Shown in pieces: positions 1 to 64,000 of a stretch of 64,000 nt of DNA. Position numbers and translations under genes: made by a program. How positions within the stretch are numbered: the stretch's first letter is position 1; each line of letters opens with the position of its first letter. Source of the DNA: an uncultured Pelagibacteraceae bacterium (GTDB lineage Bacteria; Pseudomonadota; Alphaproteobacteria; Pelagibacterales; Pelagibacteraceae); assembly GCA_902612575.1 (NCBI GenBank), contig CACMDZ010000003.1, positions 54,610 to 118,609 on the forward strand. Direction: 5' to 3'. The notes under the pieces are model-generated. The model had not been told where the DNA came from. It was given only the letters and a program-made list of their open reading frames with translations, and searched no databases.

Positions 1-1
1 T

Positions 2-208
2 ATATTTTCAAAACTAACTTCATATGATTATGATGGTTGGGCAGTTCTTGAATGGGAATGCTGCCTTAAACATCCAGAAGATGGAGCAAGAGAGGGAGCA
101 GAATTTATTAAAAATCATATAATTAATACAACAGAAAAAGCTTTTGATGATTTTGCAGGTAGCGGAGCTGACCATGAAGCAAACAAAAAAATGCTTGGCA
201 TTAATTAA
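2..208 (+). CDS. C-terminal fragment of a sugar phosphate isomerase/epimerase-like (xylose isomerase-like TIM barrel) protein, truncated by window edge
   Basis: Open frame from the edge reads IFSKLTSYDYDGWAVLEWECCLKHPEDGAREGAEFIKNHIINTTEKAFDDFAGSGADHEANKKMLGIN*. Stop overlaps the next ATG (TAATG). Confidence 0.6.
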   Translation: MFSKLTSYDYDGWAVLEWECCLKHPEDGAREGAEFIKNHIINTTEKAFDDFAGSGADHEANKKMLGIN

Positions 209-1362
209 TGAATAGAAAAATACGCATCGGCATGGTTGGTGGTGGTAAAGATGCTTTTATTGGAAGTGTCCACAGAATAGCTTTAAGACTTGATGGGTAT
301 TATGAATTAGTTGCTGGATCATTTTCATCTGACTTTGAAAATTCAAAAGAAACTGGAAAAAATCTTGGTCTAGAAAATGATAGGATCTATAAAACCTATC
401 AAGAGATGGCTGAAAAAGAGTCAACTAGAGCAGATGGTATTGATGTAGTTTCAATAGTAACTCCAAATCATTTACATGTACCTATTGCAAAAATTTTTGC
501 AGAAAATGGGATACATATTATTTGCGATAAGCCAATTGGTATGTCTAGTAAGGAAGCAATAGATCTTAAAAAGGTAATTGAAAGCAAAAAATTAATATTT
601 GCTTTGACACATAATTACACTGGATATCCTATGGTTCGACATGCAAGATCTTTAGTTCAAAAAGGGGACTTGGGTTCTTTAAGAGTCATTCAAGCTGAAT
701 ATCCACAAGATTGGTTAACAACAAAAGCAGAGGATAGTGGATTAAAGCAAGCCGAATGGAGAACTGATCCCAATAGATCTGGCGCTGGTGGTTGTATAGG
801 AGATATTGGAACTCATGCATATAATTTGATTAGGTTTATAACTCGATTGGAGGTAGATGAAATTTCAGCTGATATTCATACATTTGTTGAAGGGAGAAAA
901 GTGGATGATAATGCCCAAATAATGCTAAGATTTAAAGGGGGTGCAAAAGGATCAATATGGTCAAGCCAAGTAGCAGTTGGAAATGAAAATAATCTTAAAA
1001 TTAGAATATTTGGAGAAAATGCTGGAATTGAGTGGAGACAAGAAGATCCAAATTACTTGAATTATACTAAATTTGGTAGCCCTGCTCAAAACATTACAAG
1101 AGGAAGCAATATTACTAGTGATGAAGCTAAAAATGTAACAAGAATTCCCCAAGGTCATCCAGAAGGTTATTTAGAAGGTTTTGCTAATATTTATAGTGAT
1201 GTTTACAAAGAGCTATCAGCTAATATTGATAAACAAGAATATGATAAGTCAAATAATTGTTATCCTACAATTGATGATGGAATTGATGGAATGAAGTTTA
1301 TAGAAAATGTTATTAAGTCAAGTAAGAACAATAGTAAATGGATCCAATTTAATTCTAATTAA
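208..1362 (+). CDS. Gfo/Idh/MocA family oxidoreductase
   Basis: N-terminal Rossmann motif IGMVGGGKDAFIGSVH, VSIVTPNHLHVPIA, and CDKPIGMSSKEA (EKP-like) motif. Confidence 0.85.
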   Translation: MNRKIRIGMVGGGKDAFIGSVHRIALRLDGYYELVAGSFSSDFENSKETGKNLGLENDRIYKTYQEMAEKESTRADGIDVVSIVTPNHLHVPIAKIFAENGIHIICDKPIGMSSKEAIDLKKVIESKKLIFALTHNYTGYPMVRHARSLVQKGDLGSLRVIQAEYPQDWLTTKAEDSGLKQAEWRTDPNRSGAGGCIGDIGTHAYNLIRFITRLEVDEISADIHTFVEGRKVDDNAQIMLRFKGGAKGSIWSSQVAVGNENNLKIRIFGENAGIEWRQEDPNYLNYTKFGSPAQNITRGSNITSDEAKNVTRIPQGHPEGYLEGFANIYSDVYKELSANIDKQEYDKSNNCYPTIDDGIDGMKFIENVIKSSKNNSKWIQFNSN

Positions 1363-1534
1363 ATTTTGTTGATAAATATAATTAATAAAACCCATTTTGA
1401 TCTTTTATTTTTTTTAATAATTTGAAATCAATTTCCTAGAATGATAAATTATGTTTACCATATCTCATGGTAAAAAAGAGACCGATATCGCATCGGTTAA
1501 AAGCGAGTTTTGGAAAAACAAACAAGGAGAGTGT

Positions 1535-1726
1535 ATGAAAAGAATGCACAGAGTATTAAGTTCGTTTAGCCGAGGCTCAAAGAACGCTAGGCTAAATCAA
1601 CTTATGTTTCGAAACTTGAAAACTGTAGAAACTAATGCAAATGGCACAAGTGGATACGTTATCAAATCTGGGAAAAATTCAGGAGAAACATTAGGTCACT
1701 TAAAGAAAGAGGCTAAAAAGTTTTAG
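1535..1726 (+). CDS. small basic hypothetical protein (63 aa from the SD-preceded internal ATG; ORF track starts at 1451)
   Basis: AAGGAG SD-like sequence just upstream of ATG at 1535; followed by a strong intrinsic terminator. Confidence 0.5.
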   Translation: MKRMHRVLSSFSRGSKNARLNQLMFRNLKTVETNANGTSGYVIKSGKNSGETLGHLKKEAKKF

Positions 1727-1739
1727 CTTAAAGAATGAG

Positions 1740-1776
1740 ATATGGGGCAATCATATTTATATGCCCCATATTTTTT
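1740..1776 (+). terminator. Rho-independent terminator
   Basis: Perfect 10-bp stem ATATGGGGCA (1740-1749) / TGCCCCATAT (1762-1771) followed by a T run. Confidence 0.85.
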
Positions 1777-1781
1777 CATTC

Positions 1782-2183
1782 CTATTTTACTGGTGTCATA
1801 ATTTTTTGACCTTCAACTCCCATCGCAACAACAATCGCTTTAACAGGAACATCTCCAATATTTTTTGATTCATGGACTACACCCACATCCTCTACGAATG
1901 CATCTCCAGCTTTATAGATATAGCTTTTACCTCCTTGGGTAAGCTCAATCTCTCCTTGCTGAATCATTATTAATACTGGAAAAGAGTGGGTATGAGGAAC
2001 GACTGGACCTCCAACAGGAACGTTAAACTCAAAAGCAGTTATCTTTGCTTTGCCTGAAGGATATACTATATCGTTACCCATTCCAGTTTGACTTGTAGAT
2101 ATAATTCTCTTTACATGTCCATCAGCTAAAACTGAATTATTTATAACAAATATTGAAAATAGAATAATTATTATTTTTTTCAT
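1782..2183 (-). CDS. secreted cupin-domain protein
   Basis: Signal peptide-like N-terminus; cupin-like PHTHSFPVLIMIQQGEIELTQGG...YKAGDAF. Confidence 0.7.
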   Translation of the reverse strand: MKKIIIILFSIFVINNSVLADGHVKRIISTSQTGMGNDIVYPSGKAKITAFEFNVPVGGPVVPHTHSFPVLIMIQQGEIELTQGGKSYIYKAGDAFVEDVGVVHESKNIGDVPVKAIVVAMGVEGQKIMTPVK

Positions 2184-2259
2184 ACATTACCTTTCTGATT
2201 AAGAGCGAATAAAACACAGATATTGTTTTTATACGATATGACAAAAAGGTTTTTAGAAA

Positions 2260-2826
2260 TTATTTATTCCAGGAGACTTTAAACATTACTTCATTTCTTC
2301 TCATCATAGGTAATGTAAAGGGACCATTATATGTTGCTCTTATTGCAGGTCCGTTAATATTTATATTGTCTTCAATAAGCTTTTGATTAAGAATATCTCT
2401 GTGTTTAAAAAAATTTTTGTCAGATGCTCTACCAGAATACTGAATAACTGCGAAATACCCCTCTTTGATTGTTGAAATTTTTATATCTGGGTTATTTGGA
2501 AGAGGAGTATTATCTTTAGTAAATTTAGATGGTAAATAGAATTGCATATAATAACCTTCATCTTTTTCACCTTGAGTTACTGGAACTGTCATTTTAATTT
2601 CCTCAGATTTATTGTTTTGTCCTGAAATATATCTAAAGAGTTTTCTAAAACTGTTATCGTCATTTTTATTAATAACTTCTACCACCAACCTATCTTTATA
2701 GTGTCTAATTTCATAAGTATCAGTTGAATGAACTACATTATATGGAGCTTCTTCATATGCCATTGATGAAGAATATTGGAAATTAAAAGATAAACAAATT
2801 AAAAAAAATATAATTATTTTTCTCAT
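2260..2826 (-). CDS. SOUL family heme-binding protein (secreted)
   Basis: Signal peptide; YEIRHYKDRLVVEV, KIKMTVPVTQ-like, MQFYLPSKFT typical of the SOUL family. Confidence 0.8.
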   Translation of the reverse strand: MRKIIIFFLICLSFNFQYSSSMAYEEAPYNVVHSTDTYEIRHYKDRLVVEVINKNDDNSFRKLFRYISGQNNKSEEIKMTVPVTQGEKDEGYYMQFYLPSKFTKDNTPLPNNPDIKISTIKEGYFAVIQYSGRASDKNFFKHRDILNQKLIEDNININGPAIRATYNGPFTLPMMRRNEVMFKVSWNK

Positions 2827-2831
2827 ATTAC

Positions 2832-3980
2832 TTACAAGTAATTTTCGTTCATGAACAAGTTAATTCTTTTCATGCCCTCAATAATATCATCGGTGCTTCT
2901 AGCGTAAGAAAATCTTATCGTGGAATTACCTCTTTTTTGATCAAAATCTAATCCGGGAGTTATGGCAACTCCAGCTTTATTTAAAACTTCCTTACAGAAA
3001 TTGAGGCTATCATTGGAGTATTTAGAAATATCAACATAAATATAAAATGCACCATCAGGAGGAGAAAATTTTCCTAATCCAGCTTTAGGTAATTCTTCTA
3101 AAAGTATTTCTCTATTTTTTTTATAAACATTTACATTTTCATTTAATTCAATGTTAGCGTCCATTGCTGATAACGCTGTTAATTGGCTTACATGTGGTGG
3201 ACATATAAATAAATTTTGTGATAATCTTTCTACTTGTCTTACATGATCTTCTGGAACAATCATCCAACCTATTCGCCAACCTGTCATCGAAAAATATTTA
3301 GAAAAAGAATTTATAACATAACATTTGTCTGTTATTTCTAAAGCTGTGGTGGGATTATTTTCATATTGAATACCGTGGTATATTTCATCACTTATAAAGC
3401 TAACATTATTTTCTTGTGCAGTGTTTATTAAATTTTTTAGAGTTTCCTTATCAACCATCGATCCAGTAGGATTTGCAGGAGATGCAACAAGAATACCATT
3501 TAAATTATTTTTTTTTATATCTTCAGGTATTGGCTGAAATTTATTTTGTATTTCAGTTTGAATATCTACTGGAATTAAATCTTGAGATTTTAAAATTTGT
3601 CGGTAACTAGGATAGCCAGGTGCTGCTATACCCACTCTATCACCAATATTAAACAAAGATGTAAAAGATAAAATAAAAGCTCCAGATGAACCTACGGTTA
3701 TTACAACTCTATTTGGATTTAAATCAATGTTGTACCAATCTCCGTATAACTTAGAAATACGTTCTCTCAAAGCAGGAAGTCCAAGAGTAACCGTATAGCC
3801 TAAGTTATTATTAGATATTTCTTTAGTGATAAATTTTTTTGCTAATTTTGGAGCTGGGGTACCTGGCTGCCCTACTTCCATATGTATAATATGTTTGCCA
3901 TTTTTTTCAGCTATTCTAGCAGACTCCATTACATCCATTACAATAAACGGATCAACATTGCTTCTTTTTGAATTTTTCAT
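2832..3980 (-). CDS. pyridoxal phosphate-dependent aminotransferase (class I/II)
   Basis: SFSKYFSMTGWRIGW PLP-lysine motif; ASPANPTG motif. Confidence 0.9.
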   Translation of the reverse strand: MKNSKRSNVDPFIVMDVMESARIAEKNGKHIIHMEVGQPGTPAPKLAKKFITKEISNNNLGYTVTLGLPALRERISKLYGDWYNIDLNPNRVVITVGSSGAFILSFTSLFNIGDRVGIAAPGYPSYRQILKSQDLIPVDIQTEIQNKFQPIPEDIKKNNLNGILVASPANPTGSMVDKETLKNLINTAQENNVSFISDEIYHGIQYENNPTTALEITDKCYVINSFSKYFSMTGWRIGWMIVPEDHVRQVERLSQNLFICPPHVSQLTALSAMDANIELNENVNVYKKNREILLEELPKAGLGKFSPPDGAFYIYVDISKYSNDSLNFCKEVLNKAGVAITPGLDFDQKRGNSTIRFSYARSTDDIIEGMKRINLFMNENYL

Positions 3981-4003
3981 TTTTAATTTGATTTTAAAAA
4001 AAT

Positions 4004-4195
4004 TTATAAATTAATTTTAAAAGTTCTTGCAGATTTTTCTTCGGAAATTTTAAGAATTTTGAATTTAGACGTTTTCTCTAATTTTTGACCTTTGTTTGTC
4101 ACAAATGATTTCATTTTTTTTACTTCTCCCTCAGGCATCTTTCTTGTGTACTTAAGTGTATGTTTTTTCGAGCCTATAACAAAGATCGTTTTCAT
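4004..4195 (-). CDS. conserved small hypothetical protein
   Basis: 63-aa ORF filling the gap between two co-directional genes. Confidence 0.4.
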   Translation of the reverse strand: MKTIFVIGSKKHTLKYTRKMPEGEVKKMKSFVTNKGQKLEKTSKFKILKISEEKSARTFKINL

Positions 4196-4207
4196 AATTT
4201 CTATATA

Positions 4208-4756
4208 TTATAAAGTATCGATTGATCCAATAATATTCAAGTTTTTATCTGTCACAACAATTTCACCAGAAGATGTTCCAATATTTAAAATTGCCCCAAT
4301 AACTACGTAGTGCGTAACAAATACAATATTATTTTTACTATCTATGCTGTCTATAAATTCATAAAAATCTTTTATCTGTTTATCCTCATTAGCTGCAAAT
4401 CTTATATCGTAGAATGAATTTAGAGCGTCAAATGTCTCAAAGTCATCAAAAGCATATTTTGCAGTATCTTTACATCTGCACCACTCACTAGAATAAATAT
4501 TATCAATTTTAATCTCATTTTTTTTAAAAATTAATCCAATTTTTTTTGATTGCTGAATTCCTATTTGATTTAAATTTCTTTGAGTATAACAGTTTTGCAA
4601 TTCAAAATTTTCTGGATCACCATTACCTGGGGCAAGTGCATGTCTTATAAATATAAGTTTGCCTCCCTCTTTTAAAGATTCAATAACTTTGTCATTGGCA
4701 AATGAATAATTTAATTGAAATAATAAAACTGAAAAAATTAAAATTAATTTTTTCAT
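4208..4756 (-). CDS. histidine phosphatase family protein, secreted
   Basis: Signal peptide; LIFIRHALAPGNGDP (RHG-like) and VTHYVVIGAIL motifs. Confidence 0.8.
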   Translation of the reverse strand: MKKLILIFSVLLFQLNYSFANDKVIESLKEGGKLIFIRHALAPGNGDPENFELQNCYTQRNLNQIGIQQSKKIGLIFKKNEIKIDNIYSSEWCRCKDTAKYAFDDFETFDALNSFYDIRFAANEDKQIKDFYEFIDSIDSKNNIVFVTHYVVIGAILNIGTSSGEIVVTDKNLNIIGSIDTL

Positions 4757-4757
4757 C

Positions 4758-5303
4758 TTAAACAGATTGATCTTTAATTAGTTCCTTTATTTGAGGTATC
4801 ATTATTTTTGGAGACCTCATTGATGGATAAATTTTTTTTACTCTTTCATAGCTGCTTAAAGCTTTTTCATAGTTTTTTAATTTCATTTGCACTAAGCCTT
4901 GACCTGATAAAGCTCCAAAATGTCTTTTTTCTAATTTTAAAACTTCATCAATGTCGTCTTGTGACGCTTGATACTTACCCATCAAATAAAGAACTGTAGC
5001 TCGTTTATTCCATGCTTCAGCCCATTTTGGATCAAGTTCGATAACAGTTGTAAATATATCTTCAGCTTTTTGGTATTCTTGACTGTTCATAAATGATGTT
5101 CCTCTAGATAATAAACTGGTTAAGTTTTGATCTTTTGGATGAGTTGTCCAAATACCCCAAATTTTCATTTCCGTTTCCCTTGCTGAGATTTCGCCATCTT
5201 CTAAAAGTTTTTCAAAAAGTTTATCTAATTGATTATTATCTGCTGAAAAGACTGGATTAAAAAATAAAGTTAATACTATTAAGCTTTTTAAAATAATTTT
5301 CAT
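4758..5303 (-). CDS. TPR-repeat protein, exported
   Basis: Signal peptide; tandem TPRs (EYQKAEDIFTTVIELDPKWAEAWNKRATVLYLMGKY...). Confidence 0.75.
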   Translation of the reverse strand: MKIILKSLIVLTLFFNPVFSADNNQLDKLFEKLLEDGEISARETEMKIWGIWTTHPKDQNLTSLLSRGTSFMNSQEYQKAEDIFTTVIELDPKWAEAWNKRATVLYLMGKYQASQDDIDEVLKLEKRHFGALSGQGLVQMKLKNYEKALSSYERVKKIYPSMRSPKIMIPQIKELIKDQSV

Positions 5304-5309
5304 TAATTT

Positions 5310-6629
5310 TTATTTTCCCCCAACAATCATACCTTCAACATGCATTGTTGGTGAATTGGTAGAATAATTAAATTCTAGATCGTCAGCTAGAGTTATATTT
5401 TGAAAAATATTATTTAAATTTCCAGCGATTGTTATTTCACTTACCGGATATGAAAATTCACCATTCTCAATCATTATACCACTTGCACCTACGGAATAAT
5501 CTCCATTAATAATATTTGTGCCGTGACCGATAGTTTCTTTTATATAAAGAAGTTTTTTTTCTGATTTTATCAACTCACTAAAAGTTTTAGATCCGTTTTC
5601 AAAATACAGATTTGTTGTACCGCTTGCTCTGCCATTAGACTTTCTGTTTATTTTTTTTCCATTGTAAGTGTCAATCAAATAATCCTGAAGTATTCCATTT
5701 TTAATTAAATCTAAATTAATTATACCTATACCTTCACTGTCAAAGTAACGTGATCCATTAGCTTTTTTGATATCACCACGATCATTAATATTTATTTCAG
5801 TGTTGAATACTTTTTGGTTTAATTTGTCCTTTAAAAAAGTAGTACCTTTTGCAATGGCACTTGATGAAATGGCGCTAGCAAAGATTGAAAGAAAGTTTTT
5901 TGATATTCTTTTGTCAAATATAAGGCTAATTTTTTCACTTTTAATCTTTTTTGGATTTAATTTTTTCACAGCATGATCCGCTGCGATAGATCCAAGCTCT
6001 TTTGGTTTTAAAATGTCATTATAAAATCTTTTACTAGTATATTCATAATCTCTTTCCATACTTCCATTGCTTTTAGAAACAACTTCACAATAAGCTGTAA
6101 ATTGAGAAGTTTTATATCCATCAGCAAATCCATTTGAATTAGCTAATAAAAAATTTGATTTATTTTCCCCAAATCCTGAACCATTGGTATTTACAATTTT
6201 ATTATTTGAAAAAGCCTCATCTTCTGCCTCTTTTATATAATTAATTTTATCTTCATTACTCAAATGAGTTTCATCGTATAAATCTAAATCTTTCAAACCG
6301 CTAAAATGAAGATCTTTATCTGGCAGTGAATTATATTCATCTTCGGGTGTTATCTTCATTGTTTCAATACATCTATCAACTAATTCATTTAAGTTACTCT
6401 CTTTAAGGTTTGATGATGCAATTGAGGACTTTTTTTTTCCTAAATATGTAGTAAGGACAACTCCAAGATTTTCTGATCTTTCAGAACCATCTAATTTTTT
6501 ATTCCTAACATTAATATTTTCAGATACAGAACTCTGTACCAAAATACTTGCATCAGTTGAGCCAAGTTTTTTTGATTTGCTAAGACAAATATCAGCAATT
6601 TTTTTTAGATAATCTTGATCTTTAATCAT
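5310..6629 (-). CDS. pmbA: TldD/PmbA family metalloprotease subunit, PmbA/TldE-like
   Basis: PmbA-like length and motifs (SENLGVVLTTYLGKKKSS, ASGIMIENGE); adjacent tldD. Confidence 0.8.
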   Translation of the reverse strand: MIKDQDYLKKIADICLSKSKKLGSTDASILVQSSVSENINVRNKKLDGSERSENLGVVLTTYLGKKKSSIASSNLKESNLNELVDRCIETMKITPEDEYNSLPDKDLHFSGLKDLDLYDETHLSNEDKINYIKEAEDEAFSNNKIVNTNGSGFGENKSNFLLANSNGFADGYKTSQFTAYCEVVSKSNGSMERDYEYTSKRFYNDILKPKELGSIAADHAVKKLNPKKIKSEKISLIFDKRISKNFLSIFASAISSSAIAKGTTFLKDKLNQKVFNTEININDRGDIKKANGSRYFDSEGIGIINLDLIKNGILQDYLIDTYNGKKINRKSNGRASGTTNLYFENGSKTFSELIKSEKKLLYIKETIGHGTNIINGDYSVGASGIMIENGEFSYPVSEITIAGNLNNIFQNITLADDLEFNYSTNSPTMHVEGMIVGGK

Positions 6630-6634
6630 TGAGA

Positions 6635-8047
6635 TTACAATTGAGTTCCACCAACTGTCATATTGTTTATCAACAAAGATGGCTGTCCAACACCAACCGG
6701 AACACCTTGTCCTGCTTTTCCACAGGTGCCAATTCCAGGATCTAACATCATATCATTTCCAACCATTAAAATTTCTTTTAATGATGATGGTCCGTCACCT
6801 ATTAGAGTTGCGCCTTTAATCGGAGCTCCTACTTTGCCATTAATTATTTCATATGCCTCTGTACAATTGAAAACAAATTTTCCTGATGTTATATCCACTT
6901 GACCACCACCAAAACTTACCGCAAATATACCCTTATCGACTGATTTAATCATTTCCTCTTGAGTGTTTGTGCCGCCTAACATAATTGTATTTCTCATCCT
7001 TGGCATTACGACATGTTTATAACTTTCTCTTCTTCCATTTCCTGTGGATTTTGTATTCATTAATCTGGCGTTTAATCTATCTTGCATAAAATTTTTTAGA
7101 ATTCCGTCCTCTATTAAAACAGTTCTTTCGGTTGGAGTTCCTTCATCATCAATATTTAAACTACCTCTTCTATTATCTATTGTACCATCATCTATTATTG
7201 TAACTCCTTTGCTTGCAACTTTTTTTCCTACTAAATCATGAAACGCAGAAGTTTTTTTTCTATTAAAGTCACCCTCTAAACCATGACCAACAGCTTCATG
7301 AATTAAAATAGCAGGCCAGCCTGGTCCGAGTACAACTTTCATCTCTCCAGCTGGTGAGGGTTTGCTTTCTATGTTTGTGTTTGCAATCCTAAAAGCTTCA
7401 TCGCAAACTTTTTTCCAGTTATCGTTCTTTAAATATTCATCATAATCTTGTCTTCCACCAATTCCATAAACACCAGTTTCTTTTCTTCCATTTTTTTCAA
7501 CCATCACTGACATGTTAATTCTAACCAATGGTCGATTATCTGATAATAGCTCTCCACCAGATCTAATAATTTCAATATTTTTCTTCTCAGCTAAAAGACT
7601 AGCTGTAACTTGCTTTACACTACTATCTTTAGATCTGGCATACTCATTCATATTATTAAGTAACTCTATTTTTGATTTCATTGATTTGCTTTCAATCGGA
7701 TCAATGTCTTTATAAAGTTTTTGATTAGTTTTTTTTATTTCTGAGTTGTAAGTGCCGCTATTGTTTTTTAAAGTAGATTTAAGATTATCACTTGAATTTT
7801 TTAACGATTTTTCTGAAATTTCATTTGAATGTGAGTAAGCCACGGTATCGCCTGTGACCGCTCTAAAACCATAGCCTAAATCAGAGGTATAGTTTGAACT
7901 TTTGATTTTATTATCATCTAAAACGATAGTTTCAGATTTTGTATCTTCGACGTAAAGTTCACCATCATCACAACTATTTAAAGTCTCTGAAACAATTTTA
8001 TCAGCTTTTTCTAGAGATAATTCTGAGTTTTTTAGCAAAGAGGTCAT
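6635..8047 (-). CDS. tldD: metalloprotease TldD
   Basis: HEAVGHGLEGD (HExxxH) zinc motif and C-terminal GTCGKAGQGVPVGVGQPSLLI. Confidence 0.9.
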   Translation of the reverse strand: MTSLLKNSELSLEKADKIVSETLNSCDDGELYVEDTKSETIVLDDNKIKSSNYTSDLGYGFRAVTGDTVAYSHSNEISEKSLKNSSDNLKSTLKNNSGTYNSEIKKTNQKLYKDIDPIESKSMKSKIELLNNMNEYARSKDSSVKQVTASLLAEKKNIEIIRSGGELLSDNRPLVRINMSVMVEKNGRKETGVYGIGGRQDYDEYLKNDNWKKVCDEAFRIANTNIESKPSPAGEMKVVLGPGWPAILIHEAVGHGLEGDFNRKKTSAFHDLVGKKVASKGVTIIDDGTIDNRRGSLNIDDEGTPTERTVLIEDGILKNFMQDRLNARLMNTKSTGNGRRESYKHVVMPRMRNTIMLGGTNTQEEMIKSVDKGIFAVSFGGGQVDITSGKFVFNCTEAYEIINGKVGAPIKGATLIGDGPSSLKEILMVGNDMMLDPGIGTCGKAGQGVPVGVGQPSLLINNMTVGGTQL

Positions 8048-8122
8048 AGTTTATATTTAAGGGTGAATAATTTATAATCAAGAATGATATGCGCGATCAT
8101 TGATCACATCAAAACACATAAA

Positions 8123-9001
8123 TTAGCTAATTTTATCTAAAAAAAAATTGGTTAAATATTTTACAGTTGCTTTTGGGTTTTGTTCTGGAATGAAATGACC
8201 TGAATTTATTGCATGTCCTTCAATTTTTTTAGTTGTATATTTCTGCCAAATTTTTACTGGTTTGAACTGTCTACCAATTACACCCTTTTTTCCCCACAAT
8301 ACTTGAATAGGAATATTAAGTTTTTTCTTTCTGTCTTTTTTATCATGATCCAAGTCAATTGTTGCAGAAGCTCTATAATCTTCGCATGATCCATGAATTC
8401 TTTTTGGTTGCTTAAAACATTTTAAATAACCTTCTTCAACTTTTCCAAATTTATGATTTCCAGACCATTTATCTAGGCAGTTTTTCATCCATTTTCTTGG
8501 ATCACTCATAATCATTCTTTCAGGTAGCCATTTAGGTTGAATTAAAAAAAACCAATGAAAGTATGCTTTAGCAAAGTCTTTAGTTGTTAATTCATACATA
8601 TCTAATGTGGGGCAAATATCTAAAACACTCAAAGCTAATATATTTTTTCTATGGTCCCTTGCTAATCTGTGAGCCACTCTTCCTCCTCTATCATGTCCAG
8701 CTACAAAGAATTTATAATAACCTAATTTTACCATTATTTGTTTCATGTCACTTGCCATTTCTCTTTTGGAATAATTAAAATGATTTTTATCTGAGGGTGG
8801 AGCTAAACTATTACCATATCCCCTTAGGTCTGCAGCAATAACTGTAAATTTTTTCGATAATTCTAGAGCAGTCTTGTGCCACATTAAATGTGTTTGTGGA
8901 TAACCATGAAGTAAAAGTAACGGTGGACCCTTACCTCCTACTCTACAGAAAATTTTACCTTTTCTAACTTTTACGTATTTTGACTTAAAACCTTTAAACA
9001 T
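8123..9001 (-). CDS. alpha/beta hydrolase (haloacid/haloalkane dehalogenase-like)
   Basis: LLLLHGYPQTHLMWH, VAGHDRGGRVAHRLA nucleophile elbow, ALSVLDICPT. Confidence 0.8.
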   Translation of the reverse strand: MFKGFKSKYVKVRKGKIFCRVGGKGPPLLLLHGYPQTHLMWHKTALELSKKFTVIAADLRGYGNSLAPPSDKNHFNYSKREMASDMKQIMVKLGYYKFFVAGHDRGGRVAHRLARDHRKNILALSVLDICPTLDMYELTTKDFAKAYFHWFFLIQPKWLPERMIMSDPRKWMKNCLDKWSGNHKFGKVEEGYLKCFKQPKRIHGSCEDYRASATIDLDHDKKDRKKKLNIPIQVLWGKKGVIGRQFKPVKIWQKYTTKKIEGHAINSGHFIPEQNPKATVKYLTNFFLDKIS

Positions 9002-9106
9002 GCTTAATAATATGAATTTTTGAAAGTATAACTAATGAAAGCTTAGTATCAATATTAATAATATTTAATTTGAATTTACTTTGTGCACCTGTATAAATTC
9101 GGATTT

Positions 9107-10141
9107 GTGAGAATTGAAGAAGAATTAAAACTAGATTATTCAGACGTCCTTTTTAGACCTAAAAGAAGTACTCTGCAAAGTCGTAAAGATGTAAATCTTC
9201 TAAGAACATACAGATTTAAATATAGTAAAAATGAGTGGTCGGGTATTCCTATAATGGCTGCAAATATGGATGGGGTCGGAGAGCTTGGAATAGCTGAGAA
9301 ATTATCTGAATATGGCATGATTACATGTTTAACTAAACAACATGATGTAAAAAAAATAAAACAATTTAAAAAAATTAAATCTATTTACAAAAATATAGCT
9401 ATTAGCATTGGTACTAAAAAAGAAGATTTTGAAAATTTAAACAAAGTTTTAAGAGAGTTTGGATTTATAAAGTTCATTTGTATTGATGTTGCTAATGGTT
9501 ATTCTGAATACTTTAGTAAATTTCTTAAATCTGTAAGAGATAAATATCCTACAAAAACTATTATAGCTGGAAATGTAGTTACTGCAGATATGACGCAAGA
9601 ACTTATTTTATCTGGTGCAGATATTGTAAAAGTTGGGATTGGTCCAGGAAGTGTTTGTACAACAAGAATTCAAACTGGAGTTGGCTACCCTCAATTAAGT
9701 GCTGTAATTGAATGTGCTGATGCAGCACATGGTTTAGGAGCTCATATAATTGCAGACGGTGGATGTACATGTCCTGGAGATGTTGCAAAAGGTTTTGGTG
9801 GTGGTGCGGATTTTGTAATGTTAGGTGGAATGTTTGCAGGTCACGACGAAGGTAAAGGGAAAATAGTTAAATCAAACGGTTCAAAATATATTGAATTTTA
9901 TGGTTCAAGCTCTGAAACAGCAAATAAAAAGCATTATGGAGGATTATCAAATTACAGAAGTAGTGAAGGAAGAACTGTAAGAATTAAATATAGAGGAAAA
10001 ATAAAAGATACAATTCAAGATATTCTAGGTGGCGTTAGAAGTAGTTGCACATATGTGGGTGCACCTTCATTAAAACAATTAAGTAAATGTACTACTTTTG
10101 TAAGAGTTGCAAAACAATTTAACGATACTTTCACAAAATAA
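9107..10141 (+). CDS. guaC: GMP reductase; GTG start at 9107 likely (ORF track start 9083)
   Basis: [23 protein letters not shown]...[19 protein letters not shown]...[15 protein letters not shown] matches the GuaC pattern. Confidence 0.85.
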
Positions 10142-10143
10142 AA

Positions 10144-11208
10144 ATGAAAGAGTATAAAATTGCATCCATTGCAGGAGATGGAATTGGCAAAGAAGTAGTT
10201 CCAGAAGCTCAAAAAATTTTAAAAGAAGTTGCCAATCAACATCAATTTAAATTACGAATTGATGAATTTGATTTTTCATCGTGTGATTATTATGAAAAAC
10301 ACGGAAAAATGCTGCCTGATGATTGGAAGGATAAAATAGGGAGTCATGATGCTATATTTTTTGGCGCTGTTGGAATGCCAGATCGATACCCAGATCATGT
10401 TACTTTATGGGGATCACTACTTCAGTTTAGAAGAGAATTTGATCAATTTATAAATCTAAGACCAGTAAAATTATTTGAAGGTGTAAATGCCCCACTAGCT
10501 AACAAGAAACCCGGCGATATTGATATGATGATAGTTCGAGAAAATACAGAGGGAGAGTATTCTTCAGTTGGTGGAAAGATGTATCAAAACACTGAAAGAG
10601 AAATTGTAATTCAAGAAACTATTATGTCAAAACATGGGATAGACAGAGTACAAAAGTTTGCATTTGAATTAGCAAAAAAACGTAAAAGAAAAAAATTAAC
10701 TAATGCTACTAAATCTAATGGTATATCAATTACTATGCCTTACTGGGATGAAAGATTTAATGAAAACAAGAAAAGCTATCCTGAAATTGAAACTGATCAA
10801 TTTCATATTGATATATTAACTGCAAGATTTGTTTTAACTCCTGAATGGTTTGATGTTGTCGTGGCTTCAAACTTATTTGGTGATATTTTATCAGATCTAG
10901 GGCCAGCATGTACTGGAACTATAGGCATTGCACCTTCTGGGAATATTAACCCTACAAACAAATATCCATCATTATTTGAACCAGTGCATGGTTCAGCCCC
11001 AGATATAGCAGGAAAAGGTATTGCTAATCCCGTAGGACAAATATGGTCTGGTGCCATGATGTTAGATTATTTGGGAGAAAAAGAAGCTGCATCAAGAATA
11101 GTAAAATCAATCGAAAAGACTTTATTAGAAAAAAATAATAGAACAAAAGATTTAGATGGTGATAGCAACACCACAGAATGTGCTAGTAAAGTTCTAAGCA
11201 ACTTGTAG
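10144..11208 (+). CDS. tartrate/D-malate/isopropylmalate dehydrogenase family protein
   Basis: IAGDGIGKEVVPEA, MMIVRENTEGEYSSVGG, VVASNLFGDILSDLG. Confidence 0.85.
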   Translation: MKEYKIASIAGDGIGKEVVPEAQKILKEVANQHQFKLRIDEFDFSSCDYYEKHGKMLPDDWKDKIGSHDAIFFGAVGMPDRYPDHVTLWGSLLQFRREFDQFINLRPVKLFEGVNAPLANKKPGDIDMMIVRENTEGEYSSVGGKMYQNTEREIVIQETIMSKHGIDRVQKFAFELAKKRKRKKLTNATKSNGISITMPYWDERFNENKKSYPEIETDQFHIDILTARFVLTPEWFDVVVASNLFGDILSDLGPACTGTIGIAPSGNINPTNKYPSLFEPVHGSAPDIAGKGIANPVGQIWSGAMMLDYLGEKEAASRIVKSIEKTLLEKNNRTKDLDGDSNTTECASKVLSNL

Positions 11209-12123
11209 ATATTGAATTGCAAAAAAAATTGTACCTATAGAGGCAAAAGTAGAAATAAATAGAGCTTTAATAATATTTTCAGGACTAACATTGTAAGCTG
11301 AACATAATACTACCGCAGTGTGTCCACACGGTGCTACACTTACAAAAAATGCACCTGGTATTTTTTCAGGTAATCCAGCATCAAAAAATATAAATGCTAT
11401 GATTAATAAAATTAGCGGAGATATTACCAACTTTAAAATAGAGATGGTTGAAGTTAATTTATTAATAACTTTGTGAGTATAAAAAGAAAGAGTAATACCA
11501 ATTGCAAACAAACCAACAGGAGAAACACAGGCCGCTAAAACAGATAGCACGTAATCAATCGGCGTATTATCAATTTTATAGTTAAATATAAAAAGCAAAA
11601 GTCCAATTAAAATTGAAAATATCATTGGATTAAAAGTCACATTCCTCAGAAAAAACAGTAATTTAATATTTTTTTTTGTAGTTAATTCTAAGAAAAAAGT
11701 AATCACAGATAGTAATATAACTCCATCCATTAATATTATACTGGTAACTTGTGTTATAACTTCTGTTCCAAAATAAATTTTTGTAATTGGTAATAATAAA
11801 GTTACGTGGTTAGACAAGGAAACCATAAGTGACCATATAATTGACTCAGGTATGGGTCTTTTAAAAAGTTTACTTGTCACAAAAAAAGTAAGCAAACCTA
11901 GAGAAGCTTGCATTAAAAAATATGAAATTATTTGCTTAATGTCTACCTGTCCAATTTCACTCTGTGCAACAAATTTTATAATTAGTGCAGGTACCGCAAC
12001 GTAGAATAAAAATAAGTTCAAAACTTTTGCATGGCTTAGATCAAATATTTTCAGTCTTCCAAATATAAATCCGAGCAAAGTTATAAAAATAAAAGGTGTT
12101 AACCCAAGAAAGATGGAATACAT
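11194..12123 (-). CDS. AEC (auxin efflux carrier) family transporter
   Basis: About 10 hydrophobic segments, AEC-type organisation and length. Confidence 0.75.
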   Translation of the reverse strand: MYSIFLGLTPFIFITLLGFIFGRLKIFDLSHAKVLNLFLFYVAVPALIIKFVAQSEIGQVDIKQIISYFLMQASLGLLTFFVTSKLFKRPIPESIIWSLMVSLSNHVTLLLPITKIYFGTEVITQVTSIILMDGVILLSVITFFLELTTKKNIKLLFFLRNVTFNPMIFSILIGLLLFIFNYKIDNTPIDYVLSVLAACVSPVGLFAIGITLSFYTHKVINKLTSTISILKLVISPLILLIIAFIFFDAGLPEKIPGAFFVSVAPCGHTAVVLCSAYNVSPENIIKALFISTFASIGTIFFAIQYLQVA

Positions 12124-12127
12124 TTGA

Positions 12128-12919
12128 TTATAATATTGTTATTCTGTGAAGAATTCTATTTCCTTTAAAAGGAGTAGCTTGATGAAGCATTGCTCTATTA
12201 TCCCAAATAGCAAGCTGGTCTTTTTCCCATTCTAAAGCATATTGAAATTTTTTTTTAGTCTGGTGACTGAATAAAAAATTTTTTAATTTATTTTTATGTT
12301 TAGTCATATTTGTGTTAAATTTTATAAAGTGTCCAGGGCTACAGTATATAGTTTTTTTATTATTAATAGTTTTAATAATCTTGTGACTTGCAATTAATTC
12401 TTTTGAAATTTTTCCCTTTTCTTTCTCTCTTTCAACTGTGGTAATTGATATAGGTCCATGTGATGAGTAAATGCCTTTTAATTTATTAAGTCTAATTTTC
12501 TGATTATTAGTCAGTTTTTCATATGCTAAATACTGTGAAGAAAACTCAGTATTTGCAACACCTTTTTTTGGTACCAATTTTGATAGCAACATTGTGTATC
12601 TTGGTGGTTTTTTTGTATATGAAGAGTCTGTATGAAATTGTTCACCAAAGCTTGGTCCCTTGTCTGAGGATTTTCTTTGTACAACAGTAATTTGTGGGTA
12701 TTTTTTATTTAATCCTCTCAACCTTGGATAGTTCGCAGGTTTCCCAAATTTTTGTGCAAAATTTAGATAAGCTTTAGAATTAAGCTTTTGTTTTGGAAAA
12801 TAAATCATACCATATTTATCAAGTGTAGATTTTATTTGTTTCAATTCATTTTTATTAATTTTATTGAGATTACAAATAATCTCTGCTGCCTTATTTTTTT
12901 TAGGAATAATTTTAAACAT
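12128..12919 (-). CDS. TauD/TfdA family Fe(II)/2-oxoglutarate dioxygenase
   Basis: EQFHTDSSYTKKPP (HxD) and C-terminal WDNRAMLHQATPF motif. Confidence 0.85.
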   Translation of the reverse strand: MFKIIPKKNKAAEIICNLNKINKNELKQIKSTLDKYGMIYFPKQKLNSKAYLNFAQKFGKPANYPRLRGLNKKYPQITVVQRKSSDKGPSFGEQFHTDSSYTKKPPRYTMLLSKLVPKKGVANTEFSSQYLAYEKLTNNQKIRLNKLKGIYSSHGPISITTVEREKEKGKISKELIASHKIIKTINNKKTIYCSPGHFIKFNTNMTKHKNKLKNFLFSHQTKKKFQYALEWEKDQLAIWDNRAMLHQATPFKGNRILHRITIL

Positions 12920-15384
12920 TAGGCATTTTTAATGTTTTTTTGATTAAGTGGCTTTTGAATTAATGAAACAGGATATTTTTTCTTTTCTATTTCAATAGAT
13001 AAATTTTTATCAATTAAATTTTTAATTGTATTACCAGAATTTACATAACCAAAAGACATATTTTTTTCAAAATTGAATGAATAATTCCCTGAAGTTGTTC
13101 TACCAATTATTTTATCATCTAAGTAAATTGGTTCTTCATGAAGCAGCAGAGGTTGTCCTGGTTTATTATCTTTAAGAACCATCATTGCGAACAATTTTGT
13201 TGGTTTTTGATCTTTAATTTTTAATAAAGCTTCTTTTCCAATAAAATTAATATTTTTTTTATAACTGATAGCAAATTGAAGTCCTGCTTGGTATTGATTC
13301 TCCTCGGGGGATATATCATGCCCCCAATGTAAAAACCCACTTTCCATTCTCATTATATCCATTGCGTGCGCCCCACATAGAGATAAATTATGATTTTTAC
13401 CTTCATTGACTATAGTTAAGAAAAGTTTTTTGCTATCTTCTATCTTTACATATAACTCAAATCCAATTTCACCCACATAGGACAGTCTTTGAGCCCAAAC
13501 ATCAATTCCATCTATATTCACCTTTTTACCATGACTAAATTTTATTCCTTCATTTGAAAAATCATTATCACTTATATTTGATAATAGTTTTCTGGTATTT
13601 GGTCCATACAATCCTAAGCATGCAAAATCCTCTGTTACATCTTTAAAGTTTATTTTTTCTGAGAGGTATTTTTTTATATGAAATTTATCGTGTTCTCTTG
13701 TTGCAGCTGGACCTATTATTCTAAAATGATTTTTAGTCAGGCAAGTTATAGTTACATCTGTCTCTATACCACCATCTTCATTTAGCATCTGGGTGTAAGT
13801 TGATCTACCCTCAACATCTTTTATATTTGCTGTACACAATTTTTGTAATTCATCATGGACATTTTCTCCAGCAAGATCAAATTTAGAAAAAGGTGTTAAT
13901 TCGAATAATCCGACATTTTTTCTTGTATTTTTGGTCTCATATTCAGCAGATGGATACCAATTTTGATAACCAAAACTGTATTCATATTCAGCTTTTGCAC
14001 CATTTAAAGAATACCACATGGGTCTCTCAAAACCGCCTGAAGATCCAAAACAAGCACCTAATTTTTTTAATTCTTCATGGTATGGTAAAGTGATTTGGTT
14101 TCTTGAAGTTTGATGTTGTTTATATGGCCAATGCATTCCATATAAATCGCCAAGTGTCTCTGTCACTCTTTCCATAATAAATTTTTTTGAAGAATGGAAT
14201 TGTAGAAATCTTTTTATATCTACCGAGAATAAATCCTCATTAATATGTCCATTGATCATCCATTCAGCAGTAACACGACCTGCGCCACCTGAACTTGCTA
14301 TACCGATGCTATTAAACCCGCAACAAGTGAATAAGTTTTTTATTTCTGGAGTCTCTCCTAATAAATATTGCGTATCAGGTGTAAAAGATTCTGGGCCAGA
14401 GAAAAATTTTCTAATTCCTGCATTTTCTAACATTGGCAATCTATGAAAAGATTTTTTTAAATAAGGTTCAAAATGATCAAAATCATCTGGCAATTCTCCA
14501 AAAGAAAAATTTTCTGGTACAATACCAGTATCTTTAAAAGCAGGTTTGGCATTTGGTTCAAAAATTCCAACTAACATTTTCCCAGCATCTTCTTTTAGAT
14601 AAAGACAATTATTATAATCTCTCAAAACTGGTAAATTTGTAGGTAGATCTTTCATCGGCTCCGTGATCACATAAAAATGTTCATTAGGATATAATGGAAT
14701 ACTCACATTCATTTTTTCACCAATTTGCCTAGACCACATACCAGTAGCTAGAACAATATACTCACAATCTATTTTTCCTTGTTCAGTCTCTACTCCAACT
14801 ATAGATTTATTTTTGACCAAAATTTTTGTAACAGGTGTTTTTTCAAAAATTTTTGCACCTTCCATCCTAGCCGCTTTTGCTAAAACGTTGGTGACACCTA
14901 CTGGATCAGCCTGTCCATCTTTAGGCATAAAAACACTTCCAATAATATCCTCGTTATTTACTACTGGGTATAAATCTTTTGTTTGTTTTTTATCTAAAAC
15001 TTGCACTTCAACATCTGATAATTGAGCTGTCGTTGCTTGTCTTAGTAACTCTTGCATTCTATCATTTGTTGTTGCAACTGTAATTGCACCATTTTGTTTT
15101 AATCCAATTGATAAACCAGTCTTTTTTTCTAAATCTTGGTAAAGATCTAAAGTATATTTTCTAAGTTTTGTTATAGTTGATGATGCTCCTAATTGGCCCA
15201 TAAGACCGGCAGCGTGCCAAGTTGTTCCTGATGTCAATTGATCTCTTTCTAATAAAACGACATCTTTCCAACCAAATTTAGCAAGATGGTATGCGCATGA
15301 TGTACCTGCAACACCGCCTCCAATTACTACAACTTTTGAGCTTTTTGGTAATTCTTTATCCATGGATTTATTATTAACGTACAA
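12919..15384 (-). CDS. FAD-dependent oxidoreductase/GcvT fusion, dimethylglycine/sarcosine dehydrogenase-like
   Basis: VVVIGGGVAGTSCAYHLAKFGW, TSGTTWHAAGLMGQLG, C-terminal GcvT domain; about 820 aa. Confidence 0.85.
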   Translation of the reverse strand: MYVNNKSMDKELPKSSKVVVIGGGVAGTSCAYHLAKFGWKDVVLLERDQLTSGTTWHAAGLMGQLGASSTITKLRKYTLDLYQDLEKKTGLSIGLKQNGAITVATTNDRMQELLRQATTAQLSDVEVQVLDKKQTKDLYPVVNNEDIIGSVFMPKDGQADPVGVTNVLAKAARMEGAKIFEKTPVTKILVKNKSIVGVETEQGKIDCEYIVLATGMWSRQIGEKMNVSIPLYPNEHFYVITEPMKDLPTNLPVLRDYNNCLYLKEDAGKMLVGIFEPNAKPAFKDTGIVPENFSFGELPDDFDHFEPYLKKSFHRLPMLENAGIRKFFSGPESFTPDTQYLLGETPEIKNLFTCCGFNSIGIASSGGAGRVTAEWMINGHINEDLFSVDIKRFLQFHSSKKFIMERVTETLGDLYGMHWPYKQHQTSRNQITLPYHEELKKLGACFGSSGGFERPMWYSLNGAKAEYEYSFGYQNWYPSAEYETKNTRKNVGLFELTPFSKFDLAGENVHDELQKLCTANIKDVEGRSTYTQMLNEDGGIETDVTITCLTKNHFRIIGPAATREHDKFHIKKYLSEKINFKDVTEDFACLGLYGPNTRKLLSNISDNDFSNEGIKFSHGKKVNIDGIDVWAQRLSYVGEIGFELYVKIEDSKKLFLTIVNEGKNHNLSLCGAHAMDIMRMESGFLHWGHDISPEENQYQAGLQFAISYKKNINFIGKEALLKIKDQKPTKLFAMMVLKDNKPGQPLLLHEEPIYLDDKIIGRTTSGNYSFNFEKNMSFGYVNSGNTIKNLIDKNLSIEIEKKKYPVSLIQKPLNQKNIKNA

Positions 15385-15390
15385 TAATAA

Positions 15391-16449
15391 TTAAAAACAG
15401 ACAATGTGGTCAATATGAATTGGTCTTTTAATACCAAATTTTTCATCTATCTCATGTTGATGAATATGATGAGAATGTACGAATACAGGAATTTGTAAGT
15501 TACTTTCAGTTTTAAGGGTGTAGATAAAATTTGTTCCTCTGAATTTTCGATCAACTACTTCCAATTTTAAATTACTTTTGTCATCATGCTCTAGATCTTC
15601 AGGTTGCAATAAAAGTTTAACATCAGATCCATTAGGGTAATGTTTTACAAAATTGCCTTGGATTGTTCCTAGATCTTTATTTTCTAAACTATTCTCACTT
15701 GTTACTTTTGCTGGAATTAATATTCCTCTATTTAAAAAATTTACAACCTCAATTGAATTTGGAAAGTGATAAACATTGTATGGGTCGTCAAATTGTTTAA
15801 GTTGTTTATTTAAAATAATTCCACACTTGCTTCCCAAATAAAAAGCTTCATATGAGTCATGTGTTACAATAATAGTTGTTATTTTAGATTTGCTTAATAA
15901 TTGTTTTAACTCAACTTGAATTTCTTCTTTAAAACTTTGATCAACATTTGAAAGTGGTTCATCTAGAAGAAGTAAATCTGGATTAGAAACTAATGATCTT
16001 GCAAGCGATGCTCTTTGAGCTTCTCCAGCACTTATTTCATGAGGATATTTATTTAATATTTTTTTTAGGTTTAAAAAACTAATTATTTCTTTTGGATTTA
16101 TTTTCTTTTTCTTTTTACTTTTTTTTTCAGTACCAATTAAAATATTTTTTTCTACGTTGTAGTGAGGAAATAAACTATTTTCTTGAAAAGCAAGTGATAT
16201 GTTTCGGTCCTCTGGTTCAACATGTTTGTTCTTTGAGGACATTAACTTGTTATTTATTGTTATTGATCCATTAACGATCTTCTCTAATCCAGCAATAGTT
16301 CTTAGAATTGTTGTTTTTCCTATTCCAGATGGCCCTAATAGACAAATTATATCGCCTTCATTTTGAATTGAAAAAGAGACGTTTTTTACTTTAGTTTGAC
16401 CACTAACTATAAAGTCAACATTTTTAATTTCTAAAAAATTTTTACTCAT
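15391..16449 (-). CDS. ABC transporter ATP-binding protein, Fe3+ (FbpC-like)
   Basis: Walker A GPSGIGKTT, signature region SAGEAQRASLARSL, Walker B LLLLDEPLSNVD; adjacent FbpAB-like genes. Confidence 0.85.
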   Translation of the reverse strand: MSKNFLEIKNVDFIVSGQTKVKNVSFSIQNEGDIICLLGPSGIGKTTILRTIAGLEKIVNGSITINNKLMSSKNKHVEPEDRNISLAFQENSLFPHYNVEKNILIGTEKKSKKKKKINPKEIISFLNLKKILNKYPHEISAGEAQRASLARSLVSNPDLLLLDEPLSNVDQSFKEEIQVELKQLLSKSKITTIIVTHDSYEAFYLGSKCGIILNKQLKQFDDPYNVYHFPNSIEVVNFLNRGILIPAKVTSENSLENKDLGTIQGNFVKHYPNGSDVKLLLQPEDLEHDDKSNLKLEVVDRKFRGTNFIYTLKTESNLQIPVFVHSHHIHQHEIDEKFGIKRPIHIDHIVCF

Positions 16450-18070
16450 TATTATCTTTTAAAATATATTTAGAAGATATTGTAATAAAAAAAGCTGCAA
16501 TTAAAATTAAAAATAATGATGGTACTGCTGCTGCTTCAAGCATGTCCTCGGATGCAGAAATATATGCTGTTGTTGCAAATGTTTCAAAATTAAAAGGTCT
16601 TAAAACTAAGGTAATTGGTAATTCTCTAATTATTTCCAGCGAAATTAGTATAATTACAAATAAAAGTGAATTTCTTAAATATGGAATGTGGATATTAAAA
16701 AAAGTCTTTCTTTTTGAATAACCAAGTAGATAGGCACTTTCATCAACTGAAAAATTTATTTTTTCATAACCAGATTTAATCCCATTAAATGCTAATGAAT
16801 AAAAACGAATGAAATAAACAATTATTAATCCTAAGATTGACCCAATAAATATTTTTTTAATAGATAAAAAACCAAGAGATTTAATTATATTATTATCAAA
16901 CCATGCAATAAAAGTTATAAAGGCTACAGCTAATATTACACCTGGTATTGCATATCCTGATATTGATAGTGTCGATAAAAAATTAAGAGTTTTATTTTTG
17001 GAAACACGGTTACCATAATTTGAAAGCAATGCAAAAAATATTAAAACAATACTGGATAGTGTCACTAAATATAAAGTATTTAATAAAAGGTTAATTACAT
17101 TTACATCAAAAAAGTTTTCTGGAAATTTAATTGTCCAATAGACCATTTGACTTAATGGGAATAAAAAACTAAAAAAAAATAATAGAAAACAAAACAAGAA
17201 TGCAAAAAAAGAATTTATACCTGAGAGTTTTATTTTTTCTTTTTGTTTAAATCCACCTCTAGAGTCCAAATGATATTTTGCCTTTTTTCTAGATAGTTTT
17301 TCTGTTAAAAATAAAATGAATATGAATAATAGTAAAAAGAAAGATATTCTATTTGCAAAAGCTAAATCATCAAATGTTATCCATGCATTATAAATACCTG
17401 TTGTAAGAGTATTAACTGAAAAAAAGTCAACAGCTCCAAATTCTGCCAATGTTTCCATTGCAACTAAAGATAGACCTGCAACAATTGCAGGTCGTGAAGC
17501 AGGTAAAATAATAAAAAAAAAAGATTTAAATTTCGAAAAACCTAAGTTTTTTCCAAGTTCAATTAAGTTTTGTGATTGATATAAAAATGAAGATCTTCCT
17601 AATATGTAAACATAAGCGTAAAGTGAAAATGAAATTGATAAAATTAATCCAAACATACCGTCAAATTTTGGTATATGTTGATTAAATTCGCCTTCACCAA
17701 ATAAGGTCTTTAATATAGTAAATGCTGTTCCGTAATTATCAAAGAAGGCAAATAACGAATATGCATATATATAAGGTGGAATTGCAAAAGATAAAATTAA
17801 AGCCCATTTAAAAAAGTTAACTCCAGGAAATTCATAAAACGACACTAAATATGATGCTCCTACTCCCAAGATAAAAGTTAAAATTAAAACACCAATCAAA
17901 AGCAATAAAGAATTAAGAATATACTCAAATAGAAAAGTGGATTTTAAAATTTCAAAATATCGAGAAGTTTCTTCAAAAAAACTAATTGAAACGGTTATAA
18001 TTGGAATAATAACAAGTAATGAAACTAATAAAGAGCTTAAAAACCATATATTAAGTTTGTTTGAATTCAT
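16442..18070 (-). CDS. iron ABC transporter permease (FbpB-like, duplicated domains)
   Basis: 542 aa, about 12 TM segments, EAA-like loops (ELGKNLGFSKFKSFFFIILPASRP; ESAYLLGYSKRKTFFNIHIPYLR). Confidence 0.85.
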   Translation of the reverse strand: MNSNKLNIWFLSSLLVSLLVIIPIITVSISFFEETSRYFEILKSTFLFEYILNSLLLLIGVLILTFILGVGASYLVSFYEFPGVNFFKWALILSFAIPPYIYAYSLFAFFDNYGTAFTILKTLFGEGEFNQHIPKFDGMFGLILSISFSLYAYVYILGRSSFLYQSQNLIELGKNLGFSKFKSFFFIILPASRPAIVAGLSLVAMETLAEFGAVDFFSVNTLTTGIYNAWITFDDLAFANRISFFLLLFIFILFLTEKLSRKKAKYHLDSRGGFKQKEKIKLSGINSFFAFLFCFLLFFFSFLFPLSQMVYWTIKFPENFFDVNVINLLLNTLYLVTLSSIVLIFFALLSNYGNRVSKNKTLNFLSTLSISGYAIPGVILAVAFITFIAWFDNNIIKSLGFLSIKKIFIGSILGLIIVYFIRFYSLAFNGIKSGYEKINFSVDESAYLLGYSKRKTFFNIHIPYLRNSLLFVIILISLEIIRELPITLVLRPFNFETFATTAYISASEDMLEAAAVPSLFLILIAAFFITISSKYILKDNNE

Positions 18071-18117
18071 AAGAGTAATTTAATTTAATCTTCAATATAG
18101 TCTCAATTTAATAATTT

Positions 18118-18150
18118 AAAAGTGCCTACGAATGATACATAGGCACTTTT
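18118..18150 (-). terminator. intercistronic hairpin between fbpA-like and fbpB-like genes (attenuator/stabiliser)
   Basis: Perfect 11-bp stem AAAAGTGCCTA (18118-18128) / TAGGCACTTTT (18140-18150). Confidence 0.75.
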
Positions 18151-18162
18151 ATTAAGAAAAGG

Positions 18163-18345
18163 TCAGACATTGAATACTTTTAGAATGTGCGGAAAATCTT
18201 TAGTATTTATCTCTGAGAACTTTCTTTTATTTATTCTATTGTTAATTTTTTTACACTCCTCAGCACATGGGACACATGGCTTGGCTGATTTATTGTAATT
18301 AACATCAGATATAAATTTTTTTTTATTCGTCAATGTTACTTCCAA
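18163..18345 (-). CDS. possible small Cys-rich protein (CVPCAEEC)
   Basis: 60-aa ORF in the 265-bp gap between fbpA and fbpB. Only non-ATG starts; an internal TTG is preceded by GGAAG. Confidence 0.35.
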   Translation of the reverse strand: MEVTLTNKKKFISDVNYNKSAKPCVPCAEECKKINNRINKRKFSEINTKDFPHILKVFNV

Positions 18346-19364
18346 CCTGCAGCTGTCATTACTTCTAATGCGTCTGCTTGTTTATCTCCATAACTAGCAA
18401 CACTTGTGGTTAAATCTTGTTTAAAATCTAAACCTAAGTTGTTTACTACTAATGGGTTTGGTGACACACCTGAAATCATCGGGAACTCAAAAGTATTATT
18501 AGTGAAATGTTCTTGAGCCTCAGGTGATAATAAATAATCTACAAGTGCAATTGCATTAGCTTTATTTGGAGCACCTTTAACAAGAGCAGCACAACTAATG
18601 TTCATATGTGTTCCTCTATCGTTTTGATTAGGGAAAAATGCTTTTACTTTTTTAGCAGCTGCTTGTTGTTCTGCACCTTTGTTCCCTGATAACATCAAAG
18701 CTAAATAGTATGTGTTTGCAACTGCAATATCTGCTTCTCCTGCTGCAACTGCCATAATCTGAGCTCTATCATTACCTTTTGGATCTCTAGCCATGTTAGC
18801 AACAACACCTTTTGCCCACTCTCCAGCAGCTTTTTTCCCATTATTTTTTACTAATGATGCTACTAAAGATTTGTTGTAAATATTGCTAGATGCTCTTATT
18901 GCAATTCTACCTTTCCATTTAGGATCCGCCAGACTTTCATAAGTTAATCCAGATAATTCGGCACCACTAACTCTTTCTGGAGCGTAATAGACTATTCTAG
19001 CTCTCTTAGCTACACCAACCCAGTGAGTTGTTCTAAAGTTTTTTGGAACTGAAGATTTGATAGTTGGCGAAACAAGTCCTGCTTGCGTCATACCTTTAGC
19101 TTTAAAAGCACCACATCTTCCAGCATCTGCTGTTATGTAAAGATCGGCAGCTGAGTCTGCTCCTTCTTCGATCATTCTTTTTTCTAAAGCTCCAGCTTTA
19201 CCATTAATTAAATTTACTTTAATTCCAGTTGCTGCAGTAAATTTACTATAAAGTTCTGCGTCAGCTTTATAGTGTCTAGCATTGAATATATTCACCTCAT
19301 TTGCTATCGCAAAAGTAGAAACAAATAAGGATAATATTAATGCTGAAATTGATATTTTTTTCAT
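18336..19364 (-). CDS. Fe3+ ABC transporter substrate-binding protein (FbpA/FutA-like)
   Basis: Signal peptide; VNIFNARHYKADAELYSKFTAATGIKVNLINGKAGALEKRM; conserved YY motif NTYYLALM. Confidence 0.9.
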   Translation of the reverse strand: MKKISISALILSLFVSTFAIANEVNIFNARHYKADAELYSKFTAATGIKVNLINGKAGALEKRMIEEGADSAADLYITADAGRCGAFKAKGMTQAGLVSPTIKSSVPKNFRTTHWVGVAKRARIVYYAPERVSGAELSGLTYESLADPKWKGRIAIRASSNIYNKSLVASLVKNNGKKAAGEWAKGVVANMARDPKGNDRAQIMAVAAGEADIAVANTYYLALMLSGNKGAEQQAAAKKVKAFFPNQNDRGTHMNISCAALVKGAPNKANAIALVDYLLSPEAQEHFTNNTFEFPMISGVSPNPLVVNNLGLDFKQDLTTSVASYGDKQADALEVMTAAGWK

Positions 19365-19405
19365 TAATCTCTCTATGTTAATTGTTTATGTATTTATAAT
19401 GATTT

Positions 19406-19436
19406 TGAGAACTATTCTCAATGAGAATGATTATCA
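19406..19436. promoter_or_regulatory. tandem Fur-like 7-1-7 operators upstream of the Fe3+ transporter operon
   Basis: TGAGAAC-T-ATTCTCA (19406-19420) and TGAGAAT-G-ATTATCA (19422-19436), close to TGATAATnATTATCA, 42 bp upstream of the fbpA-like start. Confidence 0.8.
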
Positions 19437-19481
19437 ATCTCAATAGTGTCGCACTTATGATTTATGTGATTTTCTGGGTTT

Positions 19482-20372
19482 TTAAGACTTAAACTCAGAA
19501 ATTTTACTATATAGAAAGTTTCTAAAAGTTGTAACTCTGGCAACATTTTTAAGAGATTCTGGAAAAACGAAATGAGCTTCAGTAATTGGGCCTTCAACGT
19601 TAGGTAAAACTTTAATTACATTTCTTGATAATGATACTAAATAATCAGGTAAAGCAGCAAGTCCTACTCCACTTTCAACTGCCAGTAACAAACCCATAAC
19701 ACTGTTTACCTTCATTACAGTTTTTCTTTTTTTATTATCTTTCACTCCTAATTTTAGTGCCCAGTCAGGATTAAAAACAGGAGAAGGTGCTCCTCTTCCA
19801 AATGATATAAATTTGTGCTTACTTAAATCATTTATTGTTTTTGGTATTCCATATTTTTCTAAATATTTAGTAGACCCATAAATGTGGTAATTAATATCCA
19901 TCAATTTTCTTTGAATATAATTTAATTGTTTAGGTCTTCTCATAAAAATACCAATATCGGCTTGTCTAGTACTTAAATCCAATTCTTTATCATCAAAAAT
20001 TAATTCTATTTCAATTTCTGGATTTAATTGCATAAATTCTTGAATCCTTGGTGTTAACCAGTGGGTACCAAAACTTCTTACAGTAGTAATAGTCAATTTT
20101 CCTGTTGGCTTATGTTTTTGGTCCCCCAATGTTGTTTCAACCTCTTTAAGTTTACTTATTACCTCATGAGCTGTTTTGTAAACGTACTCTCCATTTTCAG
20201 TTAACGTTAAGCCTCTAGCATGTCTTTCAAATAATTTTACTTTTAAATCTTCCTCTAATGACTGAATTTGTCTGCTTATAGCAGACTGACTTAGATTAAG
20301 TATAACTGTAGCACTGGTAAAGCTACCTGCTTCGGCTACTGCATGAAAAATTTTTAATTTATCCCAATCCAT
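19482..20372 (-). CDS. LysR family transcriptional regulator
   Basis: N-terminal HTH FHAVAEAGSFTSATVILNLSQSAISRQIQSLEEDL. Confidence 0.95.
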   Translation of the reverse strand: MDWDKLKIFHAVAEAGSFTSATVILNLSQSAISRQIQSLEEDLKVKLFERHARGLTLTENGEYVYKTAHEVISKLKEVETTLGDQKHKPTGKLTITTVRSFGTHWLTPRIQEFMQLNPEIEIELIFDDKELDLSTRQADIGIFMRRPKQLNYIQRKLMDINYHIYGSTKYLEKYGIPKTINDLSKHKFISFGRGAPSPVFNPDWALKLGVKDNKKRKTVMKVNSVMGLLLAVESGVGLAALPDYLVSLSRNVIKVLPNVEGPITEAHFVFPESLKNVARVTTFRNFLYSKISEFKS

Positions 20373-21373
20373 TATTTATTTACATCAACTAATATTCTAT
20401 TTTTTAATTTTCCTTCTAACATTTCAGGAAAAACATTTAAAAGTTCATTCAAACCCACAGTTTTAATTGATTTTTCCAAAATATTGAAATCTACATATTT
20501 GGGAACTTCACCCCAAACAAACTCTTTTCTTTTATTACTAATATTTACAGAGTCGATGCCCCATAATTTTACTGCTCTTAGGAAAAAAGGCACAACAGAA
20601 GTATTTAATTTATTGCTACTTGCATTACCACAAATTGCTACTATTCCTTTTAATCTAGTTTGAGAAATTGCATTAGCTAAAATATTTCCACCAACAGTGT
20701 CTACAACACCATCCCAAGTACCTTTTCCAATCAAACCAGCTTCACCCTCAAATTCTTTACGATCTATAACGTTTTTCGCACCTAATTCCCTCAAATATTC
20801 TGCTTTATCTGGTTTACCTGTCAATGCAGTTACATTACAACCCATTTTAGATAATACCATTACTGCAACCATTCCAACACCCCCAGTAGATCCAGTTACA
20901 AGTACATCGTTAACTTTGCTTTGTAAAAATAACTCTTCTTTAGCTTTAACTGCAAAGGCACATAGCATTGCTGTTAAGCCAGCAGTACCCATCATCATTG
21001 CATGTTTGCTATTTAGATTTGATGGTCTTTTTATTAGATGTTCTGCTTTCACTCTTGCGTATTGTGAAAATCCACCATGAAATAATTCACCGACTCTACA
21101 ACCAGTAAGAATTACTTCATCTCCTACTTTAAATTCATCTGATTTACTCTCGCTAACTGATCCAGAAAAATCAATCCCAGGAATTCTTGGAAACTCTTTA
21201 ACTAACTTTGCACCATTTTTTAAAATTAAAGCATCTTTATAATTTAAATCAGAGTAATCGACTTTTACTAAGACATCACCGTCTTTTAGAAAATCTAAAT
21301 TTAAATCACTAACTGCTCTAGTGAACTTTTCTCCCTCTTGGTTAATAACCAAGGCTTTAAAAGTATCAGGCAT
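20372..21373 (-). CDS. acuI: YhdH/AcuI-type quinone oxidoreductase (acrylyl-CoA reductase family)
   Basis: MDR fold; DYSDLNYKDALILKNGAKLVKEFPRIPGIDFSGSV, VTGSTGGVGMVAVMVLSKMG. Confidence 0.75.
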   Translation of the reverse strand: MPDTFKALVINQEGEKFTRAVSDLNLDFLKDGDVLVKVDYSDLNYKDALILKNGAKLVKEFPRIPGIDFSGSVSESKSDEFKVGDEVILTGCRVGELFHGGFSQYARVKAEHLIKRPSNLNSKHAMMMGTAGLTAMLCAFAVKAKEELFLQSKVNDVLVTGSTGGVGMVAVMVLSKMGCNVTALTGKPDKAEYLRELGAKNVIDRKEFEGEAGLIGKGTWDGVVDTVGGNILANAISQTRLKGIVAICGNASSNKLNTSVVPFFLRAVKLWGIDSVNISNKRKEFVWGEVPKYVDFNILEKSIKTVGLNELLNVFPEMLEGKLKNRILVDVNK

Positions 21374-21387
21374 TTTTTAATTAAACT

Positions 21388-21990
21388 CTATTTTGCTATA
21401 AATCTCAAATATCTATTTTGATAGCTAAGATCATCTTTAAATTGACCTAGATAAAAATTAGTGACTGTTGTTGCTTGTTCTTTTTTTATACCTCTCATAG
21501 TCATACACTGATGAGTTGAATCTATTGTAACAGCAACACCTTTGGCATCTAAAGACTCCATCAATGTATTTGCAATTTGAACTGTTAATCTTTCTTGAGT
21601 TTGAAGTCTTTTAGAAAAAACTTCAACAACTCTTGCAATTTTACTCAAACCAACGACTCTTTCATTTGGAATATAGGCAACGTGAGCAATGCCAATTATT
21701 GGAGCCATATGATGTTCACAATGACTTTGAACAGATATATTTTTTTGAACTACCATATCACTATATCCTTCTACATCTCCAAATGTTTTGCTTAAGATTT
21801 CTTTTGGATCTTCTTGGTAGCCTTTAAAATATTCTTTAAACGCTTTTGTTACTCTTTTAGGAGTTTCTAGTAAACCCTCTCTAGTAGGGTCCTCTCCTAT
21901 CCATCTTAAAATTTTAATAAATGCCTCTCTAGCCTCCTCATCGGAAACGCTTTCTGGTTTTTTGTTATTTTCGTTTTTTACTAATTTCAT
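21388..21990 (-). CDS. folE: GTP cyclohydrolase I
   Basis: SVQSHCEHHMAPIIGIAHVAYIPNERVVGLSKIARVVEVFSKRLQTQERLT. Confidence 0.97.
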   Translation of the reverse strand: MKLVKNENNKKPESVSDEEAREAFIKILRWIGEDPTREGLLETPKRVTKAFKEYFKGYQEDPKEILSKTFGDVEGYSDMVVQKNISVQSHCEHHMAPIIGIAHVAYIPNERVVGLSKIARVVEVFSKRLQTQERLTVQIANTLMESLDAKGVAVTIDSTHQCMTMRGIKKEQATTVTNFYLGQFKDDLSYQNRYLRFIAK

Positions 21991-22070
21991 GAAGGGTTTT
22001 TATATATATAAATCGTCAAATTTAAAATATTTAATATATTCCTTAATATGCTAGATAATGCGGATTATAT

Positions 22071-22538
22071 ATGTTTAAAAAAAGAGAAAATGTCGCTGAT
22101 ATAGAGGAAGGTAACCTATTATCGCCAAAATTTGATAATGACGGTTTAATTCCTGTGATTACTACATGCAGTAAAACTAAAGAAATTCTAATGCATGGAT
22201 ATATGAATGTTGAAGCATTAAAATTGACTATTGAAACAAAAGAAGCTCATTACTGGAGTAGATCTAGAAAAGCAATTTGGCATAAAGGAAAAACAAGTGG
22301 ATTTACTCAAAAAGTAAAAGAAATAAGAATTGATGACGATCAAGATGCGGTATGGATAACTGTTGATATTGGTGATGGAGCTAGTTGCCATGTTGGCTAT
22401 AGATCTTGCTTCTATAGATCGGTTCCAATGGGAAAAATTGAGAATGGTCGAAAAGTCGAAATGAAATTTGAAGAAGAAAATAAAAAATTTGATCCAGAGG
22501 TTGTTTATAAAGGACAACCAAATCCTACCAAAATTTAA
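22071..22538 (+). CDS. hisI: phosphoribosyl-AMP cyclohydrolase
   Basis: MHGYMNVEALKLTIETKEAHYWSRSRKAIWHKGKTSGFTQKV, CHVGYRSCFYR. Confidence 0.95.
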   Translation: MFKKRENVADIEEGNLLSPKFDNDGLIPVITTCSKTKEILMHGYMNVEALKLTIETKEAHYWSRSRKAIWHKGKTSGFTQKVKEIRIDDDQDAVWITVDIGDGASCHVGYRSCFYRSVPMGKIENGRKVEMKFEEENKKFDPEVVYKGQPNPTKI

Positions 22539-22912
22539 TGAGTGAAATTCAAAAAAATGTTCTTGGAGAAGATCTAGAAGAATGTTCAAAAAATCCTTTA
22601 ACCGGTTGGTTTAGAGATGGTTGTTGCAATACAGATGAAAATGATCATGGGTTACATACAGTTTGTGTAAAAGTTAATGATGAATTTTTACAATGGTGTA
22701 AAGAAGCTGGTAATGATTTAATCACACCTCACCCTGAGTTTGGTTTTCCTGGACTTAAAGATGGTGATAACTGGTGTGTATGTGCAGGTTGGGTTGCTAG
22801 AGCCTTAGAAGCAGGAATTGGATGTTCTATTTATCTAAAAAAAACTCATATGAATACTTTAAAACTTGTACCAATTGAAACTTTAAAAAAGTTTGCAATA
22901 GATCTTTCCTAA
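22538..22912 (+). CDS. DUF2237 family protein
   Basis: NVLGEDLEECSKNPLTGWFRDGCCNTDENDHGLHTVC ... FPGLKDGDNWCVCAGWVARALEAG. Confidence 0.8.
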   Translation: MSEIQKNVLGEDLEECSKNPLTGWFRDGCCNTDENDHGLHTVCVKVNDEFLQWCKEAGNDLITPHPEFGFPGLKDGDNWCVCAGWVARALEAGIGCSIYLKKTHMNTLKLVPIETLKKFAIDLS

Positions 22913-24532
22913 TCACATATTTCCATACTTAGGTCCGCCGCCACCTTCTGGAGTAACCCATGTAATATTTTGTGATGGCTCTTTTATATCGCAAGTTTTG
23001 CAATGAATACAGTTTTGAGAATTTATAACAAACTTTTCAACTTCATTTTCTTTCTGTATTTCATAAACACCAACAGGACAATATCTTTGAGCAGGCTCAT
23101 CATATTTTCCTAAGGTATATTTAATTGGCAAATCTTTATCTTTAAGTTGAAGATGAACAGGTTGATTATCAGTATGGTTTGTTCCAGTTAAGTAAACTGA
23201 ACTAGTTTTATCAAATGTAATCACATTATCTGGTTTTGGATACTCTATTTTAGGCATTTCATTAGCGGGCTTCAATGTTTCGTGATCAGCATGTTTATGT
23301 TTGAGGGTAAAAGGTAATTTTCCTTTAAATAAAATTTGATCAATTCCTGTAAATATTATTCCTAAAATTAAACCCCAACTAAAACTTGGTTTAACATTTC
23401 TAGCTTCATACAATTCTTTAAAAACCCAACTATTTTTAAATTTTTCCTCATAAACAGATAATTCTTTGTTTAAATTTAAATGATCTATGATAGTTTCAGC
23501 TGCAATCATCCCGCTCTTCATTGCCGTGTGAGAACCCTTTATTTTTGGCATATTTAAAGTACCAGCATCACAACCAACCAATAATGCACCTGGCATAAAC
23601 ATTTTAGGCAAACTTTGAAAACCACCTTCTATAAGTGCTCTTGCTCCATAGGATATTCTTTTACCACCTTCCAACATTGATTTGATTGTAGGATGAGTTT
23701 TAAATCTTTGAAATTCATCAAAAGGAGATAGATGAGGATTTTTATAATCAAGCCCTATGACATAACCTAAAAAAATCTGTTTATTTTCAGCATGATAAAC
23801 AAAGCTTCCTCCATAAGTATTATTATCTAAAGGCCAGCCCGCTGTATGCATTACTAAACCTTCTTCATGTTTTTCCTCTTTTAATTCCCAAATTTCTTTG
23901 AAACCAATTCCATATTGTTGTGGATCTTTTCCTTTATCTAATTCAAATTTTTTGATTAATTCTTTTCCTAAATGACCCCTGCAACCTTCAGCGAAAACTG
24001 TTACCTTTCCATGGAGCTCCATTCCAGGTTCATAGCTATCTTTTTTATTTCCATCTTTATCTAAACCCATATCTTGAGTTACAATACCTTTCACAGAACC
24101 ATCTTCATTATATAAAACCTCACTTGCAGGAAACCCTGGAAATATTTCAACACCTAAATTTTCAGCTTGCTCTGCTAACCATCTACATAAATTAGCAAGA
24201 CTAATTATATAGTTATTGTGATTTTGTTGAACTTTAGGCAATAACCAAGTTGGCCAACTAATTTTTTTAGTCTTTCCTAAAAATAAAAATTTTTCTTTAG
24301 TAACTTTTGTTTTAATTGGTGCATTAAGATCTTTCCAATTAGGCAATAGTTCATCTAAAGCTCGTGTTTCAAACACGTTCCCTGATAAAATATGTGCACC
24401 TATTTCAGATGCTTTTTCTAACAGGCAGACATTAATATCTGGATTTAACTGCTTTAATTTAATTGCAGTTGAAAGTCCTGATGGTCCGCCACCTACGATT
24501 ACTACATCGTATTCCATCACTTCTCTGGACAT
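22913..24532 (-). CDS. electron transfer flavoprotein-ubiquinone oxidoreductase
   Basis: FAD motif VVIVGGGPSGLSTAIKL; C-terminal 4Fe-4S NCIHCKTCDIKEPSQNITWVTPEGGGGPKY. Confidence 0.95.
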   Translation of the reverse strand: MSREVMEYDVVIVGGGPSGLSTAIKLKQLNPDINVCLLEKASEIGAHILSGNVFETRALDELLPNWKDLNAPIKTKVTKEKFLFLGKTKKISWPTWLLPKVQQNHNNYIISLANLCRWLAEQAENLGVEIFPGFPASEVLYNEDGSVKGIVTQDMGLDKDGNKKDSYEPGMELHGKVTVFAEGCRGHLGKELIKKFELDKGKDPQQYGIGFKEIWELKEEKHEEGLVMHTAGWPLDNNTYGGSFVYHAENKQIFLGYVIGLDYKNPHLSPFDEFQRFKTHPTIKSMLEGGKRISYGARALIEGGFQSLPKMFMPGALLVGCDAGTLNMPKIKGSHTAMKSGMIAAETIIDHLNLNKELSVYEEKFKNSWVFKELYEARNVKPSFSWGLILGIIFTGIDQILFKGKLPFTLKHKHADHETLKPANEMPKIEYPKPDNVITFDKTSSVYLTGTNHTDNQPVHLQLKDKDLPIKYTLGKYDEPAQRYCPVGVYEIQKENEVEKFVINSQNCIHCKTCDIKEPSQNITWVTPEGGGGPKYGNM

Positions 24533-24553
24533 GTTAATTTTTTACAGTATTTG

Positions 24554-25507
24554 TTATTTTTGTATAGTGTTTAATTTGTTCAACTCCTCTAAGAATTGAG
24601 GAAGTGCTTCGAATAAATCAGCTTCTAGGCCGTAGTCTGCGACACTAAAAATTGGTGCCTCACCGTCTTTATTTATAGCCACGATAACTTTACTTTCTTT
24701 CATGCCAGCTAAATGCTGGATGGCCCCAGAGATTCCAACTGCTATATATAAGTCTGGAACTACTACTTTACCTGTTTGTCCAACCTGATGTTCGTTTGTA
24801 ATATAACCTGCATCAACCGCTGCTCTTGATGCCCCTATTGCAGCATTTAATTTGTCTGCAACATCAGTTATTAATTTGAAATTCTCACCACTTTGCAACC
24901 CTCTTCCTCCAGAAATAACAATTCTAGCTGTTCCTAATTCAGGTCTATCTGATTTAATTTCCTCTCTGTTTACAAATTTTGTTTTTTCAGTTTTATCTGC
25001 TGCATCCACTTTCTCAATTTCTGCTGACCCACCTGTGGTTTCAGCCGCCTCAAATGATGTTGGTCTTATTGTTATACACTTTTTATCGTCATTACTTTTG
25101 ACAGTAGCAAATGCATTACCAGCATAAATTGGTCTTAGGAATGTATCTGGAGCAATTACTTTTATTATATCACTCACTTGAGAAATATCTAATAATGCAG
25201 CAATTCTAGGCATTAGATTTTTTCCAAAGGTATTTGCTGAACAGACTATATGAGAATATTTATCAACATGTTTTAAAATTGCTGAAGTATAATTTTCAGC
25301 AATATAATTTTCATAAATTTCATTGTCCATATGAAGTACTTTTTTTACCAAAGGTACCTCAGATAAGGATTTTGCAACGTCATCTGCATTATGACCAATC
25401 AATAAAACATGTAGGTCTTGATCTATTTGAGATGCAGCTGTAATTGCGTTTAAAGTAAATGATTTGACTTCTTTATTGTTATGCTCTGCTATCAATAAAA
25501 CTGACAT
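24554..25507 (-). CDS. etfA: electron transfer flavoprotein alpha subunit
   Basis: [17 protein letters not shown]...[46 protein letters not shown]. Confidence 0.95.
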
Positions 25508-26256
25508 TATATTACCTTAGCCTCATTTTTTAATTTTTGCACCAACTCCTCAACACTAGCAACCTTTATACCTGCTTTTCTTTTTGGCGGTTCCTCAATT
25601 TTAATATGTTCTATTCTAGGGTTAGTATCAACTCCTAGATCTGACGCATTAATTTGTTCAATAGGTTTTTTCTTTGCTTTCATAATATTTGGTAGTGATG
25701 CATATCTTGGTTCATTTAGTCTTAAGTCACATGTCACTATTGCAGGTGTATTAACTTCAATAGTTTCTAGACCCTCATCGACTTCTCTAGTTACTTCTAA
25801 TGAATTTTCTTTAACCTCAATTTTTGAAGCAAAAGTAGCTTGAGGCCAGTTTAAATGTGCAGCCAACATTTGACCAGTTTGGTTGCAATCATCGTCAATT
25901 GCTTGTTTACCCATGAAAACTAAATCCGGATTTTCTTTTTCAACAATTTTTTTAAGAATTTTAGAAACAGCAAGAGGTTCTAGTATACTATCCACTTTTA
26001 CATGAATACCTCTATCCGCTCCAACTGCTAGTGCTTTTCTAACAGTCTCTTGGGCTTTTTCTTCTCCAACTGTTACAGCTATTATTTCTGAAGCTTTTCC
26101 AGCCTCTTTAATTTTAACAGCTTCCTCAATTGCATTATCATCTGGTGGATTAGTTGACATTTTAACATTGTCTGTCACAACGCCACTGCCATCCTCTTTT
26201 ACTCTTATTTGGACGTTATAATCAATTACCCTTTTTACAGCGACTAAAATTTTCAT
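25507..26256 (-). CDS. etfB: electron transfer flavoprotein beta subunit
   Basis: [26 protein letters not shown]...[41 protein letters not shown]. Confidence 0.95.
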
Positions 26257-28691
26257 TATGCTCTTAATAATTTATTTTCTGTATCATAAGGACTCTCTTC
26301 TAAAATTGTTGCCTCATGCATCTTACCAAGTATATCAATCTTTAGTTTTTGTCCAATATTAGCTAGCTCTGGCTTAACCATTCCTAGTGCGATAGATTTT
26401 CCTAGTCTAAAACCAAAATCACCTCCTGTTGCTCTACCGACAACACTACCATTTTCATAAATAGGGTTATTTCCAAGCACATCTGCATCACTTGTTTCAT
26501 GAACTTCTAAAGTAACAAGTTTGTTATCAAAACCTTTCTCTCTCCATTTATTCAAAGCTTCTAAACCAATAAAACTGCCTTTATTTGGATGGACAAATCT
26601 ATCTAAACCACTTTCATATGGTGAATATTCAATGGATAATTCGGTGCCAACCAATTTATAAGATTTTTCAACTCTTAAACTGTTCATAGCTCTTATACCA
26701 TATGGCTTTAAACCTAAATCTTGTCCTGCATCCATTAACTTATCAAAAATATGGTTTTGATATTCAATAGGATGATGTAGTTCCCAACCTAACTCTCCTA
26801 CAAAATTTACTCTCATTGCATTTACTGGGGCAAATCCTACATCTACTTGTTTTGCACTTAACCATTTAAAATTATCATTTGAAAAATCATCATTAGATAC
26901 TCTTTGCATTAACTCTCTGGCTTTTGGTCCTGATACAACTAGAACACCTTTGCTGTTTGTTAAATTTTCAAATTGAACAGATCCATCTTTTGGCATCCAA
27001 CCTAATATCCAGTCATGATCTAACCTTTGAAATGCTCCAGCAGAAACCAAATAAAAACTACTTTCCGATTCTCTCATTATTGTAAATTCTGAATGAACAC
27101 CACCTTTAGTATTCAATGCATGACATAAATTAATTCTACCTATTTTTTTTGGAAGTTTGTTTGCGACCAACTTATCTAAAAATTCCTCAGCTCCAGGACC
27201 TTTTATTCTACATTTTGCAAATGCTGTCATATCTAGTAGACCAACATTTTCCTTTACATTCTTGCACTCTTTCTCAATAGCTTTGAACCAATTTGATCTT
27301 CTAAAAGACCAATCGTCCTTTTGCTCCATCCCATCAGTTGCAAAAAAATTAGGTCGTTCCCATCCAAACTTTTGACCAAAAACTGCACCAAGATTTTTCA
27401 TTCTGTCATAACAAGGTGCTGTTCTTAATGGTCTTGCAGCTGGTCTTTCTTCATCTGGAAAGTGAGTTATAAATACATGGCTGTAAGCTTCCTCATTTTT
27501 CTCTTTAAGATAAGATTTTGAGCAATAATCACCATATCTTCTTGGCTCAACACCTAACATATCTATTGTTGGCTCTCCATCTACAATCCACTCTGCTAAT
27601 TGCCAACCTGCTCCACCAGCGGCAGTAATTCCAAAGCTGTGACCTTCATTTATCCAAAAATTTTTTAAACCCCATGCTGGTCCAACAATGGGATTTCCAT
27701 CAGGTGTATAACAGATAGCACCGTTGTAAACTTTTTTAACTCCTACTTCTCCAAAAGCAGGGACTCTATGTATTGCACCTTCGATATGTGGTGCAAGTCT
27801 ATCCAAGTCTTCTTGGAATAATTCGTATTCAGACTCTTTGGAAGGACCATCAACATAACATGCTGGAGCTCCATCTTCATAGGGACCTAATATTAAACCA
27901 CCGGCCTCTTCTCTCATATACCATCTACTATCACTATCTCTTAATACTCCCATCTCAGGTAATCCATCTTTTTTTCTTTTTTGAATTTCTGGATGTGGCT
28001 CTGTTACAATATATTGATGTTCAACAGGTATTACCGGAATGTCCAAACCAACCATTTTTCCAGTCTGTCTAGCAAAGTTTCCAGAGCAAGAGATTACATG
28101 TTCGCATTCTATTGACCCTTTATCTGTTTCAACAATCCAACCATCTTTATTTTGTCTCATCGCTAAAACTGTTGTGTTTCTATATATCTCAGCTCCTCTA
28201 TTTCTCGCCCCTGTTGCTAACGCTTGAGTTAGATCCGCAGGTTGAATGTAGCCATCTTCAGGATGTTGTATTGCTCCAACTAGATCATCTGTATGACATA
28301 ACGGCCAAATTTCTTTAACTTGTTCAGGAGTTAAAAATTTAACATCTACTCCGATTGTTTTAGCAACACCCGCATACTGATGGTATTCATCCATCCTGTC
28401 TTTATTGCTTGCTAATCTGATATTTGATACAACACTAAATCCAACATTCTTTCCAGTTTCCTCTTCTAAACTTTTATATAAATTGACTGCATACTTATGA
28501 AGTTGTCCTACTGAATAACTCATATTAAATAATGGAAGAAGTCCCGCAGCATGCCATGTGGAACCTGAAGTTAATTCTTTTCGTTCAACTAATACAACAT
28601 CAGACCAACCTTTTTTTGCTAAATGATAAAGCGCGCTGACACCTACAACGCCTCCCCCAACTACTACGACTTTTGCTTTTGATTTCATCAT
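26256..28691 (-). CDS. FAD/GcvT fusion, dimethylglycine dehydrogenase-like
   Basis: [44 protein letters not shown]...; C-terminal GcvT domain; abuts etfB. Confidence 0.9.
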
Positions 28692-28731
28692 GCGATTTTT
28701 ACCTAATTTTTCTTATAAACAAAACATAATT

Positions 28732-28947
28732 CTAATAGTCATAATCGTCATCATCGTCATCTCTCCATCCCATTTGATACATCAGATAAGCTGCAGTTAT
28801 TACACTAATGACACCTGCAACCATACCAAAATTTACCCCCATCTCTTGTCCAAAATAGTACCATCCAATTTGGGTCGCTCCAATCGGCGGGATGCAAAGA
28901 ATAGCCATTAATATTGCAATTCTAACTGGAAAACTTGGTTTTTTCAT
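28732..28947 (-). CDS. small two-helix membrane protein; start at 28947 likely
   Basis: MKKPSFPVRIAILMAILCIPPIGATQIGWYYFG...GMVAGVISVITAAYLMYQMGW; start overlaps upstream stop (TAATG). Confidence 0.55.
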   Translation of the reverse strand: MKKPSFPVRIAILMAILCIPPIGATQIGWYYFGQEMGVNFGMVAGVISVITAAYLMYQMGWRDDDDDDYDY

Positions 28948-29429
28948 TAGATAGATGAACCCATCGGCATAGGTTGAGATACTGCTGTGGTCAACCAGCA
29001 ATTTTTTAAAAATCCATCGAGCTCATATTTTTCAACTTGCCATTTAAATTTATAATACTTTTTGTCTTTGTCCATAATTGTCACTTCAAAAGTCGATACG
29101 CCCTTTGATTTATATACCTCTACAATTTCATAATTCTCGTGATTTAAAAGCATTGAGTAGGAATCTGTTTTGATCATATTTTTAAATCTCTCAATAGGTC
29201 CTGTTACTCTCTGATTATTTGGGTGCGCAAAAAACCATGTTTGAATTATCCCATGATCTTTACTGGGAGTATCATTTTTCATCAAAGCATTAAGTTGAAT
29301 TTCAATTACTTCTCTAGGTTTAATATTTGGATTTGGTTTTTTTATTTCAGCTTTTAATTCATTTGTAGAAAAAATTAAAAATATAAATACAAAAAAAATT
29401 CTATAAATGTCTGGCTGTATTTTTAACAT
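28947..29429 (-). CDS. secreted DUF4864-like protein
   Basis: MLKIQPDIYRIFFVFIFLIFSTNELKA signal; VIEIQLNALMKNDTPSKDHGIIQTWFFAHPNNQRVTGPIERFKNMI. Confidence 0.6.
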   Translation of the reverse strand: MLKIQPDIYRIFFVFIFLIFSTNELKAEIKKPNPNIKPREVIEIQLNALMKNDTPSKDHGIIQTWFFAHPNNQRVTGPIERFKNMIKTDSYSMLLNHENYEIVEVYKSKGVSTFEVTIMDKDKKYYKFKWQVEKYELDGFLKNCWLTTAVSQPMPMGSSI

Positions 29430-29970
29430 CTTCCAAAAACTCAATTCTTTTTTCATTTGATACAAATGGTACAGCAAAATATCGTTTATAGGTAATGTCA
29501 TAAATACCACACTTATTAAAAATACCTTTTTTAATTCTTCTAAGGGGTAAATTTAAAAAAAAATCTGAAATTGAGAATCTAGGTGAACCATATGTGCAAA
29601 AAATCAAAGCTTTTTTGCTTTTTAGTTTACCAACAGCATATCCATAATTACCGAAAAGTTTCTTAAATGAAAAAGCCCAAGGTGGCGCTAAAACCTTATC
29701 GATCCAACCTTCTACAATAGCAGGCATTCTATAATTCCATATAGGAGCAACTAGCACAATTAAATCAGAATCATCAATTTTTCTTCTGTGATCCAAAACA
29801 ATATCATCAGCATTTTCTCCAGCATATACTGGATCAAATTTTTCTTTATATAAATCTACACATTCAACTAAATGACCATTTTCTGTAGCAGATTTTATGA
29901 AATTATCTTTTATAGCAAAATTAAAAGATTTATCGTTGTAATGCCCATATACCAAAAATACTTTTTTCAT
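29401..29970 (-). CDS. NAD(P)H-dependent (flavodoxin-fold) oxidoreductase
   Basis: KKVFLVYGHYNDKSFNFAI..., LVAPIWNYRMPAIVEGWIDKVL. Confidence 0.85.
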   Translation of the reverse strand: MKKVFLVYGHYNDKSFNFAIKDNFIKSATENGHLVECVDLYKEKFDPVYAGENADDIVLDHRRKIDDSDLIVLVAPIWNYRMPAIVEGWIDKVLAPPWAFSFKKLFGNYGYAVGKLKSKKALIFCTYGSPRFSISDFFLNLPLRRIKKGIFNKCGIYDITYKRYFAVPFVSNEKRIEFLEDVKNTARHL

Positions 29971-30437
29971 TAATCTTTAAGCACTGGAAAAACTGGATTG
30001 GATTTTTGAAAAAGTTTTTGATACTCCTGTTTAATACATCTATTGGAAATAAATTGGATATTCTCTTTATCTGCTAAAACTTTTGCCTCATCACTGTGAA
30101 TTCCGTATTGTAACCATAAAACTTTTGTTCCTTTTTTAATTGCTTCTTTCGCAATTCCTTCAGCCTCTTTTGAGGGTCTAAAAACATCAACTATATCTAT
30201 TTCTTCCTTTATCTTATCTAAACTTTCGATCATCTGTTCCCCATTTACAATCTCACCAACTGCAAAAGGGTTAACAGGAATAACTTTATAACCAAAATTT
30301 TGCATATATTTCATAACAACATTTGCTGGTTTTCTCTTAAGATTTTTTCTATCTTCTCCTTTTTTTTCAGAGCTCACTCCAATCATAGCTATAGTTTTTG
30401 ATTTTCTTAAAATAGATTTAATTTCATTATCGTTCAT
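29970..30437 (-). CDS. CoA-binding domain protein
   Basis: KTIAMIGVSSEKKGEDRKNLKRKPANVVMKYMQNFGYKVIPVNP. Confidence 0.85.
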   Translation of the reverse strand: MNDNEIKSILRKSKTIAMIGVSSEKKGEDRKNLKRKPANVVMKYMQNFGYKVIPVNPFAVGEIVNGEQMIESLDKIKEEIDIVDVFRPSKEAEGIAKEAIKKGTKVLWLQYGIHSDEAKVLADKENIQFISNRCIKQEYQKLFQKSNPVFPVLKD

Positions 30438-30458
30438 TATTTTCTTTCTGAATAACTA

Positions 30459-31232
30459 TTATTTATTTTTCCAACTAGGTTTTCTTTTTTGTAAAAAAGC
30501 TGATATTCCCTCTTTTGCATCTTGCGAAGCCATATTTACAGTCATCATTTTACTTGTAAACTTATAAGCATCTCCTAGTGGCATCTCTAATTGTTTATAA
30601 AATGCTTGTTTTCCAATTTTAATTGTTAAATTTGATTTAGAAGAAATTTTTTTTGCAATTTTTAAAACTTCTGCATTTAGTTTTTTGTTTGAAAAACAAT
30701 CATTAATCAAACCAATTTCCTTAGCGTATTTTGCATTTATTGGATCTCCAGTCAGAAGCATCTTCATCATGATTTTTCTAGTTACTTTTCTACTTACAGC
30801 AACCATCGGAGTACTGCAGAAAAGTCCAATATTTACTCCTGGTGTTGCAAAAGTGGCATTTGTTGTACTGTAAGCCAGGTCACAACTTGCAGCTAACTGA
30901 CATCCAGCTGCATAAGCTGCACCATGCACTTTTGCAATAACAGGCTTCTTTCCTTCAACAATTTTCATCATTAATTTTGAGCAAAGATTAAATAATTTTA
31001 AGTGATTTGATCTATTTTTAATTCCACCAACCTCTTTAAGATTATGACCAGCACTGAATCCTTTACCTGATCCCTCTAATATTATTACTCTTGTATTATC
31101 ATCCTTATCTAATTGAGTAAAAGTATTCAAAAGATCTCTTAAAGTTTTAAATGACAGTGAATTATAAGTTTTAGGATCATTAATTATTACATTCGTAATT
31201 CCATTTCCTAATTTTTTTGTTTTTACATTCAT
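30459..31232 (-). CDS. enoyl-CoA hydratase/isomerase family protein
   Basis: GSGKGFSAGHNLKEV oxyanion region; KVHGAAYAAGCQLAASCDLAY. Confidence 0.9.
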   Translation of the reverse strand: MNVKTKKLGNGITNVIINDPKTYNSLSFKTLRDLLNTFTQLDKDDNTRVIILEGSGKGFSAGHNLKEVGGIKNRSNHLKLFNLCSKLMMKIVEGKKPVIAKVHGAAYAAGCQLAASCDLAYSTTNATFATPGVNIGLFCSTPMVAVSRKVTRKIMMKMLLTGDPINAKYAKEIGLINDCFSNKKLNAEVLKIAKKISSKSNLTIKIGKQAFYKQLEMPLGDAYKFTSKMMTVNMASQDAKEGISAFLQKRKPSWKNK

Positions 31233-31239
31233 ATTGAAG

Positions 31240-31614
31240 TTATTTTAACTCACCATCTTCACGCATTTTAGCTCTAATTTTTGTAGCAGAAATTTTTTGT
31301 ATTTCTTCAGATAATACTATCTCCTCAATTTTGTAACCAACTCCTCTCCCGTAACAAATATTTGTAATATTTGGCACCATCATTATTTTAAATCTTCCTT
31401 CAAATTCAGGATTTAATTTATTTTCAATATTTTTTTTTACTGTTTCAAAGTCAAATGGATTGTCATCAACTCCTTGAACGTCTCTTATTTGAATACACAC
31501 TTGACCGGTCTTTTTGATGATCTCTTTAAATAAAGTATAGTGACCCTCATGAAATGGCTGCCATCTTCCAAGCATTTGTGCTGTTGGTTTTTTATTATCC
31601 CATTCATAACTCAT
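31240..31614 (-). CDS. small nucleotidylyltransferase (HxGH superfamily)
   Basis: MLGRWQPFHEGHYTLFKEI and ISATKIRAKMREDGE. Confidence 0.75.
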   Translation of the reverse strand: MSYEWDNKKPTAQMLGRWQPFHEGHYTLFKEIIKKTGQVCIQIRDVQGVDDNPFDFETVKKNIENKLNPEFEGRFKIMMVPNITNICYGRGVGYKIEEIVLSEEIQKISATKIRAKMREDGELK

Positions 31615-32021
31615 TATGATATCTCCTTTATTATTTTATCCGCCCAAAACTTAGCATCTTGAGTAGTTACATGAAAATCATATTTTTCTGGTTTGACAAA
31701 CATTTGATTAGTATCGTCAAACCTTCCTTCTTTAATCGTGTCTACCCAAATAACAAAATCTGCAGGGAATAAACTTCTTGCTTCTGGAGTTGGGCAAATA
31801 AAGTCTGCCACAACATAATTTCCTTGATTTTTCAGCTTTAAAGCAAAGTCTGCCATTCTTTTAGCTTGTCTTTTTCTACCCTCCTCAGAAAAATCCCAAT
31901 CATTTGCTTCTTTTCTAACTTCGTCAGCATTTAATCTTTTTGCATTAAGTTTTGGAGCAAGTTCTTCTGCCAATGTTGTTTTGCCAGCCCCGGGCAAACC
32001 CATAATTAAAACTATTTTCAT
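31614..32021 (-). CDS. P-loop kinase, adenylylsulfate kinase (CysC)-like
   Basis: GLPGAGKTTLAEELAPKLNAKRLNADEVRKEANDWDFSEEGRKRQAKRM...VVADFICPTPEAR. Confidence 0.75.
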   Translation of the reverse strand: MKIVLIMGLPGAGKTTLAEELAPKLNAKRLNADEVRKEANDWDFSEEGRKRQAKRMADFALKLKNQGNYVVADFICPTPEARSLFPADFVIWVDTIKEGRFDDTNQMFVKPEKYDFHVTTQDAKFWADKIIKEIS

Positions 32022-33256
32022 TAAATTTGTTCTAAAGGATGATGAGACATTAATTCTAATCCATTTTCGCCAACTAAATATTGTTGTTCTAATTTCACTC
32101 CCTCATGACCTCCAACTTCGCCGATATAACTTTCTAGGGTAATTGTCATATTTTTTTGAAATATACCGCTTCTTTCTCCACCATCAGTCGGATATCTAAT
32201 TGCTGGCCACTCATCACATAAACCTATTCCATGAAGCATGACTGAATATCTATTTCCGTAATATTTTTCAGGAAGTATCCATGCCTTTTCAGTAAATTCT
32301 CTAAATGATACTCCATCTTTAATTAATCTTGAATTATAGTCAATCTGCTCAACTGCTGTTGAATAAATTTTTTTTTGATGTTCATTAAATTTATTTCCAC
32401 AAACAAAAGCTCTAGAAATATCTGCACAATATCCATAAGGGCCTACCATATCTGTATCAAAGGATACGATCTCACCATCTTGAATAATCTTATTACTACT
32501 TTCTTGCATCCAAGGATTGGTTCTAGAGCCTGAAGATAATATTCTACACTCTATCCACTCTCCACCATTTTCAATGTTCGTTTTATGTAAAATCGACCAT
32601 AACTCATCTTCAGTAATTCCTGATTTCAAATAATCTCTCATTTTAATTATTCCAATATCAGCAACATCTAAAGCTGCTCGCATGCATTTAATTTCTTCAG
32701 ACGATTTAATAACTCTAGCCTGTTCAAGTATTTTTTTCGCTTCTAAAACTTGAATTCCTTTTTTATTAAGCTCATTTACGGCTGGACCATTGATTACATC
32801 AATTGCGATTTTTTTACTTTTAAAATAAGAGTTAGATAAATCATTTACTTCATTGACCCATTTTTTAAGTTGCAACTCTGATTGGTCACCATTGCTAAAA
32901 TAATCCCAAGTAATTGCTGGTCTTATTTCATCTATTAAATTGAGACCTTTAGATAATATTTCACAGTTAAAATATTCATATAATATTGTTGGACCATCAA
33001 CAGAGATAAAACAATATCTTGTAAGATTATGCATATTATAAACACTCATATTCACAGTATCTAATGCATACCTTACATTTACTGGATCAAATAAAATACA
33101 TGCCTCTATATTATTTTTCTTTAATTCATTTCTTAATCTGTCAAGTCTATAAGATCTAAGTTCGTCAAAATCTATTTCATCTTCTCTTAATCTTTTTTTT
33201 GAAATATATTTCTTAATTGGTTGGTTTTCTGAAAGAATTTTTCTGTTAAACTTCAT
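32021..33256 (-). CDS. M24-family protein resembling DMSP lyase DddP
   Basis: DPVNVRYALDTVNMSVYNMHN, GGEWIECRILSSGSRTNPWMQE, SFDTDMVGPYGYCADISRAF, MLHGIGLCDEWPAI. Confidence 0.75.
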   Translation of the reverse strand: MKFNRKILSENQPIKKYISKKRLREDEIDFDELRSYRLDRLRNELKKNNIEACILFDPVNVRYALDTVNMSVYNMHNLTRYCFISVDGPTILYEYFNCEILSKGLNLIDEIRPAITWDYFSNGDQSELQLKKWVNEVNDLSNSYFKSKKIAIDVINGPAVNELNKKGIQVLEAKKILEQARVIKSSEEIKCMRAALDVADIGIIKMRDYLKSGITEDELWSILHKTNIENGGEWIECRILSSGSRTNPWMQESSNKIIQDGEIVSFDTDMVGPYGYCADISRAFVCGNKFNEHQKKIYSTAVEQIDYNSRLIKDGVSFREFTEKAWILPEKYYGNRYSVMLHGIGLCDEWPAIRYPTDGGERSGIFQKNMTITLESYIGEVGGHEGVKLEQQYLVGENGLELMSHHPLEQI

Positions 33257-33258
33257 CT

Positions 33259-33738
33259 CTATAACATCTGTACACCAACTCCTGTTTTTGGATAGGTGTA
33301 TAAATTATAATTTGCACAAAGCTCATCTCCTGGTTTCAAATCTTTTATTGAAACCATAAAAAAATATTTTGCGTCTGGTTTCTCTCTTAAATTATAATAC
33401 ATGTTTTCTAAATTATCATCATTTTCGTTAAATTTTTTTGCTTTTGCGGTAGGATCAATTGGATCACCAAATTTTAATGTAGGTAAAATATTTGATACCA
33501 TTCTTTGAACTGTAGGATTGTCAGAATGATTATAAAAACCACCTAATGGAGTTCTTATATATTTATTTTCAAACTGCTCATCTCTTATGTGAGTAATTCC
33601 GATAAAAGTATTAGCTTTAATTTCTTTGGTTGCGAATAATCCCAAACCTTCGATTGGTGAACTTTTTATTGTTAATGCATCTGGTAAAGGTCTGTACATA
33701 TATTTCGCAATTTCTACACAATGTGAGTTGCCACCCAC
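33259..33738 (-). CDS. SET-domain protein (start may be internal, MYRPLPDAL, at 33699)
   Basis: IKSSPIEGLGLFATKEIKANTFIG, GGFYNHSDNPTVQRM, LKPGDELCANYNLYTY. Confidence 0.75.
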   Translation of the reverse strand: MGGNSHCVEIAKYMYRPLPDALTIKSSPIEGLGLFATKEIKANTFIGITHIRDEQFENKYIRTPLGGFYNHSDNPTVQRMVSNILPTLKFGDPIDPTAKAKKFNENDDNLENMYYNLREKPDAKYFFMVSIKDLKPGDELCANYNLYTYPKTGVGVQML

Positions 33739-34889
33739 TTGTGAAATTGATGTGTTGGATTATCCATATCAGGAGAAAAATTTCCACCATTATATGCATG
33801 TGAGTTGCGGCCTAATTGCATTCTTTGAATTATACCAACATCTTCTTTTTGAATATCTTCCCACAATTTATGATTTTGTTTTCTTAATGATTTAAATTCT
33901 AATGATTTTGCGGCTTTTTCACCTACATAATATATTTCCATATGCTCTAAAGTTTTTTTATGACTAATGGGTTCTAACCAATATGCGTAGAAATGATCTT
34001 TATGTATACCTAACATAACATTGGGAAACAAAGCTACATACTCTGCAATATTTTCTTTTTCTTTGGGCCAGTTAGGAAAGCAAGGAAATTTTTTCTTACC
34101 TTTAAATTTTGGATTGTAAACAACTGTGCCTTGGCCTGCAAAGCGGTTTGGTAATCCTTGAATATGATAGTGATCTTCAATTTTTGAATAAGAATTTAAA
34201 CCTGGATGAACCCATGGCAAATGATAACTTTCACAATAATTTTCAATTGCAAATTTCCAATTACATTTTGCATTTATTTTAAAATAACCAAAATCATTTG
34301 CATGATTAATTAATTTTCTATCTTTTTTTTTCCAAAATTTAGCCCACCTATCACTTAAGGGTTTAATATATTTTTCAAATGGAATTTCGTTGTTACTAAT
34401 ATTAATAAAAATTAAATCTAACCAAACACATGATCTTATTTCTTTTAAATTGTTTTTATTTTTTTTAAATTTTGGGCTACTATGTTGGTTCATCCCACCT
34501 ATATGAGGTGTTGCAATTAGCTTTCCATCTGATGTGTATGACCATGAATGATAAGGACATCTGATAACATTTCTAATATTGCCTTTTTTGTTTACTAGCT
34601 TTACTCCTCTATGACTACAGACGTTATGAAAAACTTTTATCTGATCATTTTTATTCCTTACTAAAAATAATGGCAGTCCTAACAAGTTAAATGGTTTTAC
34701 ATCGCCGATATTTGGCAAAGAACTTGCTACTCCTATTACAGTCCATTTATTTTCAAATATTTTCTCTCTTTCTATTAAAGTATAATCTTTACTTGTATAA
34801 CATTCGTTGGGGAGTCCATGTGCTTTTGAAATTGGTTTCTTAACTATATCTAATTTTTTTTTATCTATAATTTTATAAATTGCTGACAT
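33714..34889 (-). CDS. Rieske non-heme iron ring-hydroxylating-type oxygenase (choline/carnitine/betaine monooxygenase-like)
   Basis: Rieske motifs CSHRGVKL and CPYHSWSYTSDG; mononuclear Fe region NYCESYHLPWVHPGL. Confidence 0.85.
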   Translation of the reverse strand: MSAIYKIIDKKKLDIVKKPISKAHGLPNECYTSKDYTLIEREKIFENKWTVIGVASSLPNIGDVKPFNLLGLPLFLVRNKNDQIKVFHNVCSHRGVKLVNKKGNIRNVIRCPYHSWSYTSDGKLIATPHIGGMNQHSSPKFKKNKNNLKEIRSCVWLDLIFINISNNEIPFEKYIKPLSDRWAKFWKKKDRKLINHANDFGYFKINAKCNWKFAIENYCESYHLPWVHPGLNSYSKIEDHYHIQGLPNRFAGQGTVVYNPKFKGKKKFPCFPNWPKEKENIAEYVALFPNVMLGIHKDHFYAYWLEPISHKKTLEHMEIYYVGEKAAKSLEFKSLRKQNHKLWEDIQKEDVGIIQRMQLGRNSHAYNGGNFSPDMDNPTHQFHKWVATHIV

Positions 34890-34890
34890 T

Positions 34891-35520
34891 TTATTTTGTC
34901 ACTTCATATAGACCAAGCCATGCATTTACATCTTTACTAGCAATATAATCAGATTTAAAAAACTCTATTTCTTTCCATTTATTTTCATTTTTTAATTGTT
35001 TGATTTTTTTATCAAATCCATATTCCTCATATATTCCCTCGTTAATAGTGAAACAAATTAGACCTTTATTTTTAGTAATTCTAATAAACTCATCTAATGC
35101 AGGTGGTTTTACATGTCCAAAAGTAAATGTGCCCACACACATTAAAGCATCATATTGATCATCCTTTTCCTTGATTGGTTTATTTAAATCTACTTTATCT
35201 AATTTTTTATAAATGTTATTTGGAACCAAATCTAAAAGTTTTTGGGATAGATCGGCACCAAAAAAATTAGTGAAACCATACTTTTTCAATTCTACACCAA
35301 CCAATCCAGTTCCACATCCAGCATCATAAATATTAATATCTTTTTCTTTTTGATGTTTATTGAAAACTTCTGCTGTTTCCTTTGGGCCAGTATAATTCCA
35401 TTCAACCATATCTTTATCATATTTATTATCCAAACCCCATTCGTCATAAAAATCCATCACCTCTTTTGTTTCTTTTAGTTTATAAATTGGAACTTTGTTA
35501 CCTACATCTTTTTGGGCCAT
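34891..35520 (-). CDS. class I SAM-dependent methyltransferase
   Basis: INIYDAGCGTGLVGVELKKYGFTNFFGADLSQKLLDL. Confidence 0.85.
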   Translation of the reverse strand: MAQKDVGNKVPIYKLKETKEVMDFYDEWGLDNKYDKDMVEWNYTGPKETAEVFNKHQKEKDINIYDAGCGTGLVGVELKKYGFTNFFGADLSQKLLDLVPNNIYKKLDKVDLNKPIKEKDDQYDALMCVGTFTFGHVKPPALDEFIRITKNKGLICFTINEGIYEEYGFDKKIKQLKNENKWKEIEFFKSDYIASKDVNAWLGLYEVTK

Positions 35521-37925
35521 TACCCTCTCATTTTTTCTCCACTTGGATCATAAAGTGGTTCTTTGATAATTGAACAATTGAATAAATCACCATTAATTTC
35601 TACTTGTATTCCATCTTCAGATGATAAATTTTTTTGATCTAGATATGAAAAAGCAACACTTTTATTTACAAAATGAGCAAATCCACCTGAAGTTATATAC
35701 CCAATGCTATTATCTCCCTTCATTACTGCTTCATTGTTTGTGACATCTATGTCGTTTGTTTGAATTATTAAAGGAACTAATCTATTCGAGCTATTGTCTT
35801 GTTTAGCTTTTTCTTTACCAATAAATTCTTTGTTCCAATTAATGAAACTTTCTAATCCAGTTTCTTTAGCAGTAAAATCAGGTCGATAGTCTAAAGTCCA
35901 CGCACCCCAATTTTTCTCTAGTCTCATAGACATTAAAGCTCTTACACCAAAAGGTTTAATACCAAATTCTTTTCCCGCCTCCATTAACTCCTCATAAAGT
36001 TTAATTTGGAAATGTGGCGCAACATATATTTCATAACCAAGTTCACCTGTGAATGAAATTCGGTTTATAATTGCTGGAACACCTCCAACAAACATTCTTC
36101 TTGAGTCTCTAAATCTAAATTTTTCATTAGATACATCGTCTCTAACTATTTTTTCTAAAACTTTTCTCGAATTAGGTCCTGCTATAGATATTCCATGAAA
36201 TTCATCTGATCTATTTTTATATTCAACATTAAATTTATCTAAATGGCTTTCAAACCAACGTCTATGCATTTCTTGAGCTGCACCTGAACCAAAAACCATA
36301 AATTCGTTTTCATCAAGGCATGAAACTGTAAGATCGCCACATAATTTTCCTCTATAAGATAACATTGGAGATAACGATATTCTTCCAGGATTTGGAAGCT
36401 TACCTGCCATAATATGATCTAAAAATTTTCTTGCATCTTTTCCTTTAAATTGATGTTTTGAAAAATTAGCAACTTCAATAAAACCAACATTTTCTCTCAC
36501 ATTAATTACTTCTTTTGAGACATAATTATGCGATCTAGATCTTTTTATAGTTGGCTCTTCGTATGCATCTTTTTTATCATTTGCAAACCACAAAACATTT
36601 TCTAAACCAAAGCTGTCTCCCATAACTGCACCTTGATCTACAAACCGATCATAAAGAGCTGTTGTTTTTTGTTTTCTTCCTTTTGGTAAAGTTTCATTTG
36701 GAAATGTCATAATAAATCTTCGTTCATAATTTTCAGAAGATTTAATTGTTCCGTATTGAGGTGATGCATAATCTCCAAATCTTGCAACATCCATTGCCCA
36801 AACATCTATTGATGGTTCTCCGTCAATTATCCATTCAGCAATACATTTTCCAACTCCACCTCCTTGACAAAAACCAGCCATTACGCCCACTGCTACCCAA
36901 TAATTTTTCATTCCTGGAACAGGACCAATTAATGGTGATCCATCAGGTCCAAAAGTAAAAGGCCCATTTACAATATTTTTAATTCCTGCTTTTTCTAACG
37001 CTGGCATTCTTTCAAAACCTATTGCTAATCTATCTTGAATATTATCTAGTTTTGGTTCTAATAACTCATGACCAAAATTCATAGGTGTTCCTTCAACCTT
37101 CCATGGTGTTGATTTTGGTTCATAAGTTCCAAGAAGCATTCCTTTTCCTTCTTGTCTAAAATAAATGTTACCTTCAAAATCAGTTCCAATAGGAATTCTT
37201 TGATCGCCCATTGCTTCAATTTCTGGAATAGCTTCAGTGATCAAGTAGTGATGCTCCATTGGTTGAACTGGTAGATTAATTCCTGCAAGCTGCCCAACTT
37301 CTCTTGCCCATAAACCTCCAGCGTTAATAACTATTTCTGCTTTTATATTGCCTTTGTCAGTTATCACATCCCAAGTTCCATCCTCTTTTTGTTTTGTGTC
37401 TTTTACAACTGTATGTGTATAATATTTTCCACCATGAACTTTTGCTGCTTTTGCAAAAGCATAAGTTACGCCCGATGGATCTACTTCCCCATCAATAGGG
37501 TCCCATAATGCCAGAAGGTATCTTGATGGATCAATTAATGGATTTTTCTTTTTTACTTCCTCTAAAGAAACAAACTCTTGGTCAAGACCCATATATCTTG
37601 CTTTAGACCTCTCTCTTTTTAAATAATCCGCCCAAACATCATTTGAAGCCAAATAAAATCCCCCACTTGGTTTGAATCCAACTGAATGGCCAGACTCTTT
37701 TTCAATTTCTTTGTACAATCCGATTGTATAGGCCATCATTCTAGAAATATTTGGATCAGATGAAATCACATGTACATTTCCAGCTGCATGCCAAGAGGAT
37801 CCAGATGTGAGTTCATTTCTTTCAAGAAGAATACAATCTTTTAAACCAAACTTTGATAAATGATAAAGAATGGAACAGCCTACTACGCCACCACCTATGA
37901 TGACTACTTTTGCATGATTTTGCAT
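35520..37925 (-). CDS. FAD/GcvT fusion, dimethylglycine dehydrogenase-like
   Basis: VVIIGGGVVGCSILYHLSKFGLKDCILLERNELTSGSSWHAAGNVHVI...; C-terminal GcvT domain; adjacent bhmT. Confidence 0.9.
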   Translation of the reverse strand: MQNHAKVVIIGGGVVGCSILYHLSKFGLKDCILLERNELTSGSSWHAAGNVHVISSDPNISRMMAYTIGLYKEIEKESGHSVGFKPSGGFYLASNDVWADYLKRERSKARYMGLDQEFVSLEEVKKKNPLIDPSRYLLALWDPIDGEVDPSGVTYAFAKAAKVHGGKYYTHTVVKDTKQKEDGTWDVITDKGNIKAEIVINAGGLWAREVGQLAGINLPVQPMEHHYLITEAIPEIEAMGDQRIPIGTDFEGNIYFRQEGKGMLLGTYEPKSTPWKVEGTPMNFGHELLEPKLDNIQDRLAIGFERMPALEKAGIKNIVNGPFTFGPDGSPLIGPVPGMKNYWVAVGVMAGFCQGGGVGKCIAEWIIDGEPSIDVWAMDVARFGDYASPQYGTIKSSENYERRFIMTFPNETLPKGRKQKTTALYDRFVDQGAVMGDSFGLENVLWFANDKKDAYEEPTIKRSRSHNYVSKEVINVRENVGFIEVANFSKHQFKGKDARKFLDHIMAGKLPNPGRISLSPMLSYRGKLCGDLTVSCLDENEFMVFGSGAAQEMHRRWFESHLDKFNVEYKNRSDEFHGISIAGPNSRKVLEKIVRDDVSNEKFRFRDSRRMFVGGVPAIINRISFTGELGYEIYVAPHFQIKLYEELMEAGKEFGIKPFGVRALMSMRLEKNWGAWTLDYRPDFTAKETGLESFINWNKEFIGKEKAKQDNSSNRLVPLIIQTNDIDVTNNEAVMKGDNSIGYITSGGFAHFVNKSVAFSYLDQKNLSSEDGIQVEINGDLFNCSIIKEPLYDPSGEKMRG

Positions 37926-37926
37926 G

Positions 37927-38967
37927 TTAGTATTTTATTTCTTTATTGACGTCTTTCAATGTCTTGTCTGTCCCATGGTGAAAATGTTTAGTCATATCTG
38001 GCATGTACTTCATGGCAATTGGTTTTTTACCAACTGCAACAGCCATTTCTCTAACATGATGAGCTTCAGCACCACAACAAATACCGATTAAATTAATTTT
38101 TTCTTTAATACATTCTTTTGCAAATTCAGCCATTTCAAATCTGTTACAATATAAATTATCTAGAGCAACAGGGAATGCATTTCCTCCAGGAATGCAGTCA
38201 CATCCATGATCTGTCTGATTCAAAAATCCTGGTTCTTCCTCTGTTGTTCTATATGGAACAGGAAGACCTGCAACATGACAGGAAACTTCTTTTCTTATTT
38301 TTTTTAAAAGTTTCATGGTCATTTCTGGACCTCTATAACAATTCAAACCAACAACATCAGCACCAAGATCTTCAATTATTTTACATGCGTCTTCAGCAGT
38401 GTGGCCATCTCTTGTCAAATCACCACGAGGTATTGCATAATTGGCAACTGCAATCAAACCTTCATCCTTAATTGCTTTTAAAGCTATCTTCATTTCATCT
38501 ACCCAATTAATTGTTTCTGCGACTACAAAGTCAACTCCTGCCTCTTTTGCCCAAAGCACTTGCTCTTCGTACATCTTTTGACATTCTTTGAATGAGTTTT
38601 TGTCTTTTGGATCAAAAATATTTGTATTAGCAACATCTCCACAAACCATTAAATCTAAATCTTTAAATTCTTTCGCAGCATCCTTTGCAATTTTAAGTGC
38701 ATTTTTTTGCATCGGCTCTAGCAAATGTTCTTTTCCAATAATTCTTAATTTCTCTCTATGTCCATAATAGGTGAAAGCTTGAACAATATCTGAACCAGCT
38801 CTAATAAATTCTCTATGTAATTGTGTAACTACATCAGGATGTTCTAGCACTACTTCTGGCACAAATGGACCTGCAGAAAGATATCCTCTCCTTTCCATCG
38901 CAAATAAATATCCCTCTGCGAATATTACGGGACCCTCATCTAATCTTGATAATAAATTTTTATTCAT
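37927..38967 (-). CDS. bhmT: betaine-homocysteine S-methyltransferase
   Basis: FAMERRGYLSAGPFVPEVVLEHPDVVTQLHREFIRAGSDIVQAFTYY, GLNCYRGPE, GICCGAEAHHVR zinc ligands. Confidence 0.88.
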   Translation of the reverse strand: MNKNLLSRLDEGPVIFAEGYLFAMERRGYLSAGPFVPEVVLEHPDVVTQLHREFIRAGSDIVQAFTYYGHREKLRIIGKEHLLEPMQKNALKIAKDAAKEFKDLDLMVCGDVANTNIFDPKDKNSFKECQKMYEEQVLWAKEAGVDFVVAETINWVDEMKIALKAIKDEGLIAVANYAIPRGDLTRDGHTAEDACKIIEDLGADVVGLNCYRGPEMTMKLLKKIRKEVSCHVAGLPVPYRTTEEEPGFLNQTDHGCDCIPGGNAFPVALDNLYCNRFEMAEFAKECIKEKINLIGICCGAEAHHVREMAVAVGKKPIAMKYMPDMTKHFHHGTDKTLKDVNKEIKY

Positions 38968-39020
38968 ATTTATTTAATAATTTATTTCTAAATAAAGAGA
39001 GTATAAAGACAATTTTAACA

Positions 39021-39047
39021 CAACTCAAAGTTGAAACTAGTTTGCAA
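39021..39047. promoter_or_regulatory. operator-like dyads in the bhmT/proX divergent intergenic region
   Basis: CAACTCAAAGTTG (39021-39033) adjacent to perfect palindrome AAACTAGTTT (39034-39043). Confidence 0.35.
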
Positions 39048-39099
39048 TTTTTCCATCTATATGTTCTGATGATTTATAATTAATTAATTAGGAGAAATA

Positions 39100-40110
39100 A
39101 TGAAAATCAAAAAATTACTTCTATCTGCTGCTGTAATATTTGGACTAACTTCTTTTGGAAGTGTTGCCAACGCAGCTTGTGGGAACATAACTATCGCTAA
39201 TATGAACTGGGCTTCAGCAAACTTCATGGCTGAAGTTGACAAAATCATATTAGAAGAAGGTTACGGATGTTCTGTTGAATTGGTGCCAGGTGCAACAATG
39301 CCTACATTTACATCTATGCAAGAAAAAGGTGAGCCAGATGTTGCTCCAGAATTTTGGGCTAACGCTGCAATCATTGCTTTAAATAAAGCAGTTGATGAAG
39401 GAAAAATGCACTCACTTAATAAAGCACCTATTACTGGTTTAGGTGAAGGATGGTGGGTGTTACCTGCTACTTTAGAAAAACATCCTGAACTTACAACTGC
39501 TGAAGCAATTTTGGCAAGACCGGATCTATTTCCTCATCCAGAGGATCCATCAAAAGGTGGGTTTCATATTTGTCCTCCAGGATGGAACTGTGAACTAAGT
39601 AATAGAAATCTTTACAAAGCTTTTGACATGGAAGCAAAAGGTTGGGCTATTGTTGAAACAGGTTCTGCTGCAGGATTAGATGGATCAATTGCTAAAGCTG
39701 CTGAAAGAGGTGAAAACTGGTTTGGTTACTATTGGTCACCAACAGCTATCATTGGTAAATATGATATGAGAGCTGTGGACATGGGAGCTTGGGGTGGAAA
39801 AGATAACTGGGATAAATGTATAGTTTTACCAGAACAAGAATGTGGAGACCCTAAAGCAACTTCATGGACAAAATCTGAAGTTTACACAATCGTAACTGAC
39901 AATTTCAAAAATACAGCTGGAAGTGCTGGTATGGATTATTTCAAAAAAAGAACTTATCCAGGTCCAGTAATGAACGGTATGTTAGTTTGGATGGGTGAAA
40001 ACCAAGCAGAGGGTGCTGATGCTGCAATTGAATTCCTAACAAACCAAGAAGATGTTTGGTCTAAGTGGGTTTCAAGTGAAGCTGCTGCAAAAATAAAAAA
40101 AGCACTTTAA
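39100..40110 (+). CDS. proX: glycine betaine/proline-type ABC substrate-binding protein (ProX/OpuAC-like)
   Basis: Signal peptide; NMNWASANFMAEVDKIILEEGYGCSVELVPG, GEGWWVLP, NWFGYYWSPTAI. Confidence 0.9.
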   Translation: MKIKKLLLSAAVIFGLTSFGSVANAACGNITIANMNWASANFMAEVDKIILEEGYGCSVELVPGATMPTFTSMQEKGEPDVAPEFWANAAIIALNKAVDEGKMHSLNKAPITGLGEGWWVLPATLEKHPELTTAEAILARPDLFPHPEDPSKGGFHICPPGWNCELSNRNLYKAFDMEAKGWAIVETGSAAGLDGSIAKAAERGENWFGYYWSPTAIIGKYDMRAVDMGAWGGKDNWDKCIVLPEQECGDPKATSWTKSEVYTIVTDNFKNTAGSAGMDYFKKRTYPGPVMNGMLVWMGENQAEGADAAIEFLTNQEDVWSKWVSSEAAAKIKKAL

Positions 40111-40125
40111 TAAAATAAAATATTG

Positions 40126-40151
40126 CCAAACCCACTCTTTAGTGGGTTTGG
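40126..40151 (+). terminator. intercistronic hairpin between proX and proW (attenuator/3' stabiliser; no T tract)
   Basis: 11-bp perfect stem CCAAACCCACT (40126-40136) / AGTGGGTTTGG (40141-40151), 4-nt loop. Confidence 0.75.
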
Positions 40152-40163
40152 TTGAGTAAAATT

Positions 40164-41048
40164 ATGGATTTCTTTAATAAAATTCCTGTAATGGATCGAA
40201 CAGCTTTAAGAGAGCTTAAAAAAGGAATAGACTCTAGTTTTAAAGAATTTTCAAGAGCCTATGGAGATGGAATTGAAGGTTTTTTTGATCCACTTTTGCA
40301 TTTTTTAATTTGGTTAGAAAAATTATTAGTAAACAGTCCTTGGCCATTAGTAATAGGTGTATTTGCTTTGTTGGCATGGATTGGATCAAGAAGTATTAAA
40401 CTGGTAATAGGTACAATAGTTTGTTTTATGATTATTGGTTATTTTGGAATGTGGAAAAACTGTATGGCTACTGTTGCAATAATATCTGTTTCAACATTAG
40501 TTTGTATTGTAGTCGGTATTCCAATTGGTGTGTTAATGTCTAAATCAAGCAGAGCAGAAAAAGCAATTTTACCCGTTTTGGATATGATGCAAACTATTCC
40601 AAGTTTTGTTTATTTAATTCCTATAATTATGCTTTTAGGTATTGGAAAAGTGCCTGGTTTATTGGCAGTTTGTATTTATGCTTTACCACCGGTAGTAAGG
40701 CTGACAAATCTTGGAATAAGAGAAGTAGATAAAGAAACACTTGAGGCAAGTGAGGCTTTTGGTGCAACTCCAATGCAAAAATTAAAATCTGTACAAATAC
40801 CATTGTCGTTACCTACAATTTTTGCAGGAATTAACCAAACAATTATGATGGCGTTGGCTATGGTAGTTATCGCATCAATGATAGGTGTTAAAGGGCTTGG
40901 AGTTCCTATTTTACAAGCTATTTCTAATCAATATTTAGCACTTGGAATGATGAATGGTTTGGCAATAGTAGCTCTAGCAATCATCTTTGATAGAGTTACA
41001 CAGCAGTATGGTCAAAGAATTCAAAAACACAGAGGTCAGAAAAAATAA
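40164..41048 (+). CDS. proW: glycine betaine/proline-type ABC permease (ProW-like); ATG at 40164 preferred over TTG 40152
   Basis: VVGIPIGVLMSKSSRAEKAILPVLDMMQTIPSFVYLIPIIMLLGIGKVPGLLAVCIYALPPVVRLTNLGIREV. Confidence 0.92.
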   Translation: MDFFNKIPVMDRTALRELKKGIDSSFKEFSRAYGDGIEGFFDPLLHFLIWLEKLLVNSPWPLVIGVFALLAWIGSRSIKLVIGTIVCFMIIGYFGMWKNCMATVAIISVSTLVCIVVGIPIGVLMSKSSRAEKAILPVLDMMQTIPSFVYLIPIIMLLGIGKVPGLLAVCIYALPPVVRLTNLGIREVDKETLEASEAFGATPMQKLKSVQIPLSLPTIFAGINQTIMMALAMVVIASMIGVKGLGVPILQAISNQYLALGMMNGLAIVALAIIFDRVTQQYGQRIQKHRGQKK

Positions 41049-41110
41049 CCCTGACACTTTGATCTAATATTTTTCTAGACAGTTATTTTAAAATAAATAA
41101 TTATTCATTA

Positions 41111-41839
41111 ATGAATTTTTCATTAGAAATTGGACCTCACACTGATCTTGATACTTTGCCAAGTGTGAAAGATGTATATGTCACAATGCTACCTGGAGGT
41201 GATTATAGGGAGACTGCTGACAAGTCTGGAGATTTGGTAAAAAAAGGTTTTAACCCAGTTCCTCATTTTCCAGCTAGATCAATTAATAGCGAAAGTGAAT
41301 TGAAAGATTATGTTTCAAGATGCAAAGATTTAGGTGTGAAACAAGTTCTGGTAATTGGAGGCAGTCGTGAACCTATTGGAAAATTTGATAGCTCTTATCA
41401 GATATTAGAAACAGGATATTTTGATAAGATTAAGATCGGAATTGCTGGACATCCAGAGGGGAGTCCTGATATATCCGATTCAGATTTAGAAAAAGCTATG
41501 ACAGATAAAAAGCCTTATGCTGATTATATAGTTACTCAGTGGTTACTTGATGCTCAGCCTATTGTAGATTTTATTTCTAAACAAACGATACCAGTTCATG
41601 TCGGAATAACTGGGCCAATGAAAATTTCAAGCTTAATAAAGTTTGCAAATATTGTAGGGGCAAAAAATTCCATTAATTTTCTTAAATCTAATTTTACTAA
41701 GGCATTAGATTTATTGAAACCTAAAGACCCTAATGATCTAATTGGGAAAGTTAAATCGCATACTGATTATTTTCACATTTATACATTCGGCGGCTTGAAG
41801 GAAACAAACAAGTGGTTGAAGGAGAATAACTATGTCTAA
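41111..41839 (+). CDS. short methylenetetrahydrofolate reductase (MetF)-like protein
   Basis: PHFPARSI, KQVLVIGGSREPIGKF, IGIAGHPEGSPD, DYIVTQWLLDAQPIVDFI match the MTHFR TIM-barrel pattern; 242 aa. Confidence 0.75.
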   Translation: MNFSLEIGPHTDLDTLPSVKDVYVTMLPGGDYRETADKSGDLVKKGFNPVPHFPARSINSESELKDYVSRCKDLGVKQVLVIGGSREPIGKFDSSYQILETGYFDKIKIGIAGHPEGSPDISDSDLEKAMTDKKPYADYIVTQWLLDAQPIVDFISKQTIPVHVGITGPMKISSLIKFANIVGAKNSINFLKSNFTKALDLLKPKDPNDLIGKVKSHTDYFHIYTFGGLKETNKWLKENNYV

Positions 41840-43190
41840 AGAATTTGACTATAGTAAGCTAAGACACGTAACATCAGTAGATCAATCTGATAGAAAAGTG
41901 CCTTATAATTTAAGACAAAGCGGACCAACAAAAGTTGAAATGTTAATTTCAACACGTGTAAGAAAATCACCATACTGGCATTTGTCAATGCAAGCTGGTT
42001 GTTGGAGAGCAACTGTATATAATCGTATTTACCATCCAAGAGGGTATGTAAAACCTGAAGACGGAGGTGCAATGGTTGAGTACGATGCAATTGTTAATCA
42101 TGTAACAATGTGGAATGTTGCAGTTGAAAGACAAATTAGAGTGAAGGGCCCTGATGCAGAAAAATTTGTAGACTATGTAATTACAAGAGATGCTACAAAA
42201 ATTTCTCCGATGAGAGCAAGATATGTAATTCTTTGTAATGCATATGGCGGTGTATTAAATGATCCTATACTTTTAAGAATATCAAAAGACGAATTTTGGT
42301 TTAGTTTGTCTGATAGTGATATAGGTCTTTATTTACAGGGTGTAAACTCCGATGAGAGATTTAATGTAGAAATTGATGAGATAGATGTAAGTCCTGTTCA
42401 AATTCAAGGACCAAAATCTAAAGCGTTAATGAAAGACTTATGTGGAGATCAAGTTGATTTTGATAACATGCCTTTCTACGGTTTAGCTGAAGCTAAAGTT
42501 GGTGGAAGAAGCTGTGTAATTTCTCAATCAGGATTCTCAGGTGAAGCAGGTTATGAGATATATTTGAGAGAATGCACTTTATACGCTGAAGATATGTGGA
42601 ATGCTGTTCTTGATGCGGGTAAAAAACATAGTTTAATGGTAATTGCTCCAGCTCACCATAGAAGAATTCAAGCTGGAATTCTTTCTTGGGGGCAAGATAT
42701 GGATAACCAACACAATCCATTCCAATGTAATTTAGGTTATCAAGTTTCATTATCCGGAAAAGGTGAATGGAATAAAAAAGCTGACTATGTTGGAAAAAAA
42801 GCTCTTGAAAAAATGAAAGCTGATTTAAAAGCTGGACATAAACCTTATAAACTTCAACTAGTTGGACTAGAGTTAGGTGGAAAGCCAATTGAGGAATACG
42901 CTCCTGATTTTTGGTTAATTTCAGATGAAGGTGGTGGAGAGCCAATTGGGTTTATTACTTCGCCTTGGTATCACCCTGAAAAAAAACAAAATATTGCAAT
43001 GGGATATGTGCCTTTTGATGGAACATTGAACGCAAATGGTTTTCCAAAAGGAAAAGTAGGATCTAAATTTAAGGTGCATTTACCTGAAAAATATTCTGAA
43101 ACTCCAGGTAAACCAGTAGATGCTGTAATAGTTGATATACCATTTAAAGAGTCTTACAACGCAAATACTAGAGAAGTTGTAAAAGGTTAA
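41832..43190 (+). CDS. GcvT-family, DmdA-like THF-dependent demethylase
   Basis: TMWNVAVERQIRVKGPDAEKFVDYVITRD, FWFSLSDSDIGLYLQGV, RRIQAGILSWGQDMDNQHNPFQC; start overlaps MetF-like stop. Confidence 0.8.
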   Translation: MSKEFDYSKLRHVTSVDQSDRKVPYNLRQSGPTKVEMLISTRVRKSPYWHLSMQAGCWRATVYNRIYHPRGYVKPEDGGAMVEYDAIVNHVTMWNVAVERQIRVKGPDAEKFVDYVITRDATKISPMRARYVILCNAYGGVLNDPILLRISKDEFWFSLSDSDIGLYLQGVNSDERFNVEIDEIDVSPVQIQGPKSKALMKDLCGDQVDFDNMPFYGLAEAKVGGRSCVISQSGFSGEAGYEIYLRECTLYAEDMWNAVLDAGKKHSLMVIAPAHHRRIQAGILSWGQDMDNQHNPFQCNLGYQVSLSGKGEWNKKADYVGKKALEKMKADLKAGHKPYKLQLVGLELGGKPIEEYAPDFWLISDEGGGEPIGFITSPWYHPEKKQNIAMGYVPFDGTLNANGFPKGKVGSKFKVHLPEKYSETPGKPVDAVIVDIPFKESYNANTREVVKG

Positions 43191-43198
43191 AATTAAAA

Positions 43199-43219
43199 GG
43201 GAGGAGTAAAACTCCTCCC
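43199..43219. terminator. short perfect hairpin after DmdA-like gene
   Basis: GGGAGGAGT (43199-43207) AAA ACTCCTCCC (43211-43219). Confidence 0.6.
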
Positions 43220-43228
43220 TCAAAATCA

Positions 43229-43774
43229 ATGTTAGCACAATTTTTAGAAATTTTTTTTAAATCATTAAAGTTAGATAGAAGTTTATACAAAGATAATAAG
43301 TATTTTGGAGAAGCTGCAATCTATTTTGCTGGTCTTGTAATGATACTTGATGGAGTTGCAGGGGCTGTAGCAGCAAATTCAATTATTAAAACTTCAGTTG
43401 GTATATCTGGATTAACGGCTCTTCTAACATGGTTAGTTTGGGCAATTTTTATATTTGTGATAGGTGTGAAAATTTTTCCAGATAAAGGGAGTAAGGTGCC
43501 GTTTAAAAAAGTTTTAATTGCGGTAGGATATGCTCACGCACCAGGTTTAATAAGATTTTTTGCAGTTACACCAGACTTAGTTTTGCCTATAATTTTTCTT
43601 ACACAGTTTTGGATATTTGCTTCTTTAATTATATCTACAAAGCAAATATTGAATTTAAAGTCTAACCTAAAATCTTTTGGAGTAGTGTTTTTATCTTTTC
43701 TTATAATCGCTTTTCTCTCAATAACATTCATTATAAATAGAATGAATTCAATCCCAGTTAGCAATATAAGTTAA
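43229..43774 (+). CDS. Yip1-domain-like integral membrane protein
   Basis: About 5 TM segments; ALLTWLVWAIFIFVIGVKIFPDKG ... VLIAVGYAHAPGLIRF. Confidence 0.6.
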   Translation: MLAQFLEIFFKSLKLDRSLYKDNKYFGEAAIYFAGLVMILDGVAGAVAANSIIKTSVGISGLTALLTWLVWAIFIFVIGVKIFPDKGSKVPFKKVLIAVGYAHAPGLIRFFAVTPDLVLPIIFLTQFWIFASLIISTKQILNLKSNLKSFGVVFLSFLIIAFLSITFIINRMNSIPVSNIS

Positions 43775-43938
43775 AGAGGAAATACAGTCTTTGAGGTTCT
43801 ACAAGATTTACACAATTTGTATCCTGTCATAATTAAATTTTGCGTAACGCTTTCATCTTCTTTATGACATTCTTCACAAATCTCGTCTAAATCTTTTAAA
43901 TTTTTCTCCAAAAAATCATCTTTTTTTTTATCAGTCAT
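43771..43938 (-). CDS. 55-aa zinc-ribbon-like microprotein (below the ORF-track length cutoff)
   Basis: Hand translation: MTDKKKDDFLEKNLKDLDEICEECHKEDESVTQNLIMTGYKLCKSCRTSKTVFPL*; two CxxC knuckles; ATG 43938 overlaps the end of the upstream gene (ATGACTGA). Confidence 0.7.
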   Translation of the reverse strand: MTDKKKDDFLEKNLKDLDEICEECHKEDESVTQNLIMTGYKLCKSCRTSKTVFPL

Positions 43939-44539
43939 TATCTGTTAAACCAGCCCCTGCAGTTCTTGATTTAGACTCCTCGCTTTCCTCAACATAAGTT
44001 TTAATTGAAAGTTTATGCATTTCTAACCAATCATCCTCGGAGAAGTTATTTTTATTATCTAAAAATTTAATATTTATTTTGTCTGATTTTTCTAAAATAT
44101 CTCCACTTAAATAATTAGAATAAATAGATTCATTAAAATTAAACAAAAACTCTTTATTGTCCATTTTTAAGAATATTCTTTTACCAATTATCTCTGACGC
44201 CCTACTCAAAAAAGATAAAAATATGAGAGGAAAAGCTATTTTATTAATTTCAATTTCATTAAATTTTAAAATTACAGGTGATTGATCATAAAAATTTAAC
44301 CCACAAAATATAGGACAATAATATCCTTTTGCTGTATTTGTAGATGAAATTTCTCCAATATTTTCAAAGTTACTAATATTATAAATTTTAAAGTATTGGT
44401 TAAGATTTTTAAGTCCTGGCAAACCAAACATTTCAATTAATCTTATATTTTTTCCAACTTCCTCAGAAATACCCCATGAAAAACCTTTAGCCTTAGTTGC
44501 TCTTTTAATTGTAGTTTCTATTTCGCTATAACTTCTCAT
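43931..44539 (-). CDS. DUF3726-like conserved protein
   Basis: MRSYSEIETTIKRATKAKGFSWGISEEVGKNIRLIEMFGLPGL; similar to the DUF3726 pattern as remembered. Confidence 0.55.
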   Translation of the reverse strand: MRSYSEIETTIKRATKAKGFSWGISEEVGKNIRLIEMFGLPGLKNLNQYFKIYNISNFENIGEISSTNTAKGYYCPIFCGLNFYDQSPVILKFNEIEINKIAFPLIFLSFLSRASEIIGKRIFLKMDNKEFLFNFNESIYSNYLSGDILEKSDKINIKFLDNKNNFSEDDWLEMHKLSIKTYVEESEESKSRTAGAGLTDND

Positions 44540-44545
44540 ACGAAA

Positions 44546-46198
44546 TTAATTATACATCCAATAATTATCAAAATTTGAGAGTTCTGATGGCAAAGGTGCG
44601 CCCTGAAACATGCAAATACGTAACCACTTGTCTGATCTAGGATCAAATTTTATTGCACCAAAAAAAGACAACTTAAGCCTTAACATATCAATAGGCATTA
44701 ATTTAGAACCAATTGTATTGTCTTGAATTTCTGCATAAGGACATTTTTCAGAAATAAATACTCTTCTTACTACATGTCTTAAATGATTATTATCCAATAA
44801 AAATTTTCCAATTTTGGAACTATTTTTTTTTGTGAATACTATTTCATAAAGCTTTTTGATATCTCTTGCGATTGCAAGTGGTTGTTCTAAATTTGATCCG
44901 TTATCGATATACCTATCCCCTATTCTTGGCTCCTCTTTATTTTTTGAAATAAACCAGAAATTTTTATTATTTTCTTCCTTACTAAAATCAATTTTCAAAA
45001 TTTCAGAGTAATTCTTTTCAATTATATTTCTTAAATCCTCAATAGTTCTTTCAACAGGAATATTGAAGTATTTTTCTTCATTTGAACTCATTTTAGATAC
45101 TAAAGGATCTACTATTTTATCATATGGCTCCATCATCATAGAAACAATATACTCAATACATTCATCATTTAAATTCTCCTCAGCCCACATATAAATATTA
45201 TTAAATTGATAAGAATTTTCAAATTTAAACTCATCTTTCATAAATTTTATAAATTTTTTTAAATCAAATATTAAATTTTTAATTTTTTCTTTTTGAAATT
45301 CACTATCAGTATGCCAGCTCGTGATATTTTTTAGTGATTTAATTAAACACTGATAAAAAATATCTAAATCATTTTTAGAAACTTTTTCTATTTCTCTTAT
45401 TTTTTTTAAAACTGTTTCTCTAGCAGTTATCCAGTTATTAAGTAGCGTAGGATGGTTTACTATAAATGGTGCCATGCCAAGTCCTGTAGAATTTCCTATG
45501 CCTAGAGTTCTGCTAATGTTGTTATCTAGTTCAACAGCGTTCTTCGGACTTATACTTTTGGCAATATGATTAACTTGGTCAAATGTAAATTGTCTAACCA
45601 AATAAACCAACATCATCTCTAGTCTAAATGGCCCACATATTTCATCCCTATTTTTAATCCTAAATCTATCAGCTAAACCAAATTTACCAGATCCATAGAC
45701 TGCAGTAGTTCTATAAAGATAGCCAACTTTAGATATAAATTCTTTATCTGGTTGTTGACCTTTTGATAAATTTTCAACTACATGATTAAACAACCTGACA
45801 GATTTATTGGCTCTTGATAGGGTTAATTCTTTGTAAGATAGCCTTCCGACCTCCTGTTTAGGCACATTATTACTAAGTCTATCAACATCTTCTTTTGTTG
45901 GAATTCCATCAAATAGAGTAAATGCAGCATCCCATTTAGTGGCAATAACTCTATCTGACCTTTCATCATCCTTAATTTCATTTGCAAAACAAATTAAAGA
46001 ATAAGTTTTTTTTTCTTTAGTAAATGAGTAAATTGCTCTTCCAAATCCTTTGTCATTTAATTGAAAAAGGTCTCTACTATATTTCCAATCTTTAAACTCT
46101 TTTAAGAAAGATCTCAAAAAAGAGAGTTTTGATTGATGGAAAGAACCAAGTTTAGACAACTTCATCAGGGATTTGGGGTCTCTTAACTTAATTTCCAT
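44546..46198 (-). CDS. 550-aa conserved protein of unknown function
   Basis: Long ORF tightly packed between M19-like and DUF3726-like genes; no motif recognised. Confidence 0.6.
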   Translation of the reverse strand: MEIKLRDPKSLMKLSKLGSFHQSKLSFLRSFLKEFKDWKYSRDLFQLNDKGFGRAIYSFTKEKKTYSLICFANEIKDDERSDRVIATKWDAAFTLFDGIPTKEDVDRLSNNVPKQEVGRLSYKELTLSRANKSVRLFNHVVENLSKGQQPDKEFISKVGYLYRTTAVYGSGKFGLADRFRIKNRDEICGPFRLEMMLVYLVRQFTFDQVNHIAKSISPKNAVELDNNISRTLGIGNSTGLGMAPFIVNHPTLLNNWITARETVLKKIREIEKVSKNDLDIFYQCLIKSLKNITSWHTDSEFQKEKIKNLIFDLKKFIKFMKDEFKFENSYQFNNIYMWAEENLNDECIEYIVSMMMEPYDKIVDPLVSKMSSNEEKYFNIPVERTIEDLRNIIEKNYSEILKIDFSKEENNKNFWFISKNKEEPRIGDRYIDNGSNLEQPLAIARDIKKLYEIVFTKKNSSKIGKFLLDNNHLRHVVRRVFISEKCPYAEIQDNTIGSKLMPIDMLRLKLSFFGAIKFDPRSDKWLRICMFQGAPLPSELSNFDNYWMYN

Positions 46199-47166
46199 TA
46201 ATTAATTCCTTTATAAAAATTAAACCAATTGTTTCCTAAAATATCATTTACTTCATTTTCATTAAAACCTATTTTTTTCAATCCTTTTTCTAAATTACTA
46301 AACCCTCTTGCATCAACAAACCATTCAGGTTGATCAGGAAATTCTGGTTTACTTTTACTTCCCTCACCATAATTTTTTGTTTTACTCCACGTTCCATTCC
46401 TCATCCACTCGACGATACTATTTGGTTGATTCAAACAAAGGTCAGAACCAATACCTATATTTTTTACGCCCATTATTTCAACGGTTTTTGCAACCATTTC
46501 ACAAAAGCTATCTAATTTACAATTTGTTCCATCTTTTAGATGATGTGCATACAAAGAAAGTCCAAGCATTCCTCCACTGTTTGATAAATGTTTTAAAAGT
46601 GTTTCAGATTTATTTCTTAAAGCACTATGCCAAAAAGACGGATTAGCATGAGTAATTGCAATTGGTTTTTCGCTAATATCTATAGCATCTAATGTACTTT
46701 TTTCACCTGAATGGGACATATCAATAACTATTCCAATTCGATTCATTTCTTTTATAGCTTCTCTTCCAAAGTTTGTCACACCAGAGTCGTTTTTTTCATA
46801 ACATCCTGTAGCTAACAGAGATTGGTTATTATAAGTAAGTTGCATAAATCTGCATCCATGATGGTGAACTTTCTCAATTAAGTTAATATCATCCTCAATT
46901 GGAGAACAGTTTTGAAAACCAAAAAATATTGCAGTTTTATTTTCTGACTTTGCCCTTATAATATCTTTGAAAGTTTTTCCCAAAAATATTAGATCTGAAT
47001 TTTCATTAAATAAGTTATCCCATTCTTTCAATTTAATTAAAAATTCATCATAGTCTTCATGATATACTACTGTTGCATGTACTGCATTCAGTCCAGCATC
47101 TCTGTTGATTTTAAAAATATCTCTTGACCAGTTGCAATATTGAAGATTATCAATTCGATAATTCAT
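46198..47166 (-). CDS. M19 (membrane/renal dipeptidase) family protein
   Basis: HHHGCRFMQLTYNNQS, GIVIDMSHSGEKSTLDAIDISEKPIAITHANPS, NIGIGSDL. Confidence 0.85.
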   Translation of the reverse strand: MNYRIDNLQYCNWSRDIFKINRDAGLNAVHATVVYHEDYDEFLIKLKEWDNLFNENSDLIFLGKTFKDIIRAKSENKTAIFFGFQNCSPIEDDINLIEKVHHHGCRFMQLTYNNQSLLATGCYEKNDSGVTNFGREAIKEMNRIGIVIDMSHSGEKSTLDAIDISEKPIAITHANPSFWHSALRNKSETLLKHLSNSGGMLGLSLYAHHLKDGTNCKLDSFCEMVAKTVEIMGVKNIGIGSDLCLNQPNSIVEWMRNGTWSKTKNYGEGSKSKPEFPDQPEWFVDARGFSNLEKGLKKIGFNENEVNDILGNNWFNFYKGIN

Positions 47167-47253
47167 ATTAAAAACACATTATAATTATTACAAATTTTGT
47201 CGACTAGTTTTAATTTTAAGACTATATTGATTATATTAATTCAAAAACTTAGC

Positions 47254-47748
47254 ATGAAAAAGAAAAGATATAGTCACAGAGTATCCATAGTAATGGGGAG
47301 CAAATCTGACTATTCCACAATGAAATTATGTGAAAAAACTCTTAAATTACTAAAAGTTAACTATGAAACTAATATTGTTTCTGCTCACAGAACACCTGAG
47401 AGAATGTTCAATTATGCAAAATCAGCAGAGTCGAGAAACATTAATGTTATTATTGCAGGCGCAGGAGGATCTGCACATTTACCTGGCATGATTGCTGCAT
47501 TAACAAGAATACCAGTAATAGGCGTTCCTATTGAAAGTAAAAAACTAAAAGGTCTAGATAGTCTTTTATCTATAGCCCAAATGCCTAAAGGTATTCCAGT
47601 TGGAACAGTTGCCATAGGAACTGATGGTGCCATAAATGCTGCATTGTATGCAGCATCAATAATTTCTAATTTTGATCCTAAAATTAAAAACAGCTTAATA
47701 AAATGGAGATCTAAACAATCCAAATCTGTTAAGAAAAAACCAAATTAA
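47254..47748 (+). CDS. purE: 5-(carboxyamino)imidazole ribonucleotide mutase (start trimmed from 47197)
   Basis: [50 protein letters not shown]. Confidence 0.95.
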
Positions 47749-48792
47749 ATGAAAAATCCTATTTTAGGAATTATAGGTGGAGGTCAACTTGGAAGTTTGC
47801 TGTCAGTAGCTGCTAACAGAATTGGCATTAAAACTGTTATTTTAAGCGATGATGAGAATGCGCCAGCTAAAAATTTTACGGAAAAATTCATATATGGAAA
47901 ATATGATAACAAATCAATTACTCAGGAATTTATCGATAGTGTTGATTTAGTTACTTACGAATTTGAAAATATTCCATTTAATATTCTTCAAAGTATAAAT
48001 AATGCAAAAACAGTTTTGCCTAAACCTGAGATTAATAATTTAATCCAAAATAGATTGACAGAGAAAAATTTTCTCAATGATATAAATATTCAAACTACCC
48101 AATATATTTCTATAAAACATATGGATGAATTAAAAGAAAATGAAAATTTTTTGCCAGGATTACTAAAAACAACTACATTAGGATATGATGGGAAGGGTCA
48201 ATACAAATTAAATAGCAAAAAGGATATATCTAGTGAAATAGATTTTTCTAAAGAATACATATTAGAAAAATTCATTAATTTAAAAAAAGAAATATCTGTT
48301 ATCATTACAAGATTTGGTAATCAAAAATATGAAATATATGAACCAATTGAAAATGTTCATGAAGACCAAATTTTAAAGCACTCTAAAATCCCTGCAGATG
48401 TTTCGAAAGCAATTATAATTAAATCCACTGAGTGGTCAAAAAAAATTGTAGAGGATTTAGATTATATTGGAACATTATGTGTAGAGTTTTTTATTGACAA
48501 AAATGATAATTTATATGCTAACGAAATAGCTCCCAGAGTTCATAACTCAGGACATTTGACAATTAATTCTCACAATATAAGTCAATTTGAAAATCATGTT
48601 AGAGCTGTATGTGGTTTAGAAAAAATTAAAACAAAGAAAATATATAATGCCAAAATGATAAATTTAATAGGTGATGATATTTTAATATATAGAGACAAAA
48701 AATTTTCTGAGAACGAATTCTTTTTTGACTATCTTAAAAAAGATATAAAAAATAAAAGAAAAATGGGTCATATAACAATTATTGAAAAATAA
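47749..48792 (+). CDS. purK: 5-(carboxyamino)imidazole ribonucleotide synthase
   Basis: ILGIIGGGQLGSLLSVAANRIG, LLKTTTLGYDGKGQ, NEIAPRVHNSGHLTI. Confidence 0.95.
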   Translation: MKNPILGIIGGGQLGSLLSVAANRIGIKTVILSDDENAPAKNFTEKFIYGKYDNKSITQEFIDSVDLVTYEFENIPFNILQSINNAKTVLPKPEINNLIQNRLTEKNFLNDINIQTTQYISIKHMDELKENENFLPGLLKTTTLGYDGKGQYKLNSKKDISSEIDFSKEYILEKFINLKKEISVIITRFGNQKYEIYEPIENVHEDQILKHSKIPADVSKAIIIKSTEWSKKIVEDLDYIGTLCVEFFIDKNDNLYANEIAPRVHNSGHLTINSHNISQFENHVRAVCGLEKIKTKKIYNAKMINLIGDDILIYRDKKFSENEFFFDYLKKDIKNKRKMGHITIIEK

Positions 48793-48796
48793 TATC

Positions 48797-49417
48797 TTAA
48801 ATTTGTTGAATTAATGAGGCGCTATTATTTGTTGGTTTATTGACATCCTTAGATATTTCGTGAAAAGTCAAACTTACTTTGTTACACTCTTTTAAAAAAG
48901 TTGAACCAAAATGTTCGATGTTTAAATATTTATCTATATCTTTTTCATAAAGTATTACTGGTTGTCTATGATGAATTTCTGAAATATTTTGGCTTGCCTC
49001 CTCAGTTATCATGCAAAATTGGCCTTCATCGTAAATTGCAGCTATAAAAATTGTTTTTTTATCATTTCTGAAAAAATAATATGGAATTTTGTTATCTTTT
49101 GTTCTTTTCCACTCGTAGAAGCCATCGGCAACAACTACACATCTTTGCGTTTTTATAAGTTTTTTAAATGAAACCTTTTCATCAATTGTTTCTAATCTTG
49201 CATTTATCAAGGCTTTAAAATCTTTCTGTTTTGCCCAGGATGGGATAATTCCCCATTTAAGATTTTCAACAGTATTGCCATTTTTATATTTTTTGACTAC
49301 AGGAAGATTTTGATATGGGTGTGCATTATAGTTATCACTGTCTTGAACATTAATCGCAGTTTTTACAATATTTTTTGTTTTTGTTACAGCATTGGTAATT
49401 ACGTATCTTCCACACAT
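48797..49417 (-). CDS. SRAP (HMCES/YedK) family abasic-site processing protein
   Basis: N-terminal MCGRYVI catalytic Cys2; LKWGIIPSWAK; NARLETIDEK; VADGFYEWK. Confidence 0.92.
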   Translation of the reverse strand: MCGRYVITNAVTKTKNIVKTAINVQDSDNYNAHPYQNLPVVKKYKNGNTVENLKWGIIPSWAKQKDFKALINARLETIDEKVSFKKLIKTQRCVVVADGFYEWKRTKDNKIPYYFFRNDKKTIFIAAIYDEGQFCMITEEASQNISEIHHRQPVILYEKDIDKYLNIEHFGSTFLKECNKVSLTFHEISKDVNKPTNNSASLIQQI

Positions 49418-49464
49418 ATATTTAATATTGGTTTAATTTGTTTTTCGATTATATGTTCTTCAAA

Positions 49465-49923
49465 ATGATTAAATCAATAGAAAATAACTTTGATAACCCA
49501 CAGGTAAATGAACTTCTTAGAATTCATTTTATTGAATTAAGATCTGTATCGCCAGAAGGCAGTTCACATGTACTAGATGTACAAGGTTTGAAAGTTCCGA
49601 GTATAAAATTTTGGAGTTTATGGGAGAATAATGATTTAATTGGATGTGGAGCTTTAAAAACCCTTTCAGAAGAACATGGGGAGTTTAAGTCAATAAGGGT
49701 CGCAGACAAATTTAGGAAAAAAAAATATGGAGAAAAAATCATCGCTCACTTAATTGATAAATCAAAAAAAATTGGAATTAAAAAATTAAGTGTTGAGACA
49801 GGAGCTGGAGAATTTTTTGCTCCAGCAAGAAAATTATTCAAAAATTTTGGATTCAAAAAATGTAAACCTTTTGCACATTACAAAGAAGATCCAAATTCAT
49901 GTTATTATAGTTTAAATTTGTAA
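49465..49923 (+). CDS. GNAT family N-acetyltransferase (start trimmed from 49438)
   Basis: GEFKSIRVADKFRKKKYGEKIIAHLIDKSKKIGIKKLSVETG. Confidence 0.85.
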   Translation: MIKSIENNFDNPQVNELLRIHFIELRSVSPEGSSHVLDVQGLKVPSIKFWSLWENNDLIGCGALKTLSEEHGEFKSIRVADKFRKKKYGEKIIAHLIDKSKKIGIKKLSVETGAGEFFAPARKLFKNFGFKKCKPFAHYKEDPNSCYYSLNL

Positions 49924-49927
49924 TCTT

Positions 49928-50368
49928 ATGAAAAAAAATTTAGCCAAACCCTATATACTTTATGTTGCTGAGGTTATTTATTTAGCAATAAGTGAAATTA
50001 AAAGTAAAGAGCAGAATATAAGCAATATTGATGCTATGGAAAGATTCATGGGTTCACCATTATATGAAAAAATAAGTAGTGGTAAGTATCATGATGATTG
50101 GTTTGAAGAGTTAAAAAAAAATAATTATATTGATATTAATTCTGGCGAAAAAATTTCTGCAGAAGTAATCCGGCTTTTAAATCTTCAAAAAGAAGCAATG
50201 ATGAAGCAATTAATTAAATTTCCTGATTTATACTATGCAAAAAGCCATTTTCCTTTAGATATTTCTCAAAGAGCTATTAACCATTTGTGGAGAGTGTGTG
50301 AAAGTTACGAGTTGTGGTGTAATGAAACAAAGAATACTAAGTTAATAAAATTAAACATAATTGAATAA
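49928..50368 (+). CDS. hypothetical protein
   Basis: 146-aa ORF in tight gene order before the BT1-like transporter. Confidence 0.5.
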   Translation: MKKNLAKPYILYVAEVIYLAISEIKSKEQNISNIDAMERFMGSPLYEKISSGKYHDDWFEELKKNNYIDINSGEKISAEVIRLLNLQKEAMMKQLIKFPDLYYAKSHFPLDISQRAINHLWRVCESYELWCNETKNTKLIKLNIIE

Positions 50369-51986
50369 TTTTATGAATCAAATTTCCAAATTTATCGACT
50401 CCACTTTACTAGATTTAGGAAGACAATTTAAACTATCTTATCTACCACCTTTAATGATTTATCTTGCAGCTGGAATTTCAGGTTTAACAGGAATAGTAGG
50501 TACATTTTTTGTTAAAGATTATCTAAATTTATCAGCAGCTTTTCTTGCTGGGCTAGGATTTTGGGCTGGTATCCCTTGGGCACTAAAAATGCCATTAGGT
50601 CATTTAGTAGATCTAATTTGGAACAAAAAAAATTATATGGTTTATGTAGGAGCTACACTAATTGGTTTAAGCTTATTGATAATGTATGGATTAATTATCC
50701 ATACAGAATGGATGTCCACAATTCTAAAAGTAGAAACTTGGTTTGTAATAAGTGTTCTTTTAGCTCCCATTGGTTATGTGGTTCAAGATGTTGTTGCAGA
50801 TGCAATGACAGTAGAAGCTGTTCCAATTGTTAATGAAGAAGGTCAAAAATTTTCACAAGATCAGATTAAAACAATGCATACTACAATGCAGACACTTGGA
50901 CGATTTGCAATTATCGGTGGCACTGTTCTAGTTGCTTTAGTAAATGTAATCTTATTTAAAGGCGTAGATAGTTTAGAGCAAGCGGACAAAATAGAGCTCT
51001 ATGGCTCAATTTATATTTATGCACTAGTAATACCATTTGTTTCAATTTTAGGAGTAGTTTTTGCTAACTATCTTAAAAATAAAAAAAAAAATAAATTAAT
51101 TGGTCAGGGTTTAGTCGGTAACGAAGATAATTACGAACATGAAAAAACAGAGATTAATTGGTGGATTTTAGGTGGTAGTTTAATTTTTGTAATTTTTACA
51201 CTCAGCGTTGGCTCCTTTGGAGTTCCTTTTGCTCAAGAGATAGTTTTTTTAGGATCTATGGTAATTATTTTGTTCCTGATGAGTAAATTGATAAAAGAAC
51301 TGCCTCAAAATTTAAGATCTACGATTGTCGGGACGGCTGTGATTATATTCGTATTTAGAGCAATGCCAGGTCCAGGTCCAGGACTATCTTGGTTTGAAAT
51401 AGATGAACTAAAATTTAATGAGCAGTTTTTTTCTATATTATCACTACTAGCTTCGGTCTTAACATTGTTAGGAATTATTTTGCTTAGACCTTTTATGTCA
51501 AATAATTCTATAGCAAAAATCATTGTAGTTTTGTCAATCGCTGGTGCGATATTATTTCTGCCAAGTGTAGGAATGTATTACGGATTTCATAATTGGACCT
51601 CATCAATAACAAATGGAATTGTTGATGCTAAATTTATTGCACTAATTAATACTGCATTAGAGTCGCCTTTAGGTCAGGTCTCTATGATACCTTTACTAGC
51701 ATGGATTGCTAAAAATGCACCTTCGCACCTAAAAGCTACTTTTTTTGCAGTTTTTGCGTCTTTTACAAATTTAGCATTATCAGCAAGTGCTTTAGGAACA
51801 AAATACTTAAATGAAATTTATACAATTACTCGTGAAGTCAAAGATAAAGTGACTAATGCAATATTGACTACTGCTGATTACTCAGAATTGGGAATATTAT
51901 TAATAACTGTAACATTGCTGACTTTAATTTTACCAATTTTGTTCGTATTTATTATTCAAAAAACAAGATTTAAAACTTTAGAATAG
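50361..51986 (+). CDS. multi-TM transporter, BT1 (folate-biopterin transporter)/MFS-like
   Basis: IYLAAGISGLTGIVGTFFVKDYLNLSAAFLAGLGFWAGIPWALKMPLGHLVDLIW ... APIGYVVQDVVADAMTVEAVP. Confidence 0.6.
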   Translation: MNNFMNQISKFIDSTLLDLGRQFKLSYLPPLMIYLAAGISGLTGIVGTFFVKDYLNLSAAFLAGLGFWAGIPWALKMPLGHLVDLIWNKKNYMVYVGATLIGLSLLIMYGLIIHTEWMSTILKVETWFVISVLLAPIGYVVQDVVADAMTVEAVPIVNEEGQKFSQDQIKTMHTTMQTLGRFAIIGGTVLVALVNVILFKGVDSLEQADKIELYGSIYIYALVIPFVSILGVVFANYLKNKKKNKLIGQGLVGNEDNYEHEKTEINWWILGGSLIFVIFTLSVGSFGVPFAQEIVFLGSMVIILFLMSKLIKELPQNLRSTIVGTAVIIFVFRAMPGPGPGLSWFEIDELKFNEQFFSILSLLASVLTLLGIILLRPFMSNNSIAKIIVVLSIAGAILFLPSVGMYYGFHNWTSSITNGIVDAKFIALINTALESPLGQVSMIPLLAWIAKNAPSHLKATFFAVFASFTNLALSASALGTKYLNEIYTITREVKDKVTNAILTTADYSELGILLITVTLLTLILPILFVFIIQKTRFKTLE

Positions 51987-51989
51987 TTT

Positions 51990-52577
51990 CTAAATACATT
52001 TATAGCCATATTCTAGTGAAGCATCAGTTATTGAGTGGTACATAGATTCCCCAAAACTACGAAGTGAAAAAATTCTAGCTTTTTCAGGATCATCTTCAAC
52101 CATATCAACTAAAAAAGATATTCCGTTATATGATGAGTTGATGCACATATTTTTACTAAATATATTGAAATTAAACGGACAACCTTTTTTTAAAACCTCT
52201 TTAACATTAGGTCCTTCTATTTCTATAATTGCTTTTGAGTGTGAGAGATCTGTAACAGCAAAGTCGCTATCATTAAAATTTTTCAAAATTTCACTAAAAA
52301 GTTCTTTTTTTTTGGAAACAACAAGCCAATTGTTTGGTGAATTCCACAATATTCTTAAATTTTCATTTGCGACAACTTTTTGTGTTTCATTAACAAATTG
52401 CAATTTATTAAGTTTTATATCATTTATTTTAATTGAAGAATTTTTGTACTGAACTATTTGAACAATTAATAAATTTTTTAACTCAGAAATTTTCAATAAT
52501 TCATTTTCAGTTTTATTTTCAAAATTTCCATAAGAGCCCTCTGAATGAATGTTCTGCAAAGGTGATATCATTGTCAT
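51990..52577 (-). CDS. soxG: sarcosine oxidase gamma subunit
   Basis: Position downstream of soxA; LRILWNSPNNWLVVSKK, DLSHSKAIIEIEGPNVKEVLKKG. Confidence 0.85.
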   Translation of the reverse strand: MTMISPLQNIHSEGSYGNFENKTENELLKISELKNLLIVQIVQYKNSSIKINDIKLNKLQFVNETQKVVANENLRILWNSPNNWLVVSKKKELFSEILKNFNDSDFAVTDLSHSKAIIEIEGPNVKEVLKKGCPFNFNIFSKNMCINSSYNGISFLVDMVEDDPEKARIFSLRSFGESMYHSITDASLEYGYKCI

Positions 52578-55570
52578 GATCTAACTCTCTTTCCTTCAGG
52601 ATCTACATAATGAGAAGAGACAATCTCTACAGGTATCGTTTTATTTTTTAAAGGTGACATAGCAAAGAGTTTTTGTCCTATCATATTTTTACCATCTTTA
52701 ATTATTGCTAAAGAAAATGGGTTATCATATTCAACACTCCAACATGAGGCCGAAACATGACCTAATTTTGGGTTAGGTAATTTTGCTTTTGGATCTTTTA
52801 CTATGTAAGATCCCTCAGGTATACTTGTAGTTTTATCAATTGGAACTACGCCAACTAATTTTTCTCTATCCGTAGATGTAAAGGCAGATCTGTTTAAAGA
52901 TCTTTTGCCTATAAAATCTTTTTTCTTACTAACTAGCCCTTCTAAAGATGCATCGTAAGGGATTGTTCTTCCATCTAATTCAGATCCTGCAACATGGCCC
53001 ATTTCTATTCTTAAAGTTGATAAAGCTTCAGTTCCATATGGTTGTATTTGAAATTCTTTTCCAACTTCCATGATTTTTTCCCACATGAAATATCCGTTAT
53101 CAGATTCAACGTTAATCTCATATGCTAACTCACCAGAAAACGAAATTCTGTAAATTTTTGCAGGAACTCCAAATAAATCAGCCTCTTTATAACCCATAAA
53201 TGGCAAACCTTCGTTTGAAACATCTAAATTAGGGAATAATTTAATTAATAATTTTCTAGAATTAGGTCCTGCGATTGCTGCGCCTGCCCATTGCTCTGTG
53301 GTTGATACAACGTTTACATTTAATTCTGGCCACACTAGTTGTAAATAATATTCTAAATGAGATAGAACATTTGCTGCTTGAGCTGTTGTAGTTGTCATGT
53401 GATAATGATTTTCGGAAATCCTTGTTGTCGTTCCATCATCCATTACAATTCCATCTTCTCTTAACATTACACCGTATCTTGCTTTACCTACTGGAAGTTT
53501 TAGCCAAGCGTTAGTATAAACTCTATTTAAAAATTCTGCTGCATCTGGTCCTTTAACATCTATTTTACCTAATGTTGTAACATCACATACGCCTACATTT
53601 TGTCTTACATTCTTTGCCTCTCTTTTTGATGCTTCAAATAACCCTTCATTTCCTTGCTTGTAATATCTTGGTCTTAACCAAACCCCTGCATCAACAAAAA
53701 CTGCATTATTTTTTTCATGCCATGAGTGCATAGGTGATTTCCTTGTTGGTTTAGAATGCTTACCAACTTCTCTTCCTACAATTGCTCCAATTGAAACTGG
53801 AGTATAAGGAGGTCTAAAAGTCGTATGTCCTACTTGTGGAACAACTTTATTCTCAATATCAGAAACTAATTGTAATCCATTTAAATTACTCGTTTTTCCT
53901 TGGTCGGTAGCCATACCAAGTGTTGTATATCTTTTTACATGCTCGATAGACCTGAAACCTTCTCTTAGCGCTAGCTCAATATCAGAAACCGCTACGTCAT
54001 TTTGAAAATCTAAAAACCTTTTATAAGATTTACCTTTTGGTAAAGGAACACACCAAAATTTGTCATGATCCGATGATTTTTTTTCTACTACTGTCGGAAC
54101 TGAAACTTTATTATTTTTTTCAGTTATTTTATTTGAAACATCAAAACCTTTATCAAAAGCATCTTTAATAGTTTCCTCCAATGTAAATATTCCATTTGCT
54201 GACCCAATTGTATTTTCTTTTTGTTTAGATTTATCTGGTACAAATGCATCAATTTTTTCGTTAAATTTAGATTTGTTTCCTGACTGCGATGCTAAATGAA
54301 TAGATGGTGTCCAAAAACCTGATACACAGATACAATCACATTCAATATTTTCTATGTTAAATAATTCTTTTTTATCGTCAGATATTTTAGCAATATCTGC
54401 TGATTTAACTTTTTTATAGCCTTTTGCAGCAACAACTACATAGGAGAACCTAATTTCAATATTTAAATTTTTTGCCTCAGTTATAATATCTGAAGAAGGA
54501 TTACTTCTTGTATCCAATATGATTGGATTTACTCCATTTTTTTTAAATTCAATTGCAGTTTCATAACCACTATCATTGTTTGTGAAAATTAAAGGTTTTT
54601 TTCCAACTAATACGCCGTAAACTTTCATATACTCTTTAGCAGCTGACGATAACATAACGCCAGGAGTATCATTATTTCCAAAAACTAAAGGTCTTTCAAT
54701 TGAACCTGATGAAATCAATACTTCATTTGCTCTTATGTACCACAAACGTTGTTTAGGGAGATATTTTTGAGTTTTTGGCAAGTGATCACTAATACGCTCT
54801 GACATTACTAACATATTGTGATCATAGTAACCAAAAACTTGTGATCTATTTTTTACTGTAACATTAGGCATGGACTTAAGTTCTGCTATAATTTTTTCTG
54901 TCCACTCAATACCTGTTTGGTTTCCGATATTTACATCGCTTGTTAATAAGCTACCTCCAAATCTTGGTTTATCCTCAGCCAATATTACCCGGGCTCCATT
55001 CTTGGCAGCGGCATAAGCACTTGCTAAACCTGAAGGCCCAGATCCTGTTATTAATAAATCACAATACTCATATTTATGCTCATATCTTTCTTTATCATGT
55101 TTGATAGAGGCTTCTCCAAATCCAGCCGCCATTCGAATAAAAGGTTCATATATTTTATACCAAAAGCTAGGAGGCCACATAAATGTTTTGTAATAGAAAC
55201 CAGCTGGAAAAAACATTTTTAAGAAATTGTTTATCGCACCAATGTCAAAACTTACACTAGGCCAACAATTAACACTCTTAACCTCTAGCCCTTCAAAAAT
55301 TTCTTGTTCTGTTGCTCTTATATTTGGATCTCTCTCGTTATTTCTATCTAACTGTAGAATTGCATAGGGCTCATCAACGCCAACTCCAAAAAAACCCCTA
55401 GGTCTGTGATATTTAAAACTTCTACCTACTAAATGAACTCCATTCGCTATTAAGGCAGATGCGATAGTATCTCCCTCGAAACCAAAATATTTTTTGCCAT
55501 TAAATTTAAACGAGATTTTTTTTTCTCTATTGACCATTCCAACATTATCTAATCTAAAATCCTGGGACAT
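52574..55570 (-). CDS. soxA: sarcosine oxidase alpha subunit
   Basis: 998 aa; ISFKFNGKKYFGFEGDTIASALIANGVHLVGRSFKYHRPRG; FAD domain plus C-terminal GcvT domain. Confidence 0.97.
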   Translation of the reverse strand: MSQDFRLDNVGMVNREKKISFKFNGKKYFGFEGDTIASALIANGVHLVGRSFKYHRPRGFFGVGVDEPYAILQLDRNNERDPNIRATEQEIFEGLEVKSVNCWPSVSFDIGAINNFLKMFFPAGFYYKTFMWPPSFWYKIYEPFIRMAAGFGEASIKHDKERYEHKYEYCDLLITGSGPSGLASAYAAAKNGARVILAEDKPRFGGSLLTSDVNIGNQTGIEWTEKIIAELKSMPNVTVKNRSQVFGYYDHNMLVMSERISDHLPKTQKYLPKQRLWYIRANEVLISSGSIERPLVFGNNDTPGVMLSSAAKEYMKVYGVLVGKKPLIFTNNDSGYETAIEFKKNGVNPIILDTRSNPSSDIITEAKNLNIEIRFSYVVVAAKGYKKVKSADIAKISDDKKELFNIENIECDCICVSGFWTPSIHLASQSGNKSKFNEKIDAFVPDKSKQKENTIGSANGIFTLEETIKDAFDKGFDVSNKITEKNNKVSVPTVVEKKSSDHDKFWCVPLPKGKSYKRFLDFQNDVAVSDIELALREGFRSIEHVKRYTTLGMATDQGKTSNLNGLQLVSDIENKVVPQVGHTTFRPPYTPVSIGAIVGREVGKHSKPTRKSPMHSWHEKNNAVFVDAGVWLRPRYYKQGNEGLFEASKREAKNVRQNVGVCDVTTLGKIDVKGPDAAEFLNRVYTNAWLKLPVGKARYGVMLREDGIVMDDGTTTRISENHYHMTTTTAQAANVLSHLEYYLQLVWPELNVNVVSTTEQWAGAAIAGPNSRKLLIKLFPNLDVSNEGLPFMGYKEADLFGVPAKIYRISFSGELAYEINVESDNGYFMWEKIMEVGKEFQIQPYGTEALSTLRIEMGHVAGSELDGRTIPYDASLEGLVSKKKDFIGKRSLNRSAFTSTDREKLVGVVPIDKTTSIPEGSYIVKDPKAKLPNPKLGHVSASCWSVEYDNPFSLAIIKDGKNMIGQKLFAMSPLKNKTIPVEIVSSHYVDPEGKRVRS

Positions 55571-55839
55571 TATTCTATTGCTTCGTTTGCTTTATAAGTT
55601 TTAAAAATTTCGTGAGTTGATGTATCTCTCTCAACTTTAATCCATTGTCTACATCCAGAAATATGATGCCATAATTCTAAATGTTTTCCTCTTGGACTTT
55701 TTCTTAAGTATACAAAATTATCCCACTCTTGATCGCTTATTTCTTTATTAAGTTCAGGACGCTTTACTGTTGCATCCCCGCCATAAGCAAATTCATTCTG
55801 AGATCTAAGTCCACAATGTGGACAGTTGATATATAACAT
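55570..55839 (-). CDS. soxD: sarcosine oxidase delta subunit
   Basis: LYINCPHCGLRSQNEFAYGGDA ... ELWHHISGCRQWIKVERDT. Confidence 0.95.
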   Translation of the reverse strand: MLYINCPHCGLRSQNEFAYGGDATVKRPELNKEISDQEWDNFVYLRKSPRGKHLELWHHISGCRQWIKVERDTSTHEIFKTYKANEAIE

Positions 55840-57096
55840 TTATGATATCCAGGTTTTAGTTCCTAGGCCTTTTTCATCAATTAAATTTCCAGTGCTAAAT
55901 CTGTTGAGGCTGTAACCGGCATTTAAATCATGAACTCTGTCTTGGGCAATTGTATGTGCAAAAGTCCATCCGGAAGCTGGAGTTGCTTTAAATCCACCAT
56001 AGCACCAACCACAATTTAAGTATAATCCGTTAATATGTGTTTTATCTATAATTGGTGAACCATCCATGGACATATCCATTATTCCACCCCAAGTTCTTAA
56101 CATTTTTAATTTGCTAAGAAATGGAAACATCGCAATCCCTTCTGTTAAAACATGTTGAAGAGTAGGTAAGTTTCCTCTTTGAGAATAACTATTATATCCA
56201 TCCAAGTCTCCACCCATAACCATTTCTCCTTTATCTGATTGGCTACAATAAAAATGTCCTGCACCAAATGTAACAACATGATCAAGCAAAGGTTTAATAG
56301 GCTCTGATACACATGCTTGAAGCAAATGAGTTTCAATTGGTAAAGTCATATTTAACATTTCTGCCAAAATATTTGTACTTCCTGCAACACATAAACCAAC
56401 TTTCTTTGCTTTAATATCTCCTTTAGAAGTTCTTACTCCAAGAATTTTTCCATTTGAGACATCAAATCCTGTAACTTCACAATTTTGAATTATATCAACA
56501 CCCATGGAGTCCGCTTGTCTCGCATAACCCCAGGCAACAGCATCGTGTCTTGCTGTTCCAGCGCTTGGTTGCATCAAGCCTCCAAAAATTGGAAACCTTA
56601 CATTGTCAGAAAAGTCTGCCATTGGAATTAACTTTTGTACTTCTTCTCTATTTAACAAAACCGCATCAATGCCGTTCAAACGCATCGAATTTCCCCTTCT
56701 TGAATAGGCATTCATTTGTGCATCTGAGTGGGCAAGATTAATTATTCCTCTTGGGGAAAACATTACATTGTAATTTAAATCTTGGCTCATCTTTCTCCAA
56801 AGGTCCATACCAAATTCGCTAAACAAACCATTCTCATCATGCATGTAATTAGACCTAATAATTGTAGTATTCCTTCCAACGTTTCCTCCACCTATCCAAC
56901 CTTTTTCAATGATAGCAACATTTGTAATGTTGTGTTCTTTTGCTAAGTAATATGCGGTTGCTAATCCATGGCCTCCCCCACCAATGATAATTACATCGTA
57001 TTCTTTTTTAGGTGTTGGGTCTTTCCATGCAACTTCCCAATTTTGATGATCTGAGAATGCATTTTTTATTAGACTAAAAACTGAGTATTTTTGCAT
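55840..57096 (-). CDS. soxB: sarcosine oxidase beta subunit
   Basis: YDVIIIGGGGHGLATAYYLAKEHNITNVAIIEKGWIGGGNVGRNTTIIRSNYM. Confidence 0.97.
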   Translation of the reverse strand: MQKYSVFSLIKNAFSDHQNWEVAWKDPTPKKEYDVIIIGGGGHGLATAYYLAKEHNITNVAIIEKGWIGGGNVGRNTTIIRSNYMHDENGLFSEFGMDLWRKMSQDLNYNVMFSPRGIINLAHSDAQMNAYSRRGNSMRLNGIDAVLLNREEVQKLIPMADFSDNVRFPIFGGLMQPSAGTARHDAVAWGYARQADSMGVDIIQNCEVTGFDVSNGKILGVRTSKGDIKAKKVGLCVAGSTNILAEMLNMTLPIETHLLQACVSEPIKPLLDHVVTFGAGHFYCSQSDKGEMVMGGDLDGYNSYSQRGNLPTLQHVLTEGIAMFPFLSKLKMLRTWGGIMDMSMDGSPIIDKTHINGLYLNCGWCYGGFKATPASGWTFAHTIAQDRVHDLNAGYSLNRFSTGNLIDEKGLGTKTWIS

Positions 57097-57224
57097 TATA
57101 TAATTTTATCTAATTAAACTTAAATTTTTTCTTATTTTTTATATATATATTTTTTAGATGTTTAAAATCCTATTAAAAAAGTATAGAAATTTTGCACACT
57201 AATTTATTATAGGTTTTAAACCAA

Positions 57225-58901
57225 ATGTCAAAAACAGATATCCAAATTGCAAGAGAAGCAAATATGAAACCAATTCAAGAGATTTTGGATGGAGTTGGTG
57301 TTCCAGATAATGCTGAGGCATATAGTCCAATAAGTAGATACATAGCTAAGATCAAACTCGAATATCTTGAAAAATTTAAAAATAAAAAAGACGGAAAATT
57401 AATATTAGTTACTGCAATTACTCCTACTCCAGCTGGAGAAGGAAAAACAACCACATCAGTGGGATTATCAGATGGATTAAACAAAATAGGTAAAAAATCT
57501 ATTGTTTGTTTAAGAGAGCCAAGTTTAGGTCCTTCATTTGGAATGAAAGGTGGTGCGGCTGGTGGTGGTTATGCGCAAGTCGTTCCTATGGAACAAATAA
57601 ATCTTCATTTCACAGGTGACTTTCATGCAATCACTTCTGCTCACAATCTTTTATCTGCTTTAATAGATAACCATATATATTGGGGTAATAAATTAAATAT
57701 TGATGTAAGAAGAATAGTTTGGAAAAGAGTACTTGATATGAACGATCGAGCATTAAGATCTATCAATATTAATCTTGGTGGTGTTGCAAATGGTTTCCCA
57801 AGAGAAGATGGTTTTGATATTACAGTTGCATCCGAAATCATGGCGATCTTTTGTTTATCTAATGATCTACATGATCTTGAAAATAGAATTGGAAATATAA
57901 CTGTTGCTTACACAAGAGATAAAAAACCAATTTATGCAAAAGATTTAAATGCACATGGTCCAATGACTGTTTTGTTAAAAGATGCAATTAGACCAAATGT
58001 AACTCAAACTTTGGAAAATAATCCCGCAATAATCCACGGAGGTCCTTTCGCTAATATTGCACATGGTTGTAATTCTGTATTAGCAACTAAGACAGCATTA
58101 AAACTATCAGACTATGTTGTTACTGAAGCAGGATTTGGTGCCGATCTAGGTGCTGAAAAATTCTTAGATATAAAATGTAGAAAATCAGGATTAAAACCAA
58201 GTTGTGTGGTGATTGTAGCAACTATAAGAGCATTAAAAATGCACGGCGGTGTTAACAAAGATGAACTTAAAAATGAAAATATAGATGCTGTAAAAAAAGG
58301 ATTGGTGAATTTAGAAAGACATATTGAAAATATTCAAAAATTTGGCTTGCCTGTTACAGTAGCTATTAATCACTTTGTTTTGGATACAGACAAAGAGGTC
58401 GATGAAGTTATAAAATTTTGTCAACAAAAAGGTGTAACAGCATCAATATCTAAACATTGGGAAAAAGGTGGAGAAGGAGCAGTAGATTTAGCAAACAATG
58501 TTGCTGAACTGTGTGAAAAAGAAAGTGACTTCAAATTTTTATACGATGATAAAATATCATTATTTAAAAAAATTGAGACGATTGCTAAGGAATTGTATAG
58601 AGCAAGTGAAGTTGTAGCGGATACTAAAATAAGAGAACAATTAAAAAATTTTGAAGAGACAGGTTACCAATCCTTGCCAATTTGTATTGCAAAGACACAA
58701 TATAGTTTTTCTACAGACCCTAATTTAAAAGGCGCACCATCCGGACATGTCCTACCAATAAGAGAAGTAAGGTTATCATCGGGAGCAGAATTTATCGTAG
58801 TTGTTTGCGGTGCTATAATGACTATGCCTGGGTTACCAAAGGTGCCAGCTGCAGATAAAATAAAAATTAATGATAAAGGTGAAACAGAAGGATTATTTTA
58901 A
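57225..58901 (+). CDS. fhs: formate-tetrahydrofolate ligase
   Basis: [72 protein letters not shown]. Confidence 0.98.
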
Positions 58902-59678
58902 AAGATAATTTAACCAATTTTCAAGTTCTCGCATTCTAAGATCTTTATTTGATTTTTTATTTTCCTCTGCAATCATAGATACATGATTATTTATCTCCTG
59001 CTCATCAACAAAAGCTTTATTATTTAACAGACGATCTTTTCTAAAATGAATAAGACTTATCATTTTATCATAAGTAATTTCTGGGTGGTATTGAATTCCC
59101 CAAATATCACTTACTCCAGATTTGAAATTGACCCCCATTACTTTATTTATAGGATTTGAAGCCAACAAGATTGAATTTTTAGGTAATTTTACAACTTCAT
59201 CAAAATTGAATGCTGGAGTGTTAAAAGTTTCATTTTTGTTTTTATAAATTGGATGTTGCAATCCATTACTATTGATCTCAATATCATGAGCTATTCCTCT
59301 ATGAGATCCAGTCATGCATCTTTTTACTTGTCCTCCAGCAACTGTAGCGGCTACCTGAAGACCCCAACAAATTGCTAGTATTTTTTTTATTTTATTTTGA
59401 CATGATTTCATAAATTCTATTTGTCTTCTTATTTCTAGTGTATCATTATATATATTTAAACTACTTCCTCCCCAGATCATTCCATCAAATTTTTCTAAAC
59501 CTTTTGCTACTTCTGAAATATTTTTATCAGATGAAGGATTGACTACATCAATTTCTAAATCATTTGTGAAATAACTAATACTATCTTTTAGACTTTCAGT
59601 GTGAGTTTTTATTCCACCTTCAGTAAAACTTTGATTTTCCTCTTTAAGATTGCCTTCAACTATTAATATCTTTTTCAT
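58893..59678 (-). CDS. class I glutamine amidotransferase-like protein
   Basis: [19 protein letters not shown] nucleophile region; WGIQYHPE. Confidence 0.85.
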
Positions 59679-60838
59679 TTAAACAATTCTCCAGAGATGC
59701 TATTTTTGTAAATTATTTTCATATCAGAAATTGTCAATGTTTTGGGGTTAGATGTAGTTGACGGGTCATTCAAAGCCATTTCAGATAGTTCATCTATATC
59801 AAGCTTATTTATATCAATCACATCTGATAATTTATGAGGTATTTCTAATTCTTTTCTCAAATCTAGTATCCACTCTAAGAAAGAATTAAAACTTTTCGAT
59901 AAATTAAGATAATCACAAATAGAAATAATTCTCTCTTCTATAGCTTCTCTATTGAAAGTTAATACATATGGCATGAATATTGCGTTAGATAATCCATGAT
60001 GAATATTGAACTTAGCATTTAATGGATGACTTAATGAATGAATGGCACCAAGACCTTTCTGAAAAGCGGTTGAACCCATACTGGCAGCAGCTAATAAATC
60101 AGATCTTGCATCTAAATCATTACCATTATGTACTGCATTTAATAAAGATTTCTTTATTAGTTTCATTCCTTCAATTGCAATTCCATCAGCCATTGGATGG
60201 AAGCCTGGTGCACAAAATGCCTCTAAATTATGTGCTAGTGCATCCATGCCAGTTGCTCCTGTTAATCTTGGAGAAAGATCTTTTGTTAAAATTGGGTCTA
60301 AAATAACTATTGATGGTAAAAATTTTGGATGGAAAATTATTTTTTTAACTCCAGTTTCTTTATTTATTATCGCAGAAGCTCTCCCTGTTTCTGAACCAGT
60401 TCCTGCTGTGGTTGGAATAGCAATTATAGGAGGTATATTTTCATTATTTGCTCTTTTCCAATAATCTCCAATATCCTCAAAGTCCCATATAGGTCTTGTT
60501 TGTGCAGACATAAATGCAATTGCTTTTCCCACATCAAGTCCACTTCCACCTCCAAAAGCAATTACCCCATCACAATTATTTTTCTTAAATTCTTTAACAC
60601 CTTCTTCAACATTCTCACCAAAAGGATTTCCTGAAAAATCAGAGAACACTTCTATATTATCAATTCTATTTTTAATTTTTGAAATTACCTCTTTAACCAT
60701 TGGTAAGTTTATCAAATCCTTATCCGTCACAAATAAAGGATTTTGAATTTTTAAATTTGAACAGGCCAAATAAAGATCTTTTATTCTATCTTTGCCAACC
60801 CAGATAGTAGTAGGATAATTCCAATTATAATTACTCAT
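59675..60838 (-). CDS. iron-containing alcohol dehydrogenase
   Basis: GVIAFGGGSGLDVGKAIAFM, IPTTAGTGSETGRASAI, AIHSLSHPLNAKFNIHHG. Confidence 0.93.
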   Translation of the reverse strand: MSNYNWNYPTTIWVGKDRIKDLYLACSNLKIQNPLFVTDKDLINLPMVKEVISKIKNRIDNIEVFSDFSGNPFGENVEEGVKEFKKNNCDGVIAFGGGSGLDVGKAIAFMSAQTRPIWDFEDIGDYWKRANNENIPPIIAIPTTAGTGSETGRASAIINKETGVKKIIFHPKFLPSIVILDPILTKDLSPRLTGATGMDALAHNLEAFCAPGFHPMADGIAIEGMKLIKKSLLNAVHNGNDLDARSDLLAAASMGSTAFQKGLGAIHSLSHPLNAKFNIHHGLSNAIFMPYVLTFNREAIEERIISICDYLNLSKSFNSFLEWILDLRKELEIPHKLSDVIDINKLDIDELSEMALNDPSTTSNPKTLTISDMKIIYKNSISGELFK

Positions 60839-62096
60839 ATTTATTCTCTAAAATTAAATCTAAAAATAAGGATGCAGTCCACGAAAAATTGGTTGCACCA
60901 AATCCTTTTCCAGTTTTGCAACTAAAATATTCATTAAAACCTTTTTGTTTTACAAGATCGATTGTTTTCTTTTTGATTTGATTTGCAAATCTATTATCTT
61001 TATTTTTTAATCCTTGATAGATAATCCAATTACAATTTATCCACACTGGGCCTCGCCAATATCTTTTTTCTTCAAATTTTCGATGATTTGATTTTATACT
61101 TGAAAAAAAATATTTTTCTTTATTGCTATGTTTTTTTAGGTTTTTGATAATATTATTATTTAATGTTTTATCTTTTAAATCGGCAAATAAAATAAAATAA
61201 TTTGTAATAGATGGGATTGTTATTTTTTTTTTATTTTTTAAATCAAGATTAAAAAAACTATTATTCTTTTTATTATATAATTTAACAATTTTTTTCTCAG
61301 ACCTTGAAATATAAGAATCTATTTCATTACTTTTCAAATCAAACATTCTTAATAGTTTAACAAGATCTTTATTTGCCCTCAAAAATATCGAATTAAATCC
61401 AACATCAACAACATTAAATAACGAAGCTTTGAAAAGTTTGTTTGGATTATAATTATTTTTTCTTAAGTGATTTTTAATCGTTACATATCTATCATAATCT
61501 ATGTCTAAAGGTCTGTATTCAGGATTAACCACTTTGTTATCACCTCTTTTGTATTTTAAATTCTTTGGAATTTTTACTTTACTCATCGGATCATCCCACA
61601 GAGGTGAATTGTCATATCCACTCTCCCATGGATGTAAAATTGAGACTAATCCTGAATTATTTGGGTCTCTAAATTTAATGAACCATTTGTGATATTTTAA
61701 AACACCTTTAATAATTTTTTTAAATTCAGCTTTTTCTTTTTTAATTTTATTTTTATCTAAAATTAACTTTATTATTATTGCCAAGATAGGAGGTTGGGTA
61801 ATTCCAGATGAATGAATTTTATTTCCACAGGCCCAAACAGAATGGTTTGGATAATAATTAGTATTTAAATCATGAAACAAAATATGTGGTATCATTCCGT
61901 CTTTCCATTGACCTCTAATAAGTGTATTTAATTCATCTAAAGCGTATTTAAGTTTAAAATGTGAATAACCTAAAGCTATAAATCCAGAGTCCCAATTCCA
62001 TTGAGCTGGGTATAATTTATTATTGGTTGGTAAAGTGTATCCCTTTTTTTTATTACCTAACAACACCTTTTTAGCTGAATTAATAAATTTTTTCAT
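60831..62096 (-). CDS. GH63/trehalase-fold glycoside hydrolase (mannosyl-/glucosylglycerate hydrolase-like)
   Basis: PAQWNWDSGFIALGYSHF, QWKDGMIPHILFH, YWRGPVWINCNWIIYQGL (six-hairpin GH pattern). Confidence 0.75.
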   Translation of the reverse strand: MKKFINSAKKVLLGNKKKGYTLPTNNKLYPAQWNWDSGFIALGYSHFKLKYALDELNTLIRGQWKDGMIPHILFHDLNTNYYPNHSVWACGNKIHSSGITQPPILAIIIKLILDKNKIKKEKAEFKKIIKGVLKYHKWFIKFRDPNNSGLVSILHPWESGYDNSPLWDDPMSKVKIPKNLKYKRGDNKVVNPEYRPLDIDYDRYVTIKNHLRKNNYNPNKLFKASLFNVVDVGFNSIFLRANKDLVKLLRMFDLKSNEIDSYISRSEKKIVKLYNKKNNSFFNLDLKNKKKITIPSITNYFILFADLKDKTLNNNIIKNLKKHSNKEKYFFSSIKSNHRKFEEKRYWRGPVWINCNWIIYQGLKNKDNRFANQIKKKTIDLVKQKGFNEYFSCKTGKGFGATNFSWTASLFLDLILENKYE

Positions 62097-63289
62097 TAAC
62101 CCTTTACACTTCCAGCAGTTAGTCCACTTACTAAATATTTTTCAAAATAAACAAAAATAAATAAAACTGGAATAGTGACTACAACTGATCCTGCCATTAA
62201 ATATTGTCTAGGGGTTTCTGCATCACCACTCAAATATTGTATCGCTCTTGATAAAGTAAATGAATTTGGATTATCTAGAAACATTAAAGAAAACAAGAAT
62301 TCATTCCATGCAATCATAAATACATAAAGAGCAACTGAAGAAATTGCAGGAATACTTAATGGTAAAATAATTTTTATAATAATTCCAAACCAATTTAATT
62401 TATCCATAATAGCAGCTTCTTCTAATTCCTTAGGTATACTTTTGAAATATCCTTGAAGCATATATATCGCAACTGGCAAAGTAGTTGCTGTATATACTAT
62501 TAAAAGCCCACCTACATTATTTCTTAACCCTAGCTGACTAAATACGGTATACAAAGGTATTACTAAAACTATAGCAGGAAACATATAAATAATTAATATT
62601 GAAGTAGACAAAAAGTTTTTTCCAAAAAAATTTAGTCTTGCAACTGCGTATGCAGCTGGAATAGCAAAAATTAATGTGATTATAACTGTGCCAACTGATA
62701 CAAATGTACTGATAAGTATATATCTTCCAAATTTATAAGTATCAAAGATGACAAAGTAAGATTTAAACAGTTCTTTAATATCTTGAGCAAAATTAATACT
62801 AAAGTCCAAAGGATTTATAAGCAGTGCAGCTTGTGTTTTAAAGCTTGTAACTATCATCATGTAAAATGGAAATAAAATTACAAATGAAAATAAAACAATT
62901 CCAAAAAGAGTTAAAAATTCAAATAAAACTGATTGAGACGAATGCTCAAGTTCTAAGTTTTTTTGATTGTATTTATCAATTTTAAAAGAATAGAAAATAA
63001 TAATTCCAAATACACCAATATTATACCAAATAGGCATGTTTTGGATGACAAATCCATCAATTAAAGTGAAGAAAGATGCAAATACTATTGATTTTATATA
63101 ATTATTTAATTTATCTCCAATAACAAGACTAATCAGGGAAATTCCTATACCAAGAGATAATATAATCGCAAAATTAAAATTCTTTAAATCGATACCTTGT
63201 AATGTTGATAAAATCTTCCAAATAGAAATTAAAGAAAATAAAAAAATTGATGAAATGAATGAATATAATATTAAAGATCTAATTTTCAT
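62096..63289 (-). CDS. sugar ABC transporter permease (MalG-like)
   Basis: Multi-TM; EEAAIMDKLNWFGIIIKIILPLSIPAISSVALYVFMIAWNEFLFSLMFL. Confidence 0.9.
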   Translation of the reverse strand: MKIRSLILYSFISSIFLFSLISIWKILSTLQGIDLKNFNFAIILSLGIGISLISLVIGDKLNNYIKSIVFASFFTLIDGFVIQNMPIWYNIGVFGIIIFYSFKIDKYNQKNLELEHSSQSVLFEFLTLFGIVLFSFVILFPFYMMIVTSFKTQAALLINPLDFSINFAQDIKELFKSYFVIFDTYKFGRYILISTFVSVGTVIITLIFAIPAAYAVARLNFFGKNFLSTSILIIYMFPAIVLVIPLYTVFSQLGLRNNVGGLLIVYTATTLPVAIYMLQGYFKSIPKELEEAAIMDKLNWFGIIIKIILPLSIPAISSVALYVFMIAWNEFLFSLMFLDNPNSFTLSRAIQYLSGDAETPRQYLMAGSVVVTIPVLFIFVYFEKYLVSGLTAGSVKG

Positions 63290-64000
63290 CTGCCCTCTTC
63301 CCTAAAAGTCTAAAATAGACAAACATAAAAATTAAAAGTAGAGCAACAATTACAATGGATACAGCAGAACCCATACCAATATCAGATATTGTAAATCCTT
63401 GTTCATAAACATTTATTGGTAAAGTTCTCGTACCAGATGCACCACCAGTAAGTAGAAAAATATCCTCAAACTTATTAAAGTTCCAAATAAATCTTATCAT
63501 AAATAAAATAGATATGACTGCTGTGATTTGAGGAAGTGTAATACTGACAAATTTTTGGACAGGTCCAGCACCATCTACATCAGCTGCTTCGTATAATTCT
63601 TTAGGAATTGCCTGAAGACGAGCTAATATAAAAAGAAAAGCTAAAGGGAAATAACGCCAAATTTCGAAAATAATAACAGTTGTTAATGCTAATCTTAATT
63701 TCAAATCAAAACCAAAAAAATTAATAGTTAAATATTTTTGACCTAGTAGGTTTAAAGGTTCCTGAATAACTTGAAAATTTAATAAAAGGTTATTTAAAGT
63801 ACCACTATAAGGATCCAATAATAGTTCCCAAGTATATGCTAAGGCAACAACAGGTCCTACATAAGGAAAAAGAAGTATGCTTCTCATAAATGTTCTTCCA
63901 AAAAATTTTTGATTTACAAGCTGAGCTGCTAAAATTCCAAACACTATTGATCCTATTGTCCCAAAAAAAGTATAATAAAATGTCGTCATTAACAGATCAA
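63279..64000 (-). CDS. sugar ABC transporter permease (MalF-like), N-terminus outside window
   Basis: Frame stays open past the listed ATG at 63989 to the window edge; ELYEAADVDGAGPVQKFVSITLPQI EAA loop. Confidence 0.88.
   Translation of the reverse strand, partial: DLLMTTFYYTFFGTIGSIVFGILAAQLVNQKFFGRTFMRSILLFPYVGPVVALAYTWELLLDPYSGTLNNLLLNFQVIQEPLNLLGQKYLTINFFGFDLKLRLALTTVIIFEIWRYFPLAFLFILARLQAIPKELYEAADVDGAGPVQKFVSITLPQITAVISILFMIRFIWNFNKFEDIFLLTGGASGTRTLPINVYEQGFTISDIGMGSAVSIVIVALLLIFMFVYFRLLGKRADEN

Follow-up and report, generated by a model that had tools for sequence, protein, structure and literature searches.

The gene pair SAR11_1264/1265 of Ca. Pelagibacter ubique HTCC1062 was described in 2011 by Sun et al., with its substrate given as unknown and MMPA demethylation offered as a guess (PMC3160333). 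We analyzed a pair of the same annotation, gene order and SAR11 core status in a window of 64,000 nt (the whole stretch of DNA under study) from an uncultured Pelagibacteraceae (SAR11) bacterium (GCA_902612575.1, contig CACMDZ010000003.1, positions 54,610–118,609 of the forward strand). Judged by annotation, order and core status, the two pairs are almost certainly orthologous; whereas MMPA was guessed for SAR11_1264/1265, we propose glycine betaine (GBT) for the pair in the window. The gene pair is a known one, and its functional assignment to GBT, a substrate that a previous sequence-only reading of the window had not singled out, is new and testable.

Several named systems resemble the pair in part. 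The larger protein, here called AMT452, has DmdA (PDB 3tfh, 3tfi and 3tfj) as its best PDB match and shares with it the GcvT fold, the N-D-P motif and equivalents of E204 and Y206. It differs from DmdA in sequence (~30% identity to the P. inhibens enzyme), in length (83 aa more than the enzyme of Pelagibacter), in carrying Phe in place of W197 and in belonging to a separate clade, and no dmdBCD operon was seen at the AMT452 loci examined. Aryl O-demethylation in sphingomonads by LigM/DesA and MetF follows the same logic of a THF-dependent demethylase with a dedicated MetF, and LigM moves an aryl-ether methyl group to THF without B12; LigM is nevertheless a weak match to AMT452 (30 bits in PDB, 35 in NCBIfam with a cut-off of 580). 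BHMT, GbcAB and MtgB-MtgC perform the same net step as that proposed for AMT452, from GBT to dimethylglycine, but they use homocysteine, O2 or cobalamin, whereas AMT452 would use THF directly. We know of no B12-free folate enzyme for the first demethylation of GBT.

The gene pair and the AMT452 family

The pair consists of a 242-aa MetF-like ORF that overlaps a 452-aa GcvT-family ORF by 8 nt (Table 1). Both ORFs are present as the sequence-only reading had described them, and the motifs that it quoted (e.g. FWFSLSDSD) were found in the 452-aa protein. It had also called this protein DmdA-like and about 80 aa longer than SAR11 DmdA; the excess over the 369-aa crystallized Pelagibacter DmdA is 83 aa. 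The added length comes from an extension of 32 aa at the N terminus, measured against P. inhibens DmdA, together with several insertions, both internal and C-terminal. Neither an Rfam scan nor a tRNA scan of the whole window returned a match, and thus no SAM-V riboswitch was detected there. A promoter scan gave fewer hits than in shuffled sequences, and comparison with PHROGs yielded no match.

Table 1. Positions of the gene pair and of other features in the window, with the basis of each assignment
Feature	Position	Strand	Basis
Short MTHFR (MetF), 242 aa	41111..41839	+	Pfam MTHFR just over cut-off; PDB 7xg9, 114 bits; sole MTHFR found in SAR11 genomes
AMT452, GcvT-fold methyltransferase, 452 aa; predicted glycine betaine:THF methyltransferase	41832..43190	+	Pfam GCV_T/GCV_T_C; clade; genome context
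8-nt overlap of metF stop and AMT452 start (ATGTCTAA)	41832..41839	+	Kept in 80/80 fetched relatives
Shine-Dalgarno-like AGGAGA within metF, 6 nt ahead of the second ATG (AMT452)	41820..41825	+	Sequence
ProX and ProW, upstream neighbor of the pair, outside the conserved module	39100..41048	+	Pfam; ProX PDB match; variable presence
Dimethylglycine dehydrogenase (DMGDH), 811 aa; predicted next step	26256..28691	-	Best PDB match DMGDH 4pab, 654 bits, versus 379 for DMG oxidase
ETF-beta, ETF-alpha and ETF-ubiquinone oxidoreductase (ETF-QO); electron acceptors for the dehydrogenase	22913..26256	-	Pfam
SoxG, SoxA (998 aa) and SoxB (418 aa); sarcosine-oxidase-type complex	51990..57096	-	SoxA 1305 bits (cut-off 1164), SoxB 676 (529), SoxG 69 (below 144)
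Formate-THF ligase (Fhs); C1 oxidation	57225..58901	+	Pfam FTHFS, 897 bits
BHMT-like homocysteine methyltransferase in variable island; alternative first GBT step	37927..38967	-	Best PDB match human BHMT 1lt7, 156 bits

AMT452 belongs to the superfamily defined by the Pfam domains GCV_T (134.6 bits, cut-off 25.6) and GCV_T_C (26.7 bits, cut-off 25.9), and its best PDB match, 3tfh, scored 156 bits. However, the cut-offs of the narrower profiles were not reached. For the DmdA equivalog NF009133 of NCBIfam (cut-off 410), the protein of the window scored 237 bits and its relatives 239–271, compared with 600 for P. inhibens DmdA; the GcvT profiles TIGR00528 and PRK00389 gave 127 and 152 bits (cut-offs 236 and 300), and those of LigM and DesA 35 and 43 bits (cut-offs 580 and 800).

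Identity among the AMT452 proteins of SAR11, other Pseudomonadota and haloarchaea is at least 50%, the divergent L148 excepted, and the relatives in other Pseudomonadota and haloarchaea are 50–85% identical. For DmdA-like paralogues, identity to AMT452 does not exceed 41%. All 33 AMT452 sequences fell into one clade of the tree (98/97), which was sister to DmdA and DmdA-like proteins (joint clade 100/100) and lay apart from the GcvT, DMGDH and SoxA domains. AMT452 thus nests neither within DmdA nor within GcvT, the two placements against which the sequence-only reading had staked its suggestion.

The DmdA-like catalytic features N143-D144-P145, E242 and Y244 are kept in AMT452, while in GcvT the position of N143 is Asp and that of Y244 is Met or Ala. 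The DMSP-specific Trp of DmdA has been numbered ‘W171’ (PMC7487153), which we matched to W197 of 3tfh via an inferred numbering offset of 26. This residue is Phe235 in 32 of 32 AMT452 proteins, with Trp found only in the basal, divergent L148; the DMSP substrate residue is hence not identical to that of canonical DmdA. On score, clade and residues, canonical DmdA, GcvT and LigM were all rejected as the identity of AMT452. An AlphaFold model of AMT452 built from 29 SAR11 sequences had a pLDDT of 51.

A third clade, of DmdA-like proteins, lay apart from both DmdA and AMT452 and contained a protein from contig 49 of the same genome (L008; 379 bits versus the DmdA cut-off of 410) together with L117–L127 and L167. 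The member on a Phaeobacter plasmid has OsmC, enoyl-CoA hydratase and acyl-CoA synthetase as neighbors.

Linkage of the pair and direction of MetF

The nearest named relatives of the pair are from Pelagibacteraceae single-cell genomes. Among 118 Pelagibacterales genomes, AMT452 was found in 96, MetF in 94 and both in 93, and in all 93 the two genes were adjacent, on the same strand and in the same order, with the 8-nt overlap in 67. The four exceptions were two AMT452-only hits that began at base 2 of their contigs, a partial hit interrupted by a stop codon and one MetF-only hit near a contig start. This linkage is far beyond chance. In a SAR11-related genome (G040, contig 14, 14049–14909), AMT452 contains an internal TGA, reflecting either a pseudogene or an assembly error.

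The sequence-only reading had regarded the pair as a module dedicated to the compound imported by the ProXW transporter encoded upstream, a claim that did not survive the comparison: the transporter comes and goes and is replaced in many relatives. Of the 78 relatives with a readable upstream region (two others were cut off), 55 had proW directly upstream, 17 a Rieske oxygenase gene and 6 another gene, and ProXW was accordingly rejected as a module component. Because the upstream gene varies and the pair is adjacent in 93/93 genomes, we regard the pair as the unit and the transporter as a variable neighbor. No ATP-binding subunit follows ProX/ProW at the window locus. The sole PDB match of ProX was DmpX (7yle); in the printed alignment, the two are identical at 7 of 8 listed residues of the DMSP pocket, with Asn replacing A153. 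The transporter may import DMSP or betaines, but it does not define what the pair acts on. The downstream neighbors are mostly conserved among relatives; a block conserved across SAR11 relatives (43931–47166) encodes proteins that we guess to be malonyl-CoA-decarboxylase-like and dipeptidase-like, and a 202-aa unannotated protein.

MetF marginally exceeded the cut-off of Pfam MTHFR (24.7 versus 24 bits), and it scored 24–32 bits with the profiles of canonical NAD(P)H MTHFR (TIGR00676/00677), for which the equivalog cut-off is near 300. Its only PDB match was 7xg9, which we take to be the Sphingobium SYK-6 MTHFR of aryl O-demethylation, and MetFs of sphingomonad plasmids are also related to it; an analogy with LigM-MetF, as drawn previously, is therefore reasonable. 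Exactly one PF02219 match was present in each SAR11 genome having any (31 of 41 genomes). SAR11 has neither MetE nor MetH (PMC5069961, PMC12478193). With a sole MTHFR and both of these enzymes absent, methyl-THF has no methionine-synthase outlet, and therefore MetF most plausibly runs in the oxidizing direction, consuming 5-methyl-THF. These results favor the demethylase-plus-reductase module that had been suggested from the sequence.

Context of AMT452 in and outside SAR11

Outside SAR11, in other Pseudomonadota and in haloarchaea, frequent neighbors of AMT452 were genes for DMGDH or DMG oxidase, sarcosine oxidase, betaine/choline importers, choline dehydrogenase, MTHFR, Fhs and FolD. MTHFR lay beside AMT452 at 7 of 20 non-SAR11 bacterial loci and at 7 of 8 loci on haloarchaeal plasmids, with gene order and strand varying. 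In several bacteria, a homology search showed no MetF beside AMT452, and the neighbors checked with Pfam were unrelated; MetF adjacency is thus not universal.

SoxB, SoxA, DMGDH, MetF and AMT452 are encoded on one strand at three loci (L134, L136 and L137), and SoxG was confirmed in L134, where the order is SoxB-SoxA-SoxG-DMGDH-MetF-AMT452. At L133, AMT452 lies two genes away from a DMGDH gene, after which come those for ETF and ETF-QO. L145 combines DMGDH, AMT452, SoxB, SoxA and the choline dehydrogenase BetA (786 bits, cut-off 732) with an importer made up of a binding protein, a permease and an ATPase; the locus covers choline to glycine, and nothing else in it but AMT452 is a candidate for the step from betaine to dimethylglycine. 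The context is similar at L142 and L144.

All eight haloarchaeal plasmids examined carried AMT452, accompanied by MTHFR on seven, one or two flavoproteins of dimethylglycine-oxidase size on six, threonine/serine ammonia-lyase on six and a BCCT transporter on five; GlyA, FolD, Fhs, formate dehydrogenase or ETF were also present on some. Both flavoproteins of the one haloarchaeal cluster tested best matched N,N-dimethylglycine oxidase (584 and 574 bits), and the flavoprotein of L145 best matched mitochondrial dimethylglycine dehydrogenase (641 bits). The linkage of AMT452 to two subfamilies of dimethylglycine enzyme points to dimethylglycine as the product, and hence to GBT as the substrate. A Rieske oxygenase or MttB-family protein occurs on some of these plasmids (L129, 22028–23167; L130, 1–1274), a hint that further methylated substrates may be handled by the same cluster.

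We compared these associations with chance placement and with paralogue loci. Of 21 bacterial genomes, 15 (8/14 genera) had a DMGDH-family gene no more than 11 kb from AMT452, compared with 0.44 expected by chance; for DmdA-like paralogues, the figure was 2 of 18 loci, a control queried by homology search in which some contigs were short. The linkage of AMT452 to genes for dimethylglycine and sarcosine oxidation is thus beyond chance; it was not found for DMGDH in 6 of the 14 genera. In the 118 Pelagibacterales genomes, with shared ancestry uncorrected, AMT452 and DMGDH were both present in 95 and both missing in 13, with AMT452 alone in 1 and DMGDH alone in 9. The genera g5, g456 and g457 and most of g458, which we suspect to be brackish or freshwater lineages, had neither AMT452 nor MetF and mostly no DMGDH. 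In the family f2, AMT452 and DMGDH were each found in 17/18 genomes and DmdA over the cut-off in 0/18. GbcA exceeded its cut-off in one of 21 AMT452-containing genomes (another reached 636 of 670 bits) and MttB-family proteins occurred in three, so that other ways of starting GBT demethylation through either of these are mostly lacking. The profile PF02574, which cannot tell BHMT from methionine synthase, was uninformative for this question.

Proposed glycine betaine demethylation and alternative readings

From the linkage, clade, residues, context and distribution, we infer that AMT452 is probably a THF-dependent GBT demethylase and MetF a catabolic methyl-THF oxidase. AMT452 would transfer the first methyl group of GBT to tetrahydrofolate, yielding dimethylglycine and 5-methyl-THF, and the co-translated short MetF would convert 5-methyl-THF back to 5,10-methylene-THF. 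The latter could then be oxidized to CO2 through FolD, Fhs and formate dehydrogenase, while dimethylglycine would pass to the DMGDH/ETF system and then to sarcosine oxidation. We lean, with less assurance, toward the broader view that AMT452 is a cobalamin-, oxygen- and homocysteine-free GBT:THF methyltransferase, a protein of GcvT fold acting on a quaternary ammonium and common to SAR11 and haloarchaea. Together with MetF, it may be a major route by which methyl groups of osmolytes reach C1 oxidation in the surface ocean.

Our confidence in the demethylase assignment is held at this level mainly because we know of no precedent for methyl transfer from a quaternary nitrogen directly to THF without cobalamin; the sulfonium of the DmdA substrate is a better leaving group. 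Also counting against GBT are the presence of BHMT in SAR11, including the window, so that the first step is not vacant, the six genera without DMGDH linkage and the DmpX-like character of the adjoining ProX.

GBT is a major and common marine osmolyte, and SAR11 are the most abundant bacteria of the ocean. To our knowledge, BHMT, which is tied to methionine synthesis, is the only first GBT step that has been proposed for SAR11. SAR11 cultures oxidize the methyl groups of GBT to CO2 (PMC3160333), and a 2011 haloarchaeal survey found dimethylglycine oxidases beside BCCT transporters and named no enzyme for GBT (PMC3102087). If our proposal is correct, the THF-dependent demethylase would be the missing bulk catabolic GBT step in SAR11 and would account for the single MetF retained by a bacterium that has neither MetE nor MetH; haloarchaea would gain the missing first step of their GBT use, and the GcvT fold a new chemistry. 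A search of the literature, with subscription journals and preprints mostly outside its range, found no folate-linked betaine demethylase of this family, and a prior description is possible; the nearest reports were the 2011 SAR11 paper and a paper on DmdA evolution.

It is unlikely that the pair instead demethylates a sulfur compound, DMSP or MMPA, with MetF oxidizing methyl-THF. Although the AMT452 clade is sister to that of DmdA, its members score 237–271 bits against a cut-off of 410 (Roseobacter DmdA, 600), and the DMSP-specific Trp is Phe in 32/32. The ProX of the window has a DmpX-like pocket, but the transporter does not consistently accompany the pair, and AMT452 occurs on 8/8 haloarchaeal plasmids, mostly inside dimethylglycine-oxidase clusters. 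MMPA was speculated for SAR11_1265 by Sun et al. (PMC3160333); however, sulfur limitation did not induce the pair (PMC5069961). The family f2, with AMT452 in 17/18 genomes and no DmdA over the cut-off, also argues against a sulfur substrate, yet AMT452 could be replacing DmdA there.

A donor among other quaternary ammonium compounds (carnitine, proline betaine, homarine, trigonelline or choline), or a broad enzyme for which GBT is one of several substrates, seems rather improbable: the repeated linkage to DMGDH/DMG oxidase and sarcosine oxidase fits GBT, because dimethylglycine is the product of GBT demethylation, even though several AMT452 loci have no nearby DMGDH and importers of this family are often promiscuous. 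Homarine and trigonelline were rejected as substrates, with no support found in the literature searched or the gene context. Very improbable is a role of AMT452, which sits among flavoproteins releasing C1 units, as an accessory T-protein passing those of dimethylglycine or sarcosine to THF while MetF serves other donors such as DmdA, since DMGDH, DMG oxidase and SoxA each have their own GCV_T domain and AMT452 resembles DmdA at N143 and Y244, which are residues of redox-neutral methyl transfer.

Returning to the proposed GBT demethylation by AMT452, the window encodes most of a pathway that would lead from GBT to glycine and through C1 oxidation, namely the pair, DMGDH with ETF and ETF-QO, SoxG/SoxA/SoxB-type proteins and Fhs (Table 1). 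The BHMT-like protein encoded in the window suggests that SAR11 may have two first GBT steps. A SAM-V riboswitch precedes bhmT in HTCC1062, where the gene was up 34-fold in sulfur limitation, whereas no change was reported for SAR11_1264/1265 mRNA in the sulfur-limited exponential phase and a fall to 0.1–0.2 in both stationary phases (PMC5069961). From this expression in HTCC1062, we infer that BHMT could serve methionine supply and AMT452-MetF the growth-linked bulk catabolism of GBT.

The BHMT-like gene is part of a variable island upstream of the pair (33714–38967), the makeup of which differs among relatives and which also encodes a Rieske oxygenase, a SAM-methyltransferase and a third DMGDH-type flavoprotein (801 aa). 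The Rieske oxygenase is carnitine monooxygenase-like (107 bits) and far below the GbcA cut-off. Elsewhere in the window (12128–19364), the gene of an 821-aa flavoprotein bearing a GCV_T domain lies next to those of a TauD-family dioxygenase and of an ABC importer whose subunits are of the 2-aminoethylphosphonate/polyamine type; these genes possibly serve the import and oxidation of another N-methyl compound.
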